Source: Opitutaceae bacterium
GTDB lineage: Bacteria > Verrucomicrobiota > Verrucomicrobiia > Opitutales > Opitutaceae
Assembly (NCBI GenBank): GCA_027482185.1
Contig: JAIXWF010000014.1
Location: 1-64,000 of the forward strand
Length of the DNA: 64,000 nt
Direction: 5' to 3'
Shown: piece after piece, positions 1 through 64,000 of the stretch
How positions within the stretch are numbered: position 1 is the first letter of the stretch
How the letters are laid out: each line of letters opens with the position of its first letter
Notes under the pieces: model-generated
Told to the model about the DNA's origin: nothing
The model's database searches: none
What the model saw: only the letters and a program-made list of their open reading frames with translations
Translations under genes and position numbers: made by a program

Positions 1-572
1 GGCCGATCGTGGACGTAAGCTCAGCGTCCGATGCACCTGATTCTTTGATGGCGTCCAATCCGGCGGTCTGTGCGCGTCCCGACGGCGGGTTTCTGATCGT
101 CTACAAAGCAGTGGGCCGCGAGCGCCCATTGCCGTTCGGCGGCCCGGTGGTGCACCTCACCGCCACTGCGGATTCCCCGACGGGACCGTTTACCAAACAA
201 CTGCGACCCACCTTCACCGCCCCGGGCGCCGCTTTCCCGGCCGAGGATCCTTTCATCTGGTTCGATCAGACGACCCGCCGGTATCGTGCAATCGTGAAGG
301 ACCAGAACGGATACTTCACCTCACAGCGTGGCCGATCGCTGATCCTGTGGGAATCGATGGACGGACTCGATTGGAAACTTGCCGCGAATCCCTTGGTGAC
401 GACGACCGAGATCCGCTGGGCCGACGGCAAAAAACAAGCAGTGCACTACCTGGAGCGCCCGCAACTGTTCTTCGAGGACAACCGGCCCGCCGTGCTGCTG
501 GCGGCCGTCGGCGAGGTCGCCGGGATGCCTTCCTCCTACAATATTCAAATCCCGTTGCACCCAAGGCAATGA
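1..572 (+). CDS. C-terminal part of a GH43-like beta-propeller glycoside hydrolase (partial)
   Basis: The frame is open to the left edge, so the true start lies outside the window and only about 187 residues are visible. The protein shows features of the five-bladed propeller glycosidases annotated as GH43-like: NPAV followed by PDGGFLIVYKAV, the acidic EDPFIW turn, RYRAIVKD, a W-x-S-x-DGLDW strand and LERPQLFF. It ends in a short strand (YNIQIPL) typical of the family's natural C terminus, so the 3' end looks intact although a repeat element starts about 85 bp downstream. The likely role is hydrolysis of a plant or algal oligosaccharide, but the substrate cannot be read from this half. Whether it was secreted is unknown without the N terminus. 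The family assignment is by motif recognition only. Confidence 0.6.
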   Translation, partial: PIVDVSSASDAPDSLMASNPAVCARPDGGFLIVYKAVGRERPLPFGGPVVHLTATADSPTGPFTKQLRPTFTAPGAAFPAEDPFIWFDQTTRRYRAIVKDQNGYFTSQRGRSLILWESMDGLDWKLAANPLVTTTEIRWADGKKQAVHYLERPQLFFEDNRPAVLLAAVGEVAGMPSSYNIQIPLHPRQ

Positions 573-657
573 CTCCTACGCGAACGAACCCACTTTCTTC
601 CTGCTGCGCCGAGGAACCCGAACGGAGTCCGGCTTTGGATCGGCCAACGGGGATTGG

Positions 658-968
658 GAGGCCTCGATGGGTTCAATTCACGAATCGCGAAGGACCAATC
701 GTACAGGGGCGGTCCGCCGAACGTTGATGGCGCCGCGATAAGGGGGGCGTGAATTGTGCCCGGGTGCCCCGAAGCTTGAGGATCGCTGCGAACCGGCTTT
801 GGGGGGTGACAAGCTGCCTCCGGGCGGCCTGCCCGGGCAAACTGCGAGGGTATAAGCGCTCAGCGGACTGACGTTCTCGGATCAGCCCCTTCAACGATTG
901 CCCGGGATCAGATTCCGAGAAGCCATCGGCGGAATGTTGCGTTGCGGGCGGTGATCGGCCGGCTTTGG
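658..968. repeat. Interspersed ~310-bp repeat, copy A
   Basis: This copy fills the gap between the propeller glycosidase and the truncated oxidoreductase. It matches copies at 2038-2355 and 3446-3684 over nearly its whole length, with scattered substitutions. It begins near ggcctcgatggg and ends near ggccggctttgg. It contains no convincing reading frame and no transposase. No clear terminal inverted repeats are visible. The remainder of the 573-1058 gap holds nothing else I recognise. Confidence 0.85.
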
Positions 969-1058
969 TGACGGCGGCCGCAGACTAGGCTGCGGCGCTG
1001 CCCGATCGGCCCTCCCTGCGCCGAAAGAATTGCCACCTCCGAATTCGCTCCCTCGCCG

Positions 1059-2039
1059 ATGCCCACCTTGCGTTTGATTAAGCTGTTGCTGGTCGGGTTT
1101 GGCCTTTGCGGGTCGGCCCTCGCCGCCGAACCCGTCGCCGACCTCTGCGTTTACGGCGGCACCAGCGCCGGCGTCATCGCCGCGGTGCAGGCCGCGCAAC
1201 TCGGCCACCGCGTGATTCTGGTCGAGGCCGGGCAGCACCTCGGCGGCATGAGCGTCGAAGGTCTGGGCGGCACCGACATCGACAACCACAAGGAATTCCA
1301 AAACAGCCCCGCGGTCGGCGGTCTCGCCCTGGAGTTCTACCGTCGCATCAATGCCCGTTACGGTCGTCTCGCCGCCTTCGAATCCGCGCTCCGCACCGGG
1401 GCCAAGCAACCCGCCCTCTGGCGCTTCGAGCCGCACGTCGCCGAAACGGTGTTCGACGCGTGGGTGAAAGAGGTCGGCGTCACCGTGCGGCGCGGCCATC
1501 GACTCAAAGAGACCGGCGGCGTGACCAAGGAGTCCGCGCGCATCGTTGCCCTCCATTTTGAAAACGGCGCCACCGTGCGCGCGCAGCAGTTCATCGACGC
1601 CACCTACGAGGGCGACCTGCTCGCGTTTGCCGGCGTGAGCTTCGCCGTCGGGCGCGAGGGCAACGCCGCCTACGGCGAAACGAAAAACGGTATCCGCACC
1701 GATACCACGCACGGGCAGTTCGACCGCCCCGTCGATCCCTACCGCGTGCCCGGCGATCCCGCCAGCGGCGTCATCCACGGCGTGCGGGACGTCCCGCTCG
1801 GACGCCACGGCGACGCCGACGGCAGCATCCAGGGCTTCGCTTTTCGCCTCTGCCTGACCCGCGATCCCGCCAACCGCATCCCGTTCGAGAAACCCGCCGC
1901 CTACGATCCCGCGCACTTCGAACTCCAACGCCGTTATCTCGCGGCCGGCGGCACGATCACGCCGCCGGGCGCCGCCTTGCCCAATGGCAAAACCGACCCC
2001 GGCACATGGCACTTCCTCGCCGGCAATTTCACCGGTTGA
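1059..2039 (+). CDS. FAD-dependent oxidoreductase, truncated (N-terminal half only)
   Basis: A signal peptide (residues 1-22, ending ALAAE) is followed by a Rossmann FAD-binding start (DLCVYGGTSAGVIAAVQAA) and the GG-x-GGTDID loop of the FAD_oxidored family. The 697-residue homologue at 52587-54680 shows the expected layout. The two run in parallel up to the NGKTD/NRKTD region, and then this copy stops at residue 326. The stop codon coincides with the first bases of repeat copy B, and no C-terminal remainder is visible downstream. The gene is therefore probably a pseudogene created by insertion of the repeat or by recombination at it. Enzymes of this group are secreted flavoproteins of unknown substrate, often found in polysaccharide loci. 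Confidence 0.7.
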   Translation: MPTLRLIKLLLVGFGLCGSALAAEPVADLCVYGGTSAGVIAAVQAAQLGHRVILVEAGQHLGGMSVEGLGGTDIDNHKEFQNSPAVGGLALEFYRRINARYGRLAAFESALRTGAKQPALWRFEPHVAETVFDAWVKEVGVTVRRGHRLKETGGVTKESARIVALHFENGATVRAQQFIDATYEGDLLAFAGVSFAVGREGNAAYGETKNGIRTDTTHGQFDRPVDPYRVPGDPASGVIHGVRDVPLGRHGDADGSIQGFAFRLCLTRDPANRIPFEKPAAYDPAHFELQRRYLAAGGTITPPGAALPNGKTDPGTWHFLAGNFTG

Positions 2040-2355
2040 GCGGCCTCGATGGGGTCAATTCGCGAATCGCGAAGGGCCAACCGGAAAGGTTGGCCCGCCG
2101 AACGCTGATGGCGCCGCGAGAAGGCGAGCGCGATTGGCGTCCGGGTGCCGCGAAGCTTGAGGATCGCTGCGAACCAGCTTGGGGGGGCGACAAGCTGCCT
2201 CCGGGCGGCCTGCCCCGGCAAACTGCGATGGTCGGGTATCTGCGCTCAGCTGACTGACTCTCTCGGATCGGCTCTTTCAACGATTGCCCGAGATAAGATT
2301 CCAAGAAGCCTTTGGCGGGGTTTCGCGTTGCGGGCGGTGATCAACCGGCTTTGGG
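2038..2355. repeat. Interspersed ~310-bp repeat, copy B
   Basis: This is a full-length copy that begins inside the last codons of the truncated oxidoreductase. It carries a perfect inverted repeat, TTCGCGA-A-TCGCGAA, near 2059-2073, and a second short one (CCAACC/GGTTGG) near 2078-2092. Its 3' third (2275-2355) is shared with copy A but missing from copy C. It explains most of the 2040-2482 gap. Confidence 0.85.
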
Positions 2356-2356
2356 A

Positions 2357-2391
2357 GCCAACCGGACAGGGGCAGTCCGCAGAACGCTGAT
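2357..2391. repeat. Partial repeat copy following copy B
   Basis: Immediately after copy B, about 34 bp again match the internal part of the element (the stretch around 2075-2108, ending in gaacgctga). This suggests nested or tandem insertion, or recombination between copies. Confidence 0.55.
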
Positions 2392-2482
2392 TTGGACAGC
2401 AGCCAGTCGGACAGACCCGATGGGGTGGCCTCGAGCCATCGCCCGCGGATCCGGTTTTCTGCCAGCTACTCGACGACCGCCT

Positions 2483-3040
2483 TCACACCGTCCGCGACTC
2501 GGCGATCAGTTCGTCGATTCCGCCCACCAGATAGCGGGCGCACACCGACCGGACCTCGCCCAAGTCCAGCTCGGGATTGCGGACCAATAGCTCGATGATG
2601 TCCGCCTTGGATTTGTGTCCGCCGGCGTAAAGCTTGAGCGCGATCAGTTGCGGGATCGGTACGATCTTGAGCGGACTGCCCTCGCGCACGACCAACGTCG
2701 AAAGTCGCACCGCATCTTCGATCACAGCCGGAAAACGGCCGGCGTAGCTGATAATCTGGACCAAACCGAAGCCACCGCTGACATCGATCACGCCCCCGAG
2801 CGGATCGGTGGTATCGGGTTCCCGCAGTTCCGTCTCGAATCCGGCCTCGCGCAGCGACGCAACGACGGCGCGCAACGTCGGCACGTCGGCGTTGACCCCG
2901 AGGTCGAGATCCTCGGTCTGGCGCACATAGTGATGCGCTGCGAGCGCCACCGCCCCAATCACGACGGCGTCGAGACGATGTCGGGCCAAAACGGCGAGAA
3001 CCTCTTCCGCGGTCCGGAGCAAATCATCGGGTTGGCTCAT
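2483..3040 (-). CDS. Nucleotidyltransferase-fold protein (AbiEii/MNT-like), putative toxin-antitoxin component
   Basis: This 185-residue protein has the pattern of the nucleotidyltransferase superfamily used in AbiEii/MNT modules: VVIGAVALAAHHY followed by R-x-TEDLDLGV, whose two Asp residues would bind metal. A later IPQLIALKLYAGGHKSKAD segment corresponds to the conserved K/D helix of these proteins. The ATG at 3040 is chosen because it overlaps the upstream stop as ATGA, giving translational coupling. An in-frame start 11 codons upstream would overlap the neighbour. The likely role is transfer of a nucleotide to RNA or protein, or regulation of a partner. The gene sits between repeat copies B and C, which suggests a mobile accessory pair. 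No biochemical function is proven by the sequence. Confidence 0.65.
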   Translation of the reverse strand: MSQPDDLLRTAEEVLAVLARHRLDAVVIGAVALAAHHYVRQTEDLDLGVNADVPTLRAVVASLREAGFETELREPDTTDPLGGVIDVSGGFGLVQIISYAGRFPAVIEDAVRLSTLVVREGSPLKIVPIPQLIALKLYAGGHKSKADIIELLVRNPELDLGEVRSVCARYLVGGIDELIAESRTV

Positions 3041-3231
3041 CGGCTCGCCGGCGCCGGCACGGGTTTGAGCCACGCAAAGCGGGTGCCCATGGCCAGCGCG
3101 GCCACGATCCGCTCTTCCACCGACAAGCTCCTGAGACGAGCCAGTTCCCGCTCGCGGGAACGCGTCGCGCAGGCGCTCCGGCGCGGCGCCCCCATCGTGA
3201 CAGTGGCAGGGGTGTGCGAATGATCGGCCAT
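3037..3231 (-). CDS. Small protein coupled to the nucleotidyltransferase
   Basis: This 64-residue basic protein has a conserved-looking core, SVEERIVAALAMGTRFAWLKP, and sits immediately upstream of the nucleotidyltransferase in the same direction. The stop and the next start share ATGA. The ATG at 3231 is preferred, and a GTG at 3246 would add five residues. Small partners of this size accompany nucleotidyltransferase-fold genes in many putative toxin-antitoxin loci. That is the only support for calling it the cognate partner. I do not recognise a named domain. Confidence 0.55.
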   Translation of the reverse strand: MADHSHTPATVTMGAPRRSACATRSRERELARLRSLSVEERIVAALAMGTRFAWLKPVPAPASR

Positions 3232-3445
3232 CGGTGATTGGGACACCCGATAGTCAAAGAACCCTCCCGCCTCTCAAGGAGATTCCCTGCCGTCTGAATG
3301 CGTTGGCGCCAATCGGATTGCCCCTCTCGGATCGGGCCCGGATTGCGGCACTTGATCGCGCCCGGTCCGGGCCGTGCAACCGCCGCCTTTCGCCCGCCGA
3401 TTTCGCGTTGGCCCGCAACGTTCGCCGCGCGTTTTCGTTTGGCCG

Positions 3446-3684
3446 AGCGGCCTCGATGGGGTCAATTCGCGAATCGCGAAGGACCAATTGTACAGGGGCG
3501 GTCCGCCGAACGTTGATGGCGCCGCGATAAGGGGGGCGCGAATTGTGCCCGGGTGCCCCGAAGCTTGAGGATCGCTGCGAACCGGCTTTGGGGCGCGACA
3601 AGCTGCCTACGGGCGGCCCGCTCCGGCAAACTGCGATGGTCGGGTATCTGCGCTCAGCTGACTGACTCTCTCGGATCGGCTCCT
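3446..3684. repeat. Interspersed repeat, copy C (3' truncated)
   Basis: This copy is very close to copy A in its first half and to copy B in its second half. It stops after ctctcggatcggctc and lacks the last ~75 bp found in A and B. It carries the same TTCGCGA-A-TCGCGAA palindrome near 3465-3479. It lies in the gap between the small TA-like gene and the sigma factor gene. The rest of 3232-3846 shows no gene. Confidence 0.85.
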
Positions 3685-3846
3685 TTGCCCCGCGAGTTGG
3701 CCTTCGCCTAAAACGTCCGCCCGGCGTTTCCGTTTAGCCCGATTTGAAAATAGTTTTCCGCGGTGCCGGGCCGCCCGAATTCCCCTCGACGGGCGCGGGG
3801 TGATCGGCGATGCCAACCCGCGCGGGTTCCGACCGCGCCCAACCCC

Positions 3847-4398
3847 ATGCCTCCCGCCGATCAGGCCGTCTGGTTTGCCGAAGCCGTGCGTCCGCACGAG
3901 CCGGCGCTGCGCGCCTTCCTTTCGCGGCGTTTCGGCAGCCTGCCCGACCACGACGATCTCGTGCAGGAAACCTACGCCCGCCTGCTGCGCGTCTCCGATC
4001 CGCAGCGGCTGGGGCATGTGCGCGCCTTTCTCTTCACCACCGCCCGCAACGTCGCCATCGACCACGTCCGCCGCACTCTTCGCCGTCCCGTCGAACCCAT
4101 CGGCGAGGCCGCCGAGTTTGCCCTGCTCGAAACCGAGCCCGGCGCCGCCGACCTGCTCGACCACCTGCAACGCCACGAAGCGATGCTCGCCGCGCTCGAA
4201 ACGCTGCCGGATCGCTGCCGCGAAGTGATGCTCCTCCGCTACGTGGACGGATTCTCCGCTTCGGAAATCGCCGTGCACCTCGGCCTCGCGGCCGCGACCG
4301 TGCGCGTCCACCTCATGAAGGGTGTGCGCGACTGCGCGCGGTTCTTCCGCGACCGGGGCCTCCTCGAACCCGCGGCCGCGAAGAAAGGCTCCCCGTGA
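3847..4398 (+). CDS. ECF-family RNA polymerase sigma factor (FecI-like)
   Basis: This 183-residue sigma-70 factor has region 2 (HDDLVQETYARLLRV and FLFTTARNVAIDHVRR, which bind core polymerase and the -10 element) and region 4 (LPDRCREVMLLRYVDGFS, then the SEIAVHLGLAAATVRVHL helix-turn-helix for the -35 element). The ATG at 3847 starts just before the first conserved residues. An in-frame start 28 codons earlier would add only low-complexity sequence. The stop overlaps the GTG of the next gene (GTGA), so the FecR-like anti-sigma is co-translated. With the receptor downstream this forms a cell-surface signalling cassette. The expected role is activation of the receptor operon when substrate binds. 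Confidence 0.9.
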   Translation: MPPADQAVWFAEAVRPHEPALRAFLSRRFGSLPDHDDLVQETYARLLRVSDPQRLGHVRAFLFTTARNVAIDHVRRTLRRPVEPIGEAAEFALLETEPGAADLLDHLQRHEAMLAALETLPDRCREVMLLRYVDGFSASEIAVHLGLAAATVRVHLMKGVRDCARFFRDRGLLEPAAAKKGSP

Positions 4399-5438
4399 AA
4401 CTTTCCGAAAACCACGGCGGCGGCGACGCCGCGGCCATCGAGGCCGAGGCGATGGCCTGGCTGGCCGAGCGCGAGGAGGGTTTTGCGCCCGGGCGCGCGG
4501 CCGCCTTCGAGGCTTGGCGCCGCCGCGATCCCCGCCACGCCGCCGCCGTCGCCGAACTCGAGCAGGTGCTTGCGCAACTCGACGGGCTCGCGGCGCACCG
4601 CGAAGAGGTCAACGCGCATTTCGATCGCGTTTCGCCGGCGCCGCCCCCGGGCCGGGCGACGCCCGCGCCGGAGCCGGCCTTCCTTGGGTGGCGGGCGGTG
4701 GCGTGGGCCGGCTTGGCCGCGGCGTTGATTTTCGGTGCTTTCCTCGGTTTTCGCGCGCGGCCTTCGGCGCTCGGGCCCGAAACCCGCTATGCGACGACGA
4801 CGGCGGGCTACGAACGCGCCCGGCTCGCCGACGGTTCGACCCTGGAACTCAACACCGCGAGCGCCGCCCGTGTGCAGTTCACGGCGGCGGAGCGTCGCGT
4901 CGAGCTCGAGTCGGGCGAAGCCCACTTCGAAGTCGCGCACGACACCGCGCGGCCCTTTGTCGTGAAGGCAGGTGGCGTAGCCGTGCGCGCGGTCGGCACC
5001 GCGTTCAACGTCCGCTTCGTCGCCGGGGCCGTCGAGGTCACCGTCACGGAGGGCAAGGTCGCGGTGGAGCGCGTCGCCCCCGGCGCGCCATCCGCCGCCC
5101 CGACGCTCCTCGCCGCCCACGAGCGCCTCGCGCTGCCGCTCGCGGCCGCCGGACCCGCGCCCGTGATCGAGCCCCTCGACCCGGCCGACGTGCGTGCCGT
5201 GCTCGCCTGGCAGCGCCGCGTCACGGATTTTTCCGATACGCCGCTCGCCGAGGTGATCGCGCGCTTCAACCGGCACAACAGCCTGCAACTCGTGATCACC
5301 GATCCCGCGCTGGAGTCCCGCCGCATCGGCGGCATGTTCGCCCTCGACGATGTCGAGGCCTTCGTGCGCCTGCTCGAACGCGACGGCATCATCCGCGCCG
5401 AGCGCCGGGGCGACACCGTCCGGCTGCAAATCCCGTAA
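4395..5438 (+). CDS. FecR-family anti-sigma/signal transducer
   Basis: The 347-residue protein has the FecR layout. A cytoplasmic DUF4880-like helix bundle (residues ~15-75, with AMAWLAEREEGF) leads to one membrane segment (~100-119). A periplasmic FecR domain follows (DGSTLELNTASAARV, GEAHFEVAHD, VRAVGTAFNVR), and then a C-terminal DUF4974-like domain (DFSDTPLAEVIARFNRHN). The GTG start overlaps the sigma stop codon. By analogy with FecR, the periplasmic part contacts the STN domain of the receptor encoded 37 bp downstream and controls the sigma factor. Length and domain order are normal for the family. Confidence 0.9.
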   Translation: MKLSENHGGGDAAAIEAEAMAWLAEREEGFAPGRAAAFEAWRRRDPRHAAAVAELEQVLAQLDGLAAHREEVNAHFDRVSPAPPPGRATPAPEPAFLGWRAVAWAGLAAALIFGAFLGFRARPSALGPETRYATTTAGYERARLADGSTLELNTASAARVQFTAAERRVELESGEAHFEVAHDTARPFVVKAGGVAVRAVGTAFNVRFVAGAVEVTVTEGKVAVERVAPGAPSAAPTLLAAHERLALPLAAAGPAPVIEPLDPADVRAVLAWQRRVTDFSDTPLAEVIARFNRHNSLQLVITDPALESRRIGGMFALDDVEAFVRLLERDGIIRAERRGDTVRLQIP

Positions 5439-5475
5439 CGGCGCGGCCGCTCGATTTCGCGGCGAACCTTCACGA

Positions 5476-8400
5476 ATGCGGAAATTGTTTTCCCGGCGAC
5501 TAAACGGAATCCTGGGCGCGAGCGTTGCAGGGATAGTGGCCTTGCTCCGTTTTACCCCATCGTTTCCCGCCGCCCCGGTTGTGCTCGCCTCGTGCAGCGT
5601 GCTGGCGGCGGCCGCGCCCCTCGGGGCCGCGACGGTCGAGACGAAGCGGAGCTTCGACCTCCCCCGCGGCGACGCCGCGACGACGCTGCGGCAATTCGCC
5701 GCCGCCTCCGGCCGATCGCTCGTCTTCGTCACCGACAAGGTGCGCGGCGAGACGACGAACCCGGTGCGCGGCGAATTCACGCCCCGCGAGGCGCTCGAGC
5801 GCATGCTCGCCGGCTCGGCCCTCGAAGCCGCGCAGGACGCCGCCACCGGCGCCCTCGTCGTGAGCCGCAAGCGCACCGCCGAGGGCATGACGCGCGCCGG
5901 GGAGGTCGGCCGCACTTCCGACTCAAGCGCCTCTCCCAGTTCCGATTCCAGAAGCACACCCCAAACCACCGTGGCCAAATCACCCCGCACCCTGCTTGCC
6001 GCACTGTTTTCCGTCCTGCTCGCGCCGCATCTCGGCGCGCAGGCGACCGCCCCCGCCGGCGCCAAGCCTCCGGCCGCCGAGGAAACGGTGATGCTCTCGC
6101 CCTTCCAAGTCGCCTCCGACGCCGACCGCGGCTACCAGGCGCTCAACACGCTCTCCGGCACGCGCCTCAATTCCAAGCTCGAGGACCTGGGCGCCTCCAT
6201 CACCGTCGTCACCAAGCAGCAGATGCAGGACCTCGCGCTGCTGGATATCAACGACGTGTTCCGCTACGAGGCCAGCACCGAGGGCACCGACAACTTCACC
6301 CAGTTCGTCCGCGACCGCACCGGCGGTATCGGCGATCAGGTGCAGTCCGCTCCGCAACAATCCAACCGTATCCGCGGGCTCGGCGCGTCGGGCACGAGCG
6401 GCCTGGGCGTCAACACGGCCTTCGGGAATTTCGCCACGAACAACGCCATCCCCTTCGATCCTTACAATATCGCCGCCATCGAGGTGTCGCGCGGCCCCAA
6501 CTCCAATCTGTTCGGCCTCGGCGCGGCCGCCGGCACGGTCAATGTCGTGCCCTCCCAGGCCAACCCGAATCGCCGGGTCTACAGTGCGGATTTGCGTTTC
6601 GACAGCTACGGCGGCCATCGCGAGAGCCTGAATATCAACATGCCGATCCTGCCCGGCAAATTGGCTCTCCGCGTCGCCGGCGTAAATGAAAGCAAAGGCT
6701 TCGTGCGCAAACCGTCCTCCGAACGCATCCACCGCGAATTCGCCACGGTCCTCGCGCGGCCGTTCAAGAACACGACGGTTCGCGCCACGGCCGAGCGCTA
6801 CCGCAACGACTACCGCCGCCCGAATGCGATCACGCCGCGCGACACCACCGCCGAGTGGAAAGCCGGCGGCAGCCCCACCTGGGATCCGACGACCCAAATG
6901 GTCACCTTCGCCAATGGCACACGGACCGGTCCGTTCCCCTCCGACACCGGGGCCGCCATCACCGTCGCGCCCGGCGTCACCACCGCGCCCTCGGCTTTTC
7001 CCGCGGGCCTGATCGGCGGCTACAACGGCTTCTATGCCCGCCCGGTGGTGCTGGTGGACGACAACCGCATCCAGGCGTTCACCATCACGCGGACCAACAA
7101 TCCCGTCACCGGCACCGCGCTCCCGACCAATCCTTTCACCGGCGGCAACAGCACGCTGCGCTATTTGCAGAGCGGCACCGACATCATGCGGCGGTTCTCG
7201 CTCCTCGGCGCGCAAGGCCTGCCGCTCTACATCGTGCCTGGCACGACGGATCAATCTGTCTATGACTGGACCTCGCACAACTTCGTCGCTCCCAACCACG
7301 GCACGGATCGCGCGAGAACCTACAGCTCCGAGATCGAGCAGATCATCGTCGGCAATCCGACCCACCTGCTCGCGGCCCGCATCGGCGGGTTTCAGCAGAA
7401 ATTCGCCAAGGACGACTACAACTTGGTCAACACCCTGGAGAGCGTGATTTACGTGGATGTGAACGAGAAGCGGCTCGACGGCACGCCCAACCCCTACTTC
7501 AAGCGCCCCTACGTCCAGGCGTCGGCGCCGTCGGCCCGCTACGCCCCGAACGACGTTTCCATCCTGACCGCGGACCTCGCCTATCAGCTGACCCCCACGA
7601 ACCTGCCGAAGTGGCTCCGGTGGGTCGGCCAGCAGCGCATCGGGGCGCACGCGGAGCAGAATTTCACCGATGCGCAGTCGTTCCAACGCGCGGCGCGCGC
7701 CATCGATACCAACAAGGCATGGATCAATCCGAACGCGCCGCTGAATCTCAGCGGCGCCCAAATCCCGGCCCAGCGCTGGTATGTGGGCGACAATCAGGGT
7801 CAGAATGTGGATTACGGCTCCCCGGCCACCGACAACACCAACGGCACCTACCCGCTGACGTGGTTCAACAACCGCACGGGCACGTGGATCGACGACCCGG
7901 TGACCATGCGCGAACTGACCAACAGCGGTCAGGGCGCCCGGACCCGCACCGAAGTCCGCACGTTCAACGTCACGGCCCAGAGTTTCTTCCTCAACAATCG
8001 CCTCGTGACGACCGTCGGCTGGCGGCGGGATCGCCAACGTGTTCGCACCGGCGCCAGCGTCTTCGCCAATCCGACGACCGGGCTCCCCGACGAGTCCAAT
8101 CTCAATCTGTTTGGCCCCCTCGTGAATTTCTTCCCGGCCGCGGGCGGCGGACCCATCAGCCGCGTCGGTTGGGAGGAGCAGGCCGGCGACACCAAGACCT
8201 ACGGCGCCGTCGTCAAGGCGCTGCGTTGGCTCAACTTTCACGTCAACAAGTCCGACAGCTTTGCGCCGCAGCCGGTGCTGACGCGCGTGGACCGCATCGG
8301 CAACGTGCCCAATCCCCACGGTTACGCCACCGAGTGGGGCGCGAGCTTCACGGCGCTCCAGGGCAAACTCAGCGTGCGCGTGAATCGCTTCCAAACCAAG

Positions 8401-9399
8401 GAGCTGAATTCCCGCGGCAGCGAGGTGGGCACCCTCGGCAACCGCTACCTCGACATGGAAGGCATCCCGGACGGCAGCAACCGCATCCAGGTTTCGTCGT
8501 TCCGCTATTTCGCCACCGAGATCGCCCGGGGCCGGTTCGCCGCGCAAGGCATTGCCAACCCCACGGCCGCCCAGCTCGATCCCGCCGTGGCCGCGCTCAT
8601 GGGCATCTCCAACGAAATGTACAATCGCATGGTCTATTCCGGTGCGAGCCAGCCGCGCACCGTCGGCACCACCAACGTCAGCTCGAAGGGCTTCGAACTC
8701 GAGGCCACCTACAATCCCACGCGCAACTGGCGGATGAAGTTCACCGGCGCCCAGACCCGCGCCCAGGACGATTCCGTATCCCCGGAGATCTTCGATTGGT
8801 GGCAGGCCCGCCTCCCGGTTTGGACGAGCCTCCGGGCCGACGTTGTCCCCGGCGACGGCAAGGGCCGGCTCTGGTGGGATACGCTGCCCGGCGACTACTT
8901 TCCCGGCGGCGAAAACCGCACGCCCCAGACCCGCTGGCTGGTGGACCAGTACGGTGCCTACTTGGCGGCGACCACCAATGTCGGCCGCCCCCGCACCCAG
9001 ATCCGCGAGTTTCGCTTCACCGGCATCACCAACTACGAGTTCACCGAGGGCCGGTTGAAGAACTTCAGCTTCGGCGGCGCGGTGCGCTGGGAAAGCAAAG
9101 CCTCGATCGGATTCCTCGCCGGTGCGCCGGAGACGAGCGGAGTCTACCAAGGTGCCGTGCTCTTCCTCGACACCCGGAAGCCCGTTTGGGACAAGGCCCG
9201 CGCCTACGTGGATCTTTCGGCCGGCTACCGCTTCAAGCTTTTCGGCGACAAGGTGCGCACCAAGGTCCAGCTCAACGTGAAGAACGCCCACGAGGACGGT
9301 CGCCTCCAGCCCATCGCGATCAATCCCGACGGCCGGCCCTACGCCTACCGCATCATCGATCCGCGCCAGTTCATCTTGAGCGCGTCGTTCGAGCTCTAG
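5476..9399 (+). CDS. TonB-dependent receptor with N-terminal STN signalling domain and internal second signal-like peptide
   Basis: The 1307-residue outer-membrane receptor begins with a signal peptide (residues ~1-52). An STN domain follows (~57-135; FDLPRGDAATTLRQFA, TNPVRGEFTPREALERML), then a Ser/Thr-rich linker, the MLSPFQV stretch, a plug (TVVTKQQMQDLALLDINDVF, EVSRGPNSNLFGLGAAAGTV) and a large beta-barrel ending in an aromatic/hydrophobic strand (FILSASFEL). The linker carries a second typical signal-like segment, KSPRTLLAALFSVLLAPHLG, directly after an in-frame GTG at 5971. A 1142-residue receptor starting there would have its own export signal. The reading frame is continuous, so this looks like a fusion of an STN protein with a receptor, or two alternative starts. 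The STN domain and the FecI/FecR genes upstream indicate substrate-induced regulation. The substrate is not evident. Confidence 0.9.
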   Translation: MRKLFSRRLNGILGASVAGIVALLRFTPSFPAAPVVLASCSVLAAAAPLGAATVETKRSFDLPRGDAATTLRQFAAASGRSLVFVTDKVRGETTNPVRGEFTPREALERMLAGSALEAAQDAATGALVVSRKRTAEGMTRAGEVGRTSDSSASPSSDSRSTPQTTVAKSPRTLLAALFSVLLAPHLGAQATAPAGAKPPAAEETVMLSPFQVASDADRGYQALNTLSGTRLNSKLEDLGASITVVTKQQMQDLALLDINDVFRYEASTEGTDNFTQFVRDRTGGIGDQVQSAPQQSNRIRGLGASGTSGLGVNTAFGNFATNNAIPFDPYNIAAIEVSRGPNSNLFGLGAAAGTVNVVPSQANPNRRVYSADLRFDSYGGHRESLNINMPILPGKLALRVAGVNESKGFVRKPSSERIHREFATVLARPFKNTTVRATAERYRNDYRRPNAITPRDTTAEWKAGGSPTWDPTTQMVTFANGTRTGPFPSDTGAAITVAPGVTTAPSAFPAGLIGGYNGFYARPVVLVDDNRIQAFTITRTNNPVTGTALPTNPFTGGNSTLRYLQSGTDIMRRFSLLGAQGLPLYIVPGTTDQSVYDWTSHNFVAPNHGTDRARTYSSEIEQIIVGNPTHLLAARIGGFQQKFAKDDYNLVNTLESVIYVDVNEKRLDGTPNPYFKRPYVQASAPSARYAPNDVSILTADLAYQLTPTNLPKWLRWVGQQRIGAHAEQNFTDAQSFQRAARAIDTNKAWINPNAPLNLSGAQIPAQRWYVGDNQGQNVDYGSPATDNTNGTYPLTWFNNRTGTWIDDPVTMRELTNSGQGARTRTEVRTFNVTAQSFFLNNRLVTTVGWRRDRQRVRTGASVFANPTTGLPDESNLNLFGPLVNFFPAAGGGPISRVGWEEQAGDTKTYGAVVKALRWLNFHVNKSDSFAPQPVLTRVDRIGNVPNPHGYATEWGASFTALQGKLSVRVNRFQTKELNSRGSEVGTLGNRYLDMEGIPDGSNRIQVSSFRYFATEIARGRFAAQGIANPTAAQLDPAVAALMGISNEMYNRMVYSGASQPRTVGTTNVSSKGFELEATYNPTRNWRMKFTGAQTRAQDDSVSPEIFDWWQARLPVWTSLRADVVPGDGKGRLWWDTLPGDYFPGGENRTPQTRWLVDQYGAYLAATTNVGRPRTQIREFRFTGITNYEFTEGRLKNFSFGGAVRWESKASIGFLAGAPETSGVYQGAVLFLDTRKPVWDKARAYVDLSAGYRFKLFGDKVRTKVQLNVKNAHEDGRLQPIAINPDGRPYAYRIIDPRQFILSASFEL

Positions 9400-9563
9400 G
9401 ACCGATCGGCGTCGGTGGCGGGCCTTGCGCCGCGGCCCGCTCCCGGCGCGGGCCGGGCTTCGGTTTGGGTCCTTGTCCGCCCGCCCGACGCCATCACGAT
9501 GGGCGGGTGCTCCGCGTCCCTCGTCCGCTGCCGGACGTCCCCGCCTGCGAATCCGTTCCCGAC

Positions 9564-11672
9564 ATGATTGCTCCCCGCGCCGCCCTGCGTACGTCCGTCC
9601 TGCTGATTGCTAGCCTCGCCGCTCCGATTCGCGGCGCCGTCCCTGTCGATCTCACCGGTCTCGCTCCGGCCGGCGAAATCCGCGTTCTGCACGATCCCGA
9701 CAAAGACCTCGTCACGTTGGAGTGGCCCGCTTCCGAATCCGCCGCGGGTCCGCGCGCCTCGCTCACGGTCAACCTGGCCAAGGACAAACCGCTCCTCTCC
9801 CGCCTCGCCTGGCAGTCCGCGCCCGCCGCCGCTCCGGCCATCATCGCGGAGAACCTCGCGCCGCTCACGGTCCTCACCGTCGGCCACCGCGACCTCGCGC
9901 GCAACGGTTGGACGGTCTTCTTCGACAAAGTCCATACGCGTCCCTCGCAGCGCCATCCCGTCCGCCTCGCGCCCGCGGCTGCGAAGGTCGCTTCGACCGC
10001 CACTCGCGCCCACGTCGTCATCACGGGCCTCTCGGCCGAAACGTTCGCGGGCCGCTACGAACTCACGGTTTTCGCCGGCAGCCCGCTCGTTCTTGCCGAG
10101 GCCGTGCTCTCCACCCCGCAAAACAACCGCGCCATCCTCTACGACGCCGGTCTCGTCAGCCCGCCCGGCCGCGTCACCGGCTACTCGTGGATCGATCCGC
10201 GCCTGGGGCCGCAAGCCGCCCCGGTCGATACTCCCGCCGGCGTCCGCGCTGCCCGCTACCGCGTCGCCGCGCTCGAATTTCCCGGAGGCAACGTCACCGT
10301 TTTTCCGCCGCCGCACCGCTACCTCTATCCCTTGGATTTCGCCGACAACTTCGGCTTCAACTGGCTCGGCCGCCACTACGACTCCTCCGCCCCCGGCGAC
10401 GGCGTCGGCATCCGCCAGCCGCCCACCGGTGACAACCGCTTCGTCCCCTGGGTCAACGCCCCGCCCGGCACCGAGCAACGCCTGCCCGTGTTCTACCGCT
10501 TCGGTCCCGCTGCCGGCACCGCCGAAATCGACGCGGTCGCCGCCTACACGCGCCGCGACTGTTTCGCCCCGCTCCCCGGCTACAAAACGTTTTCGAGCCA
10601 CTACCACGTCGAGCACACGTTGGACCTGCTGGCGCGCCGGAAAGCCGCCGGCCACGCCGCGGTCCCCGCCGACCTCCGCGAGCCCGGTTTCGTCCGCGCT
10701 TTCCGCGCCGCCGGCATCGACATCGTGCATCTGGCGGAATTCCACAACAGCCAGACCCCCAAACTCGCGACCGAACCGCGCCTCGCCCAGCTCCGGCTCC
10801 TGCACGCCGAGTGCGCCCGTCTTTCCGACGGGAATTTTCTCCTGCTCCCGGGCGAGGAACCCAACGTCCATCTCGGCGGCCATTGGATCAGTTTCTTCCC
10901 CAAGCCCGTCCTCTGGGTGCTGAATCGCCCCGCCGGCCAGCCCTTCGTCGAGACCAACGCCGCCGGCGAATCGATTTACCACGTCGGCAGCCCCGCCGAC
11001 ATCCTCGCCCTCATGCAGCGCGAGCAGGGTCTCATGTGGGCCGCCCACGCCCGCATCAAGAGCTCGATCGGCTTCCCGGACAACTATCGCGACACCCCGT
11101 TTTTCCGCTCGCCGCACTACCTCGGGGCGGCGTGGAAAGCCATGCCCGCCGACTATTCCCGCGATACGCTCGGCTGGCGCGTGCTCGATCTTCTCGACGA
11201 CATGAACAACTGGGGCGCCGACAAACGCGTCCTCGGCGAGGTCGACGTTTTCAAGGTCGAGCCGCACTCCGAGCTCTACGGCCACCTCAACGTCAACTAC
11301 CTGAAACTCGACCGCCTGCCCCGCTTCGCCGACGGTTGGCAACCCGTGCTCGACGTCCTTCGGCGCGGCGAATTTTTCGTCACCACCGGCGAAGTTCTCG
11401 CCGCCGACACCGCCCTGGTGCGCGGCGACGGCGCCGCGCCCCGCCTCGCCGCCCAACTCACGTGGACTCTCCCGCTGGCCTTTGCCGAAATCGTCGCCGG
11501 CGACGGCACGACGACCTTCCGGCGCCGCATCGATCTTTCCGATACGCGCGCCTTCGGCACCCGGGCATTCTCGGGCCTGCTGCCCGACGCCCCCGGCCTC
11601 TGCTGGGCCCGCCTCGCGGTCTGGGACGTCGCCGGCAACGGCGCATTCTCGCAGCCGATTCCCCTCCCGTAG
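9564..11672 (+). CDS. Secreted PHP/CehA-like metallohydrolase-type protein
   Basis: The 702-residue protein has a signal peptide (~1-24) and an N-terminal beta-rich region. A second half carries His-rich motifs reminiscent of PHP/amidohydrolase-like CehA-McbA proteins: SSHYHVEHTLDLL near residue 345, DIVHLAEFHNS near 385, GEEPNVHLGGHW near 430 and WAAHARIKSS near 490. These could form a metal site. The ATG at 9564 gives the signal peptide directly. It lies 164 bp after the TonB receptor on the same strand and may process the imported ligand or its precursor. The family call is tentative. No exact homologue name is recognised. Confidence 0.6.
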   Translation: MIAPRAALRTSVLLIASLAAPIRGAVPVDLTGLAPAGEIRVLHDPDKDLVTLEWPASESAAGPRASLTVNLAKDKPLLSRLAWQSAPAAAPAIIAENLAPLTVLTVGHRDLARNGWTVFFDKVHTRPSQRHPVRLAPAAAKVASTATRAHVVITGLSAETFAGRYELTVFAGSPLVLAEAVLSTPQNNRAILYDAGLVSPPGRVTGYSWIDPRLGPQAAPVDTPAGVRAARYRVAALEFPGGNVTVFPPPHRYLYPLDFADNFGFNWLGRHYDSSAPGDGVGIRQPPTGDNRFVPWVNAPPGTEQRLPVFYRFGPAAGTAEIDAVAAYTRRDCFAPLPGYKTFSSHYHVEHTLDLLARRKAAGHAAVPADLREPGFVRAFRAAGIDIVHLAEFHNSQTPKLATEPRLAQLRLLHAECARLSDGNFLLLPGEEPNVHLGGHWISFFPKPVLWVLNRPAGQPFVETNAAGESIYHVGSPADILALMQREQGLMWAAHARIKSSIGFPDNYRDTPFFRSPHYLGAAWKAMPADYSRDTLGWRVLDLLDDMNNWGADKRVLGEVDVFKVEPHSELYGHLNVNYLKLDRLPRFADGWQPVLDVLRRGEFFVTTGEVLAADTALVRGDGAAPRLAAQLTWTLPLAFAEIVAGDGTTTFRRRIDLSDTRAFGTRAFSGLLPDAPGLCWARLAVWDVAGNGAFSQPIPLP

Positions 11673-11710
11673 TCGTAGTATCTGATCCGTACGCCGACCT
11701 TTCTTCGCGC

Positions 11711-11835
11711 GGTCAACCGGAGAGGGTCAGTCCGCCGAACGCTGCGTGCGTCGCGAGAAGGGGGCGTGACGTGCTCCCGGGTGCCCAATTCTTGAGTGTC
11801 GCCGCGATTCGCCTGCGGGGCGCGGCCTACTGTCC
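11711..11835. repeat. Degenerate interspersed repeat, copy D
   Basis: The segment resembles the internal part of copies A-C: caaccggagagggtcag, ccgccgaacgct, cgcgagaaggg, cccgggtgcccaa, cttgag. It has many substitutions and a few small gaps, so it looks like an older copy than the three near the left edge. Confidence 0.6.
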
Positions 11836-11988
11836 TGGGCTACCCGCCCCGGCGAGCCTCGTTCGTCGGGTACCAGCGATCGGAAGACCGAACCCTTCTG
11901 ACGGGCTCTCTTATCCACTATAAGCGACGCCGATGCAGATAGAATTCCTTGTTGTACACCAAAATTTCCCGGCCAGATATTCTACGGC

Positions 11989-12372
11989 ATGAGCCGGAAG
12001 AAAGGATCAAAGCGCAACTCGGGCAGGAAATCGGACGGCAAGAATTCGCCGCATCGGCCCAGTTCGAACGACCTTGTTGCCAAGGCTCGAAAGACCCAAA
12101 CCCACCAGTTCCGAACGCAAGTGGGGCAACCGGCTAGCACCAGTTTATCAGGCTGCACGATTGTGAGTCTGTCTCTCTTCAGCGGTAACACGATAAACCT
12201 CCTGCCATCCGAAAATTCACCCGGCCACGCCAGCGAATTGCCGATTCGGCGTCTGGCTGCGGGACTTGTAGTCATCCTGGCTGTACTCTTTTCGGTATTC
12301 GGATGGAGCCAAGGTTCAGTTGCGCAGCCTTCGCCGCCACCGCCAACCCAAGTAAGCGCGACGTTGCCGTAA
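11989..12372 (+). CDS. Hypothetical small membrane protein
   Basis: A possible 127-residue protein with a very basic N terminus (MSRKKGSKRNSGRKSDGK), a Ser/Thr-rich middle, one predicted membrane helix (RRLAAGLVVILAVLFSVFGW, about residues 85-104) and a Pro-rich tail. Codon use is unlike the neighbours: many A/T third positions and few of the GC-ending codons that dominate elsewhere. My hand count gives about 54% G+C over 11941-12240. It may be a recently acquired gene or a decayed remnant. The opposite strand is also open for 97 codons, which weakens the call. No family is recognised. Confidence 0.35.
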   Translation: MSRKKGSKRNSGRKSDGKNSPHRPSSNDLVAKARKTQTHQFRTQVGQPASTSLSGCTIVSLSLFSGNTINLLPSENSPGHASELPIRRLAAGLVVILAVLFSVFGWSQGSVAQPSPPPPTQVSATLP

Positions 12373-12554
12373 CAGCTTCATCCCGGGCGAACTCAGCGGG
12401 TTCCGTCGTCGAGTAAGGTAGTGCGATCCCTTCGCAGCCGGGACCGCGCATTTCTGGCGGTCCCATCAGCGCCGGTTTATTCCGCGGGCGGCGCCGCGCA
12501 GGGTTGATCTCCGCCGCGCGGGCGTTTCGCTGGCATCGCTTTCTTTCGCACCCC

Positions 12555-15500
12555 ATGAGCCGCCGTTTCCTTTTTGCCGGTCTGGCCGCGCTGCCCGCCG
12601 CCGCCGTCATCGTCCAGGTCTTCGCCGCCCAGCCCACGCCGCGCGCCGCCGCGAAGCTTTCCTTCAACGAGGCCGTCCAGCCGATCCTTGCCGACAACTG
12701 CTACTCCTGCCACGGCATCGACGCCGGCTCCCGCAAGGCCGAGCTGCGCCTCGACCGTTTCGAGTTCGCGACCGCGAAGCGCAAGGACGGCGGCCCCGCC
12801 ATCGTTCCCGGCAAGCCCGACGCCAGCCCGCTCATCCAACGGCTCGAATCCAAGGACGAGAAGAAGATCATGCCTCCGCCGGAGTCCCACAAGACCCTCA
12901 AGCCCGAGCAGATCGCGCTGCTCCGCCGCTGGGTCGCCGAGGGCGCCGAGTACGAGGAACATTGGGCCTTCATCCCGCCGCGGCGCCCGCCGGTACCGGG
13001 GTCGAGCGCTCAGCCTTCAGCTCTCAGCTCCCAGCTTCCGCCTCATCCCGTCGACGCCTTCATTCGCGCGCGCCTCGCCCGCGAGGGCCTCGCGCCCGCC
13101 CCCGAGGCCGACCGCCGCACCTTGATCCGGCGCGCCGCCCTCGATCTCACCGGCGTCATCCCGACCGCGGAGGAAACGGAGGCCTTTGTCGCGGACCGCG
13201 CGCCCGATGCCTACGAGAAACTCGTCGATCGCCTGCTCGCAGATCCGCGTTTCGGCGAACACCGCGCGCGCTACTGGCTCGATTACGCGCGCTACGCCGA
13301 CACGCACGGTATCCACTTCGACAACTACCGCTCGATCTGGCCGTACCGCGACTACGTCATCCGCGCCTTCAATGCCAACAAGCGCTTCGACACCTTCGTC
13401 CGCGAACAGCTCGCCGGCGATTTGCTGCCCGCGAAGACCTTCGACGAGTTGGCCGCGACCGGCTTCGTGCGCTGCAACCCCACGACCAACGAGGGCGGCA
13501 CGATCACCGAGGAAGTGCAGGTCAACCAGACCCGCGACCGCGTCGAGGCCTTCGGCGCCACCTTCCTCGGGCTCACCACCGGCTGCGCCGCGTGCCACGA
13601 CCACAAATTCGATCCGCTCTCGATGCGCGACCACTACGGGCTCGCCGCCTTCCTCGGCAACACGCTCGAGAAACCGTGGGACCTCAACATCGCCGACCCC
13701 GCGCCCGTGCTGCGTCTGCCGAAACCGGAAATGCAGCCTGCGGCCGAATTCGTCCTGCAGCAACGCGCCCCGCTGCAGCAGAAACTCGCCGACCGCCGCG
13801 CCCGGGCCCGCGAGCTCGTCGCCGCGTGGATCGCCGCCGGCAACCAGCCGCAGCCTGTGCCGCCCACGGCGTTGGAACTGCGGCTGCGCCTCGACGAAGG
13901 GAAGGGCGACGTCGTCCGCAACACCGCGCCCAAGGCCAAGGTGAAGGAGTTCAAGGCCGACACGAATCCGTTGATCTGGGGCGAAAGCACCTGGGCCTGG
14001 CCGTCGATGCGCATGGACATCCTCTCGCGCCTCAATCTCGGCGACCACGGCGACGTCGACGCCGGCGACAAATTCTCCGTCGGCGGTTGGATCAACCTCC
14101 GCGCCAAGCCCGGCGGGGGCGTCCGCACCGGCACGGGCAACGGCACGCTCTTCGCGCGCATGGGCGACGAAAACCGCCGCCACGGCGCCGGCTGGGACAT
14201 TGCCCAGGAGGGATTGCTGATTGTCGCGACGTTGACGCCGGACGAATTGCCGGCCGGCGAAGTAGAAAAGAAGGCGACGACCCGGAACCCGACCGCCAAA
14301 CGCGGTCTCCAGGTCGCGACCAAGCCCGGCGCGATCACGCGCGACGAATGGGTGCACGTGTTCGTGACGTACGACGGTTCGCGCCGCGCCGCCGGCCTGA
14401 AGATTTTCCTCAACGGCAAGCCGGCCGAGACGGACATCAAGCTCGACGCGCTCGGGCCCAAGGAATCGATCCGCACCGACGCCGCGTTCCACCTCGGGCG
14501 CCGCGACGATTACAATCCGATGCGCGAAACGCGTTTCCAGGACATCCGTTTCTACAAACGCCAATTGCCGCCGGCCGAAGTCGCGCGCCTGCCCCACGAG
14601 GACCTCGCCGCCGAAATTGTCGCGCGCCAATCGGATCCCGCGAAGTGGACCACCGACGAAGCCTTCATCGCCGCCGACCGCTTCTTCCTCGGGGAAAAGG
14701 ACGCGGAAGCGATGGCGCTGGCGGCGGCCGTGGCCGCGCACGACGCCGCGTTCGAGGCGCTGACCAAGGACGGCACCGCGACCTTGATCGCATTGGAACG
14801 AAGCACGCCGGCCTTCGCCGACATCCTCAAGCGCGGCGACTACTTCGCGCGGCAGGAACGCGTGGAGCCGACGGTACCGCATTTTCTCAACCCGCTCCCC
14901 GCCGGCGCGCCGCGCAACCGTCTCGGCCTCGCGGCCTGGCTGCTCGATCCGGCGCAGCCGCTCATGGCCCGTGTGACCGTGAACCGTATGTGGCAGGAAG
15001 TCTTTGGCCGCGGCCTCGTCGAGAGCGCCGGCGACTTCGGCATCATGGGCGACCGGCCGTCGCATCCCGAGCTGCTCGACTGGCTGGCGGTCGAGTTCCG
15101 CGAGAGCGGCTGGGACGTGAAGCGGTTCTACCGCCTGCTCGTCACCTCCGCGACCTACCGCCAGAGCGCGGTCGCGACCCCGGCGTTGTTGGCGCGGGAC
15201 GGCCCCAACAAATTCCTCGGCCGCGGCCCGCGTTTCCGGATGGACGCCGAGATGCTCCGCGACAGCGCGCTCGCCGCCGCGGGCCTGCTTGTGCCTAAGC
15301 TCGGCGGCCCCTCGGTGAAACCGTACCAGCCGCCCGGGATCTGGGAGGAAGTCGCGATGCCGGAATCGAACACCCGCACCTATGTCCCCGACAAAGGCGA
15401 GGGCTTGTATCGGCGCAGCGTGTACACGTTCTGGAAACGCGCCTCGGCGCCGGCGAGCCTCGAGACTTTCGACGCGACCTCGCGCGAGACCGTCTGCACC

Positions 15501-15860
15501 CGCCGCGCCCGCAGCAACACGCCGCTGCAGGCCTTCGTGACCATGAACGACCCGCAATGGGTCGAGGCCGCGCGCAAACTCGCCGAACGCGCGCTGCGCG
15601 CCGCCCCCGGCGCGGCGGCGCGGTTCGATTTCCTCGCGCGCACCACACTCGGTCGGCCGCTGGCCGCGCCGGAGCGGCAGGCCCTCGAGCGCACGGCGCA
15701 GGTCTTCCGCGCCAAGTACGCCGCCGCCGAAACGGAGGCGAAGGCGTTGCTCGCGATCGGCGAATCGCCCGCGGACCCGGCCTTGCCGGCGGCCGAGTTG
15801 GCCGCGTGGACAATGGTCGCCAGCCAATTCCTCAACCTCGACGAATTCCTGACCAAATAA
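12555..15860 (+). CDS. DUF1549/DUF1553 cytochrome protein with LamG-like domain
   Basis: The 1101-residue secreted protein has a signal peptide (~1-25) and a PSCyt1 haem site (CYSCHG at residue 49). A DUF1549 region follows, with a second haem-type site (CAACHDHK at ~344). It also has a concanavalin/LamG-like domain (~440-690, with EWVHVFVTYDGS and KIFLNGKPAE) and a DUF1553 region (~775-1080, with NRMWQEVFGRGLVESAGDFG, TSATYRQSA and RRSVYTFWKR). The ATG at 12555 is chosen because the signal peptide follows directly. Such proteins are abundant in Planctomycetes and Verrucomicrobia and are thought to act with DUF1501 partners on complex glycans or in periplasmic electron transfer. The function is not established. 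A short heptamer array lies in frame after residue 150. The next gene is a DUF1501 protein 63 bp downstream, so an operon is likely. Confidence 0.9.
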   Translation: MSRRFLFAGLAALPAAAVIVQVFAAQPTPRAAAKLSFNEAVQPILADNCYSCHGIDAGSRKAELRLDRFEFATAKRKDGGPAIVPGKPDASPLIQRLESKDEKKIMPPPESHKTLKPEQIALLRRWVAEGAEYEEHWAFIPPRRPPVPGSSAQPSALSSQLPPHPVDAFIRARLAREGLAPAPEADRRTLIRRAALDLTGVIPTAEETEAFVADRAPDAYEKLVDRLLADPRFGEHRARYWLDYARYADTHGIHFDNYRSIWPYRDYVIRAFNANKRFDTFVREQLAGDLLPAKTFDELAATGFVRCNPTTNEGGTITEEVQVNQTRDRVEAFGATFLGLTTGCAACHDHKFDPLSMRDHYGLAAFLGNTLEKPWDLNIADPAPVLRLPKPEMQPAAEFVLQQRAPLQQKLADRRARARELVAAWIAAGNQPQPVPPTALELRLRLDEGKGDVVRNTAPKAKVKEFKADTNPLIWGESTWAWPSMRMDILSRLNLGDHGDVDAGDKFSVGGWINLRAKPGGGVRTGTGNGTLFARMGDENRRHGAGWDIAQEGLLIVATLTPDELPAGEVEKKATTRNPTAKRGLQVATKPGAITRDEWVHVFVTYDGSRRAAGLKIFLNGKPAETDIKLDALGPKESIRTDAAFHLGRRDDYNPMRETRFQDIRFYKRQLPPAEVARLPHEDLAAEIVARQSDPAKWTTDEAFIAADRFFLGEKDAEAMALAAAVAAHDAAFEALTKDGTATLIALERSTPAFADILKRGDYFARQERVEPTVPHFLNPLPAGAPRNRLGLAAWLLDPAQPLMARVTVNRMWQEVFGRGLVESAGDFGIMGDRPSHPELLDWLAVEFRESGWDVKRFYRLLVTSATYRQSAVATPALLARDGPNKFLGRGPRFRMDAEMLRDSALAAAGLLVPKLGGPSVKPYQPPGIWEEVAMPESNTRTYVPDKGEGLYRRSVYTFWKRASAPASLETFDATSRETVCTRRARSNTPLQAFVTMNDPQWVEAARKLAERALRAAPGAAARFDFLARTTLGRPLAAPERQALERTAQVFRAKYAAAETEAKALLAIGESPADPALPAAELAAWTMVASQFLNLDEFLTK
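13008..13039. repeat. In-frame heptamer array (CAGCTCT family) in the DUF1549 gene
   Basis: Degenerate 7-bp units (cagcctt, cagctct, cagctcc, cagcttc) encode the linker SAQPSALSSQLPP between the haem domain and DUF1549. The reading frame is kept. Confidence 0.65.
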
Positions 15861-15861
15861 C

Positions 15862-15913
15862 GTAGGGGCGCGCCTCGTGCGCGCCCGCGGGCGTGGCCGA
15901 GCCACGCCCCTAC
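15862..15913. repeat. Palindromic cloverleaf-like intergenic repeat
   Basis: An outer 9-bp stem (gtaggggcg at 15862-15870 with cgcccctac at 15905-15913) encloses two hairpins. One pairs gggcgcgc (15866-15873) with gcgcgccc (15879-15886). The other pairs gggcgtggc (15889-15897) with gccacgccc (15901-15909). The hairpins partly compete with the outer stem. It sits between two co-directional genes and resembles REP-type elements. Confidence 0.75.
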
Positions 15914-15923
15914 CCAAGGCACC

Positions 15924-17489
15924 ATGAACTCCGAACACCAATCTCCTTCCGACGATCACTCCCTCTGCTCGGACCATGGCGGCGAAAACCCCACGGTCTG
16001 GGATCTTCCGCAGGTCCCGCTGGGCCTGAAACAGGAATGGCTGCAACTCGAGACGCGGCGCCACTTCCTCGGCCGCGGTGTGCGCGCCCTCGGTTTCGCG
16101 GGCCTCGCGACGCTGCTCGGGAAACAGATGCCGTCCGCGCTCGCGAACAGCGCCCCGGCGGGCGGCGTACCGTCGTTGCCGATGCCGCATTACGCGCCGA
16201 AGGCGAAGCGCGCGATCTACCTCTTCATGGCGGGCTCGCCGTCCCAGTTCGAAACCTGGGATTACAAGCCGGCGCTCGCGGACATGTTCGACAAGGACCT
16301 GCCGGAGTCCGTGCGCGGCGGCCAGGTGCTCACGGGCATGACCGCGAGCCAGGCGCGTTTCCCGATCGCGCCGAGCATCTACAAATTCGCGCGCCACGGC
16401 AAAGCCGGGCATTGGATTTCGGAACTCTTTCCCTACACGGCGAAGATCGCGGACGAACTCTGCGTGATGAAGTCGCTGCACACCGAGGCGATCAACCACG
16501 AGCCGGCGATCTTGCAGATTACGACGGGCAACATGTTCCCCGGCCGCCCGTCGATCGGCGCGTGGCTGTCCTACGGGCTCGGCGCGATGAACGAGGAGCT
16601 GCCGACCTTCGTGGTGATGACGTCGAAGATGCCGCACCGCACCAACGTGCAGGCGCTCTCGAACCGGCTCTGGTCCTCGGGTTTCCTTTCCCCCGAGCAC
16701 GCGGCCGTCGCCCTGCGCGCGGGCAGCGATCCCGTGCTGCACCTGAACAATCCCGCCGGCATCGGCGGCGACGTGCGCCGCGCGATGATCGACGGCGTCA
16801 ACGACCTCAACCGCCAGCTCTTCGAGCGCGTCGGTGATCCGGAGACCAACGCCCGCATCGCGCAGTACGAAATGGCGTTCCGCATGCAGACCTCGGTGCC
16901 GGAGCTGGCCGATCTTTCGACCGAGCCGCAGTCGACTTGGGACCTCTACGGGCCGAAGGCGAAGGAGCCGGGGACCTTCGCGTACAATTGCCTCATGGCC
17001 CGCCGGCTCGCGGAGCGCGGCGTGCGTTTCACGCAGGTTTTCCTGCGCAGCTGGGACCAGCACAGCCGGCTGCCGGAGAACATCAAATTGATGGCGGAGG
17101 ATTCGGACCGCGCGAGCTACGCGTTGGTCACGGATCTCAAGCGCCGCGGTTTGCTCGACGACACCGTCGTGATCTGGGGCGGCGAATTCGGCCGCACCGT
17201 CTATTCGCAGGGCACGTTGACGCCGACGAACTACGGCCGCGACCACCACCCGCGCTGTTTCAGCATGTGGATGGCCGGCGGCGGCGTGAAGCCGGGCGTC
17301 TCGTTCGGCGAGACCGACGATTTCTCCTACAACATCGTGAAAGACCCGGTGCACATCCGCGATTTGCACGCGACGCTGCTGCACCTCTTCGGCCTCGATC
17401 ACAACAAACTCAGCTACAAACACCTCGGCCTCGACCAGCGCCTCACCGGCGTGCTGCCGGCCCAAGTGATCCATGACATCCTCGCTTAA
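15924..17489 (+). CDS. DUF1501 domain protein, Tat-exported
   Basis: The 521-residue protein belongs to the DUF1501 (sulfatase-fold-like) family. An N-terminal cytoplasmic extension is followed by a twin-arginine motif (TRRHFLGRGVRALGFAG, RR at residues 45-46). The family stretches KRAIYLFMAGSPSQFETWD, NHEPAILQITTG, RPSIGAWLSYGLG, VIWGGEFGRT and GRDHHPRCFSMWMAGGGV follow. These proteins are almost always encoded next to a DUF1549/DUF1553 cytochrome, as here. The pairing suggests joint action in the periplasm, but the reaction is unknown. The end overlaps the next gene's start by 17 bp. Confidence 0.92.
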   Translation: MNSEHQSPSDDHSLCSDHGGENPTVWDLPQVPLGLKQEWLQLETRRHFLGRGVRALGFAGLATLLGKQMPSALANSAPAGGVPSLPMPHYAPKAKRAIYLFMAGSPSQFETWDYKPALADMFDKDLPESVRGGQVLTGMTASQARFPIAPSIYKFARHGKAGHWISELFPYTAKIADELCVMKSLHTEAINHEPAILQITTGNMFPGRPSIGAWLSYGLGAMNEELPTFVVMTSKMPHRTNVQALSNRLWSSGFLSPEHAAVALRAGSDPVLHLNNPAGIGGDVRRAMIDGVNDLNRQLFERVGDPETNARIAQYEMAFRMQTSVPELADLSTEPQSTWDLYGPKAKEPGTFAYNCLMARRLAERGVRFTQVFLRSWDQHSRLPENIKLMAEDSDRASYALVTDLKRRGLLDDTVVIWGGEFGRTVYSQGTLTPTNYGRDHHPRCFSMWMAGGGVKPGVSFGETDDFSYNIVKDPVHIRDLHATLLHLFGLDHNKLSYKHLGLDQRLTGVLPAQVIHDILA

Positions 17490-18366
17490 ACTTTCCGCGC
17501 TGCTCCTCGCCGCCGTGGGCGCGCTGCGGGCGGAGACGACGTTTTTCCAGGCGCGCGTCGCGCCGATCATGGAGCGGCACTGCGTGGTCTGCCACGGGCT
17601 CGAGAAACAGAAGGGCAAACTGCGGCTCGATTCCTTCGAGGCGATGCAGCTGGGCGGCGACTCCGGTCCGAGCCTGAAGCCCGGCGACGCGAAGGGCAGC
17701 GAACTTTACCGGCGCATCATGTTGCCGGCGGATGACGAGGAGGTGATGCCGAGCGACGGGAAACCGTTGCTCGCGGCCAACGAGAAGAAACTCATCGAAC
17801 TCTGGATTGCGGCGGGGGCATCGAAGACGGCGCCGTTGTCGGATTTTGCCGGGGCGCCGCCGTTGGTGGCCGGCAAGGCCGCTCCGACCGTGGCGTTGGC
17901 GCCGGACTGGCGGCCGCGCGCCGCGGAGATTGCCAAATTGGAATCGACTCTTGGCGTGCGGTTGCGCCCGCGTTCGCAGGTGCCGACGGACGGATTGGTT
18001 CTGCGCACCGCGAGCGCGCCGCGGCGGGCGACCGACGCCGCGCTGGCGCAACTCGCGCCCGTGGCCGATTTGATTGTCGAGGCGGAGCTGGCGCGCACGC
18101 CGATATCCGACGCGAGCCTCAAGGTCGTCGCGACGTTTGCCAATTTGCGCAGCCTCGATTTGACCCGGACCAAGATCAGCTCGGCCGGATTGGCGGCGCT
18201 GCAGGGGCTGCGTCACCTCGAGACGCTCAATCTCACCGAGACGGAGATCGATGCCGCGGGTGTCGCGGCGGTGAAGACGATGCCGTCGTTGCAACGTCTC
18301 GCGCTTTTCGGTTCGAAGGCGGAGCCTGCCGCGGCCGCGGCGCCGGGCGCAGGGGGCCAGCCGTGA
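17473..18366 (+). CDS. PSCyt1-type c cytochrome with leucine-rich repeat tail
   Basis: The 297-residue secreted protein has a signal peptide (~1-20) and a planctomycete-type cytochrome domain with one haem site (CVVCHG at residue 37; RLDSFEAMQLGG, ELYRRIMLPADDEEVMPS). The C-terminal half has leucine-rich repeats (LRSLDLTRTKISSAGLAAL, LETLNLTETEIDAAGVAAV). The start overlaps the DUF1501 gene by 17 bp and the stop overlaps the next GTG (GTGA), so the three genes and the phosphatase are probably co-translated. LRR tails like this may serve protein interaction. No substrate is implied. Confidence 0.88.
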   Translation: MTSSLKLSALLLAAVGALRAETTFFQARVAPIMERHCVVCHGLEKQKGKLRLDSFEAMQLGGDSGPSLKPGDAKGSELYRRIMLPADDEEVMPSDGKPLLAANEKKLIELWIAAGASKTAPLSDFAGAPPLVAGKAAPTVALAPDWRPRAAEIAKLESTLGVRLRPRSQVPTDGLVLRTASAPRRATDAALAQLAPVADLIVEAELARTPISDASLKVVATFANLRSLDLTRTKISSAGLAALQGLRHLETLNLTETEIDAAGVAAVKTMPSLQRLALFGSKAEPAAAAAPGAGGQP

Positions 18367-19019
18367 GGGTGCGGGCGTTGGGATGGTTGGCGTTGGGGTG
18401 GGTGGCGGCGTTGGCCGGTTGCGCGGGCGTGAGCCGCGAGCCGGTGAACCTGGACGTTCGCAAAACGGAAATCCGGAATTACGTGCGCGCGGGCGACTAT
18501 GCGCGCGAGATCGCGGCGGTGGCGGCCGAGGCGGACCGGTGGATCGCGCAACGCGCGGCGCGCGGCGGCGCCCAGCTGACGATGGTGTTCGACCTCGACG
18601 AGACGTTGCTCGATAACCTCTCGCACATGGAGGAAAACGATTTCGCGTGGATCCGCGACCGTTGGACCGTGTGGGTGGCGGAGGCGCGGGCGCCGGCGAT
18701 CGCGCCGGTGCGCGAGGTGTACCGCACGGCGCGCCGGCTCGGCGTCGACGTGGTCTATATCACCGGCCGGCCCGAGCGGGACCGGCCGGGCACGGAGCGC
18801 AATCTCAAGGCGATCGGCTGCGACGATTACGCGGCGCTGATCTGCAAACCCGATGCCGAGAAAGGACCGTCGGCGGCCTACAAGACGGCGGCGCGGAAAC
18901 GGCTCGCGGAGGCGGGCCGCACGATCATCGCGAATCTCGGCGACCAGGAAAGCGACCTGAGCGGCGGCTATGCCGAGCGGACCTTCAAGTTGCCGAATCC
19001 GTTCTATCGGACGGAGTGA
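18363..19019 (+). CDS. Class B/e(P4)-type acid phosphatase lipoprotein (HAD superfamily)
   Basis: The 218-residue protein has a lipobox (LAGC, Cys near residue 20) for outer-membrane anchoring. The acid phosphatase HAD core has the nucleophile motif I FDLDETLLDN near residues 74-83, motif II in VVYITGRPERDR and the acidic motif in NLGDQESDL. The GTG start overlaps the previous stop. The likely role is periplasmic dephosphorylation of nucleotides or other phosphomonoesters. Length and motif spacing suit the family. The gene ends the 12.5-19 kb operon. Confidence 0.88.
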   Translation: MRVRALGWLALGWVAALAGCAGVSREPVNLDVRKTEIRNYVRAGDYAREIAAVAAEADRWIAQRAARGGAQLTMVFDLDETLLDNLSHMEENDFAWIRDRWTVWVAEARAPAIAPVREVYRTARRLGVDVVYITGRPERDRPGTERNLKAIGCDDYAALICKPDAEKGPSAAYKTAARKRLAEAGRTIIANLGDQESDLSGGYAERTFKLPNPFYRTE

Positions 19020-19035
19020 ACGGTTGCCGTCGGCG

Positions 19036-19495
19036 CAATTGGTCCAAGGCAAGGACAGGAGGGACAGGACCTGGTTTGAGGATGAAAAAGGACGGGTGAG
19101 TTTCTCGCGCGTGGGCGTGCGCCAAGTCCACGATTCCATCCTGTAGATCCTGTGCTTGGGCGTCCCGTAAATCCTGTCCCTTGAATTGGAGATTTGGGAT
19201 CGCGGAATACCGGACCAAGGCAGGGACAGGACGGACAGGATCCGGGCACAGGATGAAACAGGACGGATGATTGTGGGTAAGGCAGGGGAAGCGGCCGAGA
19301 ATCCGTCCTGTAGATCCTGCGCATGGGCGTCCTGTAAATCCTGTCCCTTGAATTGGAGATTTGGGATCGCGGAATACCGGACCAAGGCAGGGACAGGACG
19401 GAAAGGATCCGGGCACAGGAGGAAACAGGATCGGAAGGTGAAGCCCCTGGGTTCTTTCCGGTTCATCCACTGCTTCCGCGTCCTGTCCTTCCTGT
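19036..19495. repeat. Tandem ~166-bp minisatellite built from ACAGGA(C/T)-type short repeats
   Basis: Two long units begin at gatcctg (19146 and 19312, period 166 bp) and share a nearly identical ~75-bp stretch from gtaaatcctgtccc through aaggcagggacagg. A partial third unit precedes them (~19036-19145). Inside, acagg words recur at about 9-13 bp on one strand and cctgt words on the other, so each unit can fold back. It fills the 19020-19570 gap, where no gene is seen. Confidence 0.8.
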
Positions 19496-19570
19496 CCCCC
19501 GATCGGCCCGCGTATGTGCTCGCGGGTGGCGAGGGCTCCGCTATGCGGATGCGTCCCCGCTTTGCCCCGC

Positions 19571-21502
19571 ATGAAATCCCGTTTTTCCAATCTCCTCTTC
19601 GCGGCGTTGGTTCCGTGCACCTCGGCGGTGGCGGCGGTGCCGCCGGCGCAATTGCCGTCCTTCGAAGTCATCGCGGCGCCGATTGTCGGCGACACCACGG
19701 TCGACCGTTTCGGGCGGCAGACGACGTCGATTGGTCCGGAGCAATTGGCGGCGTTGAACGCCGCCGATTTGGCCTCGGCGCTGCGGCGCACGCCGGGCGT
19801 GACGATCACGCGTTACAACGCCGTCGGCGCCTTCGGCGGCGGCGAGGGCGGGGCGGTGCTGTTGCGCGGCCTGGGCTCGAGCCGGCCGGGCGGCGAGGTG
19901 CGCACCTTGCTCGACGGCGTGCCCGTGGCCAACGGCGTCTTCAACCACCCGCTGCTCGATCTGTTGCCCGTTGAATTGGTCGGCGGCATCGAGGTCATGC
20001 GCCGCGCCGAACCGTTGACGGCGGGCAATATGTTCGCGGGCGTGAGCCTGACGGCGCCGCGAGTGACGCAGCCCGGCGGCTTCGTGCAGCTGTCCGGCTC
20101 GGCGGGCAGTTTCGGGGCGCGGAGCGAAACCTTCACCGCGGGCGGGCGGTTCGGGACCGGGGATTTCTTCCTCGGGCAGAACTACCGCACGGCGGACGGG
20201 CACCGCCCGGGGGCCGACGGCACGATGCGCAATGTGCTCGTGCGCGCGGCGTGGAGTCCGGTGGCGGCCTTGGAACTGAGCTACCTCGCGCACCGGTCCG
20301 ACAACCGCGCCGGCGATCCCGGCCCGGAAGCGGGCGCGGGCCTGCCGCCGACGCGCGGCGACGTTTACCTGACGGACGCGTGGCTGCACGCGGCGACGGC
20401 GGCGTGGACGCGCGCGGCCGGCGGCGGCAGCCTCAAGGCGTATCTGAATTCCGGCGACGGCAATTGGCTGCGGCGCACGACCTCGGCGAATGCCGACAGT
20501 TTGAACAACTACCGCGTGCGCGGCCTGCGCTGGACCGAAACGCAGCGCCCCTGGGAGGGCGGCGAACTCACGGGCGGGGCCGACGTCGAGTGGACGCGAG
20601 GCACGTCGCTGTCGGTGCCGCCGGCGGGGCGGACGCTCGTCTTCGGGCCGGAGACCTTCCGGCTGGCGTCGGCCTACGGCGGCGCGAACCACACTTGGAA
20701 AATCGGGAATGGCGGGACGATGACGCCGTCGGCCGGCGCGCGCGCCTACCGGCACGACCGATTCGGCGAGGCGACCTCGCCGCAGGCCGGCCTCGTGTGG
20801 CGGCAGGGCGCGTGGCAGGCGCACGCGAGCGTGGGCCGCGCGGTGCGTTTCCCGGGATTGGAAGTGGCGGCGTTTTCCACGGTCGCGATTCCGGCGCTGG
20901 GACAGAGCTGGCGTACGTTGAAGCCGGAGCGATTGACGCAATCGGAGATCGGCCTCGCGTACGAGGCGGCGAAGACCTGGCGCGCGGAAGTGACGCTGTT
21001 CCGCAACGCGGGCCGCGACCGTTACGTGTTCGTGCCGCCACCCCCGCCGCCGTTCCGTTTTCTCAACGTCGAGCGCTTCGAGACGGAGGGCGCGGAGTTC
21101 ACGCTGACGGCGCGGCCGATGGCGACGGTGTCGGTGTTTGCCGGTGTGGGCTTGCTGCGGACGACGCCGGGCGATTTGCCGTACGCGCCGAAGCGGACGC
21201 TGACGGGCGGGTTGACGTGGCGGATCCGCGACGGCCTCACCTTCAACGCGGACGCTTCGTATACAGGCGAGCAATATGCCGGCGCGCAGGCGCGGGCGAA
21301 CGGCGCGCCGAACACGGAACGCGTCGGCGCCTTCGCGCTGCTCAACCTGCGACTCGCGTACGCGTTGCCGGTCGCTTGGGCGGTGCGGAAGACCGAGGTG
21401 TTTGTCGCCGGGGACAACGTGCTCGACCGCGACTACCGGTACCGTCCGGGCTACCCGATGCCGGGCGCCGGCTTCACGGCGGGGGCAACGATCAGGTTCT
21501 GA
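19571..21502 (+). CDS. TonB-dependent receptor (small, BtuB/metallophore-like)
   Basis: The 643-residue outer-membrane receptor has a signal peptide (~1-22). The plug reads LNAADLASALRRTPGVTITR, VLLRGLGSSRPGGEVRTLLDG and EVMRRAEPLTAGNMFAG, and the barrel ends in the strand GAGFTAGATIRF. There is no STN domain, so transport without FecI/R signalling is expected. The size and the conserved DNVLDRDYRYRPGYPMPG end are typical of BtuB/iron-siderophore receptors rather than of the large polysaccharide receptors elsewhere in the window. The ligand is unknown. The ATG at 19571 is chosen for its signal peptide. The gene converges on the OppA-like gene. Confidence 0.88.
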   Translation: MKSRFSNLLFAALVPCTSAVAAVPPAQLPSFEVIAAPIVGDTTVDRFGRQTTSIGPEQLAALNAADLASALRRTPGVTITRYNAVGAFGGGEGGAVLLRGLGSSRPGGEVRTLLDGVPVANGVFNHPLLDLLPVELVGGIEVMRRAEPLTAGNMFAGVSLTAPRVTQPGGFVQLSGSAGSFGARSETFTAGGRFGTGDFFLGQNYRTADGHRPGADGTMRNVLVRAAWSPVAALELSYLAHRSDNRAGDPGPEAGAGLPPTRGDVYLTDAWLHAATAAWTRAAGGGSLKAYLNSGDGNWLRRTTSANADSLNNYRVRGLRWTETQRPWEGGELTGGADVEWTRGTSLSVPPAGRTLVFGPETFRLASAYGGANHTWKIGNGGTMTPSAGARAYRHDRFGEATSPQAGLVWRQGAWQAHASVGRAVRFPGLEVAAFSTVAIPALGQSWRTLKPERLTQSEIGLAYEAAKTWRAEVTLFRNAGRDRYVFVPPPPPPFRFLNVERFETEGAEFTLTARPMATVSVFAGVGLLRTTPGDLPYAPKRTLTGGLTWRIRDGLTFNADASYTGEQYAGAQARANGAPNTERVGAFALLNLRLAYALPVAWAVRKTEVFVAGDNVLDRDYRYRPGYPMPGAGFTAGATIRF

Positions 21503-21527
21503 TCCGTCGCCGCTACAGGCGGCGGCG

Positions 21528-21660
21528 GAGTTGAGAGATGAGAGTTGAGGGCTGAGAGACGGAAGCGGGACAGATACCCCAAAAAAAAATCCGTCCGCGG
21601 CGGCGCCGCGTATCGATCGGTGGTTCGGTCTCTCAACCCTCAGCTCTCAACTCTCAACTG
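21528..21660. repeat. Inverted pair of heptamer arrays (TTGAGAG family) at a convergent junction
   Basis: The left arm at 21528-21558 (gttgagagatgagagttgag) and the right arm at 21629-21660 (ctctcaactctcaactg) are complementary. They frame a ~70-bp spacer between two convergent 3' ends. The structure could act as a bidirectional terminator, although neither arm is followed by a T tract. Confidence 0.75.
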
Positions 21661-21674
21661 CGCGGGTACCGCGC

Positions 21675-23324
21675 TTATTTGACCGCCGCCGCCGGGTCGA
21701 GGTAGACGCCCTTGAGCGGGTGGGTGTCGAGGAGGTTGCCGTACCAGCCTTTGACTTCGGGGCGGCGCAGGTTGTTGCGCGTGTAGAAATAGATCGGGGC
21801 GATGGGACTTTCGGCGGCGATGATTTCCTCGAGGCGCTGGTAAAGATCGTAGCGCTTGGCGTTGTCGGCGGTGCGGTTGGCCTCGGCGAAGATGCGGTCG
21901 TAGTCGGCGTTGCGCCAGCGGGTCATGTTGTTGCCGCTGTCGCCGGTCATGAGTTCGAGGAAGGTGCTCGGGTCGAGGTAGTCGCCGACCCAGGCGAAGC
22001 GGGCGATCTGGTAATTGCCGGAGCGCATCGAGACCGTCTGCACGCGCGCTTCCTGGTTCTGCATCGTGATTTCGATACCGAGGGTCTTGTTCCACATCTG
22101 CTGCAGGGCTTCGGCGATGAGGCGGTTGGCCTCGGTGGAGTTGTAGAGCAATTCGATCTTCGGGAAGCCCTTGCCCTCGGGGAAACCGGCCTCGGCGAGC
22201 AGGTGTTTCGCGGTTTCCGGATCGTGGACGACCTTGGTGCGGGAGTTGAAATCGGCGGTGTTGGGCGGCGTGAGGTGCCCGGCGGGGACCTGGCCGGCGC
22301 GGAGCACGTCGCGCACGAAACGCTCGCGGTCGATCGCGAGGGAGAGCGCGCGGCGGACGCGGGCGTCGTTCAACGGCGGCTTCTCGACGTTGAAGCGGAG
22401 GAAGAACGTGGCGAGGAAGACGTTGGGATTGAAGAACGGGGAATTCTCCGCGCGGTAGACCGGGATCTTGGAGATCGGCAGCGTCGACGTGACGTGCAAT
22501 TGGCCGGAGCGGAACGTGCGTTCCTCGGCGTCCTCGCTCTCGATCGGGTAGAACACGGCGGCCTGGAGCTTCACGGCGTCGCGGTCCCAGTAGTGCGGGT
22601 TTTTCGTCACGCGGATGAACTGGTGCGGTTTCCATTCCGCGAGGACGAAGTAGCCGTTGCCGACGTGGTTGCCGGGGCGGGTCCAGGCGGAGCCGCGCTG
22701 GGTGAGGCCGTTGTGTTTCTCGAGGGTCGGGCGGTGGAGCGGGTACCACGCGGCGTGGCAGATCATCGTGGGCAGGTACGGGACCGGGTATTCGAGATCG
22801 AGGACGAGGGTGTGGTCGTCGACGGCCTTGGCGCCGATCTGCGCGGGGTCGGCGAGTTTGCCGCCGTTGAAGGCCTGGCCGTTTTTCAGGACGTAGAGGA
22901 GCGAGGCGTATTCGGCGGCCAAGGACGGCGTGAGGATGCGGCGGAAGGCGAAAACGAAGTCGTGGGCGGTGACGGGTTCGCCGTTGGACCACTTGGCGGT
23001 GCGGCGGAGGTGGAAGGTCCAGGAGGTGGCGTCGGCGTTGTGTTCCCAGCGTTCGGCGACGGCGGGCACGGGCGTGGAGTCCTTCGGGTTGTACATCGCG
23101 AGACCTTCGAAGAGGGCCATCGTGATGTTGGAATCCTGGTGCGAGCTGATGACGTGCGGGTCGAGGTCGGTGGGCTCGGTGAGGTTGCCTATATGGATGA
23201 CCTGGTCGCGGTTGCCTTGGTCGACGGCGGTGCCGCGTTTGCCGCAGCCGGCGAGTCCGGCGGCGAGGACGGCGAGGGCGAGGCTGAAACCGAGGCGACC
23301 GGGGCGGGAAACGGGGAACAGCAT
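21675..23324 (-). CDS. Oligopeptide ABC transporter substrate-binding lipoprotein (OppA/SBP_bac_5)
   Basis: The 549-residue lipoprotein has a lipobox LAGC with Cys27. The SBP_bac_5 fold shows GNLTEPTDLDPHVISS at the mature N terminus, RTAKWSNGEPVTAHDFVFAF in the family signature region, RRALSLAIDRERF and LPxYxY-like elements near the end. This family binds peptides or other solutes for an ABC permease. No opp permease or ATPase is encoded nearby, so it must work with a system elsewhere or act as an orphan binder. Length is typical for OppA. Confidence 0.92.
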   Translation of the reverse strand: MLFPVSRPGRLGFSLALAVLAAGLAGCGKRGTAVDQGNRDQVIHIGNLTEPTDLDPHVISSHQDSNITMALFEGLAMYNPKDSTPVPAVAERWEHNADATSWTFHLRRTAKWSNGEPVTAHDFVFAFRRILTPSLAAEYASLLYVLKNGQAFNGGKLADPAQIGAKAVDDHTLVLDLEYPVPYLPTMICHAAWYPLHRPTLEKHNGLTQRGSAWTRPGNHVGNGYFVLAEWKPHQFIRVTKNPHYWDRDAVKLQAAVFYPIESEDAEERTFRSGQLHVTSTLPISKIPVYRAENSPFFNPNVFLATFFLRFNVEKPPLNDARVRRALSLAIDRERFVRDVLRAGQVPAGHLTPPNTADFNSRTKVVHDPETAKHLLAEAGFPEGKGFPKIELLYNSTEANRLIAEALQQMWNKTLGIEITMQNQEARVQTVSMRSGNYQIARFAWVGDYLDPSTFLELMTGDSGNNMTRWRNADYDRIFAEANRTADNAKRYDLYQRLEEIIAAESPIAPIYFYTRNNLRRPEVKGWYGNLLDTHPLKGVYLDPAAAVK

Positions 23325-23357
23325 AGCGCAGAGGAAAGGAACAGGCGGGGAAGGGAA

Positions 23358-23389
23358 AACAAAAAAGCCACGCGGCGGACCGCGTGGCT
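23358..23389 (-). terminator. Rho-independent terminator of the coiled-coil protein gene
   Basis: On the minus strand, a 9-bp perfect stem (gccacgcgg at 23367-23375 with ccgcgtggc at 23380-23388, 4-nt loop) is followed by a run of six T. It lies just after the stop codon at 23411 and just upstream of the OppA-like gene, separating the two transcripts. Confidence 0.9.
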
Positions 23390-23410
23390 CGGGGCAGAGG
23401 AGAATCCGCT

Positions 23411-24313
23411 TTACGGATTGGCCGGACGCGTGGGCGAGACGGGCGCGGGCTTGGCGGGGGCCGGGGCGGGCGCGGGGGCGGCCGGAGCGGCGGCGGGAAC
23501 GGCGGGTTGGGGGGCGGCGGCGTTGAGTTCGGTGAGGCGCTTGGAGATTTCGCTCATGCGGGCGACGAGCTGTTCCTCGACCTTCTTGCGGTCGCTGCTG
23601 TTGACGATGCTGAGGCTGGCGGCGTCGCGGACGACGTTGGCGGGCAGCGCGAGGAGGCGGGTGATCAGGCCCTGGTCCTTGAACGAGCTGAGGTAGAGGG
23701 CGGTGATCTCGTGGGAGAGCTTGAGGGCGTCCTGGGCGACGGCCTGGGTCTGCTGAAGATTGTTGTTCAGCTGCTGGTTCTTCGCGAGTTCGGCGGTGAG
23801 GACGTTGCCGACTTGGTCGGAGATGCGCTGGCTGTAGGCGCTGATGGATTCGCGGGTGAGGTTCTGGTCCTTGGCCATTTCGGCGAGGATGGGCTGGATG
23901 CGCTCGGCCATGCGGCCGGAGACCTTGTCGACCTGTTCGTTCTGCTGCTTCTCGGCTTCCTCGGCGGTCTTGGGCACGGGGTTGTAGGGCTGCATCTTCT
24001 TGGCGATGGCCTCGGCGAGGGCGTTCATGCGTTCGCCGTTGAGCTTCTGCACTTCCTCATCGGTGCGGAACATGTCGGCTTCGCGTTTCGAGATGGCGTC
24101 GCGGAGCAGTTTGTTGGTGGCCTCGATCTGGCGGCGGTTCTCCTCGGAGGCGGCCTTGAGGTCGTCGTTCTGCTGGCGCAGCGGGGCGAGTTCGGCCTGC
24201 TGCTTGAGGCCCATTTCCTTGACGGTCTGCTGGTGGAGCCAGAAGGCGCCGCCCACGATGAGGAGGGCGGTCAGGATGACGGCGGGGATCTGTTCTTTGA
24301 ATTTCTGCCACAT
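23411..24313 (-). CDS. Membrane-anchored coiled-coil protein of unknown function
   Basis: The 300-residue protein has one N-terminal membrane helix (residues ~9-26). A long charged, Gln-rich region of coiled-coil character follows (~30-130 and ~165-215, e.g. LKAASEENRRQIEATNKLL and AKNQQLNNNLQQTQAVAQDA). The C-terminal tail is rich in Pro and Ala and could span or bind the cell wall. The ATG at 24313 starts directly at the hydrophobic helix, and longer in-frame starts add unrelated sequence. No catalytic motif is seen. It is monocistronic, with its own terminator at 23358-23389. Confidence 0.8.
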   Translation of the reverse strand: MWQKFKEQIPAVILTALLIVGGAFWLHQQTVKEMGLKQQAELAPLRQQNDDLKAASEENRRQIEATNKLLRDAISKREADMFRTDEEVQKLNGERMNALAEAIAKKMQPYNPVPKTAEEAEKQQNEQVDKVSGRMAERIQPILAEMAKDQNLTRESISAYSQRISDQVGNVLTAELAKNQQLNNNLQQTQAVAQDALKLSHEITALYLSSFKDQGLITRLLALPANVVRDAASLSIVNSSDRKKVEEQLVARMSEISKRLTELNAAAPQPAVPAAAPAAPAPAPAPAKPAPVSPTRPANP

Positions 24314-24437
24314 GGTCGGAAGGGATTCGGAAGCGGGTTGGTGTCGGAACGTAGTGAACCGGTGGAGACAAAGGCAACGCCGGGTTGCTCCCGGCATTTG
24401 CGGTTGTTTTTCCGGACGGTCCGCGCACGGTGCCGCC

Positions 24438-24767
24438 ATGAGCCTGAATCGCTGCGAGCAGCGGATTTTCGACTACCTGCAAACCCAGCGCGACGAGCGC
24501 CAATTCTGGCAGGGCAAGGTGCGGAGCACGGTGAAAGCGGCGGGGGACGATTTCGCGGCGACGGCGCGGCTGGAACCGGAGCTGTGGCGCTATTACCAGG
24601 AACGGAGCGGCGTGGTGCCGGTTTTCAAAGACGCGGCGCGGCACGAAGGCCTGCGGCGGACCAGCATGAAAAATCTCGCGGAACTGATGATCCGGTTGTG
24701 GACGGAGCCCCGGCCGAAACCGAAAAAGCGTCCGGAGAACGATTTGGATGCCGTGATCGAAGGCTGA
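24438..24767 (+). CDS. Small conserved-looking hypothetical protein
   Basis: The 109-residue soluble protein is divergent from the coiled-coil gene and begins MSLNRCEQRIFDYLQTQRDE. It is rich in charged and aromatic residues (FWQGKVR, LEPELWRYYQERSG) and ends in a Lys/Pro-rich tail. The helical composition suggests a small all-alpha protein. No named domain is recognised, but codon use is normal for the window and the frame is well separated from neighbours, so I believe it is expressed. Confidence 0.65.
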   Translation: MSLNRCEQRIFDYLQTQRDERQFWQGKVRSTVKAAGDDFAATARLEPELWRYYQERSGVVPVFKDAARHEGLRRTSMKNLAELMIRLWTEPRPKPKKRPENDLDAVIEG

Positions 24768-24819
24768 TGCGGCCGGCGGCGGGCGCGGAAAAAAATGCGC
24801 GGGCGATTGGAACTTTGTG

Positions 24820-24944
24820 CATCCGGTGCTTACCTAGGGGCGTAACAATTTTCGAATTTCTCCTCCGCTTAGCGGTGGAGAATTGGGGTAAGTAAGAAAG
24901 CAATGGGCGGGTCGCTTAGGGGTAGGCGACCCGCCCTCTTTTTT
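24820..24944 (+). ncRNA. Structured small RNA candidate with intrinsic terminator
   Basis: Nested complementary segments make a long hairpin. CTTACC (24829-24834) pairs with GGTAAG (24887-24892), and CAATT (24846-24850) pairs with AATTG (24881-24885). ctcctccgc (24860-24868) pairs with gcggtggag (24872-24880) with one mismatch and a 3-nt loop. A strong terminator follows. The stretch is A/T-richer than its surroundings and lacks a convincing reading frame. The 5' end is not defined by the sequence. It might instead be a cis-acting leader that terminates, but no plus-strand gene follows within 3.7 kb. Confidence 0.5.
24905..24944 (+). terminator. Rho-independent terminator
   Basis: A perfect 11-bp stem (gggcgggtcgc at 24905-24915 with gcgacccgccc at 24926-24936) and a 10-nt loop are followed by tctttttt. 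It points to transcription on the plus strand that ends well after the 109-residue gene. Confidence 0.9.
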
Positions 24945-25102
24945 GCCCGGGTGCCGGGATTGAGGTTCAATCCAAGGCGGCGAGACAGGATACACAGGAT
25001 GTCCGGGCTGGGATTTACCGGACTCGATCCGTGGAGGTTGCCTTGATGAATTGAGGCGCGGGCAGTGGGCGCGCAGAAGCAGGCGCGTGGCGGGACGCGC
25101 GG

Positions 25103-25130
25103 CTTTCAACTTTCAACTGCGCTCTTTCAG
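25103..25130. repeat. Heptamer array (CTTTCAA family) at a convergent junction
   Basis: Units ctttcaa/ctttcaa and a related ctctttcag run into the stop codon of the sulfite reductase gene. A separate acaggat-type remnant lies at about 24984-25000. Confidence 0.65.
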
Positions 25131-26908
25131 CTGCCGGCAGCGGCCGGCGCGGCGCCGGCCGTTGCCGGCTTCGCCGCTTTGGCCTCGTGGAAATCCTGCG
25201 GCGTGAACGTGGGTTTCACGTAGCCGGTGCGGATCACGAAGTCGCCGAAGCGTTCGCCCGCGAGGCGTTCGACGGCGTAGCGACGGATGATCGGGCCGAG
25301 GGTGGCGACGATCTCCGTCTCGGGCAGATTGGCCTTGTAGAGGATGTTGAGGCGCGAGCCGTTGAAGGCGGCGCCGAGGTACACGTTGTACTTGCCGGGG
25401 GATTTGCCGACGAAACCGATTTCCGCGAGGTAGGGCCGGCCGCAGCCGTTGGGGCAGCCGGTGATGCGGAGGGTGACTTCGTCGTGGCGCAGGCCGGCGG
25501 CCTCGAACTCGGCCTCGAGCAGCTGCACGAGCTCGGGCAGGTAGCGTTCGCTCTCCGCGAGGGCGAGGCCGCAGGTGGGCAGCGCGACGCAGGACATCGC
25601 GTTCAGCTTGAGGCCGGAGGCGTCGTTGGCGGTGTCGAGGCGGTGCTTCTTGAGCAGGGCCTCGATCTGCGGGCGGTCCTCGGGGGCGACGTTGGCGATG
25701 ATGAGGTTCTGGTTCGCGGTGAGGCGGAAGTCGCCCTTGTGGGCGAGGGCGATCTCGCGCAGCGCGGTCTTGAGCTTGTAGTCGGCGTCGTCGCGCACGC
25801 GGCCGCTCATGATGTAGAGCGTGAAATGCGAGCGGCCGTCGTGGCTGCGGACCCAGCCGTAGCGGTCGCCGGTGTGCGTAAAGGCGAACGCGCGCGGCGC
25901 GCCGAGGCGGTAGCCGAGCCGGGCCTCGACCTCGCTGCGGAACCAGGCGAGGCCGCGGTCCTCGATCGTGTACTTGAGGCGCGCGTGCTTGCGGTCGGTG
26001 CGGTCGCCGTAGTCGCGCTGGACGACGAGGACTTTTTCCGCGACGTCGACGGCCTGCTCGACGGTGCAGAAGCCCATGACGTCGGCGATGCGCGGGAACG
26101 TCTCGAGCTGGTTGTGCGACATGCCGAGGCCGCCGCCGACGGTGACGTTGAAGCCGGCAAGTTTGCCGGAAGCGTCGACGACGGCGATGTAGCCGAGATC
26201 CTGGGAGTAGACGTCGACGTCGTTGGACGGCGGCACGGCGACGCCGATCTTGAATTTGCGGGGGAGGTAGGTCTTGCCGTAGATGGGTTCGGCCTCGGGC
26301 TCGCCGCCGCCGACGAGATGGTCGCCGACCCAGAGTTCGTGGTAGGCGCTGGAGCGGGGCAGGAGGTGGGCGCTGATGTCACGGGCAACCTGATACACGG
26401 CGGCGTGCAACTCGGACTGTTCCGGGTTGGGGTTGCACATGACGTTGCGGTTCACGTCGCCGCAGGCGGCGATGGTGTCGAGCAGCGCCTTGTTGATCCG
26501 GTTGATGGTGGCCCAGAGGTTGCCCTTGAGGACGCCGTGGTACTGGAACGTCTGGCGCGTGGTGAGCTTGAGGGTGCCGTTGGCGTTTTCGTCGGCGAGG
26601 CGGTCGAGGGCGAGCCACTGGGCGGTGGTGCACACGCCGCCGGGCAGGCGCAGGCGGGCCATGAAGCTGAAGGCCTTTTCTTTGCCCTCCTTGCGCAGCT
26701 GGTTGCGGAGATCGCGGTCGTCCTGGGCGTAGATGCCGTGGAATTTCGTCAGCTGGGAACTGTCCTCGGAGATGCCGCCGGTCGATTGGTCGGCGAGGTC
26801 GCGGAGGATATTGCCGCGGAGGAAATTGCTCTCGGCTTTGAGCAGCTCGTTTTTGTGGAGCGGCTTTCCGGCGGCGGGCGAGGCGGTGGGGACGGGCGTG
26901 GAACTCAT
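25127..26908 (-). CDS. cysI: Assimilatory sulfite reductase haemoprotein subunit
   Basis: The 593-residue protein has the duplicated siroheme/4Fe-4S sulfite/nitrite reductase fold. Both ferredoxin-like halves are present (RLRLPGGVCTTAQW, LKLTTRQTFQYHG), as are the substrate-site Arg/Lys region (DRTDRKHARLKYTIEDRG) and the four cluster cysteines (CVALPTCGLALAESER and TGCPNGCGRP). It reduces sulfite to sulfide with six electrons, normally from a CysJ flavoprotein. The only CysJ-like gene in view is in the nitrate operon at 37.6 kb. The ATG overlaps the cbiX stop (ATGA), making cobA-cbiX-cysI a coupled operon that supplies its own siroheme. The C-terminal Ala-rich tail is unremarkable. Confidence 0.95.
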   Translation of the reverse strand: MSSTPVPTASPAAGKPLHKNELLKAESNFLRGNILRDLADQSTGGISEDSSQLTKFHGIYAQDDRDLRNQLRKEGKEKAFSFMARLRLPGGVCTTAQWLALDRLADENANGTLKLTTRQTFQYHGVLKGNLWATINRINKALLDTIAACGDVNRNVMCNPNPEQSELHAAVYQVARDISAHLLPRSSAYHELWVGDHLVGGGEPEAEPIYGKTYLPRKFKIGVAVPPSNDVDVYSQDLGYIAVVDASGKLAGFNVTVGGGLGMSHNQLETFPRIADVMGFCTVEQAVDVAEKVLVVQRDYGDRTDRKHARLKYTIEDRGLAWFRSEVEARLGYRLGAPRAFAFTHTGDRYGWVRSHDGRSHFTLYIMSGRVRDDADYKLKTALREIALAHKGDFRLTANQNLIIANVAPEDRPQIEALLKKHRLDTANDASGLKLNAMSCVALPTCGLALAESERYLPELVQLLEAEFEAAGLRHDEVTLRITGCPNGCGRPYLAEIGFVGKSPGKYNVYLGAAFNGSRLNILYKANLPETEIVATLGPIIRRYAVERLAGERFGDFVIRTGYVKPTFTPQDFHEAKAAKPATAGAAPAAAGS

Positions 26909-27741
26909 GCGAAAGTGGGAGCTTGGATTTGGGAAAGGGTGTCGCGCAACGCGGCGGCGAGGGTGGCGACGGCGAGCGGATGGTCGCCGATGAGACCGGT
27001 GAAATGCGTGCGCAGCGGGGCGGACGCGGTGCGGTCCTCGGCTTCGGTCGCGATCTCGGCGAGATCGCCGTGCGGGCCGGCGTGGCGGCCGGGGGAGAGG
27101 AAGAGCGGGGCAACGACGATGTCGCCGGTGCCGAAGTCCGGCGTCGCGAGCACGTCGGCGAGGAGGGGCAGGTTGTGCGCGTGTTCCTCGCCTTCCATGG
27201 AGGCGGCGACGAGGTCGCGGATCTCCGCGCCGAGCCGGGCGCGGATCTGGGCGGCGAGGGCGTTGCGCAGTTCGGCCGAGGCGGGCGACGGGCCGCCGTG
27301 GTCGACGACGACGACGGGCGGCGGCACGGCGAGGCCGCGGGCGCGGATCGTGGCGCGGATGCGGTCGGCGACGATGTCCGGGATCACGCCGCGGGCGGCG
27401 AGGCCGTCGGTGAACGCAAATTCGAAGGGCGTTTCGGTCAGCTCGCGTTGCAGTTTTTCCAGATCGCCGCGCAGGGCGGAACCGATCGCGCCTTGGGCAC
27501 TGACGAAGAACGGCACGAAGACGAAGTCGCGTTGCCCGAGGGCGAGCATCGCGCGCACGAAGCGCCCGAGCGTCCAGGCCGGCGTGCCGTCGAGGGCGGT
27601 GAGGGCGATGCGGTCGCTGTGTTTCCACGAGACGGCGTGGACCGATACGCCGGTCGCGGCGGCGAGGCCGGCGGCGACGGTGCGGAGGTTGCGGTGGGCG
27701 GCGGGCTCGAGGGAGCCGTTGTCGACGAGGGCGACGATCAT
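26905..27741 (-). CDS. cbiX: Sirohydrochlorin chelatase-type CbiX protein (two-domain)
   Basis: The 278-residue protein contains two CbiX-like halves. The N-terminal half starts MIVALVDNGSLEP. The C-terminal half has VVVVDHGGPSPASAELRNAL, with the catalytic-type His, and ends in APLFLSPGRHAGPHGDL, which carries further metal-binding His residues. It is expected to insert iron into sirohydrochlorin, or handle the same intermediate, for siroheme. The location between the methyltransferase and the siroheme enzyme cysI supports this. ATGA overlaps join it to both neighbours. Confidence 0.82.
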   Translation of the reverse strand: MIVALVDNGSLEPAAHRNLRTVAAGLAAATGVSVHAVSWKHSDRIALTALDGTPAWTLGRFVRAMLALGQRDFVFVPFFVSAQGAIGSALRGDLEKLQRELTETPFEFAFTDGLAARGVIPDIVADRIRATIRARGLAVPPPVVVVDHGGPSPASAELRNALAAQIRARLGAEIRDLVAASMEGEEHAHNLPLLADVLATPDFGTGDIVVAPLFLSPGRHAGPHGDLAEIATEAEDRTASAPLRTHFTGLIGDHPLAVATLAAALRDTLSQIQAPTFA

Positions 27742-28568
27742 GCGGGCAGGGCTTCGGCCTGCGCGGTGAACCACGCGAGGCGTTCGGACAGGGCGGCGAC
27801 GGCGCCGATGACGACGATCGAGGGGGCGCCGAAACCGGCGCGCTCGGATTCGAGGGCGACGTCGCGCAAGGTCGTCACCAACTGGCGATGCTCGCCGGTG
27901 GTCGCGGCCTGGATGACCGCGGCGGGCGTATCGGGCGCGAGGCCGCCGGCCTCGAGGCGGCGGGTGATCGTATCCAGATTCTTCATGCCCATGTACACGC
28001 AGAGGGTGGCGCCGAGCCGGCCGTAGTCCTCCCAGCGGATCGCGGTGTCGGGCTTGTTGGGATCCTCGTGGCCGGTGAGAAAAACGACGGCGGAGCTATG
28101 GGCGCGGTGGGTGAGGGGAATGCCGGCGTAGGCGGCGGCCGCGAGGGCGGAGGTCACGCCGGGCACGACCTCGAACGGAATGCCGGCGGCCGCGAGGACC
28201 TCGGCTTCCTCGCCGCCGCGGCCGAAGATGAAGGGGTCGCCGCCCTTGAGGCGCACGACGGTCTTGCCGGCGCGCGCAAGGCGCAGGAGCACGGCCTCGA
28301 TGTCGGTCTGCGGGCAGCAGAAGCCGCCGCCTTTTTTGCCGACGAAGATCTTTTCCGCGTCCGGGCGGACCAATGCCATGATCGCGGGGGAAACGAGGTA
28401 ATCGAACACGACGGCGTCGGCCGCGCGGATGAGGCGTTCGGCCTTGCGCGTGAGCAATTCGGGGTCGCCGGGACCGGCGCCGACCAAGGCGACGCGGCCG
28501 CCGGGCAGGGAGGCGGGCGCGGAGTCGGAAAGGGAGTCAGGCGGCATGGCAGCGGAGAATCCGGACAT
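27738..28568 (-). CDS. cobA: Uroporphyrinogen-III C-methyltransferase (SUMT)
   Basis: The 276-residue protein has the SUMT tetrapyrrole methylase core: VALVGAGPGDPELLTRKA at the start of the domain, VVFDYLVS, VRLKGGDPFIFGRGGEEAE and GIPLTHRAHSSAVVFLTGH. It lacks the CysG dehydrogenase/chelatase domain, which the next gene replaces. It makes precorrin-2 from uroporphyrinogen III with SAM. ATG 28568 or 28547 are both possible, and neither has a clear Shine-Dalgarno. It is the first gene of the minus-strand siroheme/sulfite operon and is divergent from cysH. Confidence 0.92.
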   Translation of the reverse strand: MSGFSAAMPPDSLSDSAPASLPGGRVALVGAGPGDPELLTRKAERLIRAADAVVFDYLVSPAIMALVRPDAEKIFVGKKGGGFCCPQTDIEAVLLRLARAGKTVVRLKGGDPFIFGRGGEEAEVLAAAGIPFEVVPGVTSALAAAAYAGIPLTHRAHSSAVVFLTGHEDPNKPDTAIRWEDYGRLGATLCVYMGMKNLDTITRRLEAGGLAPDTPAAVIQAATTGEHRQLVTTLRDVALESERAGFGAPSIVVIGAVAALSERLAWFTAQAEALPA

Positions 28569-28678
28569 AATGACGACGCGATTAGCAACCACCGAGCCAC
28601 GCGGGGGATGATTGCGCGGCACGGCGGCGAACCGGACCGGACGCAAAACCGGGTGATGGGCGGGTGCTTAGGTTAATC

Positions 28679-28707
28679 ATGACATCTTTAGTCAATATGA
28701 CGTCTTT
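28679..28707. promoter_or_regulatory. Putative operator in the cobA/cysH divergent promoter region
   Basis: An A/T-rich island in GC-rich DNA holds two direct repeats, ATGACATCTTT (28679-28689) and ATGACGTCTTT (28697-28707), 18 bp apart. The first overlaps the inverted repeat TGAC-ATCTTTA-GTCA. It lies between two divergent sulfur operons and is a candidate site for the Rrf2 regulator encoded at 31.9 kb. Confidence 0.45.
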
Positions 28708-28844
28708 TAAACTTTACCCTTTGGCCGGCAAGCGCAAGCATTCTCGCTGTCATGTCCGCACGGGCGGCGGACCGAGCCGTTCCGAAACGCGTTCCGCGGG
28801 CGGAAAAACGGCCGGTTTGCTCCCGGCGGACCGATTTTTTCGCC

Positions 28845-29519
28845 ATGAATTTCTCCGAAACCGACCTTGTTCGCCTCAACGCCGAGCTGCGCCAGCAGTC
28901 GCCGCTCGAGATCACGCGCTGGGCGGTCGCCCAAGCGGGCGGCCGGGCCATCGTTTCCACCAATTTCCGGCCCTACGAGGCCGCGATCCTCCACCTCGCG
29001 GTGCAGGCGCAGCCGGATATCCCGGTGCTGTGGGTCGACCACGGTTACAACCGGCCGGCGACGTACAAGCACGCCGAGGAACTGCGCGCGCGGTTCAAGC
29101 TGAATCTGAAGCCGTTCCTGCCGAAGATGACGGCCGCGCACCGCGACGCGATCCACGGGCCGATCCCGACGACGGAGGACGAGGAAGGCCTGAAGAAATT
29201 CAGCGCCGTGATGAAGCTGGAGCCGTTCCAGCGCGGCATGAAGGAGCTCGCGCCGACGGTGTGGATCACGGCCCTGCGCAAGGTGCAGAACCCGAACCGC
29301 GCCGGCCTCGATATCGTGTCGCTCGACGGCAACTTCGGCGCCCTCAAGGTCAGCCCGCTCTTCCATTTCACCGACGCCGAGCTCGACGCCTACCTCGCGC
29401 AGCACGGCCTGCCGAACGAGTGGGACTATTTCGACCCGGCCAAGGCCGACGAGAAACGCGAATGCGGCCTCCACGCGGCGTGGGGAAAAGCCGCGGCGCA
29501 TGGCGCCGCGTCCGCCTGA
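28845..29519 (+). CDS. cysH: Phosphoadenosine phosphosulfate reductase-family protein
   Basis: The 224-residue cytoplasmic enzyme has the PAPS/APS reductase fold, with a modified nucleotide loop (VSTNFRPYEAAILHL), VLWVDHGYNRPATY and the C-terminal catalytic motif KRECGLH. The catalytic Cys is the only cysteine, so the 4Fe-4S ligands of APS reductases are absent and a PAPS-type, thioredoxin-dependent enzyme is expected. The ATG at 28845 is used because upstream in-frame sequence is basic and non-conserved. It is the first gene of cysH-cysD-cysN-rrf2. Confidence 0.9.
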   Translation: MNFSETDLVRLNAELRQQSPLEITRWAVAQAGGRAIVSTNFRPYEAAILHLAVQAQPDIPVLWVDHGYNRPATYKHAEELRARFKLNLKPFLPKMTAAHRDAIHGPIPTTEDEEGLKKFSAVMKLEPFQRGMKELAPTVWITALRKVQNPNRAGLDIVSLDGNFGALKVSPLFHFTDAELDAYLAQHGLPNEWDYFDPAKADEKRECGLHAAWGKAAAHGAASA

Positions 29520-29557
29520 GCCGTCCGCCCCGCCGTATCCACCTTTCCGATTCTTCC

Positions 29558-30460
29558 GTGCAAAGCTACCATCTCGACCACCTCCAGCATCTCGAAACCG
29601 AGGCGATCCACATCATGCGCGAAGTCGCGGGCGAATTCGAACGTCCCGCGCTCCTCTTTTCCGGCGGCAAGGACTCGATCTGTCTCCTGCGCCTCGCGGA
29701 AAAGGCCTTCCGGCCCGCGGACATCCCGATGCCGTTTCTCAACGTCGACACGGGCCACCACTTCCCGGAACTGAACGAGTTCCGCGACCGCCGCGCCAAG
29801 GAACTCGGCGGCAAGCTCATCGTCCGCAAGGTCGAGGACGCCATCGCCCAGGGCATCGCCGTCCCGGCGCCCGGCGAGATCAGCCGCAACCGCCTGCAGA
29901 TCCCGACGCTGCTCGCGGCGATCGAGGAGTTCCGGTTCGACTGCTGCATCGGCGGCGCGCGCCGCGACGAGGAGAAGGCCCGCGCCAAGGAGCGGTTCTT
30001 CAGTTTCCGCGACAGCTTCGGCCAGTGGGATCCGAAGAACCAGCGCCCCGAGATCTGGAATCTCTACAACGGCCGGCTCAATCCGGGGGAAAACATGCGC
30101 GTCTTCCCGCTCAGCAACTGGACGGAGATGGACGTGTGGGAATACATCCAGCGCGAAAAGCTCGAGGTCCCGAGCATCTATTTCAGCCACACCCGCAAGG
30201 CCGTCCGCCGGGGCGGCCAGTGGCTGCCGGTCAGCGACATCCTGCCGCCGAAACCCAACGAGGACGTGCGCGAGCTCGTCGTGCGCGTGCGCACCATCGG
30301 CGACATCATCAGCACGGGCCTGGTCGAGTCGCCCGCGACGACGACCGCCGACATCATCGCGGAAATCGCCGCCGCCCGCGTGACCGAGCGCGGCTCCCGC
30401 GCCGACGACAAATCCTCCGAGGCCGCGATGGAAGACCGCAAGAAGGCAGGCTATTTCTAA
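29558..30460 (+). CDS. cysD: Sulfate adenylyltransferase subunit 2
   Basis: The 300-residue protein starts at GTG 29558 (MQSYHLDHLQHLETEAIHI), the usual N terminus of CysD. It has the ATP-pyrophosphatase loop SGGKDS (residues 35-40), NVDTGHHFPE, CCIGGARRDEEKARAKER and the conserved end EAAMEDRKKAGYF. With CysN it makes APS from sulfate and ATP. It lies 38 bp after cysH on the same strand. A heptamer array separates it from cysN. Confidence 0.96.
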   Translation: MQSYHLDHLQHLETEAIHIMREVAGEFERPALLFSGGKDSICLLRLAEKAFRPADIPMPFLNVDTGHHFPELNEFRDRRAKELGGKLIVRKVEDAIAQGIAVPAPGEISRNRLQIPTLLAAIEEFRFDCCIGGARRDEEKARAKERFFSFRDSFGQWDPKNQRPEIWNLYNGRLNPGENMRVFPLSNWTEMDVWEYIQREKLEVPSIYFSHTRKAVRRGGQWLPVSDILPPKPNEDVRELVVRVRTIGDIISTGLVESPATTTADIIAEIAAARVTERGSRADDKSSEAAMEDRKKAGYF

Positions 30461-30461
30461 A

Positions 30462-30491
30462 CCGGAAAGCGGAGACCGGAGACCGGAAACC
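30462..30491. repeat. Heptamer array (CGGAGAC family) between cysD and cysN
   Basis: Degenerate units cggaaag, cggagac, cggagac and cggaaac follow directly after the cysD stop codon inside the presumed operon. Confidence 0.7.
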
Positions 30492-30566
30492 CGACGTTTC
30501 TCGGCCGGTCGCCGCTTCCCGCGTGGTCGCGACCTCTACCGCAATTTACCGAATCCCGATTTTCCA

Positions 30567-31925
30567 ATGTCCGTTTCCGCGAACTCCGAACTCCGCACTC
30601 CGAACCCTGATCCGCGTCCCGCGCTGCCGGTCGACATCCTCCGCTTCAACACCTGCGGCAGCGTCGACGACGGCAAGTCCACGCTCATCGGCCGGCTGCT
30701 CTACGATTCGAAATCGCTCATGGAGGACCAGATCGAGGCCCTCGAGCGTTCCGCCGACATCACCGGCGGCGGCCAGATCAATCTCGCCAACCTCACCGAC
30801 GGCCTCCGCGCCGAGCGCGAGCAGGGCATCACGATCGACGTCGCCTACCGCTATTTCGCGACGCCGCGCCGCAAGTTCATCATCGCCGACACCCCCGGCC
30901 ACGTGCAGTACACGCGCAACATGGTGACGGGCGCCTCGACGGCGAACCTCTCCATCGTGCTCGTCGACGCCCGCCTCGGCGTGATCGAGCAGAGCCGCCG
31001 CCACACCGCGATCGCCTCGCTCCTGCGCATTCCGCACCTCGTCGTCGCCGTCAACAAGATGGATCTCGTCGGCTGGAGCGAGCAGCGCTTCCTCGAGATC
31101 CGCGCGCAGTTCGAGGAGTTTCTCCCGCGCCTCGACATCAAGGACGTGAAGTTCATCCCGCTCAGCGCGCTGAACGGCGACAACGTCGTCGATCCCTCGC
31201 CGCACACGCCGTGGTACTCGGGCCCGACGCTGCTCGGCCACCTCGAGACGGTGCACATCGCGAGCGACTGGAATCTCCAGGGCTTCCGCCTCCCGGTGCA
31301 ATGGGTGAACCGGCCGAACAACCCGAAGAATCCCGACCTGCACGACTTCCGCGGCTTCAGCGGCCAGATCGCCGGCGGCATCGTGCGCACCGGCCAGAAG
31401 GTCATCGCGCTGCCCGCGGGCATCGTCACGACCGTGAAACAGATCTGGACCTACGACGGCCCGGTGCAGGAAGCGTTCTGCCCGCAGTCCGTCACCGTGG
31501 TGCTGGAACACGACGTCGACGTCAGCCGCGGCAGCATGCTGATCGGCCCGGACCATTTGCCCGGCGCGAGCAGCGAGCTGCACGCCGAAGTCTGCTGGAT
31601 GCACCCGCGCGGGCTGCAGGCCGGCCGCAAGTACCACCTCAAACACACGACGCACACGGTGCAGGCCGTGGTCACGGAACTCGTGAACAAGCTCAACGTG
31701 TCCACGCTCGAGACCGAGGCCGCGCCGGCCGAGCTCAACGTGAACGATATCGGCGAGATCAAGCTGCGCACCTCGAAGCCGATCGTGTTCGACGGCTACG
31801 GGACCAACCGCCTGACGGGCTCGTTCATCCTCATCGAGCAGGGGACCAACGCGACGGTCGCGGCCGGCATGCTGATGCCGCCGCGCGAAGTCGTGAAGTC
31901 GGAGCACGGCGACTACGTGATCTGA
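30567..31925 (+). CDS. cysN: Sulfate adenylyltransferase subunit 1 (GTPase)
   Basis: The 452-residue EF-Tu-like GTPase has G1 GSVDDGKST (residues 31-39), the REQGITIDVAYRYF switch region, G3 DTPGH, G4 NKMD and two beta-barrel domains. It drives CysD-catalysed APS formation. There is no fused APS kinase domain, so cysC must be elsewhere if PAPS is the CysH substrate. The N-terminal ~20 residues (NSELRTPNPDPRP) come from a heptamer array and replace the usual short leader. It ends 7 bp before the regulator gene. Confidence 0.96.
   Translation: MSVSANSELRTPNPDPRPALPVDILRFNTCGSVDDGKSTLIGRLLYDSKSLMEDQIEALERSADITGGGQINLANLTDGLRAEREQGITIDVAYRYFATPRRKFIIADTPGHVQYTRNMVTGASTANLSIVLVDARLGVIEQSRRHTAIASLLRIPHLVVAVNKMDLVGWSEQRFLEIRAQFEEFLPRLDIKDVKFIPLSALNGDNVVDPSPHTPWYSGPTLLGHLETVHIASDWNLQGFRLPVQWVNRPNNPKNPDLHDFRGFSGQIAGGIVRTGQKVIALPAGIVTTVKQIWTYDGPVQEAFCPQSVTVVLEHDVDVSRGSMLIGPDHLPGASSELHAEVCWMHPRGLQAGRKYHLKHTTHTVQAVVTELVNKLNVSTLETEAAPAELNVNDIGEIKLRTSKPIVFDGYGTNRLTGSFILIEQGTNATVAAGMLMPPREVVKSEHGDYVI
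30581..30610. repeat. In-frame heptamer array (GAACTCC family) at the cysN N terminus
   Basis: Units gaactcc, gaactcc, gcactcc and gaaccct encode NSELRTPNPD just after the start codon, ahead of the conserved GTPase domain. Confidence 0.75.
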
Positions 31926-31932
31926 GGCGCGC

Positions 31933-32346
31933 GTGAAGATCTCCGTCAAAGTCGACTATGCCTGCCGCGTGATGGTCGAGCTCGCGCGGCTGCACGGTTC
32001 CGGGGAACTGGGCCAGATCGAGCACCTCGCGCGGACGGAGGCGGTGCCGGCCAATTTCCTCGCGCAGATCCTCCTGAAGCTGCGCGACGCGGGCCTGATC
32101 GCGAGCCGCCGCGGCAACCACGGCGGCTACACGTTGGCGAAGGCGCCGGACGAGATCTCGCTGCACGACATCCTGGTCGCGGTCGAGGGCCACTGCCTCC
32201 ACCTCAGCGGCAACTACGACGGCCGCAGCGGCCGCCGGCTGAAGAAGGTCTGGGACGAAATCGGCTGCGCCCTCGCGACGAAGACGAAGTCCTACACGCT
32301 CGACCAATTGGTCACGAAGCAGCCGGCGGAGATGTATTATATCTGA
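31933..32346 (+). CDS. Rrf2-family transcriptional regulator
   Basis: The 137-residue protein starts at GTG, 7 bp after cysN. It has the Rrf2 winged helix (MKISVKVDYACRVMVELARL, VPANFLAQILLKLRDAGLI, SRRGNHGGYTLAKAPDEISL). The three closely spaced Fe-S cysteines of IscR are not present; only isolated Cys residues remain. It therefore resembles the sulfur-sensing CymR-type members rather than IscR. Its place at the end of the sulfate operon suggests it controls cysHDN and cobA-cbiX-cysI, possibly through the repeats at 28679-28707. Confidence 0.88.
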   Translation: MKISVKVDYACRVMVELARLHGSGELGQIEHLARTEAVPANFLAQILLKLRDAGLIASRRGNHGGYTLAKAPDEISLHDILVAVEGHCLHLSGNYDGRSGRRLKKVWDEIGCALATKTKSYTLDQLVTKQPAEMYYI

Positions 32347-32349
32347 GGA

Positions 32350-32534
32350 GAGAGTTGAGTGTTGAGAGCTGAGAGTTGAGAGCCGGTCCGCTGGTTCACC
32401 CGAGCTCGTCCCGTTGCGATTGCTGGACTGACGGTTGAGAACAGGAACAACCGTTTGCGCGCCAACGGCGGGAAACGGGACGCCCATGCGCCATGGGTTC
32501 GATCGCTCCACCCTCAACACTCAACTATCAACTT
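32350..32534. repeat. Inverted pair of heptamer arrays (TTGAGAG family) at a convergent junction
   Basis: The left arm at 32350-32383 (gagagttgagtgttgagagc and more) and the right arm at 32510-32534 (ccctcaacactcaactatca) are complementary. They flank ~125 bp with no gene, between the regulator and the esterase, which converge. Confidence 0.7.
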
Positions 32535-32546
32535 CATCATCCTGGC

Positions 32547-33449
32547 TCACCGCACGTGGCGGGCGAGGAAATCGAGGACGACGGGGGTGAGGTCGCGGGC
32601 CATTTTCTTTTTGCCCCAATTGCGCAGGGCGAAGGTGTGGCCGACCTGGTCGATCAGGTGCAGCTCGTGCGGCACGCCGTGGCGGGCGAGCATGGCGGCG
32701 AGTTCCTCGGCTTGAAGGTAGTCGACGGTGGCGTCGGCGCGGCCATGGAGAATCAGCGTCGGCGGCACGCCGGGGCGGACGTGCGTGACGGGAGAACCGA
32801 GTTTCAGCACGGGATCGGCGATATCGGCGGTGCCGAAAACGGCGCCCGCGCCGCCGAGCTTGGCGGTGGCGAGGGGCTGGCCGGATTTGTCGGTCTCGCG
32901 CCGGGTGAGAATATTTGTGATGCCGTAAAAATTGAGGACGCAGGCGACCTCGCTGCCGACGCCCGGATACGGGGCCGACGGCTCAAGGTCGGCTTGGCCG
33001 GCGGTGTACGCGACCATCAGGGCAAGGTGGCCGCCCGCGGAACCACCGCCGACCGCGATGCGCCGCGGATCGACGCCGTACTTCGCGGCTTGGGCGCGGA
33101 GGAAACGGACGGCGTTCTTGCAGTCGCGGAGATTCTGCGGCCACGCGCCGGCGCCGAGCCGGTAGTCGATGCTGGCGACGACGTAGCCGGCGGCAGCGAG
33201 CGTCGTGCCGATTTCCTTGGCGCGATTTTCGTTCTTGGTGCCGCCGGTCCAGCCGCCGCCGTGGATCCAGACGAGGGCCGGGGCCGGCTTGCCGCCGGCG
33301 GGCGCGGCGGCGGGGAGATAAAGATCGAGTTTCTCGGCGCGGCCGGCTTCGAGGAAAGGGACGTCGGTTTCGATGCGAACCTCGGCGGCCGTCACGCGGA
33401 GGCACGCAGCGGACAGAAAAATGCAAACCAAGCGGAGCAGCGGGGACAT
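32547..33449 (-). CDS. Secreted alpha/beta hydrolase (esterase/lipase family)
   Basis: The 300-residue protein has a signal peptide (~1-22) and an alpha/beta hydrolase core. The oxyanion loop is VWIHGGGWTGG, the nucleophile elbow GGGSAGGHLAL, the acid region LHGRADATVDY and the catalytic His in DQVGHTF. The ATG at 33449 is preferred over a TTG four codons earlier. It resembles the BD-FAE/acetyl-esterase type often found in polysaccharide loci. Substrate unknown. It converges with the Rrf2 gene and follows the nitrate operon on the same strand. Confidence 0.88.
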   Translation of the reverse strand: MSPLLRLVCIFLSAACLRVTAAEVRIETDVPFLEAGRAEKLDLYLPAAAPAGGKPAPALVWIHGGGWTGGTKNENRAKEIGTTLAAAGYVVASIDYRLGAGAWPQNLRDCKNAVRFLRAQAAKYGVDPRRIAVGGGSAGGHLALMVAYTAGQADLEPSAPYPGVGSEVACVLNFYGITNILTRRETDKSGQPLATAKLGGAGAVFGTADIADPVLKLGSPVTHVRPGVPPTLILHGRADATVDYLQAEELAAMLARHGVPHELHLIDQVGHTFALRNWGKKKMARDLTPVVLDFLARHVR

Positions 33450-33500
33450 GCCCGCAGGCAACGCGGCGTTTACCGGCGGGTCGAGCCCGCAGCTGCAGCG

Positions 33501-35759
33501 TCAGGCCGGCGCGACGGCGACGGCGCAGGCTTTGTAGGACGGTTGCCGCGAGTGCGGATCGAAGGCGGGAAAGGTCAGCCGGTTCATTTCCGGGAAATGC
33601 AAGGGCATGAAGAGTTGGCGGCGTTGCACGGTGGCGGTGACGACAGCGACGGCGTTGACCGTGGCGCGGCGCGAACGGATGGCGACGGTTTGGCCGGAGA
33701 AAAGGCCGAGGCCGGCGGCATCGTCGGGATGGATTTCCACCGTTTGCACGGTCGGGGCGAGTTTGCGCAGGACGGCGCTCTTGTCGGTGCGCGAGCCGGT
33801 GTGCCATTGCGCGGAGGAGCCGCGGCCGGTGAGCAACGTGAACGGGAACGCGTCGTCCGTCGGTTCCGGCACGGGCCGCGGCGGATCGAAGAGAAACCGC
33901 GCGCGCCCGTCGGGATGGAAGAACCGGCCGTCGGCGAAGAGGCGGCGTTCGGTGAGACCGGAAACCGGAGTGCGGAAACCGGATTTCAAAGATTCGGAAC
34001 GCTTCCGGTCTCCGGTCTCCGCACTCCGGTTTTCGACCCACGGCCACTGGATTCCGCCCGCGGCTTCGATGGCGGCGTAGTCTTCGATGCCGGTGAAGTC
34101 GCAGGGTTGGCCGGCGGAGAGCCGCTTCAGGATTTGGAAAACGGCGGCGGGCGAACTCCATTCGCGGAAGCGGTCGCCGCAGCCCCAGGCTTCGGCGACG
34201 AGTTTGAAAATCGAGAAATCGGCGAGGGCCTGGCCGGGGGCGCGGGCGACTTTGCGCACGACGCCGAAGCGGCGCTCGCTGTTGATCAAGGTGCCGTCTT
34301 TCTCGCCCCAGCCGGCGGCGGGCAACACGAGATCGGCGAGGGCCGCGGTCTCGGTCGTGACGTACATGTCCTGCACGACGAGGAAATCGAGTTTGCCGAG
34401 AATCTCGCGCGCGCGGCTTTGGTTGATCCACGAATGCGCCGGATTGGTCGCGATCACCCAGAGGCCCTTGATCTCGCCGCGGTCGACGGCGTCGAGAATC
34501 TGGTCGTAGGCGTAGCCGCCGCGGTCGGGGATGAGGGCGGGATCGAGCCCGAGGAGGCCGGCGACGTGGGCGCGGTGGGCGGGGGTGGCGGTGTCGTATC
34601 CGCCGAGCAACGACGTGGCGTTGCCGAACAGCCGCGAACCCATGGCGTTGCACTGGCCGGTGATCGAGTTGGCGCCGGTGCCGGGGCGGCCGAGGTTGCC
34701 GGTCAGCAAGGCGAGATTGATGATCGCCTGGGCGGTGCGGGTGGCCTCGTGGCTTTGGTTGACGCCCATCGTCCACCAAAAGGAAACGCGTTCGCGTTCC
34801 GCGATGATCGCGGCGAGCCGGTGCAGCGTGGCGACGGGGACATCGGTCGCGGCGGCGACGCGGTCGGGCGTGAACTCCGCGACGAAGGCGGCGAAGGCGT
34901 CGAAGCCGGTCGTGTGGGCGGCGACGAAGTCCGTCTTCACGGCGCCGCGGGCGATGAGCAAGTGGGCGAGGCCGTAGAGGAACGTGAGATCGCTCTTCGG
35001 GCGGAGCGCGACGTGCAGCGTGGCGGCCTGGGCGGTTTCGGTGCGGCGCGGATCGACGACGACGATTTCCGGGGCGCGGCGGTTGCGCATCACGCGTTGC
35101 CACATGATCGGATGCGCGAGGCAGGGATTGGCGCCGATGAAAACGAGGGCGTCGCTCTCCTCGAAATCCGCGTAGGTGAACGGCGGGGCGTCGAAGCCGA
35201 ACGATTGCTTATAGGCGACGTGCGAGGTCGCCATGCATTGGCGGGTGTTGGAGTCGCAATGCAGGCCGCCCATCCCGAATTTGAAGAGGGCGCCGAGGAG
35301 CGCCATTTCCTCGGTGACGATCTGGCCGGTGCTGAGAAACGCGATCGCGTGCGCGCCGTGGTCGCGTTGGATACGTTTGAATTCCGAGGCGAAACGTTCG
35401 AGCGCGCGGGACCAATTCGCGGGTTCGAGTTGGCCGGTCGCGGCGTTGCGCAGGAGCGGAACGGTGGCGCGGTCGGGCGCGGCGAGGGGCGTGAGGGCTT
35501 CCCAGCCTTTCGGGCAGGCCATGCCGAGATTGACCGGATGGTCGGGATCGGGGGAGAGGTTGATCGCCTCGCCGGCGGCGTTGAGATGGACCTGCAGGGA
35601 ACAGCCGGTGCTGCAGAATCCGCAGACGGATTTGGCGGTGGCGGCGGGCTGCAGGCGGGCGGGGATTTGGCCGAGGCCGAAGTCGGCGGGGCGTTGCACC
35701 AGGTCCGAGGTCATCGGCCCGGTGCGCGCATGCAGCAGTTGGTCGAGCGCGGAGCTCAT
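33501..35759 (-). CDS. nasA: Assimilatory nitrate reductase, molybdopterin catalytic subunit
   Basis: The 752-residue molybdopterin oxidoreductase has the N-terminal 4Fe-4S motif (Cys46, 49, 53 and 82: CGFCSTGC then ACPKGW), [21 protein letters not shown] and a C-terminal molydopterin-dinucleotide-binding domain ([29 protein letters not shown]). There is no Tat signal, so it is cytoplasmic and converts nitrate to nitrite. No C-terminal 2Fe-2S domain is present, so electrons must come from another protein, most plausibly the DmsB-DmsC fusion whose stop overlaps this start (ATGA). A heptamer array inserts ~25 residues (about 575-601) before the C-terminal domain. It is the last gene of the nitrate operon. 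Confidence 0.92.
33955..34035. repeat. In-frame palindromic heptamer arrays (CGGAGTG/CGGAAAC family) in nasA
   Basis: Two arrays face each other: ccggagtgcggaaaccgg on the left and ccggtctccgcactccgg on the right, around ~25 bp. They encode [19 protein letters not shown] and neighbours. The mRNA could form a hairpin here. The frame is kept. Confidence 0.8.
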
Positions 35760-37570
35760 GCGGGTTGGCCCGGCATTTTGGGCGCGTCGACGGCGCGGAA
35801 GAAGAGGAGTCGTTCCGCGAACTCGCCGGCGAGCAGCGGGACGAGCGCCCAGGCGCCGAGGCCGGCGAGGAGCGCGGGCACGGCGAACGCGGCGAACGTG
35901 AGGCGGACGGCGAGCAGGCCGCGGAGCGGGCCGCGTTGCAGGCGGGCGGAGAGGTTGCCGCCGCGGAGCGTTGAAAGTTCGAGCGCGACCTTGGCGAGCA
36001 GCGCCGCGGCCGCGAGCGGCGGCGCGACGACGGCGGCGGCGGCCAGGGCCGCGGTGCCGAAGAAACGGGGAAAGGTCTGCGTCGCGCGCCAGAAGCGGCG
36101 CCGCGTATCCACGTAGATCATCGCGGAGCAGATCAGGCCGGCGAGGCCGACGCCGGCGGCGGCAAGATTGAGAATACGCAATTCGTTCTGCGGCAGGCTC
36201 GGATTGAATCCGCGGAGTTCCGCCGTGGCGGCGGCGACCGCGAGGGCGAACCAAAGCCCGAACAGCATGGCCTCGCGGCTGAGCCAACTGCGGCGCCAGC
36301 CGAGGAAGATCCGCCACGCGCGGAGCGGTTGGCCGAGGTGAAATACGCTCGCGGCCAAGCCGACGGCACCGAGGGCGGCGGCTCCCGAAGTAACCCAAGA
36401 GCTTGCTTTATGGGGAGCGGCCGCGGAGAGGACGGAGAGACCGAGGGCGGCCGGCAGCAAGGTGAGCATCACGGCCAGCGGGGCGTGCGCGGGCTGGACG
36501 CGGAGGGCGTTGGCGTCGGCGGCCTGCAGGCCGGGCGGCAACGGGCGGCGGGAAACGTAGCGCGTCGTCGGGCGCGTGTAGGCGGGATCGGGCGCGGCAG
36601 GTAGAAAACCGGAGTTCGGAGACCGGAGACCGGAGGAGGGAATACCGGAATGCGGAGACCGGAGACCGGAGACGGACGGATCAAAACCGGAGTTCGGAGA
36701 TCGGAAACCGGAAACGGAGAACTCGGGCTTTGGGCTTTGGGTTTTGGATTCTGGGTCGGCCGCGAAGGGCGCCGAGGCGGTCGAGTTTGGGGTTCGGGGT
36801 TCGGAGTTGGGAGTTGGGGCGGCGGCCGCCGCCGAGTTTGGAGTACGGGGTTCGGAGTTCGGAGTTAGGGAAAGGGGATTGGTTTTCCGGTATCCGGTTT
36901 CCGAATTCCGGTTTTCGTACTCCGGTCTCCGCATTCCGGTCTTGATCGTGACGATCCGGATCGCGTGGGTGGGGCAGGCTTGGGCGCAGGCGGGAGCTTC
37001 GCCGGCGGCGAGGCGGCCGTGGCAGAGGTCGCATTTGCGCACGATGCCGAGGCGCGACGAGAACTTCGGCACGTCGTACGGGCACTTCAAAATGCAGTAG
37101 CTGCAACCGATGCACTGGTCGTCGAGGTGGCGGACGATGCCGGTGACGGGATCCTTTTCGTAGGCGAGGACGGGGCAGCCGTGGAGGCACGCGGGATCCT
37201 CGCAGTGGTGGCAGGCGGTCGTGACGGTTTGCGTGAACGGATGCGCGGGATCGAGGCCGACGAGTTGGCCGACGTCGCGCCACGTTTCCGTTTCGTCGAG
37301 GCCGTTGAGCGAGTGGCAGGCGGAGACGCAGGCCTTGCAGCCGGTGCAGGAATCGAGATCGACCTCGAAGGCGTACTGTTCGCCCGGGCCGGGGGCGGTG
37401 AGGGGAATCAGTTGGGAGTTGAGAGCCGAGCGTTGGGGGACGGAGCCTGAGTCGTGCGCGGACGCGAAGCGCGCGACGGGAGTGTCGAGGCGGGTCTGCT
37501 CGGCGAGCAGTTCCGCGATGAAGGTCTGCACCGAGTCGGGCGCCGAGGGTTTGGGACTCTCAACTCTCAT
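35756..37570 (-). CDS. Fused DmsB-DmsC-like electron-transfer protein of the nitrate operon
   Basis: The 604-residue fusion has an N-terminal ferredoxin-like DmsB part with four 4Fe-4S motifs ([41 protein letters not shown] and CDLCHGRL...CAQACP, residues ~75-210). A low-complexity linker of about 110 residues follows (~212-323), made of heptamer repeats. The C-terminal part is a DmsC-like membrane anchor with about eight hydrophobic helices (e.g. [19 protein letters not shown]). DmsBC normally carries electrons between the quinone pool and a molybdoenzyme, and here it is coupled by ATGA to a nitrate reductase. That suggests quinol-dependent nitrate reduction on the cytoplasmic side. The first codons lie in a heptamer array, so the exact start is uncertain. 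Confidence 0.85.
36599..36935. repeat. Large in-frame compound heptamer array in the DmsB-DmsC linker
   Basis: About 335 bp combine several families: cggagac/cggagtt at 36605-36715, tttgggc/tttgggt at 36727-36755, gttcgga/gttggga at 36785-36870 and a second cgg block at 36890-36935. They encode runs such as [10 protein letters not shown] and [10 protein letters not shown]. Confidence 0.85.
37408..37438. repeat. In-frame heptamer array near the DmsB-DmsC N terminus
   Basis: Units cagttgg, gagttga and gagccga encode QRSALNSQL just upstream of the first iron-sulfur motif. Confidence 0.6.
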
Positions 37571-37579
37571 CTCTCAGCT
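37557..37579. repeat. Heptamer array overlapping the DmsB-DmsC start codon
   Basis: On the minus strand the array reads gctgagagatgagagttgag and contains the ATG itself (37570-37568). The repeat therefore supplies the translation start and a purine-rich GAGAG just upstream of it. Confidence 0.65.
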
Positions 37580-37585
37580 TGTTAC

Positions 37586-39361
37586 TCAATACACGTCGCG
37601 GGCGTAGCGCTTCGCGGCCTTGAGAGATTGAAGGTAGGCGGCGGTCTGTTCGGGGGATTTGCCGCCGGCACGTTCGACCACGGTGTGCAAGGCGGCGTCG
37701 ACGTCCTTGGCCATGCGGGTCGCGTCGCCGCAGACGTACACATGGGCGCCGGCTTCGAGCCACGCATAGAGCTCGGCGGCGTTTTCCAGCATGCGATGCT
37801 GCACGTAGATTTTCTCCGCCTGATCGCGGGAGAAAGCGGTGTCGAGGCGCGTGAGCAGGCCGGCGGATTGGAATTCCAACAATTCGTCGCGGTAGAGAAA
37901 ATCCGTGGCGGCGCGTTGGTCGCCGAAGAAGAGCCAGTTCTTTCCTGTGGCGCCTACGGCGCGGCGCTCGTGCAAGAAGGCGCGGAACGGAGCGATGCCG
38001 GTGCCGGGCCCGATCATGATCATCGGGGCGGTGTTGTCGGTCGGCGGGCGGAAAGCGCGGTTGCTGTGGGCGAAGATTGCGACGCGGGTCGCGCCCGGGA
38101 CGGCTCGTTCGGCGAGGTACGTGGAGCAAACGCCGATTCGGGCGCGGCCGGCGGCCTCGTAGCGAACGGCGCCGACGGTGAGGTGCACGCGGCCGGCGTG
38201 GGCGCGGGGCGACGAGGAAATCGAGTAGAGGCGCGGTTGAAGTTTGCGGAGGGCGGCGACGAAGCTGGCCGGCGAGATGATTGCGGATTGCGGATTGCGG
38301 ACTGCGGATTGCAGGACGGCGTCGATGACGTGGAGTGGGGCGGCGGTTGCGTCGGTTGAACCGCAGAGGGCGAGGAGTTCGGCTGTCGGTTTGCCGAGAT
38401 CGTAGAATTCGGCGAGGGCTCGGCGGAGCGGGATCGAAGCGCCGTCGGGGTCGGGGACGGCTTCTTCGCCGTCGGCCCCGAGGGCGGCGAGGACGTCGGC
38501 GACAAGTTGCGGGCAGTTGTGCGGGAAAACGCCGAGGGCGTCGCCGGCCTCATAGACGAGACCGGAATCGGCGAGGTCGAACTCGACGTGGTTGACCTGT
38601 TTCGCGGAGCCGGCGCCGTTCAGCGGGCGGGAGACGAGGAGCGGGGCGGCGAACGGATTGGAACGAGACGGAACTCCGGCGCCGGAGGCGGCGGACTTCG
38701 GTTCTGGGGTTTGGGTTTTGGGTTCTGGGGCGGCGGAGGCCGCGGAGTTTGGAGTTTGGGGTTCGGAGTTTGGAGTTGGGGTCAGCGCGGAGAGGGCGGC
38801 GTCGAGCCAGGCGGTGAATTTGGTTTCGTAGTCGAGGTCGCAGTCGACGCGCGGGTGGACGCGGACGGCGCCGCGTTTTTCCAGGAACGCATCGAAGTCG
38901 GCGCCGCATTTGCAGAACTGGGTGTAGTTCGTGTCGCCGAGGGCGCAGACGGAGTAGCGGAGAGTTGAGAGCTGAGAGTTGAGCGTTGAGAGCTCGGTGT
39001 GCAGGGCCTGGGCGGAGTCGGGCGGTTCGCCGTCGCCGTAGGTGCTGACGATGACGAGGACGTTCTTTTCCTGAGCGAGGCGGGCGGCGTCGGTTTGCGC
39101 CATGTCGAGGACAGTCGCGGCGAAGCGGCGTTGGCCGGCGGCCTTGGCGGCGCGTTTGGCGAGGCCCTCGGCGGTGCCGGTTTGCGAGCCGAAGAGAATC
39201 GTGAGCGGTGTGAGGGCGGCCGGCGAAGGGTCCCGGGTCTGGGCTTTGGCGTCCGGGGGGACGGAGCGGGAGAAGAGGCCGGCGAAGAAGCCGTTGAGCC
39301 AGGCGCGTTGCTCCGGGGAGAACGGCGCGGTCTCGGGGATGAGCGGGACGGTCGCGTTCAT
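37586..39361 (-). CDS. cysJ: CysJ-like NADPH flavoprotein in the nitrate operon
   Basis: The 591-residue diflavin reductase has a short N-terminal FSPEQRAWLNGFFAGL motif. A flavodoxin FMN domain (ILFGSQTGTAEGLAKRAA, STYGDGEPPDSA) and an FAD domain (RLYSISSSP, GVCSTYLAER) follow. The NADP domain reads IMIGPGTGIAPFRAFLHERR, FFGDQRAATDF and VYVCGDATRMAKDV. It is annotated as the sulfite reductase alpha subunit, but its place directly after nirA and before the nitrate reductase suggests a role as electron donor for nitrite or nitrate reduction, or for both N and S assimilation. Three heptamer-array segments lie inside it, one of them within the flavodoxin domain. ATGA overlap with nirA. The ATG at 39361 is used because upstream in-frame codons belong to nirA. 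Confidence 0.88.
   Translation of the reverse strand: MNATVPLIPETAPFSPEQRAWLNGFFAGLFSRSVPPDAKAQTRDPSPAALTPLTILFGSQTGTAEGLAKRAAKAAGQRRFAATVLDMAQTDAARLAQEKNVLVIVSTYGDGEPPDSAQALHTELSTLNSQLSTLRYSVCALGDTNYTQFCKCGADFDAFLEKRGAVRVHPRVDCDLDYETKFTAWLDAALSALTPTPNSEPQTPNSAASAAPEPKTQTPEPKSAASGAGVPSRSNPFAAPLLVSRPLNGAGSAKQVNHVEFDLADSGLVYEAGDALGVFPHNCPQLVADVLAALGADGEEAVPDPDGASIPLRRALAEFYDLGKPTAELLALCGSTDATAAPLHVIDAVLQSAVRNPQSAIISPASFVAALRKLQPRLYSISSSPRAHAGRVHLTVGAVRYEAAGRARIGVCSTYLAERAVPGATRVAIFAHSNRAFRPPTDNTAPMIMIGPGTGIAPFRAFLHERRAVGATGKNWLFFGDQRAATDFLYRDELLEFQSAGLLTRLDTAFSRDQAEKIYVQHRMLENAAELYAWLEAGAHVYVCGDATRMAKDVDAALHTVVERAGGKSPEQTAAYLQSLKAAKRYARDVY
38281..38314. repeat. In-frame heptamer array (GGATTGC family) in the CysJ-like gene
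   Basis: Units ggattgc, ggattgc, ggactgc and ggattgc encode LQSAVRNPQSAII in the FAD/connecting domain. Confidence 0.8.
38700..38781. repeat. In-frame compound heptamer array in the CysJ-like linker
   Basis: gggtttg/ggttttg units and then ggagttt/ggagttt/ggttcgg units encode PNSEPQTPNS and PEPKTQTPEPK between the FMN and FAD domains. Confidence 0.8.
38958..38992. repeat. In-frame heptamer array (TTGAGAG family) inside the flavodoxin domain
   Basis: Units gagagtt, gagagct, gagagtt and gagcgtt encode ELSTLNSQLSTL between two conserved flavodoxin segments (GDGEPPDSAQ and RYSVCALGDTNY). It is thus a surface-loop insertion within a folded domain. Confidence 0.82.
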
Positions 39362-41217
39362 GCGGACAGGAGCTCCTGCAGTTCCTTCACGGAGTGGCGG
39401 CGCGACCATTGGACGAAGGTTTCGCCGCTGGTGCGGCGCGCGGTGTAGGTGACGAGAATTTTGTCCACGAGCGGATTGAGTTCGGAGGCGCGCACACCGC
39501 GGAAGATTTCGCGGGCGATGCCCTGCTCGTGGTCCATGCCGCCGCCGAGGACGACGTGGTAGCCCTCGGTGCCGTCGGCGAGCTTGGCCCCGACGAAACC
39601 GAGATCGCCGCAGTAGTGTTGGGCGCAGGAGTGCGGGCAGCCGGTGAAGTGGATGTTCACGGGGGCGCCGGGGGCGGGGCGGTCGGCGAGAAACTTCTGG
39701 AGGGCGACGGCGTGGGCCTTGGTGTCGGCGGCGGCGTATTTGCAGCCGCGGCTGCCGGTGCAGGCGATGATGCCGCCGGTGGCGAACGAGGCTTCGGTAT
39801 CGCCGCCGAGACGGCGGGCGCCGCGGGCGACGGTCTCGGCGAAAGCGTCGGATACGTGCGGCAAGATGACCGTTTGCCAGACGGTGAGCCGGAGTTCGCC
39901 GCGGCCGTAGTGGTCGGCGAGGTCGGCGAGGGTGCGCATTTGGCGGCCGGAGAGGCGGCCGGCGGGCAGGCCGATGCCGACGGAGTTGAGGCCGCGCTGG
40001 GCCTGGCGGCGGATGCCGAGCCAGGCGTGTTTCTCGACGGGGCGGCGCGGTTCGCAGGCGGAGAGCGGGAGGCGTACGAGCGGGAAGGCGAGTTTGGCGG
40101 CGGCGGCGGCGAGAAACTTTTCCACGCCCCAGGCCTCGAGGAGGTATTTCAGCCGCGCCTTTTTGCGGTCGGTGCGGCAGCCGTTTTCGGCGAAGACGCG
40201 GATGAGGGCGACGGCGAGGGCGACGGCCTCGGACGGTTTCACGAGCAGGCCGGTGTCGCGGGCGAAATCTTTGTGGCCGGTGATGCCGCCGAGTTGAACC
40301 CGGAAATAGATTCCGGGTTCAACGGTTGAAAGTTGAAGGTCGGAAGTTGAAAGACCGGGAGACGGAGCGGGCGGTTGAGCGGTGGGAGTAGAGAGCGAGG
40401 CTTCCGTGACGCGGACGGCGATGAAGCCGATGTCGTTGGTGTCGGCGGCGACGGAGAGGCTGCCGCCGTTGTCGAAGGCGACGTTGAATTTGCGGGGGAG
40501 GCCGTAGAGATCGCGGTGGTTGAGAATGTAGTGGTGGAGCGCCTTGGCGTAGGGGCGGACGTCGAGGACTTCGTCGGGGGCGAAACCGGAATCCGGCGAG
40601 GCGGTGATATTGCGGATGTTGTCGGCGCCGGCGCCGCGGGAGGTGAGGCCGAGTTCCTGGACGCGGGTGAGGACGCGGACGAGATCGCGGGGTTTGAATT
40701 CGCGGATCTGCAGGTTGCCGCGGGTCGTGATGTGCGCGTAGCCGCCGCCGAGTTCGTCGGCGAGATCGGCGAGGCCGCGGATTTGCGCGGCGGTGATCTC
40801 GCAGGCGGGCACGCGCAGGCGGATCATGAAACTGTCCTGCGCGGGCGCGACGTAGAAGAGGCCCGAGGTCTTGAAACGGTAGGTGTTTTCGGGGTCGGGC
40901 TTGAGGTCCTCCTCGGCGTGACGGAGGAGGCGGTCCCAGGCGTCGAGCGGATTTTCGTCGTACTTCCAGCGTTCCTCTTTGCAGAGATCCGAGAGCGGCG
41001 TGCCGAAGACGGTGTCTTCGGGGGGCGGCCCGGCGAGGTTCGGCGTGGCGGCGGCCGCGGGCGTGCCGGTGAGTTGGCCCGCGGCGGTTTGGCCGACGAA
41101 CGGCAGCAGGCCGCCGGCGCCGAGGCCGGCCATGAAGCCGGCGAGGTACTCCTTTTGCTCCGGGGAAAAGGGGCCGCCCGGAGCGGAGGGGGACGCAGGC
41201 GAGGCGGGCGAACTCAT
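39358..41217 (-). CDS. nirA: Ferredoxin-type nitrite reductase (siroheme, NirA-like)
   Basis: The 619-residue protein has the nitrite/sulfite reductase duplicated fold (FMIRLRVPACEITAAQI, YAHITTRGNLQIREF). Its siroheme/4Fe-4S ligands are CTGSRGC and TGCPHSCAQHYC. It reduces nitrite to ammonium. An N-terminal PFSPEQKEYLAGFMAGL motif closely matches the CysJ-like neighbour's N terminus. Motif order and length suit NirA. A heptamer array inserts ~17 residues (LSTSDLQLSTVEPG region) between the two halves. It is coupled to the CysJ-like gene by ATGA, and its siroheme would come from cobA-cbiX at 27-28 kb. Confidence 0.93.
   Translation of the reverse strand: MSSPASPASPSAPGGPFSPEQKEYLAGFMAGLGAGGLLPFVGQTAAGQLTGTPAAAATPNLAGPPPEDTVFGTPLSDLCKEERWKYDENPLDAWDRLLRHAEEDLKPDPENTYRFKTSGLFYVAPAQDSFMIRLRVPACEITAAQIRGLADLADELGGGYAHITTRGNLQIREFKPRDLVRVLTRVQELGLTSRGAGADNIRNITASPDSGFAPDEVLDVRPYAKALHHYILNHRDLYGLPRKFNVAFDNGGSLSVAADTNDIGFIAVRVTEASLSTPTAQPPAPSPGLSTSDLQLSTVEPGIYFRVQLGGITGHKDFARDTGLLVKPSEAVALAVALIRVFAENGCRTDRKKARLKYLLEAWGVEKFLAAAAAKLAFPLVRLPLSACEPRRPVEKHAWLGIRRQAQRGLNSVGIGLPAGRLSGRQMRTLADLADHYGRGELRLTVWQTVILPHVSDAFAETVARGARRLGGDTEASFATGGIIACTGSRGCKYAAADTKAHAVALQKFLADRPAPGAPVNIHFTGCPHSCAQHYCGDLGFVGAKLADGTEGYHVVLGGGMDHEQGIAREIFRGVRASELNPLVDKILVTYTARRTSGETFVQWSRRHSVKELQELLSA
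40318..40374. repeat. In-frame heptamer array (TTGAAAG family) in nirA
   Basis: Units ggttgaa, agttgaa, ggtcgga, agttgaa and agaccgg encode SPGLSTSDLQLSTVEPG, right before the conserved GIYFRVQLGGITGHKD strand. Confidence 0.8.
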
Positions 41218-41326
41218 GAACCGGAAAGGAGCACCCGCGGTGCCATGGCCGGCACCGCGGGGAATGAAGCGGCGGAATCCTTTTTGTGCATCCGATGAGG
41301 CCGGTTCATGGCGGCCGGAGCCAAGG

Positions 41327-42826
41327 TCAGAGGTTCAGCGAGACCTGGAGATAGAGGTATTTGCCGTCCTTGGAACCGCCGTTGTCGGAGAGGGATTCCT
41401 TGATGTAGCGGCCGCGGAAGTAACGGCTGACGCCGAGCTCGATTTGCGTGGAAGGAATCGGATTCCAGCCGGCGACGAGATCGAGTTCGCGGCCGAGGCT
41501 GTTGCCGTGGCCGCGGGTGGCGTAGCCGCCGGCATTGCGGAAGACGCCGCCGACGTTGTACCAGAAATCGGCGGAGGTCGCGAGGTACTGGACGTGGCCC
41601 TCGAGGGCGAAGCTGAGGTTGGCGGCGGGCTTGAAGGCGTAGACGAGGCGGAGGTCGTGGAGATTCTGCAGGCTCGAGAAGTCCATGTATCCGTAATGCA
41701 GATGCGTCGTGGCGAAGAGATTCTGGAACGTCTGGCTCTTCGCGTCGGTGCCGTTTTTGTCGCCGGAGGCGTAGCTGTAGAGCAGGCCGAGGCGGGGTTG
41801 CCAGGCGTAGTCGGTCCAGGTGTAGCCGCCCTGGAGCACGGCGGCGTTGGCGTTCTGGTCGAGACGGGCGGCGGCGCGGACGGCGGCGGGCGCGGCGGCC
41901 GGTGCGGTCGTGGCGCGGTTGCCGAACTGGTGCATCAGCTCGATGCCGTAGTCCCAAGGTCCGTAGGCGCCCGGCTTGGAACGGATGCGCAGGCCGGCGG
42001 TGTAGAGGTCCTGTTTCGCGGGGAGACGGAACGGGGCGGCGACGCCGGTGAAGTCGACGCCGGCGATGTCGGCCGAGACGTTGCGGGCGAGCAGGTAGGT
42101 TTCGACGACGGCTTTGGCGGCGAGGGTGGGCCAGTTGAAGTAGGCCCCGGAAAACGTGTCCTTGCCGAGATGGGAACGGTTGAAGTTGCGGTGGTCGTTG
42201 TAGACGAGACCGCCGGCGAAGACATCGACGCCGAAGACCGAGTTTTGCCAGCGCACCTTCGCGGTGTCGAAGGTGCGGCCGTTGTTGTTCCAGCGGAGAT
42301 GGCCGAGGAGGCGTTGGTCGCCGTAGAAGAGTTCCTGGCGGCCCACTTTCACGGAGACGGGAAATTCCTTGTGGTTGCCGAGGTAGAGAAACGCCTGGTG
42401 GAGATCGAGCGGACCGTCGCGCTCGGCGAGGCCCTTGCCGGGGCCGGCGGCGGCGAAGCGTTCGTCGCCGATGGAGTAGCTGCTGCGGCCCTCGACGGTG
42501 AACGCGAGGCGTTTGCCGGCGTAGGCGACGCGCGGCATGACCTTGGTGAGCCAGTAGCTGTTGTTGTTGTCGAAGAGCGGATTCGCGGAGAAGTCCCAGT
42601 TCTGGCCGGAATCGGTGAAGCCGGCGCCGTCCTTGGCCTCGAGGCGGGCGCGGACGGTCACGCCGATGTCCCACTCGGACATGTAGGGATCGGAGCCGCG
42701 GAGGCGTTCGTTGGCGTAGCCGGGAAACGGGCGCGCCGGGAGCGACGGCGTGTATTGGGCCAAGGCGGACGTGGCGGCGAGCAGGGCGGCGCCCGCGGAG
42801 CGGAGGAGGGAACGGAGCGGTGTCAT
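41327..42826 (-). CDS. Alginate-export-type outer-membrane porin
   Basis: The 499-residue protein has a signal peptide (~1-23) and an outer-membrane barrel of the alginate_exp type. It shows alternating beta strands with conserved VSVKVGRQELFYGDQRLLG, WNNNGRTFDTAKVRWQ and HLHYGYMDFSSLQNLHDLRL, and the C terminus ends LYLQVSLNL. The place between nirA and the nrt ATPase genes suggests it admits nitrate across the outer membrane rather than exporting alginate. No alginate genes are near. The ATG at 42826 gives the signal peptide directly. Confidence 0.85.
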   Translation of the reverse strand: MTPLRSLLRSAGAALLAATSALAQYTPSLPARPFPGYANERLRGSDPYMSEWDIGVTVRARLEAKDGAGFTDSGQNWDFSANPLFDNNNSYWLTKVMPRVAYAGKRLAFTVEGRSSYSIGDERFAAAGPGKGLAERDGPLDLHQAFLYLGNHKEFPVSVKVGRQELFYGDQRLLGHLRWNNNGRTFDTAKVRWQNSVFGVDVFAGGLVYNDHRNFNRSHLGKDTFSGAYFNWPTLAAKAVVETYLLARNVSADIAGVDFTGVAAPFRLPAKQDLYTAGLRIRSKPGAYGPWDYGIELMHQFGNRATTAPAAAPAAVRAAARLDQNANAAVLQGGYTWTDYAWQPRLGLLYSYASGDKNGTDAKSQTFQNLFATTHLHYGYMDFSSLQNLHDLRLVYAFKPAANLSFALEGHVQYLATSADFWYNVGGVFRNAGGYATRGHGNSLGRELDLVAGWNPIPSTQIELGVSRYFRGRYIKESLSDNGGSKDGKYLYLQVSLNL

Positions 42827-42870
42827 GGTGCGGTCGGTGGGTGAAAAACGGCGGGAAAAGGCGAACGGGG

Positions 42871-43722
42871 TCAGACGGAAGCGGGGACGGGGGAAGGCCG
42901 GGCGGGAAGGTGGCCGGGATCGCCGGCGGGGCGGCCGGGGCGGAGGTGGGAACGTTCCTCGAGGAAACCGATGAGCTGGGCGCGCAGGGCGTAGTAGGCC
43001 GGGTCCTCGAGCAATTGGCGGCGCGAGCGCGGGCGCGGGAACGTGACCTCGAGAATCTCGCCGACGGTGGCGGCGGGGCCGTTGGTCATCATCACGACGC
43101 GGTCGGAGAGGAAGAGGGCTTCGTCGACGTCGTGGGTGACCATCAGCGCGGTCTTCTGGTCCTTCTGCCAGAGATCGAGGAGAACCTCCTGCAGCTCGTA
43201 GCGCGTGAGCGAGTCGAGCATGCCGAAGGGTTCGTCGAGCAGCAGCATCTTGGGCGAGAGCGCGAAGGCGCGGGCGATGCCGCAGCGCTGGCGCATGCCC
43301 TGGGAGAGTTCGGCCGGCTTCTTGTGCATCGCGTCGGCGAGGCCGACGACGGTGAGGTAGTATTCGGCGATCTGTTCGCGCTCCTCGCGGTCGGCGGTGT
43401 AGTAGACCTGGTCGATGCCGAGCATGACGTTCTCGAACGCGGTGTACCACGGGAGGAGGCAGGGGGCCTGGAAAACAACGCCGCGGTCGGGGCCGGCGGA
43501 GACGACTTCCTTGCCGGAGAGGATGATGGCGCCGGAGCTGACCTCGGTGAGGCCGGCGATCATCGAGAGGACGGTGGATTTGCCGCAGCCGGAGTGGCCG
43601 ATGAGGGTGATGAATTCGCCCTTCCGGATCTTCAGATCGAAATTCTCGACGATGACGGCGGGCTGGCCGGAGGGCGACGGGTAGACTTTGCCGAGCCGGG
43701 AGATTTCGAGGAAGGGCTTCAT
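42871..43722 (-). CDS. nrtD: Nitrate ABC transporter ATP-binding protein (NrtD-type)
   Basis: The 283-residue ATPase has Walker [10 protein letters not shown], signature [17 protein letters not shown], Walker B MLLLDEP and the H-loop [13 protein letters not shown]. The core matches the NrtC/NrtD/SsuB group of nitrate/sulfonate importers. ATG 43722 ([14 protein letters not shown]) is preferred. An ATG at 43776 would add 18 residues taken from a heptamer array and abuts the upstream stop. It pairs with the next ATPase to form a heterodimer driving NrtB. Confidence 0.9.
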
Positions 43723-43727
43723 GGGAA

Positions 43728-43760
43728 ACTGCGGATTGCGGAGTGCGGATTTCGGATTGC
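43728..43760. repeat. Heptamer array (GGATTGC family) before the nrtD start
   Basis: Units ggattgc, ggagtgc, ggatttc and ggattgc lie between the two ATPase genes. If translation starts at 43776 they are coding ([12 protein letters not shown]). Confidence 0.72.
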
Positions 43761-43776
43761 CGGCGTCGGCAGCCAT

Positions 43777-44673
43777 TCAGGGGGAGAGGATGACTTCCGT
43801 TTTCTTGATTTCCTGGGGCCGCAGCGGGCGGCGGCGGGAGGTGCGCGGGGCCTCGAGGTCCTCGGGGAGGATGTCGGGCAGCGTAAGCTTGCGGGTGACG
43901 GTGGCGCGGCGGCCGGCGGTGTAGCCGAGCAGCTGGTTGGTCACGAGGGCGCGGAGCCGTTTGAATTCCGGGTCGTGGTTGAGGGCGCGGCGGTCGCGCG
44001 GGCGCGCGAGGGTGACGGGGACGGATTCGCCGAGCGTGGCGCCGGGACCGGGGGTGAGCGGGATGATGCGGTCGGCGAGAAGGAGGGCCTCGTCGACGTC
44101 GTTGGTGATGAGAACGACGGTTTTTTTGTCGGCGCCCCAGATGCGCTCGATCTCGTCCTGGAGCGTGGAACGCGTGAGGGCATCGAGGGCGGAGAGCGGT
44201 TCGTCGAGCAGGAGGACCTGCGGATCCATGGCGAGGGCGCGGGCGACGGAGACGCGCTGGCGCATGCCGCCGGAGAGCTGGCGGGGGAGTTTGTCGCGGG
44301 CGGGCGCGAGGTTGACCATCGCGATGTACTTCTCGACGTGGGCCTGCTTGGCGGCGGGCGGGAGATCCGGGAAGACCTGGTCGACGGCGAGGGCGATGTT
44401 CTCGTAGACGGTGAGCCAGGGCAGGAGACTGTAGTTCTGGAAAACGACGCCGCGGTCGGGACCGGGGCCGGCGACGATCCGGCCGTCGAGCCGCACCGTG
44501 CCGGTATCCGGATGCTGGAGACCGGCGATCAGGGAGATCAGCGTGGTCTTGCCGGAACCGGAATAGCCGACGATGGCGACGAATTCGCCGCGTTCGAGGG
44601 CGAGGTTCACGTCGCGGAGGACGGGCGGGCCGCCGAAGGCCTTGCCGACGCCGGAGAGTTCGAGGAAGGGCAT
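43777..44673 (-). CDS. nrtC: Nitrate ABC transporter ATP-binding protein (NrtC-type ATPase domain)
   Basis: The 298-residue ATPase has Walker [11 protein letters not shown]-loop [11 protein letters not shown], signature [17 protein letters not shown], Walker B VLLLDEP and [13 protein letters not shown]. It lacks the C-terminal NrtA-like regulatory domain found in cyanobacterial NrtC. A separate NrtA-like protein without signal peptide is encoded at 46873-47937 and may take that part. A ~45-residue basic C-terminal tail (ending [20 protein letters not shown]) is additional. Its start is 10 bp before the nrtB stop. Confidence 0.9.
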
Positions 44674-44683
44674 GGCGGGCGGC

Positions 44684-45469
44684 TCAGGCGGACTTGAAGC
44701 GGGCCTCGAGCAGGCTCATGAGGCGGTCGAGGACGAAGCCGACGAGGCCGATGACGATGATCGACAGGATGATGTGCTCGTAGATGAGCGCGTTGTATTC
44801 CTGCCAGAGGAAGCCGCCGACGCCGGGCCGGCCGGTGAGCATCTCGGCGGCGACGATGACGAGCCACGCGATGCCGAGGCTGAGGCGGAAGCCGGTGAAC
44901 ATGTACGGCAGCGTCGCGGGGATGAGGATCTTGGTGAGCATCTTCCAGCGGGAGAGCTTCAGCACGCGGCCGACGTTGAGGTAGTCCTGCGGCACGGCGC
45001 GGACGCCGACGGCGGTGTTGAGGACGGTCGGCCACATGGCGCAGACCGCGATAGTGAAGAGGGCGCCGTAGGTGCCGGCTTCCTTGCCGGTGCCGAGAAA
45101 GAGCACGAGGCCGAGGGGCAGCCAGGCGAGGGGCGAGACGGGCCGGAGGATCTGGATGATCGGGTCGAAGGTCTTCGTGAAGGCCTTCGAAAGGCCGAGG
45201 CAGAAACCGATCGGCGTCCCGACGATGAGCGCGAGGGCGTAGCCCTGGGCGACGAGGACGAGGGAGTACCACGTGAAGCGGAGGATGCCTTGGTCCATCT
45301 CCCCGCGCTTCGCGAAGGGTTCGACGATGTAGGGCTTGGACGATTCCCAGGTCTTGGCGGGGGACGGTAGGTCCTTGGCCCAGGTGGCGCTGCAAACGGC
45401 CCAGAGGCCGACGATGACGGCGACGCCGACAAGCGGGAGGACGAGCCAGTCGAGTTTGAATTTTTTCAT
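44684..45469 (-). CDS. nrtB: Nitrate ABC transporter permease
   Basis: The 261-residue inner-membrane protein has about six hydrophobic helices (e.g. [55 protein letters not shown]). It carries the BPD_transp_1 EAA-loop signature ([20 protein letters not shown]) shared with NrtB/SsuC. The ATG at 45469 starts with a short basic leader. Genes order as nrtA-nrtB-nrtC-nrtD on the minus strand. Confidence 0.92.
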
Positions 45470-45574
45470 GGCGGGAAAACGGAGGGCGGGACGGAAGGCG
45501 GGGAGAAGCGGGCGCAGCAAGGCTCTGCGCCCGCGGCGAGGCGGGCGGAACGGGAGGAGCGGACGGGGCGGCGA

Positions 45575-46861
45575 TCAGCCCTTGAGGCTCTTGACGGCGA
45601 AGCTCTTCGCGTAGCCCTCGGGGTCCTTGGGATCGAAGACGACGCCGTCGAAAAGTTTTTCCGGCGTGTCTTCGCGGCCGCCGTGGGCGTAGCCGATTTC
45701 CTTCATCGCTTCCTCGTAGAGATCGGCGCGCATGACGCGTTTGGCGATGCCGTCGTAGTCGGGCGCGCCGGCGACCATGCCCCAGCGGCGATACTGGGAC
45801 ATGAACCAGGTCGCGTACTTGGCCTGGGGGTAGTTGCAGTTGCGGCGGCTGAAGTGCATCGGCGATTCGTCCTTCAGCTTGCGGCCGTCGCCGTACTCGA
45901 GTTCGCCGAGCAGGCGGCCGAGGATGATCTTGGCGTCGCAGTTGATGTAGGTCGGCTTGGAGACGAGCGCGCACTGTTCGGCGCGGTTGTTGAAATCGTC
46001 GAGCCAGACGCTGGCCTCGTGGAGGGCCTTGAGGACGGCCTTGAGGGTTTTCGGATTCTTGACCGCGAATTCCTCGGTGAAGGCGCAGACCTTCTCGGGG
46101 TGGTCGCGCCACAGATCCTGGGTGGTGACGGAGGTGAACCCGATCTTGTCGGCGATGGCGCGGGCGTTCCACGGTTCGCCGACGCAGTAGCCGTCCATTT
46201 TCCCGATCTTCATGTTGGCGACCATCTGCGGGGGCGGGATGGTGATGAGGCTGACGTCCTTGTCGGGGTCGATGCCGCCGGCGGCGAGGTAGTAGCGCAT
46301 CCACATCGCGTGGGTGCCGGGCGGGAAGGTCTGGGCGAACGTGAGCGGTTCGCCGAGTTTCTTGGCTTGGTCGACGAAGGGTTTGAGGGCCTTGGGGTCG
46401 GCGGCGACCTTGCCGTTCCATTCGGCCTTGAGGGTGATGGCCTGGCCGTTGCGGTTGAGGATCCAGGGGATGACCATCGGCTTCTTCGGGGAACCGGCGA
46501 GGCCCATGGTCGAGGCGAGCGGCATGCCGATCAGCATGTGGGTCGCCTGGATGGAACCGCTCGAGAGATTGTCGCGGATGGCGGCCCAGTTGGCGCCCTT
46601 GGTGACCGTGGAGTTGATGCCGTACTTTTTGAAGAAGCCCTTTTCGTGGGCGATGACGATGGGGGAGCAGTCGGTGAGGGCGATGATGCCGAAGTTCACG
46701 TTCGGCGCCTCGGGGGCGTCGCTTGCCGGGGCGGCGCCGGCGGCCCAGGTGCGGGAGCCGAGGGCGGACCAGAGGGCGGCGGTGCCGGTGGCGGCGGCGG
46801 CGTGGCCGAGGAAGGCGCGGCGCGGGAGCGGGCGGGGGACGTTGGGCTGGGAAGGGACCAT
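45575..46861 (-). CDS. nrtA: Nitrate-binding protein of the ABC transporter, Tat-exported
   Basis: The 428-residue NrtA/CmpA-type binding protein has a twin-arginine signal (PRRAFLGHAAAATGTAAL). It shows the family's ALTDCSPIVIAHEKGFF, NWAAIRDNLSSGSIQATHML, GMPLASTMGL and NRNGQAITLK, and GKMDGYCVGEPWN near the ligand site. It binds nitrate (or nitrite) in the periplasm and delivers it to NrtB. Full family length. It is preceded by a cytoplasmic relative. Confidence 0.93.
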   Translation of the reverse strand: MVPSQPNVPRPLPRRAFLGHAAAATGTAALWSALGSRTWAAGAAPASDAPEAPNVNFGIIALTDCSPIVIAHEKGFFKKYGINSTVTKGANWAAIRDNLSSGSIQATHMLIGMPLASTMGLAGSPKKPMVIPWILNRNGQAITLKAEWNGKVAADPKALKPFVDQAKKLGEPLTFAQTFPPGTHAMWMRYYLAAGGIDPDKDVSLITIPPPQMVANMKIGKMDGYCVGEPWNARAIADKIGFTSVTTQDLWRDHPEKVCAFTEEFAVKNPKTLKAVLKALHEASVWLDDFNNRAEQCALVSKPTYINCDAKIILGRLLGELEYGDGRKLKDESPMHFSRRNCNYPQAKYATWFMSQYRRWGMVAGAPDYDGIAKRVMRADLYEEAMKEIGYAHGGREDTPEKLFDGVVFDPKDPEGYAKSFAVKSLKG

Positions 46862-46872
46862 GGTGCGGGAGA

Positions 46873-47937
46873 TCAGGCGGTGGCTTGCGGTTGGTTGGTT
46901 TTGAGGAACTCGCGGTGGAGGTCCTCGCGGAACAGGCGGCGGGGAAGATCGGGGGACGCGGCGGCGGGCAGGAGACCGGCGGCGACGAGGGCCTGCTGGA
47001 GGGCGGCGGCTTTCGCGGCGGACGGCAGGCCGGCCTCGCCGCGATGGAAGACATGGAAGTCCGGCACGCTCTCGGTGCGGCCGAGGCCGGCGTCGAATTG
47101 GCCGAGCAGGGCGGGGGCGATGACCTTGGCGGGGACGTTGAGGAAACGCGCTTCGGCGAGCAGATCGGCGAGACCCTCGCGGTGCTGGGGCTCGTCGCAC
47201 CAGGCGGCGGCGTCGCCGAGGGCGCGGACGAGGGCGGCGTGCTCGGCGGAGCGGCTTTCCGCGAAGCGGCGCGTGACCATCAGCACTTTTTCAAGATGGC
47301 CCGGTTCCTGGGCGGCGCTCCAGGTCGGGCACCAACCGGCGCCCTCCCGGACCGCGAGGGTGTTCCACGGTTCGCCGGCGCAGAAACCGTCGATCGTGCC
47401 GGCGGCGAGGTTGCGGAACATCTGGGCCGGGGGAACGACGACGATGCGGATATCGCGTTCGGGTTCGAGTCCGGCGGTGCGGAGCCAGTCGCGCAGCAGC
47501 AGGTGGTGCGACGAGTAGGTGAAGACAACGCCGAACGTGAGCGGGAGACGGTGGCGGCGGGAGCGGACGTGTTCGCGGAGGGAGGCGGCGTCGCGCACGC
47601 CGGCCTCGAGCAGCGCGCGGGAGAGGGTGAGGGCGTTGCCGTTGAGGTTGAGGACGAGGGCGGTGAGGACGTCGCAGGCCGGGCAACCGAGCCCGAGCTG
47701 GGTGGACCAGAGCATCGGGGCCGGGGCCTGGGCGGCTTCGAGTTCCCCGTAGACGATCTTCTCGCGGATGGTGGCCCAGCCGATCTCGCGGTGAAGTTCG
47801 ACGCGGAGGCCGTGGCGGGCGAAGAAGCCTTTTTCCTGGGCGACGACGAGCGGGGCGGCGTCCGTGAGAGCGAGGAAACCGAGGCGGAGCGGCTTGGTCC
47901 TTTGGACCGAAAAGGAAATGGGCGCGGCGGCGGACAT
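46873..47937 (-). CDS. NrtA-like binding protein without signal peptide (NasS-like sensor candidate)
   Basis: The 354-residue protein is clearly related to the neighbouring nrtA product (ALTDAAPLVVAQEKGFFARHG, GWATIREKIVYGELEAAQA, NLNGNALTLS, GTIDGFCAGEPWNTLA). It starts MSAAAPISFSVQRTKPLRLG, with no signal peptide. NasS proteins of Proteobacteria are cytoplasmic NrtA-like nitrate sensors that control NasT, an RNA-binding antiterminator. Here no nasT is near. The divergent neighbour is a LysR regulator, so the sensor may act with it, or may substitute for the fused regulatory domain of NrtC. A start 12 codons upstream is possible and also lacks a signal. First gene of the nitrate operon. Confidence 0.78.
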   Translation of the reverse strand: MSAAAPISFSVQRTKPLRLGFLALTDAAPLVVAQEKGFFARHGLRVELHREIGWATIREKIVYGELEAAQAPAPMLWSTQLGLGCPACDVLTALVLNLNGNALTLSRALLEAGVRDAASLREHVRSRRHRLPLTFGVVFTYSSHHLLLRDWLRTAGLEPERDIRIVVVPPAQMFRNLAAGTIDGFCAGEPWNTLAVREGAGWCPTWSAAQEPGHLEKVLMVTRRFAESRSAEHAALVRALGDAAAWCDEPQHREGLADLLAEARFLNVPAKVIAPALLGQFDAGLGRTESVPDFHVFHRGEAGLPSAAKAAALQQALVAAGLLPAAASPDLPRRLFREDLHREFLKTNQPQATA

Positions 47938-47990
47938 GCCGGGAAGGGAAGCCGGGCCTGTGCCACCGTGCATGGATGGCGCGATTACTG

Positions 47991-48020
47991 CTCTTCAAAC
48001 ATTTCATCGCAGAAATGAAG
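47991..48020. promoter_or_regulatory. Inverted repeat in the nasS-like/lysR divergent region
   Basis: CATTTC-ATCGCA-GAAATG (48000-48017) is a perfect 6-bp inverted repeat centred in the 94-bp gap. An outer CTTC/GAAG extends the symmetry. It contains a TTC-N6-GAA core of the kind LysR proteins bind and is the likely operator for the LysR regulator. Confidence 0.6.
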
Positions 48021-48031
48021 CTCCCTCATCC

Positions 48032-48967
48032 ATGAAGCCGACGCTCGACAGCCGTCAGCTCCACGCGTTTGCCGCGCTCGCCCGGCGCGGCAGTTTCACG
48101 CTGGCGGCCAAGGACCTGTTTCTCACCCAATCCGCGGTCAGCCACGCCATCAAGGCCCTCGAGGACGACGTGGGTTGCCGGCTGCTCGACCGCGTGGGCC
48201 GCAAGGTGCTGCTCACGCAGGCCGGCGAGCAGTTTCTCCGGCACACGGAAAAGATCCTCCGCGAAATGGAGACGGCCCGTTCAGGCCTGGATACGCTGAC
48301 GAAATGGGGCCACGGGCGGCTGCGCGTGGGGGCGAGCACAACGGCGTGCCAACATATCTTGCCGACGGTGCTGCGGGAATTCCGCCAGAGCTATCCGAAG
48401 TGCGTGATCCGCATCGAGCCCGGCGACCACGGGCACCAACTCGAGTTGCTGCGGGGCGGGCACATCGATCTGGCGGTGATCCTCGAACCGCCGGGGCAGG
48501 CCCTGGCGGAGTACACGTTTGTGCCGCTGTTCCAGGATGAACTGCGTTTCGTCGTGGCGCCGCTGCATCCGTGGGCGGCGCTGGGCCGGGCGCCGCGCGA
48601 GTCGATCGAGGCGGAGACGCTCGTGCTCTATAACAAGACGAGCCAGACGTTCCGCCTGGTGAACGATTATTTCCGCGACGAAAAGATCACCCTGAGCAAC
48701 TTCATCGAGCTCGGGAGCATGGAGGCGATCAAGGAGCTGGTGAAGATCGGCATCGGCGCCGGCGTGCTCGCGCCGTGGATCGCGCGGCAGGAATTGGAAA
48801 GCGGCGCGCTGGTGTCGTTGCCGCTCGGCCAGCGCAAGCTCAAGCGCCGTTGGGGTGTCGCCCATCTGAAGGCCCGGCGGCTCGCGCTGGCGGAAGAGAC
48901 CTTTGTCGGTCTGTGCGTCAGCGTGACGGAAGTGATGGGGCTGAGCGCGCCGGGAGTGGCGGCGTGA
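48032..48967 (+). CDS. LysR-type transcriptional regulator of the nitrate operon
   Basis: The 311-residue LTTR has an N-terminal winged HTH (residues ~6-65: LHAFAALARRGSFTLAAKDL, TQSAVSHAIKALEDDVGCRL) and a substrate-binding effector domain (GRLRVGASTTACQHILP, GHIDLAVILEP, IGIGAGVLAPW). It is divergent from the NasS-like gene with a shared operator region, so it most likely controls the nitrate assimilation operon. Family members of this kind include CysB/Cbl and NasR-like LTTRs, but the effector is unknown. Length is typical. Confidence 0.92.
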   Translation: MKPTLDSRQLHAFAALARRGSFTLAAKDLFLTQSAVSHAIKALEDDVGCRLLDRVGRKVLLTQAGEQFLRHTEKILREMETARSGLDTLTKWGHGRLRVGASTTACQHILPTVLREFRQSYPKCVIRIEPGDHGHQLELLRGGHIDLAVILEPPGQALAEYTFVPLFQDELRFVVAPLHPWAALGRAPRESIEAETLVLYNKTSQTFRLVNDYFRDEKITLSNFIELGSMEAIKELVKIGIGAGVLAPWIARQELESGALVSLPLGQRKLKRRWGVAHLKARRLALAEETFVGLCVSVTEVMGLSAPGVAA

Positions 48968-48982
48968 GCCGCCGCAGGCGGC

Positions 48983-49026
48983 GGCTGAAAGTTGAAGGCT
49001 GAAAGTTGAAAGTCCGGAGCGGACTT
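48983..49026. repeat. Heptamer array (TGAAAGT family) and hairpin at a convergent junction
   Basis: Units ctgaaag, ttgaagg, ctgaaag and ttgaaag are followed by a perfect 7-bp hairpin, aagtccg-gag-cggactt (49010-49026). It lies between lysR and cysE, which converge. No poly-T tail. Confidence 0.72.
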
Positions 49027-49054
49027 GCGAGCGGCGCGCCCGCGAGCGCGCGTC

Positions 49055-49990
49055 TCAGATCTCCCAGTCGTGGCCGTGGGCGGGGCGGGAGTCGCGCTCG
49101 ACGAGCGTCTCTTTCTTGTGGCGCGAGCGGATGACGAGGTTGTCGCCTTTGAAATACGCGACCGAGTCGTCGGGGATCGATTTCATCAGCCACACGTTGG
49201 AACCGATGATCGAATGCGCGCCGACGTGCGTGTCGCCGCCGAGGATGGTGGCGTGGGCGTAGATCGTGACGTGGTCGCCGATGTTGGGATGGCGTTTCAC
49301 GCCCTTGATCGGGCGGCCGTCGTTGTCGACCTCGAAGGACTTCGCGCCGAGGGTGACGCCCTGGTAGAGTTTGACGTGCGCGCCGACGGTGGCCGTTTCG
49401 CCGATGACGACGCCGGTGCCGTGGTCGATGAAGAAGTGGCTGCCGAGCTGGGCGCCCGGGTGAATGTCGCAGCCGGTGCGTTCGTGGGCGTACTCCGTGA
49501 GCATGCGCGGGAGGAGCGGCACCTTGAGACGGTAGAGTACGTGGGCGAGGCGCTGGATCGAGATCACGAGCACGCAGGGATAAGCGAGGATGATTTCCTC
49601 GACGCTGCGGGCGGCGGGGTCGCCGGCGTAGGCGGCGTCGACGTCGGTCTTGATGATCGCGCGGAGCGCGGGCAATTGGGCGAGAAACTCCGTGGCGAGC
49701 GCGCGGGCGCGCACGGCGGGATCGTCGGCCTGGGCGAAGCGCAGGCACTTCTCGAGCTCGACGGCGAGGCGGCGGTCGATGGCTTCGAGGAGACGGTCGA
49801 CGAGGGCGGGCAACTGGTCCGCGGCCAGACCCGATTCCTCGAAATAACCGGGGAAAAGCAGGTGCATGCAGTCGCGCGCGAGTTGGTTGACGGACTCCTG
49901 CGACGGCAGGTTGGCGCCGTCGAGGTGGTTGATGCCGCCATGGCTGCGGTACGAGTCGAGGAAGGCCTGCTTGAGGGAAGCGAGATGCAT
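49055..49990 (-). CDS. cysE: Serine O-acetyltransferase
   Basis: The 311-residue enzyme has the N-terminal helical SAT region and C-terminal left-handed beta-helix hexapeptide repeats (DIHPGAQLGSHFFIDHGTGV, VIGETATVGAHVKLYQGVTL, NIGDHVTIYAHATILGG). The catalytic His lies in IDHGTGVVIGETA. It transfers acetyl from acetyl-CoA to serine, the first step of cysteine synthesis that consumes the sulfide made by cysI. The longer ~310-residue type (EpsC-like) is used by several phyla. The ATG at 49990 is preferred. Confidence 0.94.
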   Translation of the reverse strand: MHLASLKQAFLDSYRSHGGINHLDGANLPSQESVNQLARDCMHLLFPGYFEESGLAADQLPALVDRLLEAIDRRLAVELEKCLRFAQADDPAVRARALATEFLAQLPALRAIIKTDVDAAYAGDPAARSVEEIILAYPCVLVISIQRLAHVLYRLKVPLLPRMLTEYAHERTGCDIHPGAQLGSHFFIDHGTGVVIGETATVGAHVKLYQGVTLGAKSFEVDNDGRPIKGVKRHPNIGDHVTIYAHATILGGDTHVGAHSIIGSNVWLMKSIPDDSVAYFKGDNLVIRSRHKKETLVERDSRPAHGHDWEI

Positions 49991-50152
49991 GCGCGGAACC
50001 GTCGGCGGTGAAATAGGAAGCCCCGGGGGCACGCGAGCCTGAACCGCGGCATTGTCCGTGCTGTGGGAGCGCGGCGGCCGCGCGTGACGAACGGATGAAT
50101 TTTCCCGGCAACCCCGGATCCGCTATCGACAAACCGGCCGACATCGGCACAG

Positions 50153-50172
50153 TTATTCACAAGATATCCACA
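50153..50172 (+). promoter_or_regulatory. Tandem DnaA-box-like sites upstream of phoH
   Basis: TTATTCACA (50153-50161) fits the TTATNCACA consensus exactly. ATATCCACA (50164-50172) differs from it at one base. Both are in the same orientation, immediately before the phoH start. They lie in an A/T-richer stretch and could be regulatory. A replication origin is not indicated, because no dnaA/dnaN genes are near. Confidence 0.4.
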
Positions 50173-50177
50173 CCCAG

Positions 50178-51716
50178 ATGGAAAACCTGCGCGGGGCGAC
50201 AGCCCCAACTTCGCGGATCAAGGTTTCAGCAAAGGTGAAGACCTTCGTACTCGATACGAACGTCCTGCTCCACGATCCCCAATCGATCTTCAAATTCGAG
50301 GAGAACAACCTCGCGATTCCCGTGGAGGTCCTCGAGGAGCTGGACTCGATCAAGGGCGAGCAATCCACCGAGCGCGGCCGCAGCGCGCGGCGCGTGCACC
50401 GGATTTTGCAGGAGCTGTTGCCGGATTCGCGGGCGATGCACGAAGGCGTCGAGCTCGAGAACGGCGGCACGCTGTCGATCATCATCAACCCGTACCTGCT
50501 CGACACGACGCGCAAGTCGCCCGCCATGGACCGGCTGCGGGCGATCCTCCCGGACCTGAGCAAGAAGGACAACCGCATCATCGCCGCGGCACTCGTCGTG
50601 CAGGAGCGTTTCCCGCCGCCGACGATCCTCGTCACGAAGGACGTCAACGTGCAGCTGAAGGCGCGCGCGGTCGGCCTCGAATCCGAGGACTATCTCAACG
50701 ACAAGGTGCCGGCCCTCGACGAGGAAGCCAGCTACCGCGAGATCCCGCTCAACATCTACGAACTGCAGCGCTTCGCCTCCGAGGGTGCGTTTGCGCTCGG
50801 CGACCGCGAGGCCCGCGAGCTCTATCTCAACGAGTACGTGCTGCTGCGTTCCGACGAAGGCAAGACGATGCCCGCGCGCTACTACGGCGACGGCCTCGTG
50901 CGGCGGCTCAAGTTGCCGGACTTCGTCAAGGCCCCGGGCGGCATCCCGATCCGTGCGCGCAACCTCGAGCAGCAGTTCTTCATGGATGCGTTGCTCGACG
51001 ACAGCATCCACCTGCTCACCTGCTACGGCAAAGCGGGCACGGGCAAGACGCTGCTCTCGACCGCGTGCGCGCTGCACCAGACGCACGACGACCATTCGCG
51101 CTACGACGGCGTCTCGATTTCCCGTCCGGTCATCGCGCTGGGCAAGGATATCGGTTTCCTGCCCGGCTCGCTCGAAGAGAAGATGAAACCGTGGCTGCAG
51201 CCGTACCACGACGCGCTCGAGGTCTTGATCCCTTCGAAGCCGCCGAAGGATCCGCAATTCGCCGCGAAGAAAGTTTCCAAGAAGAAGCAGAAGCACCGCG
51301 AGGAGCAGATGCTGGCGGCGATGACCTCGCCGCAGCCGGCCCACGCCAGCCAGGGCGGCCACGGCAACGGCCCGGTCGTGAAGCCGTACGAACGCCTGCT
51401 CAAGAGCGGCCAGGTCGAGATCGAGGCGCTGGCCTTCATCCGCGGCCGCTCGATCGCGCGCCGGTTTTTCATCCTCGACGAGGCGCAGCAGCTGACGCCG
51501 CACGAAGTGAAGACGGTGATCACGCGCATCAGCGAAGGCTCGAAGATCGTGCTGATCGGCGATCCCGCGCAGATCGACAATCCCTACGTCGATTCCCGCA
51601 GCAACGGCCTCGTCTTCTGCCACAACCGCATGAAGGGCCAGACCATCGCGGCGCACGTGAAGCTGATGAAGGGCGAGCGCTCGAAGCTCGCGGAGCTGGC
51701 GGCGGATCTGCTTTGA
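50178..51716 (+). CDS. PhoH-family ATPase with N-terminal PIN domain
   Basis: The 512-residue protein has an N-terminal PIN-like nuclease domain (KTFVLDTNVLLHDP from residue 21; DSIKGEQSTERGRSARRV; LSKKDNRIIAAALV) and a PhoH ATPase domain. Walker A is GKAGTGKT near residue 284, and RFFILDEAQQLTPHEVKTVI and IVLIGDPAQIDNPYVD follow. The proteins of this type are linked to RNA metabolism, but no substrate is known. A Lys/Gln/Ala/Pro-rich insertion (~residues 355-405, VSKKKQKHREEQMLAAM) makes it longer than YlaK-type relatives. The start lies just after the DnaA-box-like sites. Confidence 0.93.
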   Translation: MENLRGATAPTSRIKVSAKVKTFVLDTNVLLHDPQSIFKFEENNLAIPVEVLEELDSIKGEQSTERGRSARRVHRILQELLPDSRAMHEGVELENGGTLSIIINPYLLDTTRKSPAMDRLRAILPDLSKKDNRIIAAALVVQERFPPPTILVTKDVNVQLKARAVGLESEDYLNDKVPALDEEASYREIPLNIYELQRFASEGAFALGDREARELYLNEYVLLRSDEGKTMPARYYGDGLVRRLKLPDFVKAPGGIPIRARNLEQQFFMDALLDDSIHLLTCYGKAGTGKTLLSTACALHQTHDDHSRYDGVSISRPVIALGKDIGFLPGSLEEKMKPWLQPYHDALEVLIPSKPPKDPQFAAKKVSKKKQKHREEQMLAAMTSPQPAHASQGGHGNGPVVKPYERLLKSGQVEIEALAFIRGRSIARRFFILDEAQQLTPHEVKTVITRISEGSKIVLIGDPAQIDNPYVDSRSNGLVFCHNRMKGQTIAAHVKLMKGERSKLAELAADLL

Positions 51717-51740
51717 AGCCCGCCGCGGGGCGGCGGGCGG

Positions 51741-51838
51741 CTTTCAGCGTTCAGCTGTCAGCGATCAGCGATTGCGAATCAGCTGAAGGCCTAAAGGTGA
51801 AAGCCTAAAGCTGACAGCTGATGGCTGATAGCTAAGAG
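51741..51838. repeat. Inverted heptamer-like arrays (CAGCTGT/GATCAGC family) at a convergent junction
   Basis: ttcagctgtcagcgatcagc on one side and ctgacagctgatggctgata on the other are complementary around a short centre. A ctaaaggtgaaagcctaaag segment sits between. The array occupies nearly the whole phoH-DUF6580 gap. Confidence 0.75.
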
Positions 51839-51851
51839 CCTGCCGCGCGCC

Positions 51852-52454
51852 TCAGCGCGAGGCGGACGTGACGGCGAGGGTGCGCGGGCGCAGCAGGCTG
51901 GCGGCGCCGGCGCGCAGGGCCGCGAATTCCATCGTCGCGGCGAACACGGCGGTGAAGAGCAGGTCGCTGGCGAGGCTGTTGCGGAAGAAGAACAGCGTCG
52001 GCGGGAATTCGGGGCGGCCGACCGTCAGGGCCTGCCACCAGCCGGCGGCGGTCTTGGCGTAAAGCGGATCGCGCAGCCAGGCGTCGGTGTTGGTCGCGAA
52101 ATAGAAGAGCAGCGCCGCGGCGAGCGAACCGGAGGCGAGGTTGAGCCAGGATTTCCGGCCGGCGACGAAGCGCCCGAGCGGCACGGCGGCGGCGAAACAC
52201 ACGAGGCGCACCGCCATGCTCGGCCACGTCCACGATTCGCCGTAGACCGCGGCGTAGTGGTGGTCGAGATACAGATCGGAGGCGAAGAGCGCCCCGAGCG
52301 GCACGAGCCACGCCTTCGGGTCGCGGAAATACACCGCGCCGCAGAAGGCGAGGGCCATCAGCGGCGCGAAGTTCGCGAGGTCCGGCACGTGCGCGGCGGC
52401 GATGCGCCAGCCGGCGGCGGCGAGGACGAGGACCACGGCAAGGACGAAAGGCAT
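51852..52454 (-). CDS. DUF6580-type integral membrane protein
   Basis: The 200-residue, highly hydrophobic protein has about five or six membrane helices (e.g. PFVLAVVLVLAAAGWRIAAA, APLMALAFCGAVYF, MAVRLVCFAAAVPLG, FRNSLASDLLFTAVFAA). It contains the ANFAPLMALAFCGAVYF and PLGALFASDLYL pattern I associate with DUF6580/ECF-S-like proteins. These may bind a small ligand, but the function is unknown. No neighbours explain it. The ATG at 52454 is the natural start. Confidence 0.72.
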   Translation of the reverse strand: MPFVLAVVLVLAAAGWRIAAAHVPDLANFAPLMALAFCGAVYFRDPKAWLVPLGALFASDLYLDHHYAAVYGESWTWPSMAVRLVCFAAAVPLGRFVAGRKSWLNLASGSLAAALLFYFATNTDAWLRDPLYAKTAAGWWQALTVGRPEFPPTLFFFRNSLASDLLFTAVFAATMEFAALRAGAASLLRPRTLAVTSASR

Positions 52455-52586
52455 GGCGGCAGCGTGCGGATGGGGCGGCGGCTGACAAGCCCGCCGCGCG
52501 GACGCGGGCGCGCGGATGTGTCATCGCGTCGGTACCGGGGATTTGGGGTTGGCAGCGGCCGAACCGCTTTGCCACGTTGGGCGACC

Positions 52587-54680
52587 ATGCGTTTACCCCG
52601 ACTCATCCCGGCCGTGCTCCTGCTTTTGTCCGCGTCCGCCCTGCGGGCGGCCGAACCCGTCTACGATCTCGTCGTCTACGGCGGTACGTCAGGCGGCGTG
52701 ACGGCGGCGATCCAGGCCGCCCGGATGGGCCGGACCGCGGTGCTGATCGAGCCGACGCAGTTTGTCGGCGGTCTGACGACCGGCGGGCTCGGCGCGACCG
52801 ACATCGGCAACAAGCGCGCGATCGGCGGCATTTCCCGCGAGTTCTACGGCCGGATCTGGCAGCATTACCAGCAGCCGGGCGTGTGGACGCGGCAGACGAA
52901 GGCCGAGTACACGAATCGCCGCGGCGGCGCCGCCGATCCGGGCGAGACGACGATGTGGACCTTCGAGCCGCACGTCGCGACGAAGGTGCTCGAGGCCATG
53001 CTCGCGGAGGTGAAGGACAAGGTCACGGTCGTGCGCGGCGAGCGCCTCGACCTGCGGCCCGGCCGCGGGGTGTTCAAGGAAGGTGCGCGGATCGTGCGCA
53101 TCGCGATGGAGAGCGGCCGGGTGTTCGCGGGCCGGATGTTCATCGATTCGACGTACGAGGGCGACCTGCTGGCCAAGGCCGGCGTCAGCTACCACGTCGG
53201 TCGCGAGGCCAACGCAACCTACGGCGAGTCGATCAACGGCGTGCAGGCGGGCCACGCGGTGAGCCACCAGTTCGTCAAGAACGTCGACCCCTACGTGAAG
53301 CCCGGCGACCCGCGGAGCGGCCTGTTGCCCGGGATCAATCCGGCCGGCCCGGGCGTGGAATTCTCCGGCGACCGCAAGGTGCAGGCCTACAATTTCCGCA
53401 TGTGCACGACGGACGTGCCGGAGAATCGGCGCGCGTGGGAGAAGCCGGCGAATTACGACCCGCAGTGGTTCGAGTTGCTGCTGCGCAATTTCGAGGCGGG
53501 CGACCACCGCGTGCCGTGGAATCCGGTCTGGATGCCCAACCGCAAGACCGACACGAACAACAACTACGCGGTCAGCACGGACTTCATCGGTCAGAATTGG
53601 GACTACGCCGAGGCCGACTACGCCGCCCGCGCGAAGATCTGGCGCGCGCACGAGGATTGGCAGAAGGGTCTGATGTGGACGCTGGCGAACCACCCGCGCG
53701 TGCCGGAAAAGGTCCGCGCCGAGTTCCAGCGCATCGGCCTGGCGAAGGACGAATTCACCGACAACGACAACTGGCCCCGCCAGCTCTACGTCCGCGAGGC
53801 CCGCCGCATGGTGAGCGACTACGTGATGACGGAGAAGAATTGCACGCGCGCCGAGGTCGTCGCCGACAGCGTCGGCATGGGCGCCTACAACATGGATTCG
53901 CACCACGTGCAGCGCTACGTGACGAAGGACGGCTTCGTGCGCAACGAAGGCGACGTGCAGGTGCGCGTGCGTCCGTACCCGATCAGTTTCCGCAGCCTGC
54001 GGCCGAAGGCGTCGGAGTGCACGAATCTCCTGACGCCGACCTGCCTCAGTTCCTCGCACATCGCGTTCGGCAGCATCCGCATGGAACCCGTCTTCATGGT
54101 GCTGGGCCAGAGCGCGGCGACGGCGGCGGTGCACGCGATCGAGCAGGGCGTCGACATCCAGAAAATCGACCCGAAGAAACTCGAGGCGCGCCTGCTGCAG
54201 GACAAACAGGTGCTGGATTTCGAGAGCGCCGCGCTGGCGCCCCGCGTCGTGCTGCCGAAGGCCAAGCTCGCGGGCATCGTGGTCGACGAACTCGATGCCG
54301 TGAAAAACGGCTTCGGCCGCAACAGCTCCGCCCACTCGACCTACGTCGACGCCGGCTACCACCACGACAACAACGAGGGCAAAGGCATGCAGACGGCGCG
54401 CTTCGTGCCGGAGCTGCCGAAGGCGGGCCGGTACCAAGTGTTCGTCGCGTATCCGCACAACGCGAACCGGGCGGACAAGGTGCCGGTGACCATCCGGCAC
54501 GCCGACGGCGAGACGAAGGTCTTCCTCAACCAGAAGAAGAAGCCGGCCGTGCAGGAGTTGCTGGAGCCGGTGGGGACGTTCCGGTTCGAGGCCGGCAAGG
54601 GCGGCTACGTCGAGATTTCGAACGCGGATACCGTGGGCTTCGTGGTGATCGACGCCGTGCAGTGGGTCGAGGCGAAGTGA
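52587..54680 (+). CDS. FAD-dependent oxidoreductase with C-terminal golvesin-like domain
   Basis: The 697-residue secreted flavoprotein has a signal peptide (~1-22) and a Rossmann FAD site (YDLVVYGGTSGGVTAAIQAA). Family motifs include GGLTTGGLGATDIGNKRAIG, EPHVATKVLEAML, FIDSTYEGDLLAKAG and RMEPVFMVLGQSAATAA. A C-terminal beta-sandwich resembles a golvesin/xanthan-lyase CBM-like domain (STYVDAGYHHDNNEGKGM, RYQVFVAYPHNANRADKVP). It is the complete homologue of the truncated gene at 1059-2039. Its exported location and carbohydrate-type tail suggest a polysaccharide- or sugar-related oxidation. Confidence 0.9.
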   Translation: MRLPRLIPAVLLLLSASALRAAEPVYDLVVYGGTSGGVTAAIQAARMGRTAVLIEPTQFVGGLTTGGLGATDIGNKRAIGGISREFYGRIWQHYQQPGVWTRQTKAEYTNRRGGAADPGETTMWTFEPHVATKVLEAMLAEVKDKVTVVRGERLDLRPGRGVFKEGARIVRIAMESGRVFAGRMFIDSTYEGDLLAKAGVSYHVGREANATYGESINGVQAGHAVSHQFVKNVDPYVKPGDPRSGLLPGINPAGPGVEFSGDRKVQAYNFRMCTTDVPENRRAWEKPANYDPQWFELLLRNFEAGDHRVPWNPVWMPNRKTDTNNNYAVSTDFIGQNWDYAEADYAARAKIWRAHEDWQKGLMWTLANHPRVPEKVRAEFQRIGLAKDEFTDNDNWPRQLYVREARRMVSDYVMTEKNCTRAEVVADSVGMGAYNMDSHHVQRYVTKDGFVRNEGDVQVRVRPYPISFRSLRPKASECTNLLTPTCLSSSHIAFGSIRMEPVFMVLGQSAATAAVHAIEQGVDIQKIDPKKLEARLLQDKQVLDFESAALAPRVVLPKAKLAGIVVDELDAVKNGFGRNSSAHSTYVDAGYHHDNNEGKGMQTARFVPELPKAGRYQVFVAYPHNANRADKVPVTIRHADGETKVFLNQKKKPAVQELLEPVGTFRFEAGKGGYVEISNADTVGFVVIDAVQWVEAK

Positions 54681-54738
54681 CGCCGGGGCGCCCGCTTTTG
54701 GCTTCCCGTCGGCGGTGCGGCGGGAACAGGCTGGCGCC

Positions 54739-56037
54739 ATGAACCCCCTCGATCGTCGTCGCTTTCTCGGTACGGCCGCCGTCGGTGCGGCCGCGTTTTC
54801 CCAGCTTTCGGCGCGCGCGGCCGAAACCGCCGCGGCGCCGGGCCGGACGGTGAAGCTCGGCCTGATCGGCTGCGGCTGGTACGGCATGGTCATCGTGAAA
54901 GCGGCCTTCAAGGCCGGCGGCGCCGAAGTGGTGGCCCTGTGCGACGTCGACAGCGACAACCTCGCGAAGAGCGCGGCGGAGGTGGAGAAGCTGCAGGGCA
55001 AGAAGCCCGCGACCTACAAGCTTTACGAGGAGATGCTCACGGCGCCGGGACTCGAGGCGGTGATCATCGGGACGCCGCCGCATTGGCATGCGCTGCAGCT
55101 GATCGCGGCCGTGAACCGCGGCCTGGATGTCTACTGCGAGAAGCCTTTGGCCTACGACATCCGCGAAGGGCGCGCGATGGTCGATGCCGTGGCGCGCAGC
55201 GGCCGGATCGTGCAGGTGGGTTTCCAGCGCCGGCAAAGCGCGGCGTTCAAGGCGGTGAAAGCCTTCATCGCGGAGGGCAATCTCGGGCGGGTGGTGCAGG
55301 CGGAGGCGCAGATCAACTTCACGGCCGGGCTGCAGGATCCGACGCCGACGAACCCGCCGGCGGCGCTCGATTGGAACCTCTGGTGCGGGCCGGGTCCGGC
55401 GACGCCGTACAGCCTGCAGGTCGGGCATCGCAACTGGCGCCTCGAGCAGACGAGCGGGCAGGGCCACCTTTACGACTGGGGCATCCATCTGATCGATGCC
55501 ACGCGCGTGATCCTCGGGGAAACGGCGCCGAAGACGATCGTCGCGACGGGCGGCATCTACCAATTGAAGGGCCGCATCACGACGCCGGATACGCTGGCGG
55601 TGCATTTCGAATTCGCGCGGTGCCCGGTGACGTGGCGGCACCGGCTCTGGGGCTCCGAGGAATTCACGCCGGAGACCAACAACGGCATCTTCTTCTACGG
55701 CGAGAAGGGCACGGTCTTTGCCAGCGACCAGCGCTGGATTTTCACGCCGAAAGGCAAGCCGGCCGAGCGCAAGGTTTACGAGGAGAAGAACGATATGCAG
55801 ACGCTGCACGTGGCCGAGTTCCTCGACTGCGTGCGCACGCGGAAGCCTGCGAGCTGCACCGTGGCGGACGCGCACCTGTCGACCTCGACCGTGAAGCTGG
55901 CGATGATCGCCTACGAGTCGGGCGCGCGCGTGACCTGGGATGCGGCCGCCGAGCAGGTGGTCGGGAATCCCGAGGCCGCGAAACGCGTGAAGCGGGAGTA
56001 CCGCGCGCCGTGGAAGCATCCGTTTGCGGGGGCGTGA
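54739..56037 (+). CDS. Gfo/Idh/MocA-family oxidoreductase, Tat-exported
   Basis: The 432-residue protein has a twin-arginine signal (DRRRFLGTAAVGAAAFSQL). It then shows a Rossmann NAD(P) site (KLGLIGCGWYGMVIVKAAFK), the family's cofactor/substrate motif YCEKPLAYDIREGRAMV, and a C-terminal alpha/beta domain. The exported branch of this family is common in Planctomycetes and Verrucomicrobia and tends to carry tightly bound cofactor. Substrates are usually sugars or inositols. It lies 58 bp after the FAD oxidoreductase on the same strand, so both may work on one sugar. Confidence 0.92.
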   Translation: MNPLDRRRFLGTAAVGAAAFSQLSARAAETAAAPGRTVKLGLIGCGWYGMVIVKAAFKAGGAEVVALCDVDSDNLAKSAAEVEKLQGKKPATYKLYEEMLTAPGLEAVIIGTPPHWHALQLIAAVNRGLDVYCEKPLAYDIREGRAMVDAVARSGRIVQVGFQRRQSAAFKAVKAFIAEGNLGRVVQAEAQINFTAGLQDPTPTNPPAALDWNLWCGPGPATPYSLQVGHRNWRLEQTSGQGHLYDWGIHLIDATRVILGETAPKTIVATGGIYQLKGRITTPDTLAVHFEFARCPVTWRHRLWGSEEFTPETNNGIFFYGEKGTVFASDQRWIFTPKGKPAERKVYEEKNDMQTLHVAEFLDCVRTRKPASCTVADAHLSTSTVKLAMIAYESGARVTWDAAAEQVVGNPEAAKRVKREYRAPWKHPFAGA

Positions 56038-56049
56038 GGGGGATCGGGG

Positions 56050-56117
56050 GATGGGACCTATGGGACGGATGGGACCGATGGGGCCAATAGGTCGCATCGG
56101 TCCCATGGGTCCCATCG
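56050..56117. repeat. Palindromic 9-bp-unit array (GGGACCGAT family)
   Basis: Direct 9-bp units gggacctat, gggacggat and gggaccgat on the left are complementary to cggtcccatgggtcccatcg on the right. They make a long hairpin just after the Gfo/Idh/MocA stop codon. Being 9 bp, it differs from the heptamer families. Confidence 0.75.
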
Positions 56118-56185
56118 GGCATCGGCGACCTCGCGCGGCCGGTTGAGCTTGTTCGCGGAAGGGAAATCCGTGAGTTAGGCGGCCT

Positions 56186-57145
56186 ATGCGCCGCCGTATC
56201 CCATCCGCCCGTGTCCGTGTGCCGCGCCGCTTCCTGCCGTGGCTGCTCGCGCTCAATCTGTTCGCGGGGGCCGGACTCGGCGGGTGGTACGTGTTCCAGT
56301 CCGAGCCGCGGCAGCGCGAGGTCGACCGGCTGGTCGCCAACGCGTTCGAGCGCGACAAGCACGTCTCGTTCCTCGAGGTGGTCTGGGATGTCTGGCAGCT
56401 CTACTACGCGGACGGCGCGGGCACGGGGAAGATCGCGCCGGGGGACAAAACGCTGATTTACGGCGGGGCGCCGCGGGCCGGCGAGGCGGCGGGCACGGTG
56501 CGCGTGCTGACGAACCGCGGCTACGCGGTCGGCTACTCCGAGGCCCGGGCGAACCCATTGTGGGCGGCGTACCGCGTGGCCGATCTGGCGCGGATTCCCG
56601 AGGCGCCGAAACGGCCGGAAAAGTTCGAGGCCGACCGGCGGACGGCGGCGCGCGTGGGGCCGGAAGCGTATTCGGGCAGCGGTTACGACCGCGGGCACCT
56701 CGCGCCGAACTACGCGATCGCGACGCGCTACGGCGCGGCGGCGCAGCGGGAAACCTTTTTGATGTCGAACATCGCGCCGCAGCGGCACGCGCTGAACGCG
56801 GGGCTGTGGCAGGAACTGGAGCGCCGGATCGCGACCAACTGGCCGGCGCGCTACGGCGAAGTCTGGGTGCTGACCGGGCCCGTCTTCGGGCCGCAGCCGG
56901 CGAAGCTCAAGGGCGGCGTCGAGGTGCCCGAGGCGTTTTTCAAGATCGTGATCGACGAGAACGAGGGCCGGCTGCGCACGCTGGCGTTTATTGTCCCGCA
57001 GGAAACGCCGGCGGACGCCGATCCGGCGCGCTTTCTCACCACGATCGCCGAAATCCAGCGGCGCACCGGCCTCGATTTCCTGGCCGAGCTCGACGATGCG
57101 GCCGAGCAGGCGGTCGAGGCGGCGCGCGCGGAAAAGGTTTGGTAG
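56186..57145 (+). CDS. Secreted or membrane-anchored DNA/RNA non-specific endonuclease (NUC1-type)
   Basis: The 319-residue protein has an N-terminal membrane/signal segment (~14-33). The endonuclease core follows, with the catalytic motif GSGYDRGHLAPN (His general base near residue 171), LMSNIAPQRHALNAGLWQELE containing the metal-ligating Asn, and VLTGPVFG. It should cleave nucleic acids outside the cytoplasm, probably for phosphate and nitrogen scavenging or defence. The fold is complete. Relation to its neighbours is unclear. Confidence 0.9.
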   Translation: MRRRIPSARVRVPRRFLPWLLALNLFAGAGLGGWYVFQSEPRQREVDRLVANAFERDKHVSFLEVVWDVWQLYYADGAGTGKIAPGDKTLIYGGAPRAGEAAGTVRVLTNRGYAVGYSEARANPLWAAYRVADLARIPEAPKRPEKFEADRRTAARVGPEAYSGSGYDRGHLAPNYAIATRYGAAAQRETFLMSNIAPQRHALNAGLWQELERRIATNWPARYGEVWVLTGPVFGPQPAKLKGGVEVPEAFFKIVIDENEGRLRTLAFIVPQETPADADPARFLTTIAEIQRRTGLDFLAELDDAAEQAVEAARAEKVW

Positions 57146-57164
57146 GGCCGGCGCGAAGCGACGG

Positions 57165-57270
57165 CAGTTGAAAGCGGAACGTTGAAGGTTGAAAGACCGA
57201 TCCGGCGGCCTCCCGGAGATCTTGGCGCGCTCCGGGGGGCCAACGGTCGGGCTTCCAACGCTCAACCAAG
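57165..57270. repeat. Heptamer arrays (TTGAAAG family) at a convergent junction
   Basis: gttgaaagcggaacgttgaa and gttgaaagacc at 57166-57198 are opposed by a weaker right arm, ccaacgctcaacc, near 57256-57267. They lie between the nuclease and TonB receptor genes, which converge. Confidence 0.6.
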
Positions 57271-57294
57271 CTCACGGAACGGCATAGTCCCGGC

Positions 57295-60135
57295 TCAGAA
57301 GTCGACGGTGACCGTCGTGACGTACTGCCGCGGCTCGGTGAAGCGGGGCCACGTGTAGCTGTTGCCCTGGTCGGAGCGGAGGTCGAAGACGTTGTTCACG
57401 TTGAGCTGCACGGTGACGAGGCGGTCGAGGACCTTGCGGCGGTAGCTCGCGAAGGGATTCACGAGAATGTAGTCGTCCGTCTTGGTCGGCGGGAGCACGA
57501 CGACGCCGCCCGAGGAAAGGCCGGCGCGGGCCTTGCCGTTGGCGTAGCGCGCGGACGTGCCGAGGGCGAAGCCCTTGAGCCGGCCCTCGGTGAAGGTGTA
57601 GCGGGTCGTGATGTTGGCGGTCTCGCGGCGGACGGCGCGGACGGCGCCTTCGGTGTCGTCGATCAGTTGCTGCGTGACGGCGGTGGCGTCCTCGGGATCG
57701 AGGCCCTGGGCGCGGGCGGCATCCCGGGCGGCGGCGAGGTACGGGCGCACGAGGGGGAAGAATCGGCCGAAGACGACGCGGTTCATCGAATAGGTGGCGC
57801 GCAGCGTCCACTGGCGCGTGAGGTTGATCTGGGACTCGAACTCCCAGCCCTCGGTTTCCTGGTCGCGGTAGTCGCCGGTGCCGAGGAGGCGGTTGTTGGC
57901 GGGGAGGAGCGCGTTGAGTTCGGTTTGGGCGCCGGCGCTGAGGCCGAGGGCGTTGTTTTCGGCCGTGGTGAAGAAGCGGGTGACGGTGGCGTTGATGCGG
58001 TCGTCGAGGAAATTGAAACGGAGGCTGAATTCCTTGCCCTCGCCGGTGCGGGGCAGCCGGGGGCGGCCGGTGAGCTCGATGCTCACGCTGTCGGTGAAGA
58101 GGGACGACTCGAAATAGCCGAAGCCGAGCGAGAGCCAGGGCAGGGCGTGGAAAACGCCGCCGTAGGTCTGGTTGGTGGCGTAGCGGCGGTTGAACGGCTC
58201 GTAGGGCACGTTGTAGCCGGCGGCGTTCGGGATCGGCTGGTTCTGCAGGTCGACGAGCACGGTCTCGCCGGTGGCGGCGACAGTGACGGGCGCGCGGTTG
58301 CGGTTCTGGCGGAAGTAATCGCGGCTGATGCCGGTGCTGGTGCGGAGGCGGCCGCTGAAGAAGGAACCGATGGTGGTGAGGTTGCCGGAGCCGAGGGTTT
58401 GGTCGAAGCGGGTCTGGCCCGTGCCGCTGCGCCAGAAGCCGGTGACGCCGGGGACAACGCGGAGGCGGAGGGCGTCGTCGCTGTTGCCGTCGGCGAGGTA
58501 GTGGATCGGGTTGACGACGTTGTTCGCGAAGGTGGCGGCGGCGCCGGTCAGGCCGCGGCGCGCGATCTCCTCGCGCGCGAGGGCATAGGCGTAGGTGTCG
58601 AGGTAGTTCTGTTCGTGCCGGTAGTTGGCGCCGGCGACGGCGCGGAAAGTCGATTTCCAGAACGGCAGCGGCGTGTCGTAGACGAAGGAGGTCCGCCAAC
58701 CGAGGGCCTTGTTGCCGTCGGTCGTATACGTGGGCGCGTAGACGAGGAAGAGCTGTTCGAAGCGCGGGTTGGGGACGGTGGCGCCGGGAATCGTCGGGTG
58801 CGGGAGGACGCGGTTGACGTCGATGAAGACGGCGCGGGCGTTCATGCCGAGGGCGCCGGCGGCGGAGTAGGTCTGGAGCCGCGTCGTGTCGTCGACCTGG
58901 CCGTTGTGCGCGACGAGGAAGCGCAGGTTTTCGCCGAACTGGTGGGAGAGTTCGATATTGTAGGCGTGGAAGTCGGTGTCGTGGCGGTTGTCGGGGCCGC
59001 CCCAGTCCTCGCCGTCCGGATACACGCTGTACGGGATCGTCACGAGGGGAATGCGGCGCGGGTTCTGCGGGTCGGTGCCGGTGGCGACGGTGGCGCCGGT
59101 GAGGAGGGTGGAGGTGCGGTACGTCGTCGTGGCGGTCGACTGCATGTCGAGGAGCACGCCGCCCTGGTCGAACCAGACGCGGGTGTTGCCCGGCGCGGCG
59201 ATGCGGCGCATGCCGACGCCGTTGACCTGGACGCCGGGGGCGACGGGATCCGCGTCGGCGGCGTTGGTACCGGTGCCGCGCACGTAGGCGGCGGTGGCGT
59301 CGTTGAGGTGGAGGGAGCTCTGGTTGTTGCGGGTGGAGCCGCCCTCGTAGTTCAGGTCGAGGCGGGTGCGGCGGTGGGAAAACGGTTCCCAGCGCAGGGC
59401 GGCGGCGAAGCCGCGGTAGTCGCGGCTGGCGCGCTGGCGGAACTGCTCGACCTCGGAGTTGAGGGCGTTGAAGCGCAGGCCGAGGCGGGGGGCGAGGGGT
59501 TGGTTGACGTCGACCGAGTAGCGCTGGGTGCCGTAGGAATCCATGCGCACGGTCGCGCTCGCGGCGCGGCGGAAGGTGGCGCGCTTGGTGGAAACGTTGA
59601 TGATGCCGGTGGGGTCGACGTCGCCGTAGGCAAGGCCGCCCGGACCGCGGGCGAACTCGATGCGCTCGGTGTTGTAGGTGTCGGCGGGGAGGAACCAGGG
59701 GAAGCCGTCGCGGAGCTGGCGGATCGAGGGCACGCCGCGGAAGCTGATCTGGTTGCCGGAACGCGAGCCGACCGGCGCGCCGACGGTGCCGGAGTCGTTG
59801 AAGATGTTCTCCGCGCCGACGGCGAACTCGACCGCGCCGAAAAAGTCGTTGAGCGCGAGGTCGGACATCAGGTCCGCGGTGAAGACGGAGATGGAGTTGG
59901 GCAGATTCGCGAGTTTCTCGTTGGTGCGCGTGCCCGCGAGGGCGGACGAGGCGGCGTAGCCTTTGTCGTCGCCGGAGTTCACCTCGAACGGGGAGAGAAC
60001 GACGGTCTCGGCGTTGGCGGGGACGGCGGATTTTGCGGCCGGCGCGGCGGCGGCCGGAGCGGCGGGAGCGGACTGCGCGACGAGACCGGCGGGCACGCAG
60101 AGCGGCAAAACCAGCAAGGCAATGGGGGTTCGCAT
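57295..60135 (-). CDS. TonB-dependent receptor (large, plug/barrel type)
   Basis: The 946-residue outer-membrane receptor has a signal peptide (~1-22), an Ala/Pro-rich stretch and the VVLSPFEV stretch before the plug. The plug reads NLPNSISVFTADLMSDLALN, RGVPSIRQLRDGFPWF and RIEFARGPGGLAYGDVDPTG, and the C-terminal strand is QYVTTVTVDF. It has no STN domain. The LSPFEV segment is typical of Opitutaceae receptors. It probably imports an oligosaccharide or a metal complex, and the esterase-like and oxidoreductase genes beside it favour a carbohydrate. The ATG at 60135 gives the signal peptide; the longer frame beyond it belongs to the opposite context. Confidence 0.92.
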   Translation of the reverse strand: MRTPIALLVLPLCVPAGLVAQSAPAAPAAAAPAAKSAVPANAETVVLSPFEVNSGDDKGYAASSALAGTRTNEKLANLPNSISVFTADLMSDLALNDFFGAVEFAVGAENIFNDSGTVGAPVGSRSGNQISFRGVPSIRQLRDGFPWFLPADTYNTERIEFARGPGGLAYGDVDPTGIINVSTKRATFRRAASATVRMDSYGTQRYSVDVNQPLAPRLGLRFNALNSEVEQFRQRASRDYRGFAAALRWEPFSHRRTRLDLNYEGGSTRNNQSSLHLNDATAAYVRGTGTNAADADPVAPGVQVNGVGMRRIAAPGNTRVWFDQGGVLLDMQSTATTTYRTSTLLTGATVATGTDPQNPRRIPLVTIPYSVYPDGEDWGGPDNRHDTDFHAYNIELSHQFGENLRFLVAHNGQVDDTTRLQTYSAAGALGMNARAVFIDVNRVLPHPTIPGATVPNPRFEQLFLVYAPTYTTDGNKALGWRTSFVYDTPLPFWKSTFRAVAGANYRHEQNYLDTYAYALAREEIARRGLTGAAATFANNVVNPIHYLADGNSDDALRLRVVPGVTGFWRSGTGQTRFDQTLGSGNLTTIGSFFSGRLRTSTGISRDYFRQNRNRAPVTVAATGETVLVDLQNQPIPNAAGYNVPYEPFNRRYATNQTYGGVFHALPWLSLGFGYFESSLFTDSVSIELTGRPRLPRTGEGKEFSLRFNFLDDRINATVTRFFTTAENNALGLSAGAQTELNALLPANNRLLGTGDYRDQETEGWEFESQINLTRQWTLRATYSMNRVVFGRFFPLVRPYLAAARDAARAQGLDPEDATAVTQQLIDDTEGAVRAVRRETANITTRYTFTEGRLKGFALGTSARYANGKARAGLSSGGVVVLPPTKTDDYILVNPFASYRRKVLDRLVTVQLNVNNVFDLRSDQGNSYTWPRFTEPRQYVTTVTVDF

Positions 60136-60206
60136 GGGGCTAGGAGCTTCACAGGTGAGGACGATCCCGATACGCGTCAAGCAACCCGCCTTCCCCGGAC
60201 GGAGGT

Positions 60207-62324
60207 TCAGCCGGCGGTCGCGCCGCGCGGGTCGATTTGGCGGAGCTGTTTGGCGGCGAGGGCGCGGTAGCAATCCGGCAGATCGAAGCTCCGCAGCACG
60301 TCGGGGATGATCCCGGAGAGCGGCCAAGCGTAGCTCTCGTGCCGCGCGAGATCCTCGTAGCTGGTGAGCGCCTGTTTCAACGTGACCTGCACGACGTGGG
60401 CGGAGAGCAGGGCCGCGAAGGTCGCGGGCAGCGCGCCCCAGCCGCGGGCAACGAGGTGGATTTCGGCGTGGCCGGCGGCCTGCAGCCAGTTGAGCACGCG
60501 GAGGACGTCGTGGGTCTTCTGGCCGACGTAAGGCGAATCCAGCATCAGGCCGTGGACCGCGTAGAAGTAATCGCTGCCGTAGGGCGCGAGCGCGTTTTGG
60601 CCGGCCGTGGTCGGCAAAGATTCGCCGATGCCGCGGACATCGCACGCGTACACGGCGGAGGCGGGCTCGGCGCGCATCAGCTCCGCGAGCAAAGGCTCGG
60701 CGCGGAGTTCGGCGTCGGCCGACTGGTGCGCGATATAGAGGAGCGCGCGGGGCGTGCCGCGGGGCGGGCGCGAGACGAGGTCGACGTCGCTCAAGCGGTA
60801 GACGAGCGCGTGGATGCCGGGCTCGGTCTCGACGGCGTAGGTGGCGGCGAAGCGCTTCGGGTAACGGCGGCCGGACGACGGGCGCAGAATGCGGTAGTCC
60901 GGCGCCGCGGCGAGCGCGGCATCGGGAGCGGGCAGGCGCAGGGCGGCGGCGACGGCGCGCGAGAGAGCGGCGCCCTCCATGCGGCCCCGTGCGGCGGCAA
61001 ACTCGAGCGCGCGCGCGCGCGTGAACGACCCGACGGTGGCCGGGGCGTCGGCGCCGACCTGGCCGCGCGGCGTGCACTGGAGCGTCGCGTCTTTTTCGAA
61101 GGTCAGCGCGGGCTCGCTCGCCGGCGCGGCGGAGCCGGTGTGGCGTTTGAACCAACCGTACATGGCTTCACGGTTGGCGCGGTGGTAACCGTGGGTGTCG
61201 GGGCCGATGAAGAGCCCGAGGTTCTGCTCGGCGCCGAGCAGACGGTAGAGGTGCTGCAGCCGGCCGTGGGCCTGCTCGAGACCGCGGGCGTCGAAGAAGT
61301 CGCGTTCCTGTCCGAGCAGGAGCACGGGACGCGGTGCCATGGCCGCGATGAAATCGGCATGGTCGAGGCCGAGCGCGAGGGCGCGCGGCGGGCATTGCTC
61401 CGTGTCGGCGGGCAACTCGTTCTCGAGATTGCGCCGGAACGTGGTCACGAAGCAGCTCGGCGCGGCCATGGTCCAGCGCGGCTCGAGCGCGCAGAGCCAC
61501 GTCGCCTGCGTGCCGCCGCCGGAGTTGCCGGTGACGCCCACGTGCCGCGGGTCGACTTCGGGCCGGGTGAGCAGGTAGTCGAGGGCGCGGATGCCGTCCC
61601 AGGCCATCCACGTGCCGATGAACTCGCCGACGAGGAACTGCTGGTTGCCCACGTGCAGGTGTTCCTGCGTGCCGATGCCGTGTTTCGGTTTCAGGTCGGG
61701 ACCGACGCACTGCAGCCGCTCGCCTTGGCCGACGGGATCGAAGATCAGGCAGACTTGGCCGAGGCGCGCGAGGCCCTGGGCAAAGGCCTGGTAGGCTTCG
61801 GCGGCCTTGCCGTTGGCGGAGTGGCCGCAGGTGCCGACGATGCCGGGAAAGGGGCCGCGGCCCTTGGGCACATAGAGATTGGCCGTGACGGGAAAACCGG
61901 GACGGCTTTCGAAGATCACGTTTTCGATGCGGTAGGTGTCGCGCTCGACGATGCCGGTGACGCGGGCGTTGAGCGGCGTTTTTTCGGGCAGCGGCCCGAA
62001 GCATTGGCGCACCTTTTCGCGGACCTCGCGCACGTAGGCTTCGGCGTCGGCCTTGGTGCGCAGCGCGGCGCGGCGGGCGTCGGCGGCCTGCTCCACGGCG
62101 CGGAGCCGCGCGACGTAGTGCTCCTGGACCATGCGGCCGAAGCGGTTGAGCGGCGCGAGTTCGGGCGGCGCGGCGGGGGCTTTGGGGGCGGGGGCCTTGG
62201 CGGCGGCCTCGGCGGCGAGACCGGCAGTGCCGCCGAGGGAGAGACCGAGGGCGCCGAGACCGGCGCGCTGCAACAACGTACGACGCGTGACTGCCGGGGA
62301 CGCCGGCCGGGGGCTCGAGGACAT
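60207..62324 (-). CDS. Tat-exported alpha/beta hydrolase, acetyl-xylan-esterase-like
   Basis: The 705-residue protein has a Tat signal (TRRTLLQRAGLGALGLSL). The first half is an alpha/beta hydrolase domain with the nucleophile elbow GVTGNSGGGTQATWL and an AP_RPVLLLGQERDFFDARG region. The second half looks like another alpha/beta hydrolase-like part (LLYIAHQSADAEL, VYACDVRGIGESLP) lacking an obvious second nucleophile. Such secreted hydrolases deacetylate xylan or other plant esters. ATG 62324 is preferred over 62339. The gene follows the cytochrome-propeller gene and precedes the TonB receptor in the same direction. Confidence 0.82.
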   Translation of the reverse strand: MSSSPRPASPAVTRRTLLQRAGLGALGLSLGGTAGLAAEAAAKAPAPKAPAAPPELAPLNRFGRMVQEHYVARLRAVEQAADARRAALRTKADAEAYVREVREKVRQCFGPLPEKTPLNARVTGIVERDTYRIENVIFESRPGFPVTANLYVPKGRGPFPGIVGTCGHSANGKAAEAYQAFAQGLARLGQVCLIFDPVGQGERLQCVGPDLKPKHGIGTQEHLHVGNQQFLVGEFIGTWMAWDGIRALDYLLTRPEVDPRHVGVTGNSGGGTQATWLCALEPRWTMAAPSCFVTTFRRNLENELPADTEQCPPRALALGLDHADFIAAMAPRPVLLLGQERDFFDARGLEQAHGRLQHLYRLLGAEQNLGLFIGPDTHGYHRANREAMYGWFKRHTGSAAPASEPALTFEKDATLQCTPRGQVGADAPATVGSFTRARALEFAAARGRMEGAALSRAVAAALRLPAPDAALAAAPDYRILRPSSGRRYPKRFAATYAVETEPGIHALVYRLSDVDLVSRPPRGTPRALLYIAHQSADAELRAEPLLAELMRAEPASAVYACDVRGIGESLPTTAGQNALAPYGSDYFYAVHGLMLDSPYVGQKTHDVLRVLNWLQAAGHAEIHLVARGWGALPATFAALLSAHVVQVTLKQALTSYEDLARHESYAWPLSGIIPDVLRSFDLPDCYRALAAKQLRQIDPRGATAG

Positions 62325-62403
62325 GCGGACGCCATTCACGGCCGCGGGCGCGGACGGCGGCGAGGATTTTCGCGCGGGCCCGGCGGCGCGGGCGGCGGCG
62401 GCG

Positions 62404-64000
62404 TTACTTCAACGTGCGCAGGTAGAGGACGAGCGACTCGACCTGCGTGTCGTTGAGGACGCCGGCGAAGCTGGGCATGGCGTATTCCCCTTTTTCGAAG
62501 CCGGCGGCGATCTTGGCCGAGGGCTCGAGGATGGCTTCGCGGAGGTAGGCGGCGTCGACTTTCACCTTCGTCGATTTGCCGCCGATGAAGACATTGCGTT
62601 CGGAACCGTAGAGCCCTTTCCACGGCGGGCCGCTGCGGACGATGGCGGGATTGAATTCCTCGGCGTGGCAGGCGACGCAGGCGAAGAGCTGCGCGAGCCG
62701 GCGGCCCTCCTCGACGGTGGCGGGGCCGGCGGCGACGGCGGCGACGGCGGCGCGGGGCGTGAGATCGACGGCGAGTTCGCCGAAGCCCTCGGCGCGCGGT
62801 TCGAACTTCGCGAGTTCGTACGGCGTGGTGTAGGCGTTTTCCTCGAAGGCAACGCCGTCGGCGGTGGCGAGCGACCAGCCGATGCGCAATTGCTGGACGG
62901 GCTTCATCCCGGGGACGCCGACGAAGACGCTGCGGCCGTCGGCCGAGACGTAGGCGGAACTCGGCGTGAGCGAATCCTGGCCGGGTTTGCCGTCGGATTT
63001 GTATTGGGGCGAGCCATACTTGTAGGTGCGCTGGTAGCCCCAGGTCTGGAGCGAATAGCTCGCGGGATCGGCGGCCTTGGTGCGGTCGAGCGGGACTTCG
63101 AACCGGAGCAAAACGCCTTGGTCCATCGGCACGACCTCGCGCGGGACCGTGACCGGCGCGCCGGTGTAGCGGACGCGGCCGAGGCCGCCGGCGACATCGA
63201 GGACGTTGCCCCAACCGAGGACCTGGAAACCGGCGAGGTAGAGTTGGCCGTCGGCGGGATTCACGCTGCCGTGGAGCGGAGGGTATTCGAAGGCTTTCGT
63301 GAGGCTGACGACGGCGGCCTGCGGGCGGGAGCCGCGTTCATTGCGCAGGACGCGGAAGAGTTCGGGTTTGTTGAAACCGATGTGGACGAGGCCGTCGTTG
63401 AGCGGGCCCATTTTCGCGCCGACGAGCCAGACCTGGGACGTGGCGGAGGCGTTGACGGCGTGGGGAATCCACGTGAGCGGATCGGCGATGGGCGCGGGGT
63501 ATTTCTCCTTCGGAATCGTGCCGCCGAGGAAACCGTAGAATTGGCGGTCGCGCACGATGTGCAGCGGCGTCGAGGGAATGTATTGGCCCTGCTGGTCGCT
63601 CGACGTGATCAGGCCGGTGCGCGGGTGGACGGCGATGTTGGGTTGGCGGAAACCGTAGCCGAGCACGGTGGCGGTGCGGCCGTCGGCGGAGATGCGGAGG
63701 ACGCTGCCGTTGTGTTTGCCCTCGAGTTCCTGCTGGCCGCCCTTGGCGATGATGAATTCGCCGCCGGGCGCGAGGCGGAGGTTCGAGGGAAACTCGCGCA
63801 TGTCGGCGGTTTGCCCGAAGACATTGGAAAACAGCTCGTGGCGGTCGGCCTCGCCGTTGCCGTCGGTGTCGCGCAGGCGCCAGATGCCGTTTTTGTCGAA
63901 GACGAAGATTTCGCCGTCGCGAATCGCGACGTTCATCGGCTCGTGCAGGCCGGACGCGAAGCGGCGCCAGATCACCTGGCCGGAATTGCCCGCGAGGCCG
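62404..64000 (-). CDS. Beta-propeller c-type cytochrome protein (partial, 5' end outside the window)
   Basis: About 530 residues are visible and the frame continues past the right edge, so the N terminus is missing. The visible part is a six-bladed-propeller-like region of the PVC-type glucose/sorbosone dehydrogenase group (GNGEADRHELFSNVFGQTAD, SNLRLAPGGEFIIAKGG, HGSVNPADGQLYLAGFQVLG). A C-terminal c-type cytochrome follows (CVACHAEEFNPAIVRSG, with a MPSFAG Met-ligand region). Such proteins oxidise sugars or related compounds and pass electrons to haem. The substrate is not known. It opens a minus-strand run with the esterase-like protein and the TonB receptor. Confidence 0.85.
   Translation of the reverse strand, partial: GLAGNSGQVIWRRFASGLHEPMNVAIRDGEIFVFDKNGIWRLRDTDGNGEADRHELFSNVFGQTADMREFPSNLRLAPGGEFIIAKGGQQELEGKHNGSVLRISADGRTATVLGYGFRQPNIAVHPRTGLITSSDQQGQYIPSTPLHIVRDRQFYGFLGGTIPKEKYPAPIADPLTWIPHAVNASATSQVWLVGAKMGPLNDGLVHIGFNKPELFRVLRNERGSRPQAAVVSLTKAFEYPPLHGSVNPADGQLYLAGFQVLGWGNVLDVAGGLGRVRYTGAPVTVPREVVPMDQGVLLRFEVPLDRTKAADPASYSLQTWGYQRTYKYGSPQYKSDGKPGQDSLTPSSAYVSADGRSVFVGVPGMKPVQQLRIGWSLATADGVAFEENAYTTPYELAKFEPRAEGFGELAVDLTPRAAVAAVAAGPATVEEGRRLAQLFACVACHAEEFNPAIVRSGPPWKGLYGSERNVFIGGKSTKVKVDAAYLREAILEPSAKIAAGFEKGEYAMPSFAGVLNDTQVESLVLYLRTLK

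Follow-up and report, generated by a model that had tools for sequence, protein, structure and literature searches.

How do tandem arrays of a 7-bp unit come to lie in frame inside the genes of a nitrate operon? The original prediction was that such arrays had invaded the coding sequences of nasA, the DmsB-DmsC fusion (dmsBC), the CysJ-like gene (cysJ) and nirA, with one more adjoining nrtD. In the window, by which we mean the whole stretch of 64,000 nucleotides analysed, positions 33955-43760 hold 13 period-7 arrays with at least 16 of 21 matches, against a mean of 0.09 (maximum 2) in 300 dinucleotide shuffles. One of them is in nasA, seven are in dmsBC and four in cysJ, and the reading frames of these three genes stay open across the arrays; codon shuffles of the same genes gave 0.004-0.012 arrays per gene. 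The prediction is thus borne out for these genes and for the array next to nrtD, but nirA contains only a weak tract (Table 1). Exact copies of 21-31 bp exist for eight of the 14 operon tracts elsewhere in the genome sample, which covers 1.66 Mb or 26% of this genome (G000); the exact copies of the other six are only 16-19 bp long and fall in the range of the control (at most 19 bp for 73 segments of the same genes), the longest one for the nirA tract, 18 bp, likewise. Rfam gave no match anywhere in the window. The arrays had also been placed between conserved motifs, which is true of the nasA array, the dmsBC block and the second cysJ site, all between Pfam matches, but not of the first cysJ array, which is inside the flavodoxin match, nor of the third, which is in the FAD-binding part.

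Table 1. Genes, arrays and palindromes of the nitrate operon and its surroundings (positions in the window)
Feature	Positions	Strand	Description
Purine-rich and pyrimidine-rich arrays	30457..30613	.	the purine-rich one at the stop codon with which a gene ends at 30460, the pyrimidine-rich one where the gene called at 30567 starts
Purine array, then pyrimidine array	32345..32534	.	intergenic, between convergent genes
nasA	33501..35759	-	molybdopterin nitrate reductase; Pfam PF00384, PF01568, PF04879
Palindrome in nasA	33959..34035	-	complete, heptamer-armed, CCGGAGA units, in frame
DmsB-DmsC fusion (dmsBC)	35756..37531	-	Pfam Fer4_11 at 103-193, DmsC at 387-502
Composite block in the DmsB-DmsC linker	36583..36965	-	seven arrays and short spacers
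CysJ-like flavoprotein (cysJ)	37586..39361	-	Pfam; best solved relative sulfite reductase flavoprotein 6efv
Third cysJ site	38272..38316	-	AATCCGC array in the FAD-binding part; peptide LQSAVRNPQSAI
Second cysJ site	38697..38781	-	AAAACCC and AAACTCC arrays, flavodoxin-FAD linker
First cysJ site	38955..38995	-	AACTCTC/AGCTCTC array in the flavodoxin domain; peptide ELSTLNSQLSTL
Weak period-7 tract in nirA	40322..40354	-	14/21 matches
AATCCGC array	43727..43762	-	directly 5' of the nrtD ATG (MKPFLEI...), past the TGA of the upstream gene

To speak of an invasion of the nitrate operon is to overlook the main pattern, which is genome-wide. The sample contains 256 arrays (those with a G+C of at least 0.75, or overlapping segments of period 3, 5, 6, 8 or 9, were left out), of which 187 are intergenic and 31 lie deep inside genes, 12 of the latter in nasA, dmsBC and cysJ. 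The commonest consensus units are AACTCTC (37 arrays) and AAAGTTG (31). Among the arrays that start 0-30 bp past a stop codon, 72 are purine-rich in the sense strand, 14 pyrimidine-rich and 10 neutral, and units open on both strands retain this purine bias (27 to 9). Spacers of 40-400 bp contain arrays in 59 of 136 convergent, 62 of 432 tandem and 5 of 165 divergent cases. An inverted partner within 300 bp was found for 66 of the 256 arrays, compared with 4 of 768 random places and 55 of 768 places around other arrays, and the purine arm comes first for 59 of the 63 oriented arrays. Across the genome, the arrays lie mostly between genes, at gene 3' ends, and some of them are arms of palindromes. 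Many of them are also copies of one another, as seen from the common order of their unit variants: a heterogeneous 21-mer is common to 190 array pairs against 54 (sd 10) when the unit order is shuffled, and 28-mers to 26 pairs against 3.4.

The comparison with homologues gave a different outcome for each of the three genes. In dmsBC, the predicted insertion is clear and the block is lineage-specific: the linker has 126 residues against 21-45 in 10 relatives, all of which lack the block. It consists of CCGGAGA, AACTCCG/AAACTCC and AAAACCC units, and its CCGGAGA arms form a large palindrome that encloses it (fold z of -4.6); three of its seven arrays are without a clear inverted partner. The nasA product, whose best solved relative is the periplasmic nitrate reductase 2jio, presents another situation. 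Its linker does carry a palindrome, with the purine arm (34000-34032) first in the coding sense, the pyrimidine arm (33962-33983) second an RNA fold z of -6.5 and 31/31 matches at two further places in the genome, but with 30 residues the linker is not longer than that of most relatives (15-45 residues, and 30 in three of them). Species differ in which palindromes occupy this linker, and in two genomes (G161 and G164) a dispersed REP-like repeat occupies it. The site is variable, with turnover of palindromes, which are present in several species. In cysJ, none of the three sites has a length that points to a clean insertion: the first has 21 residues, equal to the shortest relative (21-47), the second 39 (22-63) and the third 27 (21-23 in 10 of 12 relatives, 27 in the other two). 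None of the four cysJ arrays has an inverted partner; exact copies elsewhere reach 31 bp for the first site and 30 bp for the AAACTCC array of the second.

The sharpest elements belong to a family of about 150 bp which begins with GCCGGAATCATGC and ends with GCATGAGTTCGGC. Sites resembling these ends number 142, against a mean of 12.5 (maximum 39) for shuffled ends; they form 35 inward pairs, of which 33 are 116-157 bp apart and constitute terminal inverted repeats. Of the 33 elements, 23 are exactly 150 bp long, and the other lengths include 143 and 157 bp. The trinucleotide TNA flanks both sides in 19 of the 33 copies, and for 17 of these 19 the middle base agrees; TNA target duplication is used by an IS5 subgroup. 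Comparing our genome with a close relative, G150, at eight intergenic sites, we obtained one clean empty site, where the filled spacer of G150 measures 329 bp and the empty one of G000, at 176 bp, is shorter by 153 bp. Core matches number 21 in the G000 sample and 26 in the G150 sample (0.55 Mb); with up to 15 candidates scored per genome, matches number at least 15 in each of these two genomes, are fewer in three and are absent from 52 of 57. None of the 33 copies is inside a gene. The family therefore has the inverted ends, the target duplication and the dispersed, patchy, non-coding copies of a MITE. Target duplications of 8-14 bp were considered and set aside, since direct repeats of at least 8 bp at the ends are in modest excess (8 of 43 against 6.7% expected) and the 3-bp TNA duplication fits better. 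Single-strand hairpin strength was likewise discarded: a stretch of 154 nt that spans most of one copy, but not its left end, folds no better than shuffles (z of 0.33). In the 1.66 Mb of G000 and the 0.55 Mb of G150, we saw no convincing longer copy with the same ends; two end pairs lie 2.0 and 3.9 kb apart, without matching TNA.

Taken together, the arrays are probably whole or partial arms of dispersed, non-autonomous palindromic elements, MITE- or REP-like, with arms built of degenerate 7-bp units. The shared order of variants, the palindromy of about a quarter of the arrays, the placement at 3' ends, the single filled and empty site with its 3-bp duplication, the lineage-specific block of dmsBC and the changing palindromes of the nasA linker support this explanation; the lengths of the cysJ sites slightly lower our confidence in it. 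Such elements would spread across the genome, settle chiefly at the 3' ends of genes and at times land inside genes, where a copy would persist if the frame is kept, no stop codon arises and the site is a flexible linker or loop; read in codons, the period of seven would give heptapeptide repeats. The 150-bp family would insert at C-TNA-G sites, often at the stop codon TGA, and duplicate TNA, so that the host gene would retain its stop. The filled and empty spacers concern one site of a family of which no copy was found in a gene, and for the coding families (CCGGAGA, AACTCCG and AATCCGC) we infer mobility: they may move as the 150-bp family does, with a transposase presumably acting in trans. 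Single-arm tracts, such as those of cysJ, could derive from palindromic elements, and slippage may lengthen or shorten the arms by one unit.

Replication slippage could also have produced the arrays by itself, each growing in place from a chance seed without any mobile element, as Mrazek (2007) proposed for heptanucleotide repeats according to the description in PMC4679880. The dominance of period 7 (185 segments against 18, 5, 1 and 1 for periods 8, 10, 11 and 13), the one-unit difference in length of the 143- and 157-bp elements from the 150-bp type, the unit-by-unit divergence of orthologous arrays in G000 and G150 and the cysJ tracts, which replace sequence rather than lengthen the protein, all agree with it. 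We nevertheless judge local slippage an unlikely origin, because different loci have the same order of variants far above unit shuffles, palindromes have the purine arm first, the 150-bp elements are sharp and bear a TNA duplication, and relatives of dmsBC lack the block as a whole.

Selection for a regulatory role in the 3' UTR (terminator, mRNA stabiliser, G-quadruplex or antisense roadblock), with the coding arrays as by-products, is less probable still. It would account for the strong preference for 3' ends and convergent spacers and for the fixed polarity, both as in the GGGNATC repeats of Xanthomonas and Nostoc, which PMC4692102 describes as dispersed 7-bp tandem units less than 50 bp from stops with the G-rich strand in sense. 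In the account of that article, those repeats are under-represented in coding regions, form G-quadruplexes and are generally without mobile-element association; here there are several unit families, palindromes and in-frame tracts. The arrays share the stop-codon placement of the G-quadruplex heptamer repeats of Rehm (2015), as the counts at 0-30 bp given above indicate, but not their GGG runs: AACTCTC and AAAGTTG have none on either strand, although variants like GAGGGTT have one. Because the two commonest families have a consensus (GAGAGTT and GAAAGTT) without even GG runs, G-quadruplexes cannot be the common cause. Against any 3' UTR role also stand the patchy presence of the arrays among species of one genus and the different unit families that G150 and G000 have at one and the same spacer.

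The strand of the arrays inside genes was originally thought to reflect selection after insertion or an orientation-dependent mechanism, the pyrimidine-rich strand being always the coding one and the purine-rich strand carrying TGA stops. "Always" proved wrong: the arrays at 34000-34032 in nasA and 36882-36914 in dmsBC are purine-rich on the coding strand, each with a pyrimidine-rich partner arm beyond it, 36719-36757 in dmsBC also scored opposite (46% purine), and 38697-38732 in cysJ is neutral. The TGA stops exist in TTGAGAG and TGAAAGT, but CCGGAGA, CGGAGTT and GCGGATT are open on both strands. Over the sample, the pyrimidine strand is coding in 20 of 28 oriented deep coding arrays, which exceeds one half (p = 0.036) and would favour an insertion coupled, for example, to transcription or replication; stop codons alone, however, predict 0.648, a value with which 20:8 agrees (p = 0.56), so that no orientation-dependent mechanism is needed inside genes and selection after insertion is the part of the prediction that is upheld. 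In addition, nasA and dmsBC contain both arms, and palindromes have no orientation. Since the excess vanishes when stops are counted, we dropped orientation-dependent insertion as highly improbable. That the peptides are ordinary fast-evolving linkers is the least credible reading of all: linker lengths do vary among relatives (nasA and the cysJ sites, 15-45 and 21-63 residues), but a period of seven is not a codon-level feature, the codon shuffles gave hardly any arrays, and eight of the 14 tracts have long exact DNA copies elsewhere.

We return to palindromic elements and to their likeness to described systems, the prediction having been that no named mobile element has this signature. REP elements have a GTAG tag. 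With REP/REPIN elements and their RAYT transposases, the arrays share short palindromes in spacers, but here the arms are heptamers. A Y1 transposase match is present in all 14 array-positive relatives, against 19 of 23 other genomes of the family (p = 0.28) and 28 of 43 others overall (p = 0.012); the Y1 count is uncorrelated with the array count (rho of 0.0005, 37 family genomes), and G010 has 13 Y1 matches yet no GTTGARR match. In G000, the spacers on either side of the only RAYT-like gene (C20:427781) are free of arrays, although arrays lie 3 kb upstream. The counts do not support a RAYT as the mover, but with a Y1 match in all 14 array-positive genomes it may still be one. Bacterial MITEs (Correia, ERIC, RUP and YPAL) are described in PMC2229807 as non-autonomous, shorter than 200 bp, with inverted ends and target duplication, intergenic and sometimes in frame; the present elements differ by their heptamer arms and by a TNA duplication often at stop codons. 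Similar in behaviour are the Rickettsia palindromic elements, of about 105-150 bp, which PMC2229807 and PMC10969869 report in frame in unrelated conserved protein genes, where they are tolerated. Here the four palindromes in four genes all have an open frame (4 of 4, against 13 of 34 other palindromes, p = 0.03), absence in relatives being seen for dmsBC only (array pairs overlapping a better pair were left out of this list of palindromes). Unlike the Rickettsia elements, ours have arms made of 7-bp units in tandem, drawn from several unit families, and lie for the most part in spacers, at the 3' ends of genes. By this analogy, the in-frame landing of heptamer-armed palindromes is best read as working like that of the Rickettsia elements. 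The prediction is half right: no element with this exact signature was found, but in-frame palindromic insertions and heptanucleotide repeats have both been published.

Cyanobacterial STRRs are 7-bp tandem repeats as well. In Geobacter metallireducens, one class of elements is described as mostly five heptanucleotides and was read as regulatory RNA or regulator binding sites (PMC2700814). The TAACTGA repeats of marine Beggiatoaceae, 7-bp tandem units found across distant phyla, are located mainly upstream of start codons in the description of PMC4679880, whereas the arrays here favour gene 3' ends. PARCELs, presented in PMC2996958 as palindromic coding repeats spread between taxa, consist of a 25-residue motif in repeat proteins according to that presentation, while our tracts are in metabolic enzymes. 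Loci with one and the same unit, CCGAACT, exist in Cyanobacteria, Omnitrophota, Nitrospirae, Blastocatellia, Bacteroidetes and Verrucomicrobia, and next to them are further heptamers and a number of palindromes (arrays were counted at 50 of 80 loci, and one of the 126 "arrays" is a masked N run); a control pattern, CGACATC repeated three times, was found in none of 145 genomes. It is conceivable, though we regard it as doubtful, that heptamer-armed palindromes form one mobile-repeat class that has gone unrecognised, in which the period of seven would belong to the mover, insertion would target C-TNA-G at stops, and the heptanucleotides of Cyanobacteria, Xanthomonas, Geobacter and others would be relics.

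For the proteins, heptapeptide linkers such as LSTLNSQ, SELRTPN and SAIRNPQ, which could be mistaken for functional features, gain an account. The nasA linker, with its unrelated palindromic repeats in sister species, is a natural experiment in insertion tolerance, and the placement rule of heptamer repeats can now be separated from G-quadruplex formation. Finally, a mobile element whose target duplication restores the stop codons on which it lands would have a simple means of spreading harmlessly.

Heptanucleotide arrays had been predicted inside four genes of the nitrate operon, and their existence was confirmed by two methods, Tandem Repeats Finder and our own period scan: at a threshold of at least 16/21 matches at lag 7, positions 33955-43760 contain 13 arrays, against a mean of 0.09 and a maximum of 2 in 300 dinucleotide shuffles. 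Within genes, they are found in nasA (1), in the DmsB-DmsC fusion gene dmsBC (7) and in the CysJ-like flavoprotein gene cysJ (4), for which codon shuffles yield 0.012, 0.006 and 0.004 arrays, respectively, whereas nirA has none at this threshold, just one weak tract of 14/21. The expected position between conserved domains holds, by Pfam matches, for nasA (residues 575-586, with a second arm reaching about 605, between the molybdopterin and dinucleotide-binding domains), for the dmsBC block (between Fer4, ending at 193, and DmsC, starting at 387) and for the second cysJ tract (between the flavodoxin and FAD domains), but not for the first cysJ tract, which lies within the flavodoxin match (55-183), nor for the third, in the FAD-binding part.

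To place these arrays in their genome (G000), we sampled 1.6 Mb of it as 20-kb stretches, together with the window (about one quarter of the genome), using our own gene calls from a simple hexamer model with approximate start sites. Many of the arrays are copies of one another and did not arise solely through local growth. Unit variants recur in identical order at separate loci: a heterogeneous 21-mer is common to 190 array pairs, against 54 (sd 10) after unit-order shuffling, and the same shuffling leaves 3.4 pairs with a common 28-mer where 26 are observed. The nasA array is matched 31/31 at two further places in the genome, and exact copies of 21-31 bp exist elsewhere in the sample for 8 of the 14 operon tracts. 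For the remaining six (two in cysJ, two in dmsBC, those of nirA and nrtD), exact copies reach just 16-19 bp, a range covered by 73 control segments from these genes (longest exact copies: median 15, maximum 19).

After removal of GC-rich and other-period tracts, the sample held 256 arrays, 187 of them intergenic, 43 with their middle within a gene and 26 at edges; 31, spread over 14 genes, are deep, with 90 bp or more between them and either gene end. Period 7 accounts for 185 segments, against 18, 5, 1 and 1 for periods 8, 10, 11 and 13, and 78 and 65 for the codon-multiple periods 6 and 9; per Mb, the window is denser (328) than the other stretches (88-110). Placement is strongly polar: of the arrays that begin 0-30 bp past a stop codon, 72 are purine-rich on the sense strand of that gene, 14 pyrimidine-rich and 10 neutral, and near gene starts (-25 to 45 bp) 22 are pyrimidine-rich and 2 purine-rich. 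The bias beside stops persists (27 to 9) among units that are open on either strand, and so is not solely a stop-codon effect. Spacers of 40-400 bp carry arrays in 59/136 convergent, 62/432 tandem and 5/165 divergent cases. An inverted partner lies within 300 bp of 66/256 arrays, compared with 4/768 random places and 55/768 places in the surroundings of other arrays; in 59 of 63 oriented arrays the purine arm leads. We extracted 38 non-overlapping palindromes; four are intragenic, one each in nasA and dmsBC and a further two on contig 3. The polarity and spacer rules would follow if many elements are purine-first palindromes at gene 3' ends.

Array-bearing and other stretches, and RNA folding of the nasA linker (z) by genome
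Feature	Position	Observation
Intergenic stretches	window 2039-2482 and 2950-3846	241 bp in common, 89.6% identity
In-frame array	window 13005-13044	pyrimidine strand coding (PSALSSQLPP); 1101-aa gene outside the nitrate operon
Intergenic arrays/palindromes	window 21502-21674, 48967-49054, 51716-51851	other unit families; between convergent genes
1994-aa gene (L030)	G000 C3:427206-433190	seven arrays deep in the gene, from several unit families; two form a palindrome
One spacer in two close relatives (L323 in G150)	G000 C20:312015-312223	different heptamer unit families
nasA linker, z -2 or lower		G000 -5.6, G160 -4.9, G145 -2.7, G159 -2.7, G147 -2.0, G161 -8.2, G164 -7.4
nasA linker, z above -2		G168 -0.3, G088 -0.7, G099 -1.6, G166 +1.5

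The original prediction held that the pyrimidine-rich strand is always the coding one, which fails in nasA and dmsBC, and proposed either selection after insertion or an orientation-dependent mechanism. Among the 31 deep arrays, the pyrimidine strand is coding in 20, the purine strand in 8, and 3 are neutral. With the 166 oriented intergenic arrays as donor pool, open frames number 2.72 for the pyrimidine strand against 1.48 for the purine strand; the fraction predicted from this is 0.648, with which the observed 20/28 agrees (p=0.56). Frames are also open in 4/4 palindromes within genes, against 13/34 of the others (p=0.03). Selection against stops is therefore sufficient, and an orientation-dependent mechanism is unneeded, as stop counting explains the bias in the 1.66 Mb tabulated.

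Comparison with homologues supports insertion unevenly. The dmsBC linker is clearly expanded (126 aa, against 21-45 aa in 10 relatives), its extra block consisting mainly of arrays with short spacers; one relative, G147 (L268), has short period-7 tracts of its own in the dmsBC (16/21) and cysJ (17/21) linkers. The nasA linker, from GGIQWP to ERRLF, spans 15-45 aa over 11 genomes and is 30 aa in G000 as in three relatives; its RNA folds with z of -2 or lower in 7/11 genomes. Its heptamers are CCGGAGA-type in G000 and GCGGATT-type in G160 (19/21), with other period-7 tracts in G145 (16/21), G159 (15/21) and G099 (16/21). In G161 (L267) and G164 (L266) the linker holds an in-frame 22-bp palindrome, a REP-like repeat; both genomes contain nine exact copies of its core, some as close inverted pairs, and six others contain none. 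The nasA linker thus carries palindromic repeats of differing kinds by species, which may reflect separate insertions or the overwriting of one old palindrome by others. In cysJ, the lengths do not point to a clean insertion: 21 aa at the first site, equal to the shortest relative (21-47), 39 at the second (22-63) and 27 at the third (21-23 in 10/12 relatives, 27 in two); no inverted partner was seen within 300 bp of its tracts. There, the heptamer tract has replaced or overwritten the linker no less than it has lengthened it.

Exact CCGAACT triplets give 106 overlapping matches in G000 and occur in 3/145 genomes of a phylum sample, G000 included, against 0/145 for a control heptamer triplet; GTTGARR triplets occur in 14/57 relatives, and genomes of the genus have between 0 and 133 overlapping matches each. 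At least 114 CCGAACT stretches lie in named genomes, and the 80 matches listed (L129-L208) span many bacterial phyla (Cyanobacteria, Omnitrophota, Nitrospirae, Thermodesulfobacteriota, Blastocatellia, Bacteroidetes, Verrucomicrobia and others), with other heptamers nearby. These 80 loci show 190 period-7 segments, query arrays counted in, and 27, 6, 3 and 11 of periods 8, 10, 11 and 13; in 50 of them, 19/126 arrays have an inverted partner. As candidate mover, the Y1 (RAYT-type) transposase is uncorrelated with GTTGARR counts (rho 0.0005, 37 family genomes). At least one hit is present in 14/14 array-positive genomes and 19/23 others of the family (p=0.28); the overall contrast (14/14 against 28/43, p=0.012) is confounded by family.

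Published work describes heptameric repeats close to stop codons in Xanthomonas and Nostoc (PMC4692102), TAACTGA repeats (PMC4679880), heptanucleotide elements within and between genes in Geobacter (PMC2700814), in-frame palindromic insertions in Rickettsia (PMC2229807, PMC10969869), a MITE containing a minisatellite in Porphyromonas (PMC4596501) and PARCELs (PMC2996958). A search combining heptanucleotide or heptamer repeats with Verrucomicrobia returned no paper on the subject, its one match concerning reading-frame transitions. Among the matches listed from the MITE, target duplication and IS5 literature, no title concerns stop-codon targeting, absence being unproven.

Finally, a dispersed element of G000 and its close relative G150 (median 93% identity, 75 reciprocal best hits) emerged when intergenic regions were compared. 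Its ends, GCCGGAATCATGC..., number 142 in the two samples, against a mean of 12.5 and a maximum of 39 for shuffled ends; 35 pairs point inward, 33 under 250 bp apart and 23 of those exactly 150 bp. TNA flanks both sides in 19 of the 33 elements with an identical middle base in 17, the pattern demanded by a target duplication; complementary bases would be expected of inverted ends. In 23/33 this TNA serves as stop codon to a called gene (expected 0.441 under equal use of every CTNAG outside gene interiors, p=0.004). Among 55 conserved gene pairs, eight sites bear an array in at least one of the two genomes and can be compared; the sole clean empty site is L303, whose spacer measures 329 bp in G150 and 176 bp in G000, a difference of 153 bp, or 150 + 3. 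By eye, L310 and L323 hold differing palindromes at one place in the two genomes, L324 a remnant in G000, L293, L298 and L312 related but diverged arrays (two under threshold in G000), and L332 an array present in G000 alone. The element occurs in G000, G150 and, weakly, three more genomes, and was not found in 52/57 (scoring covered up to 15 candidates in each genome). Shared heptamer arms, purine-first order, palindromy and dispersal suggest that the coding families (CCGGAGA, AACTCCG, AATCCGC) may move like this 150-bp family.
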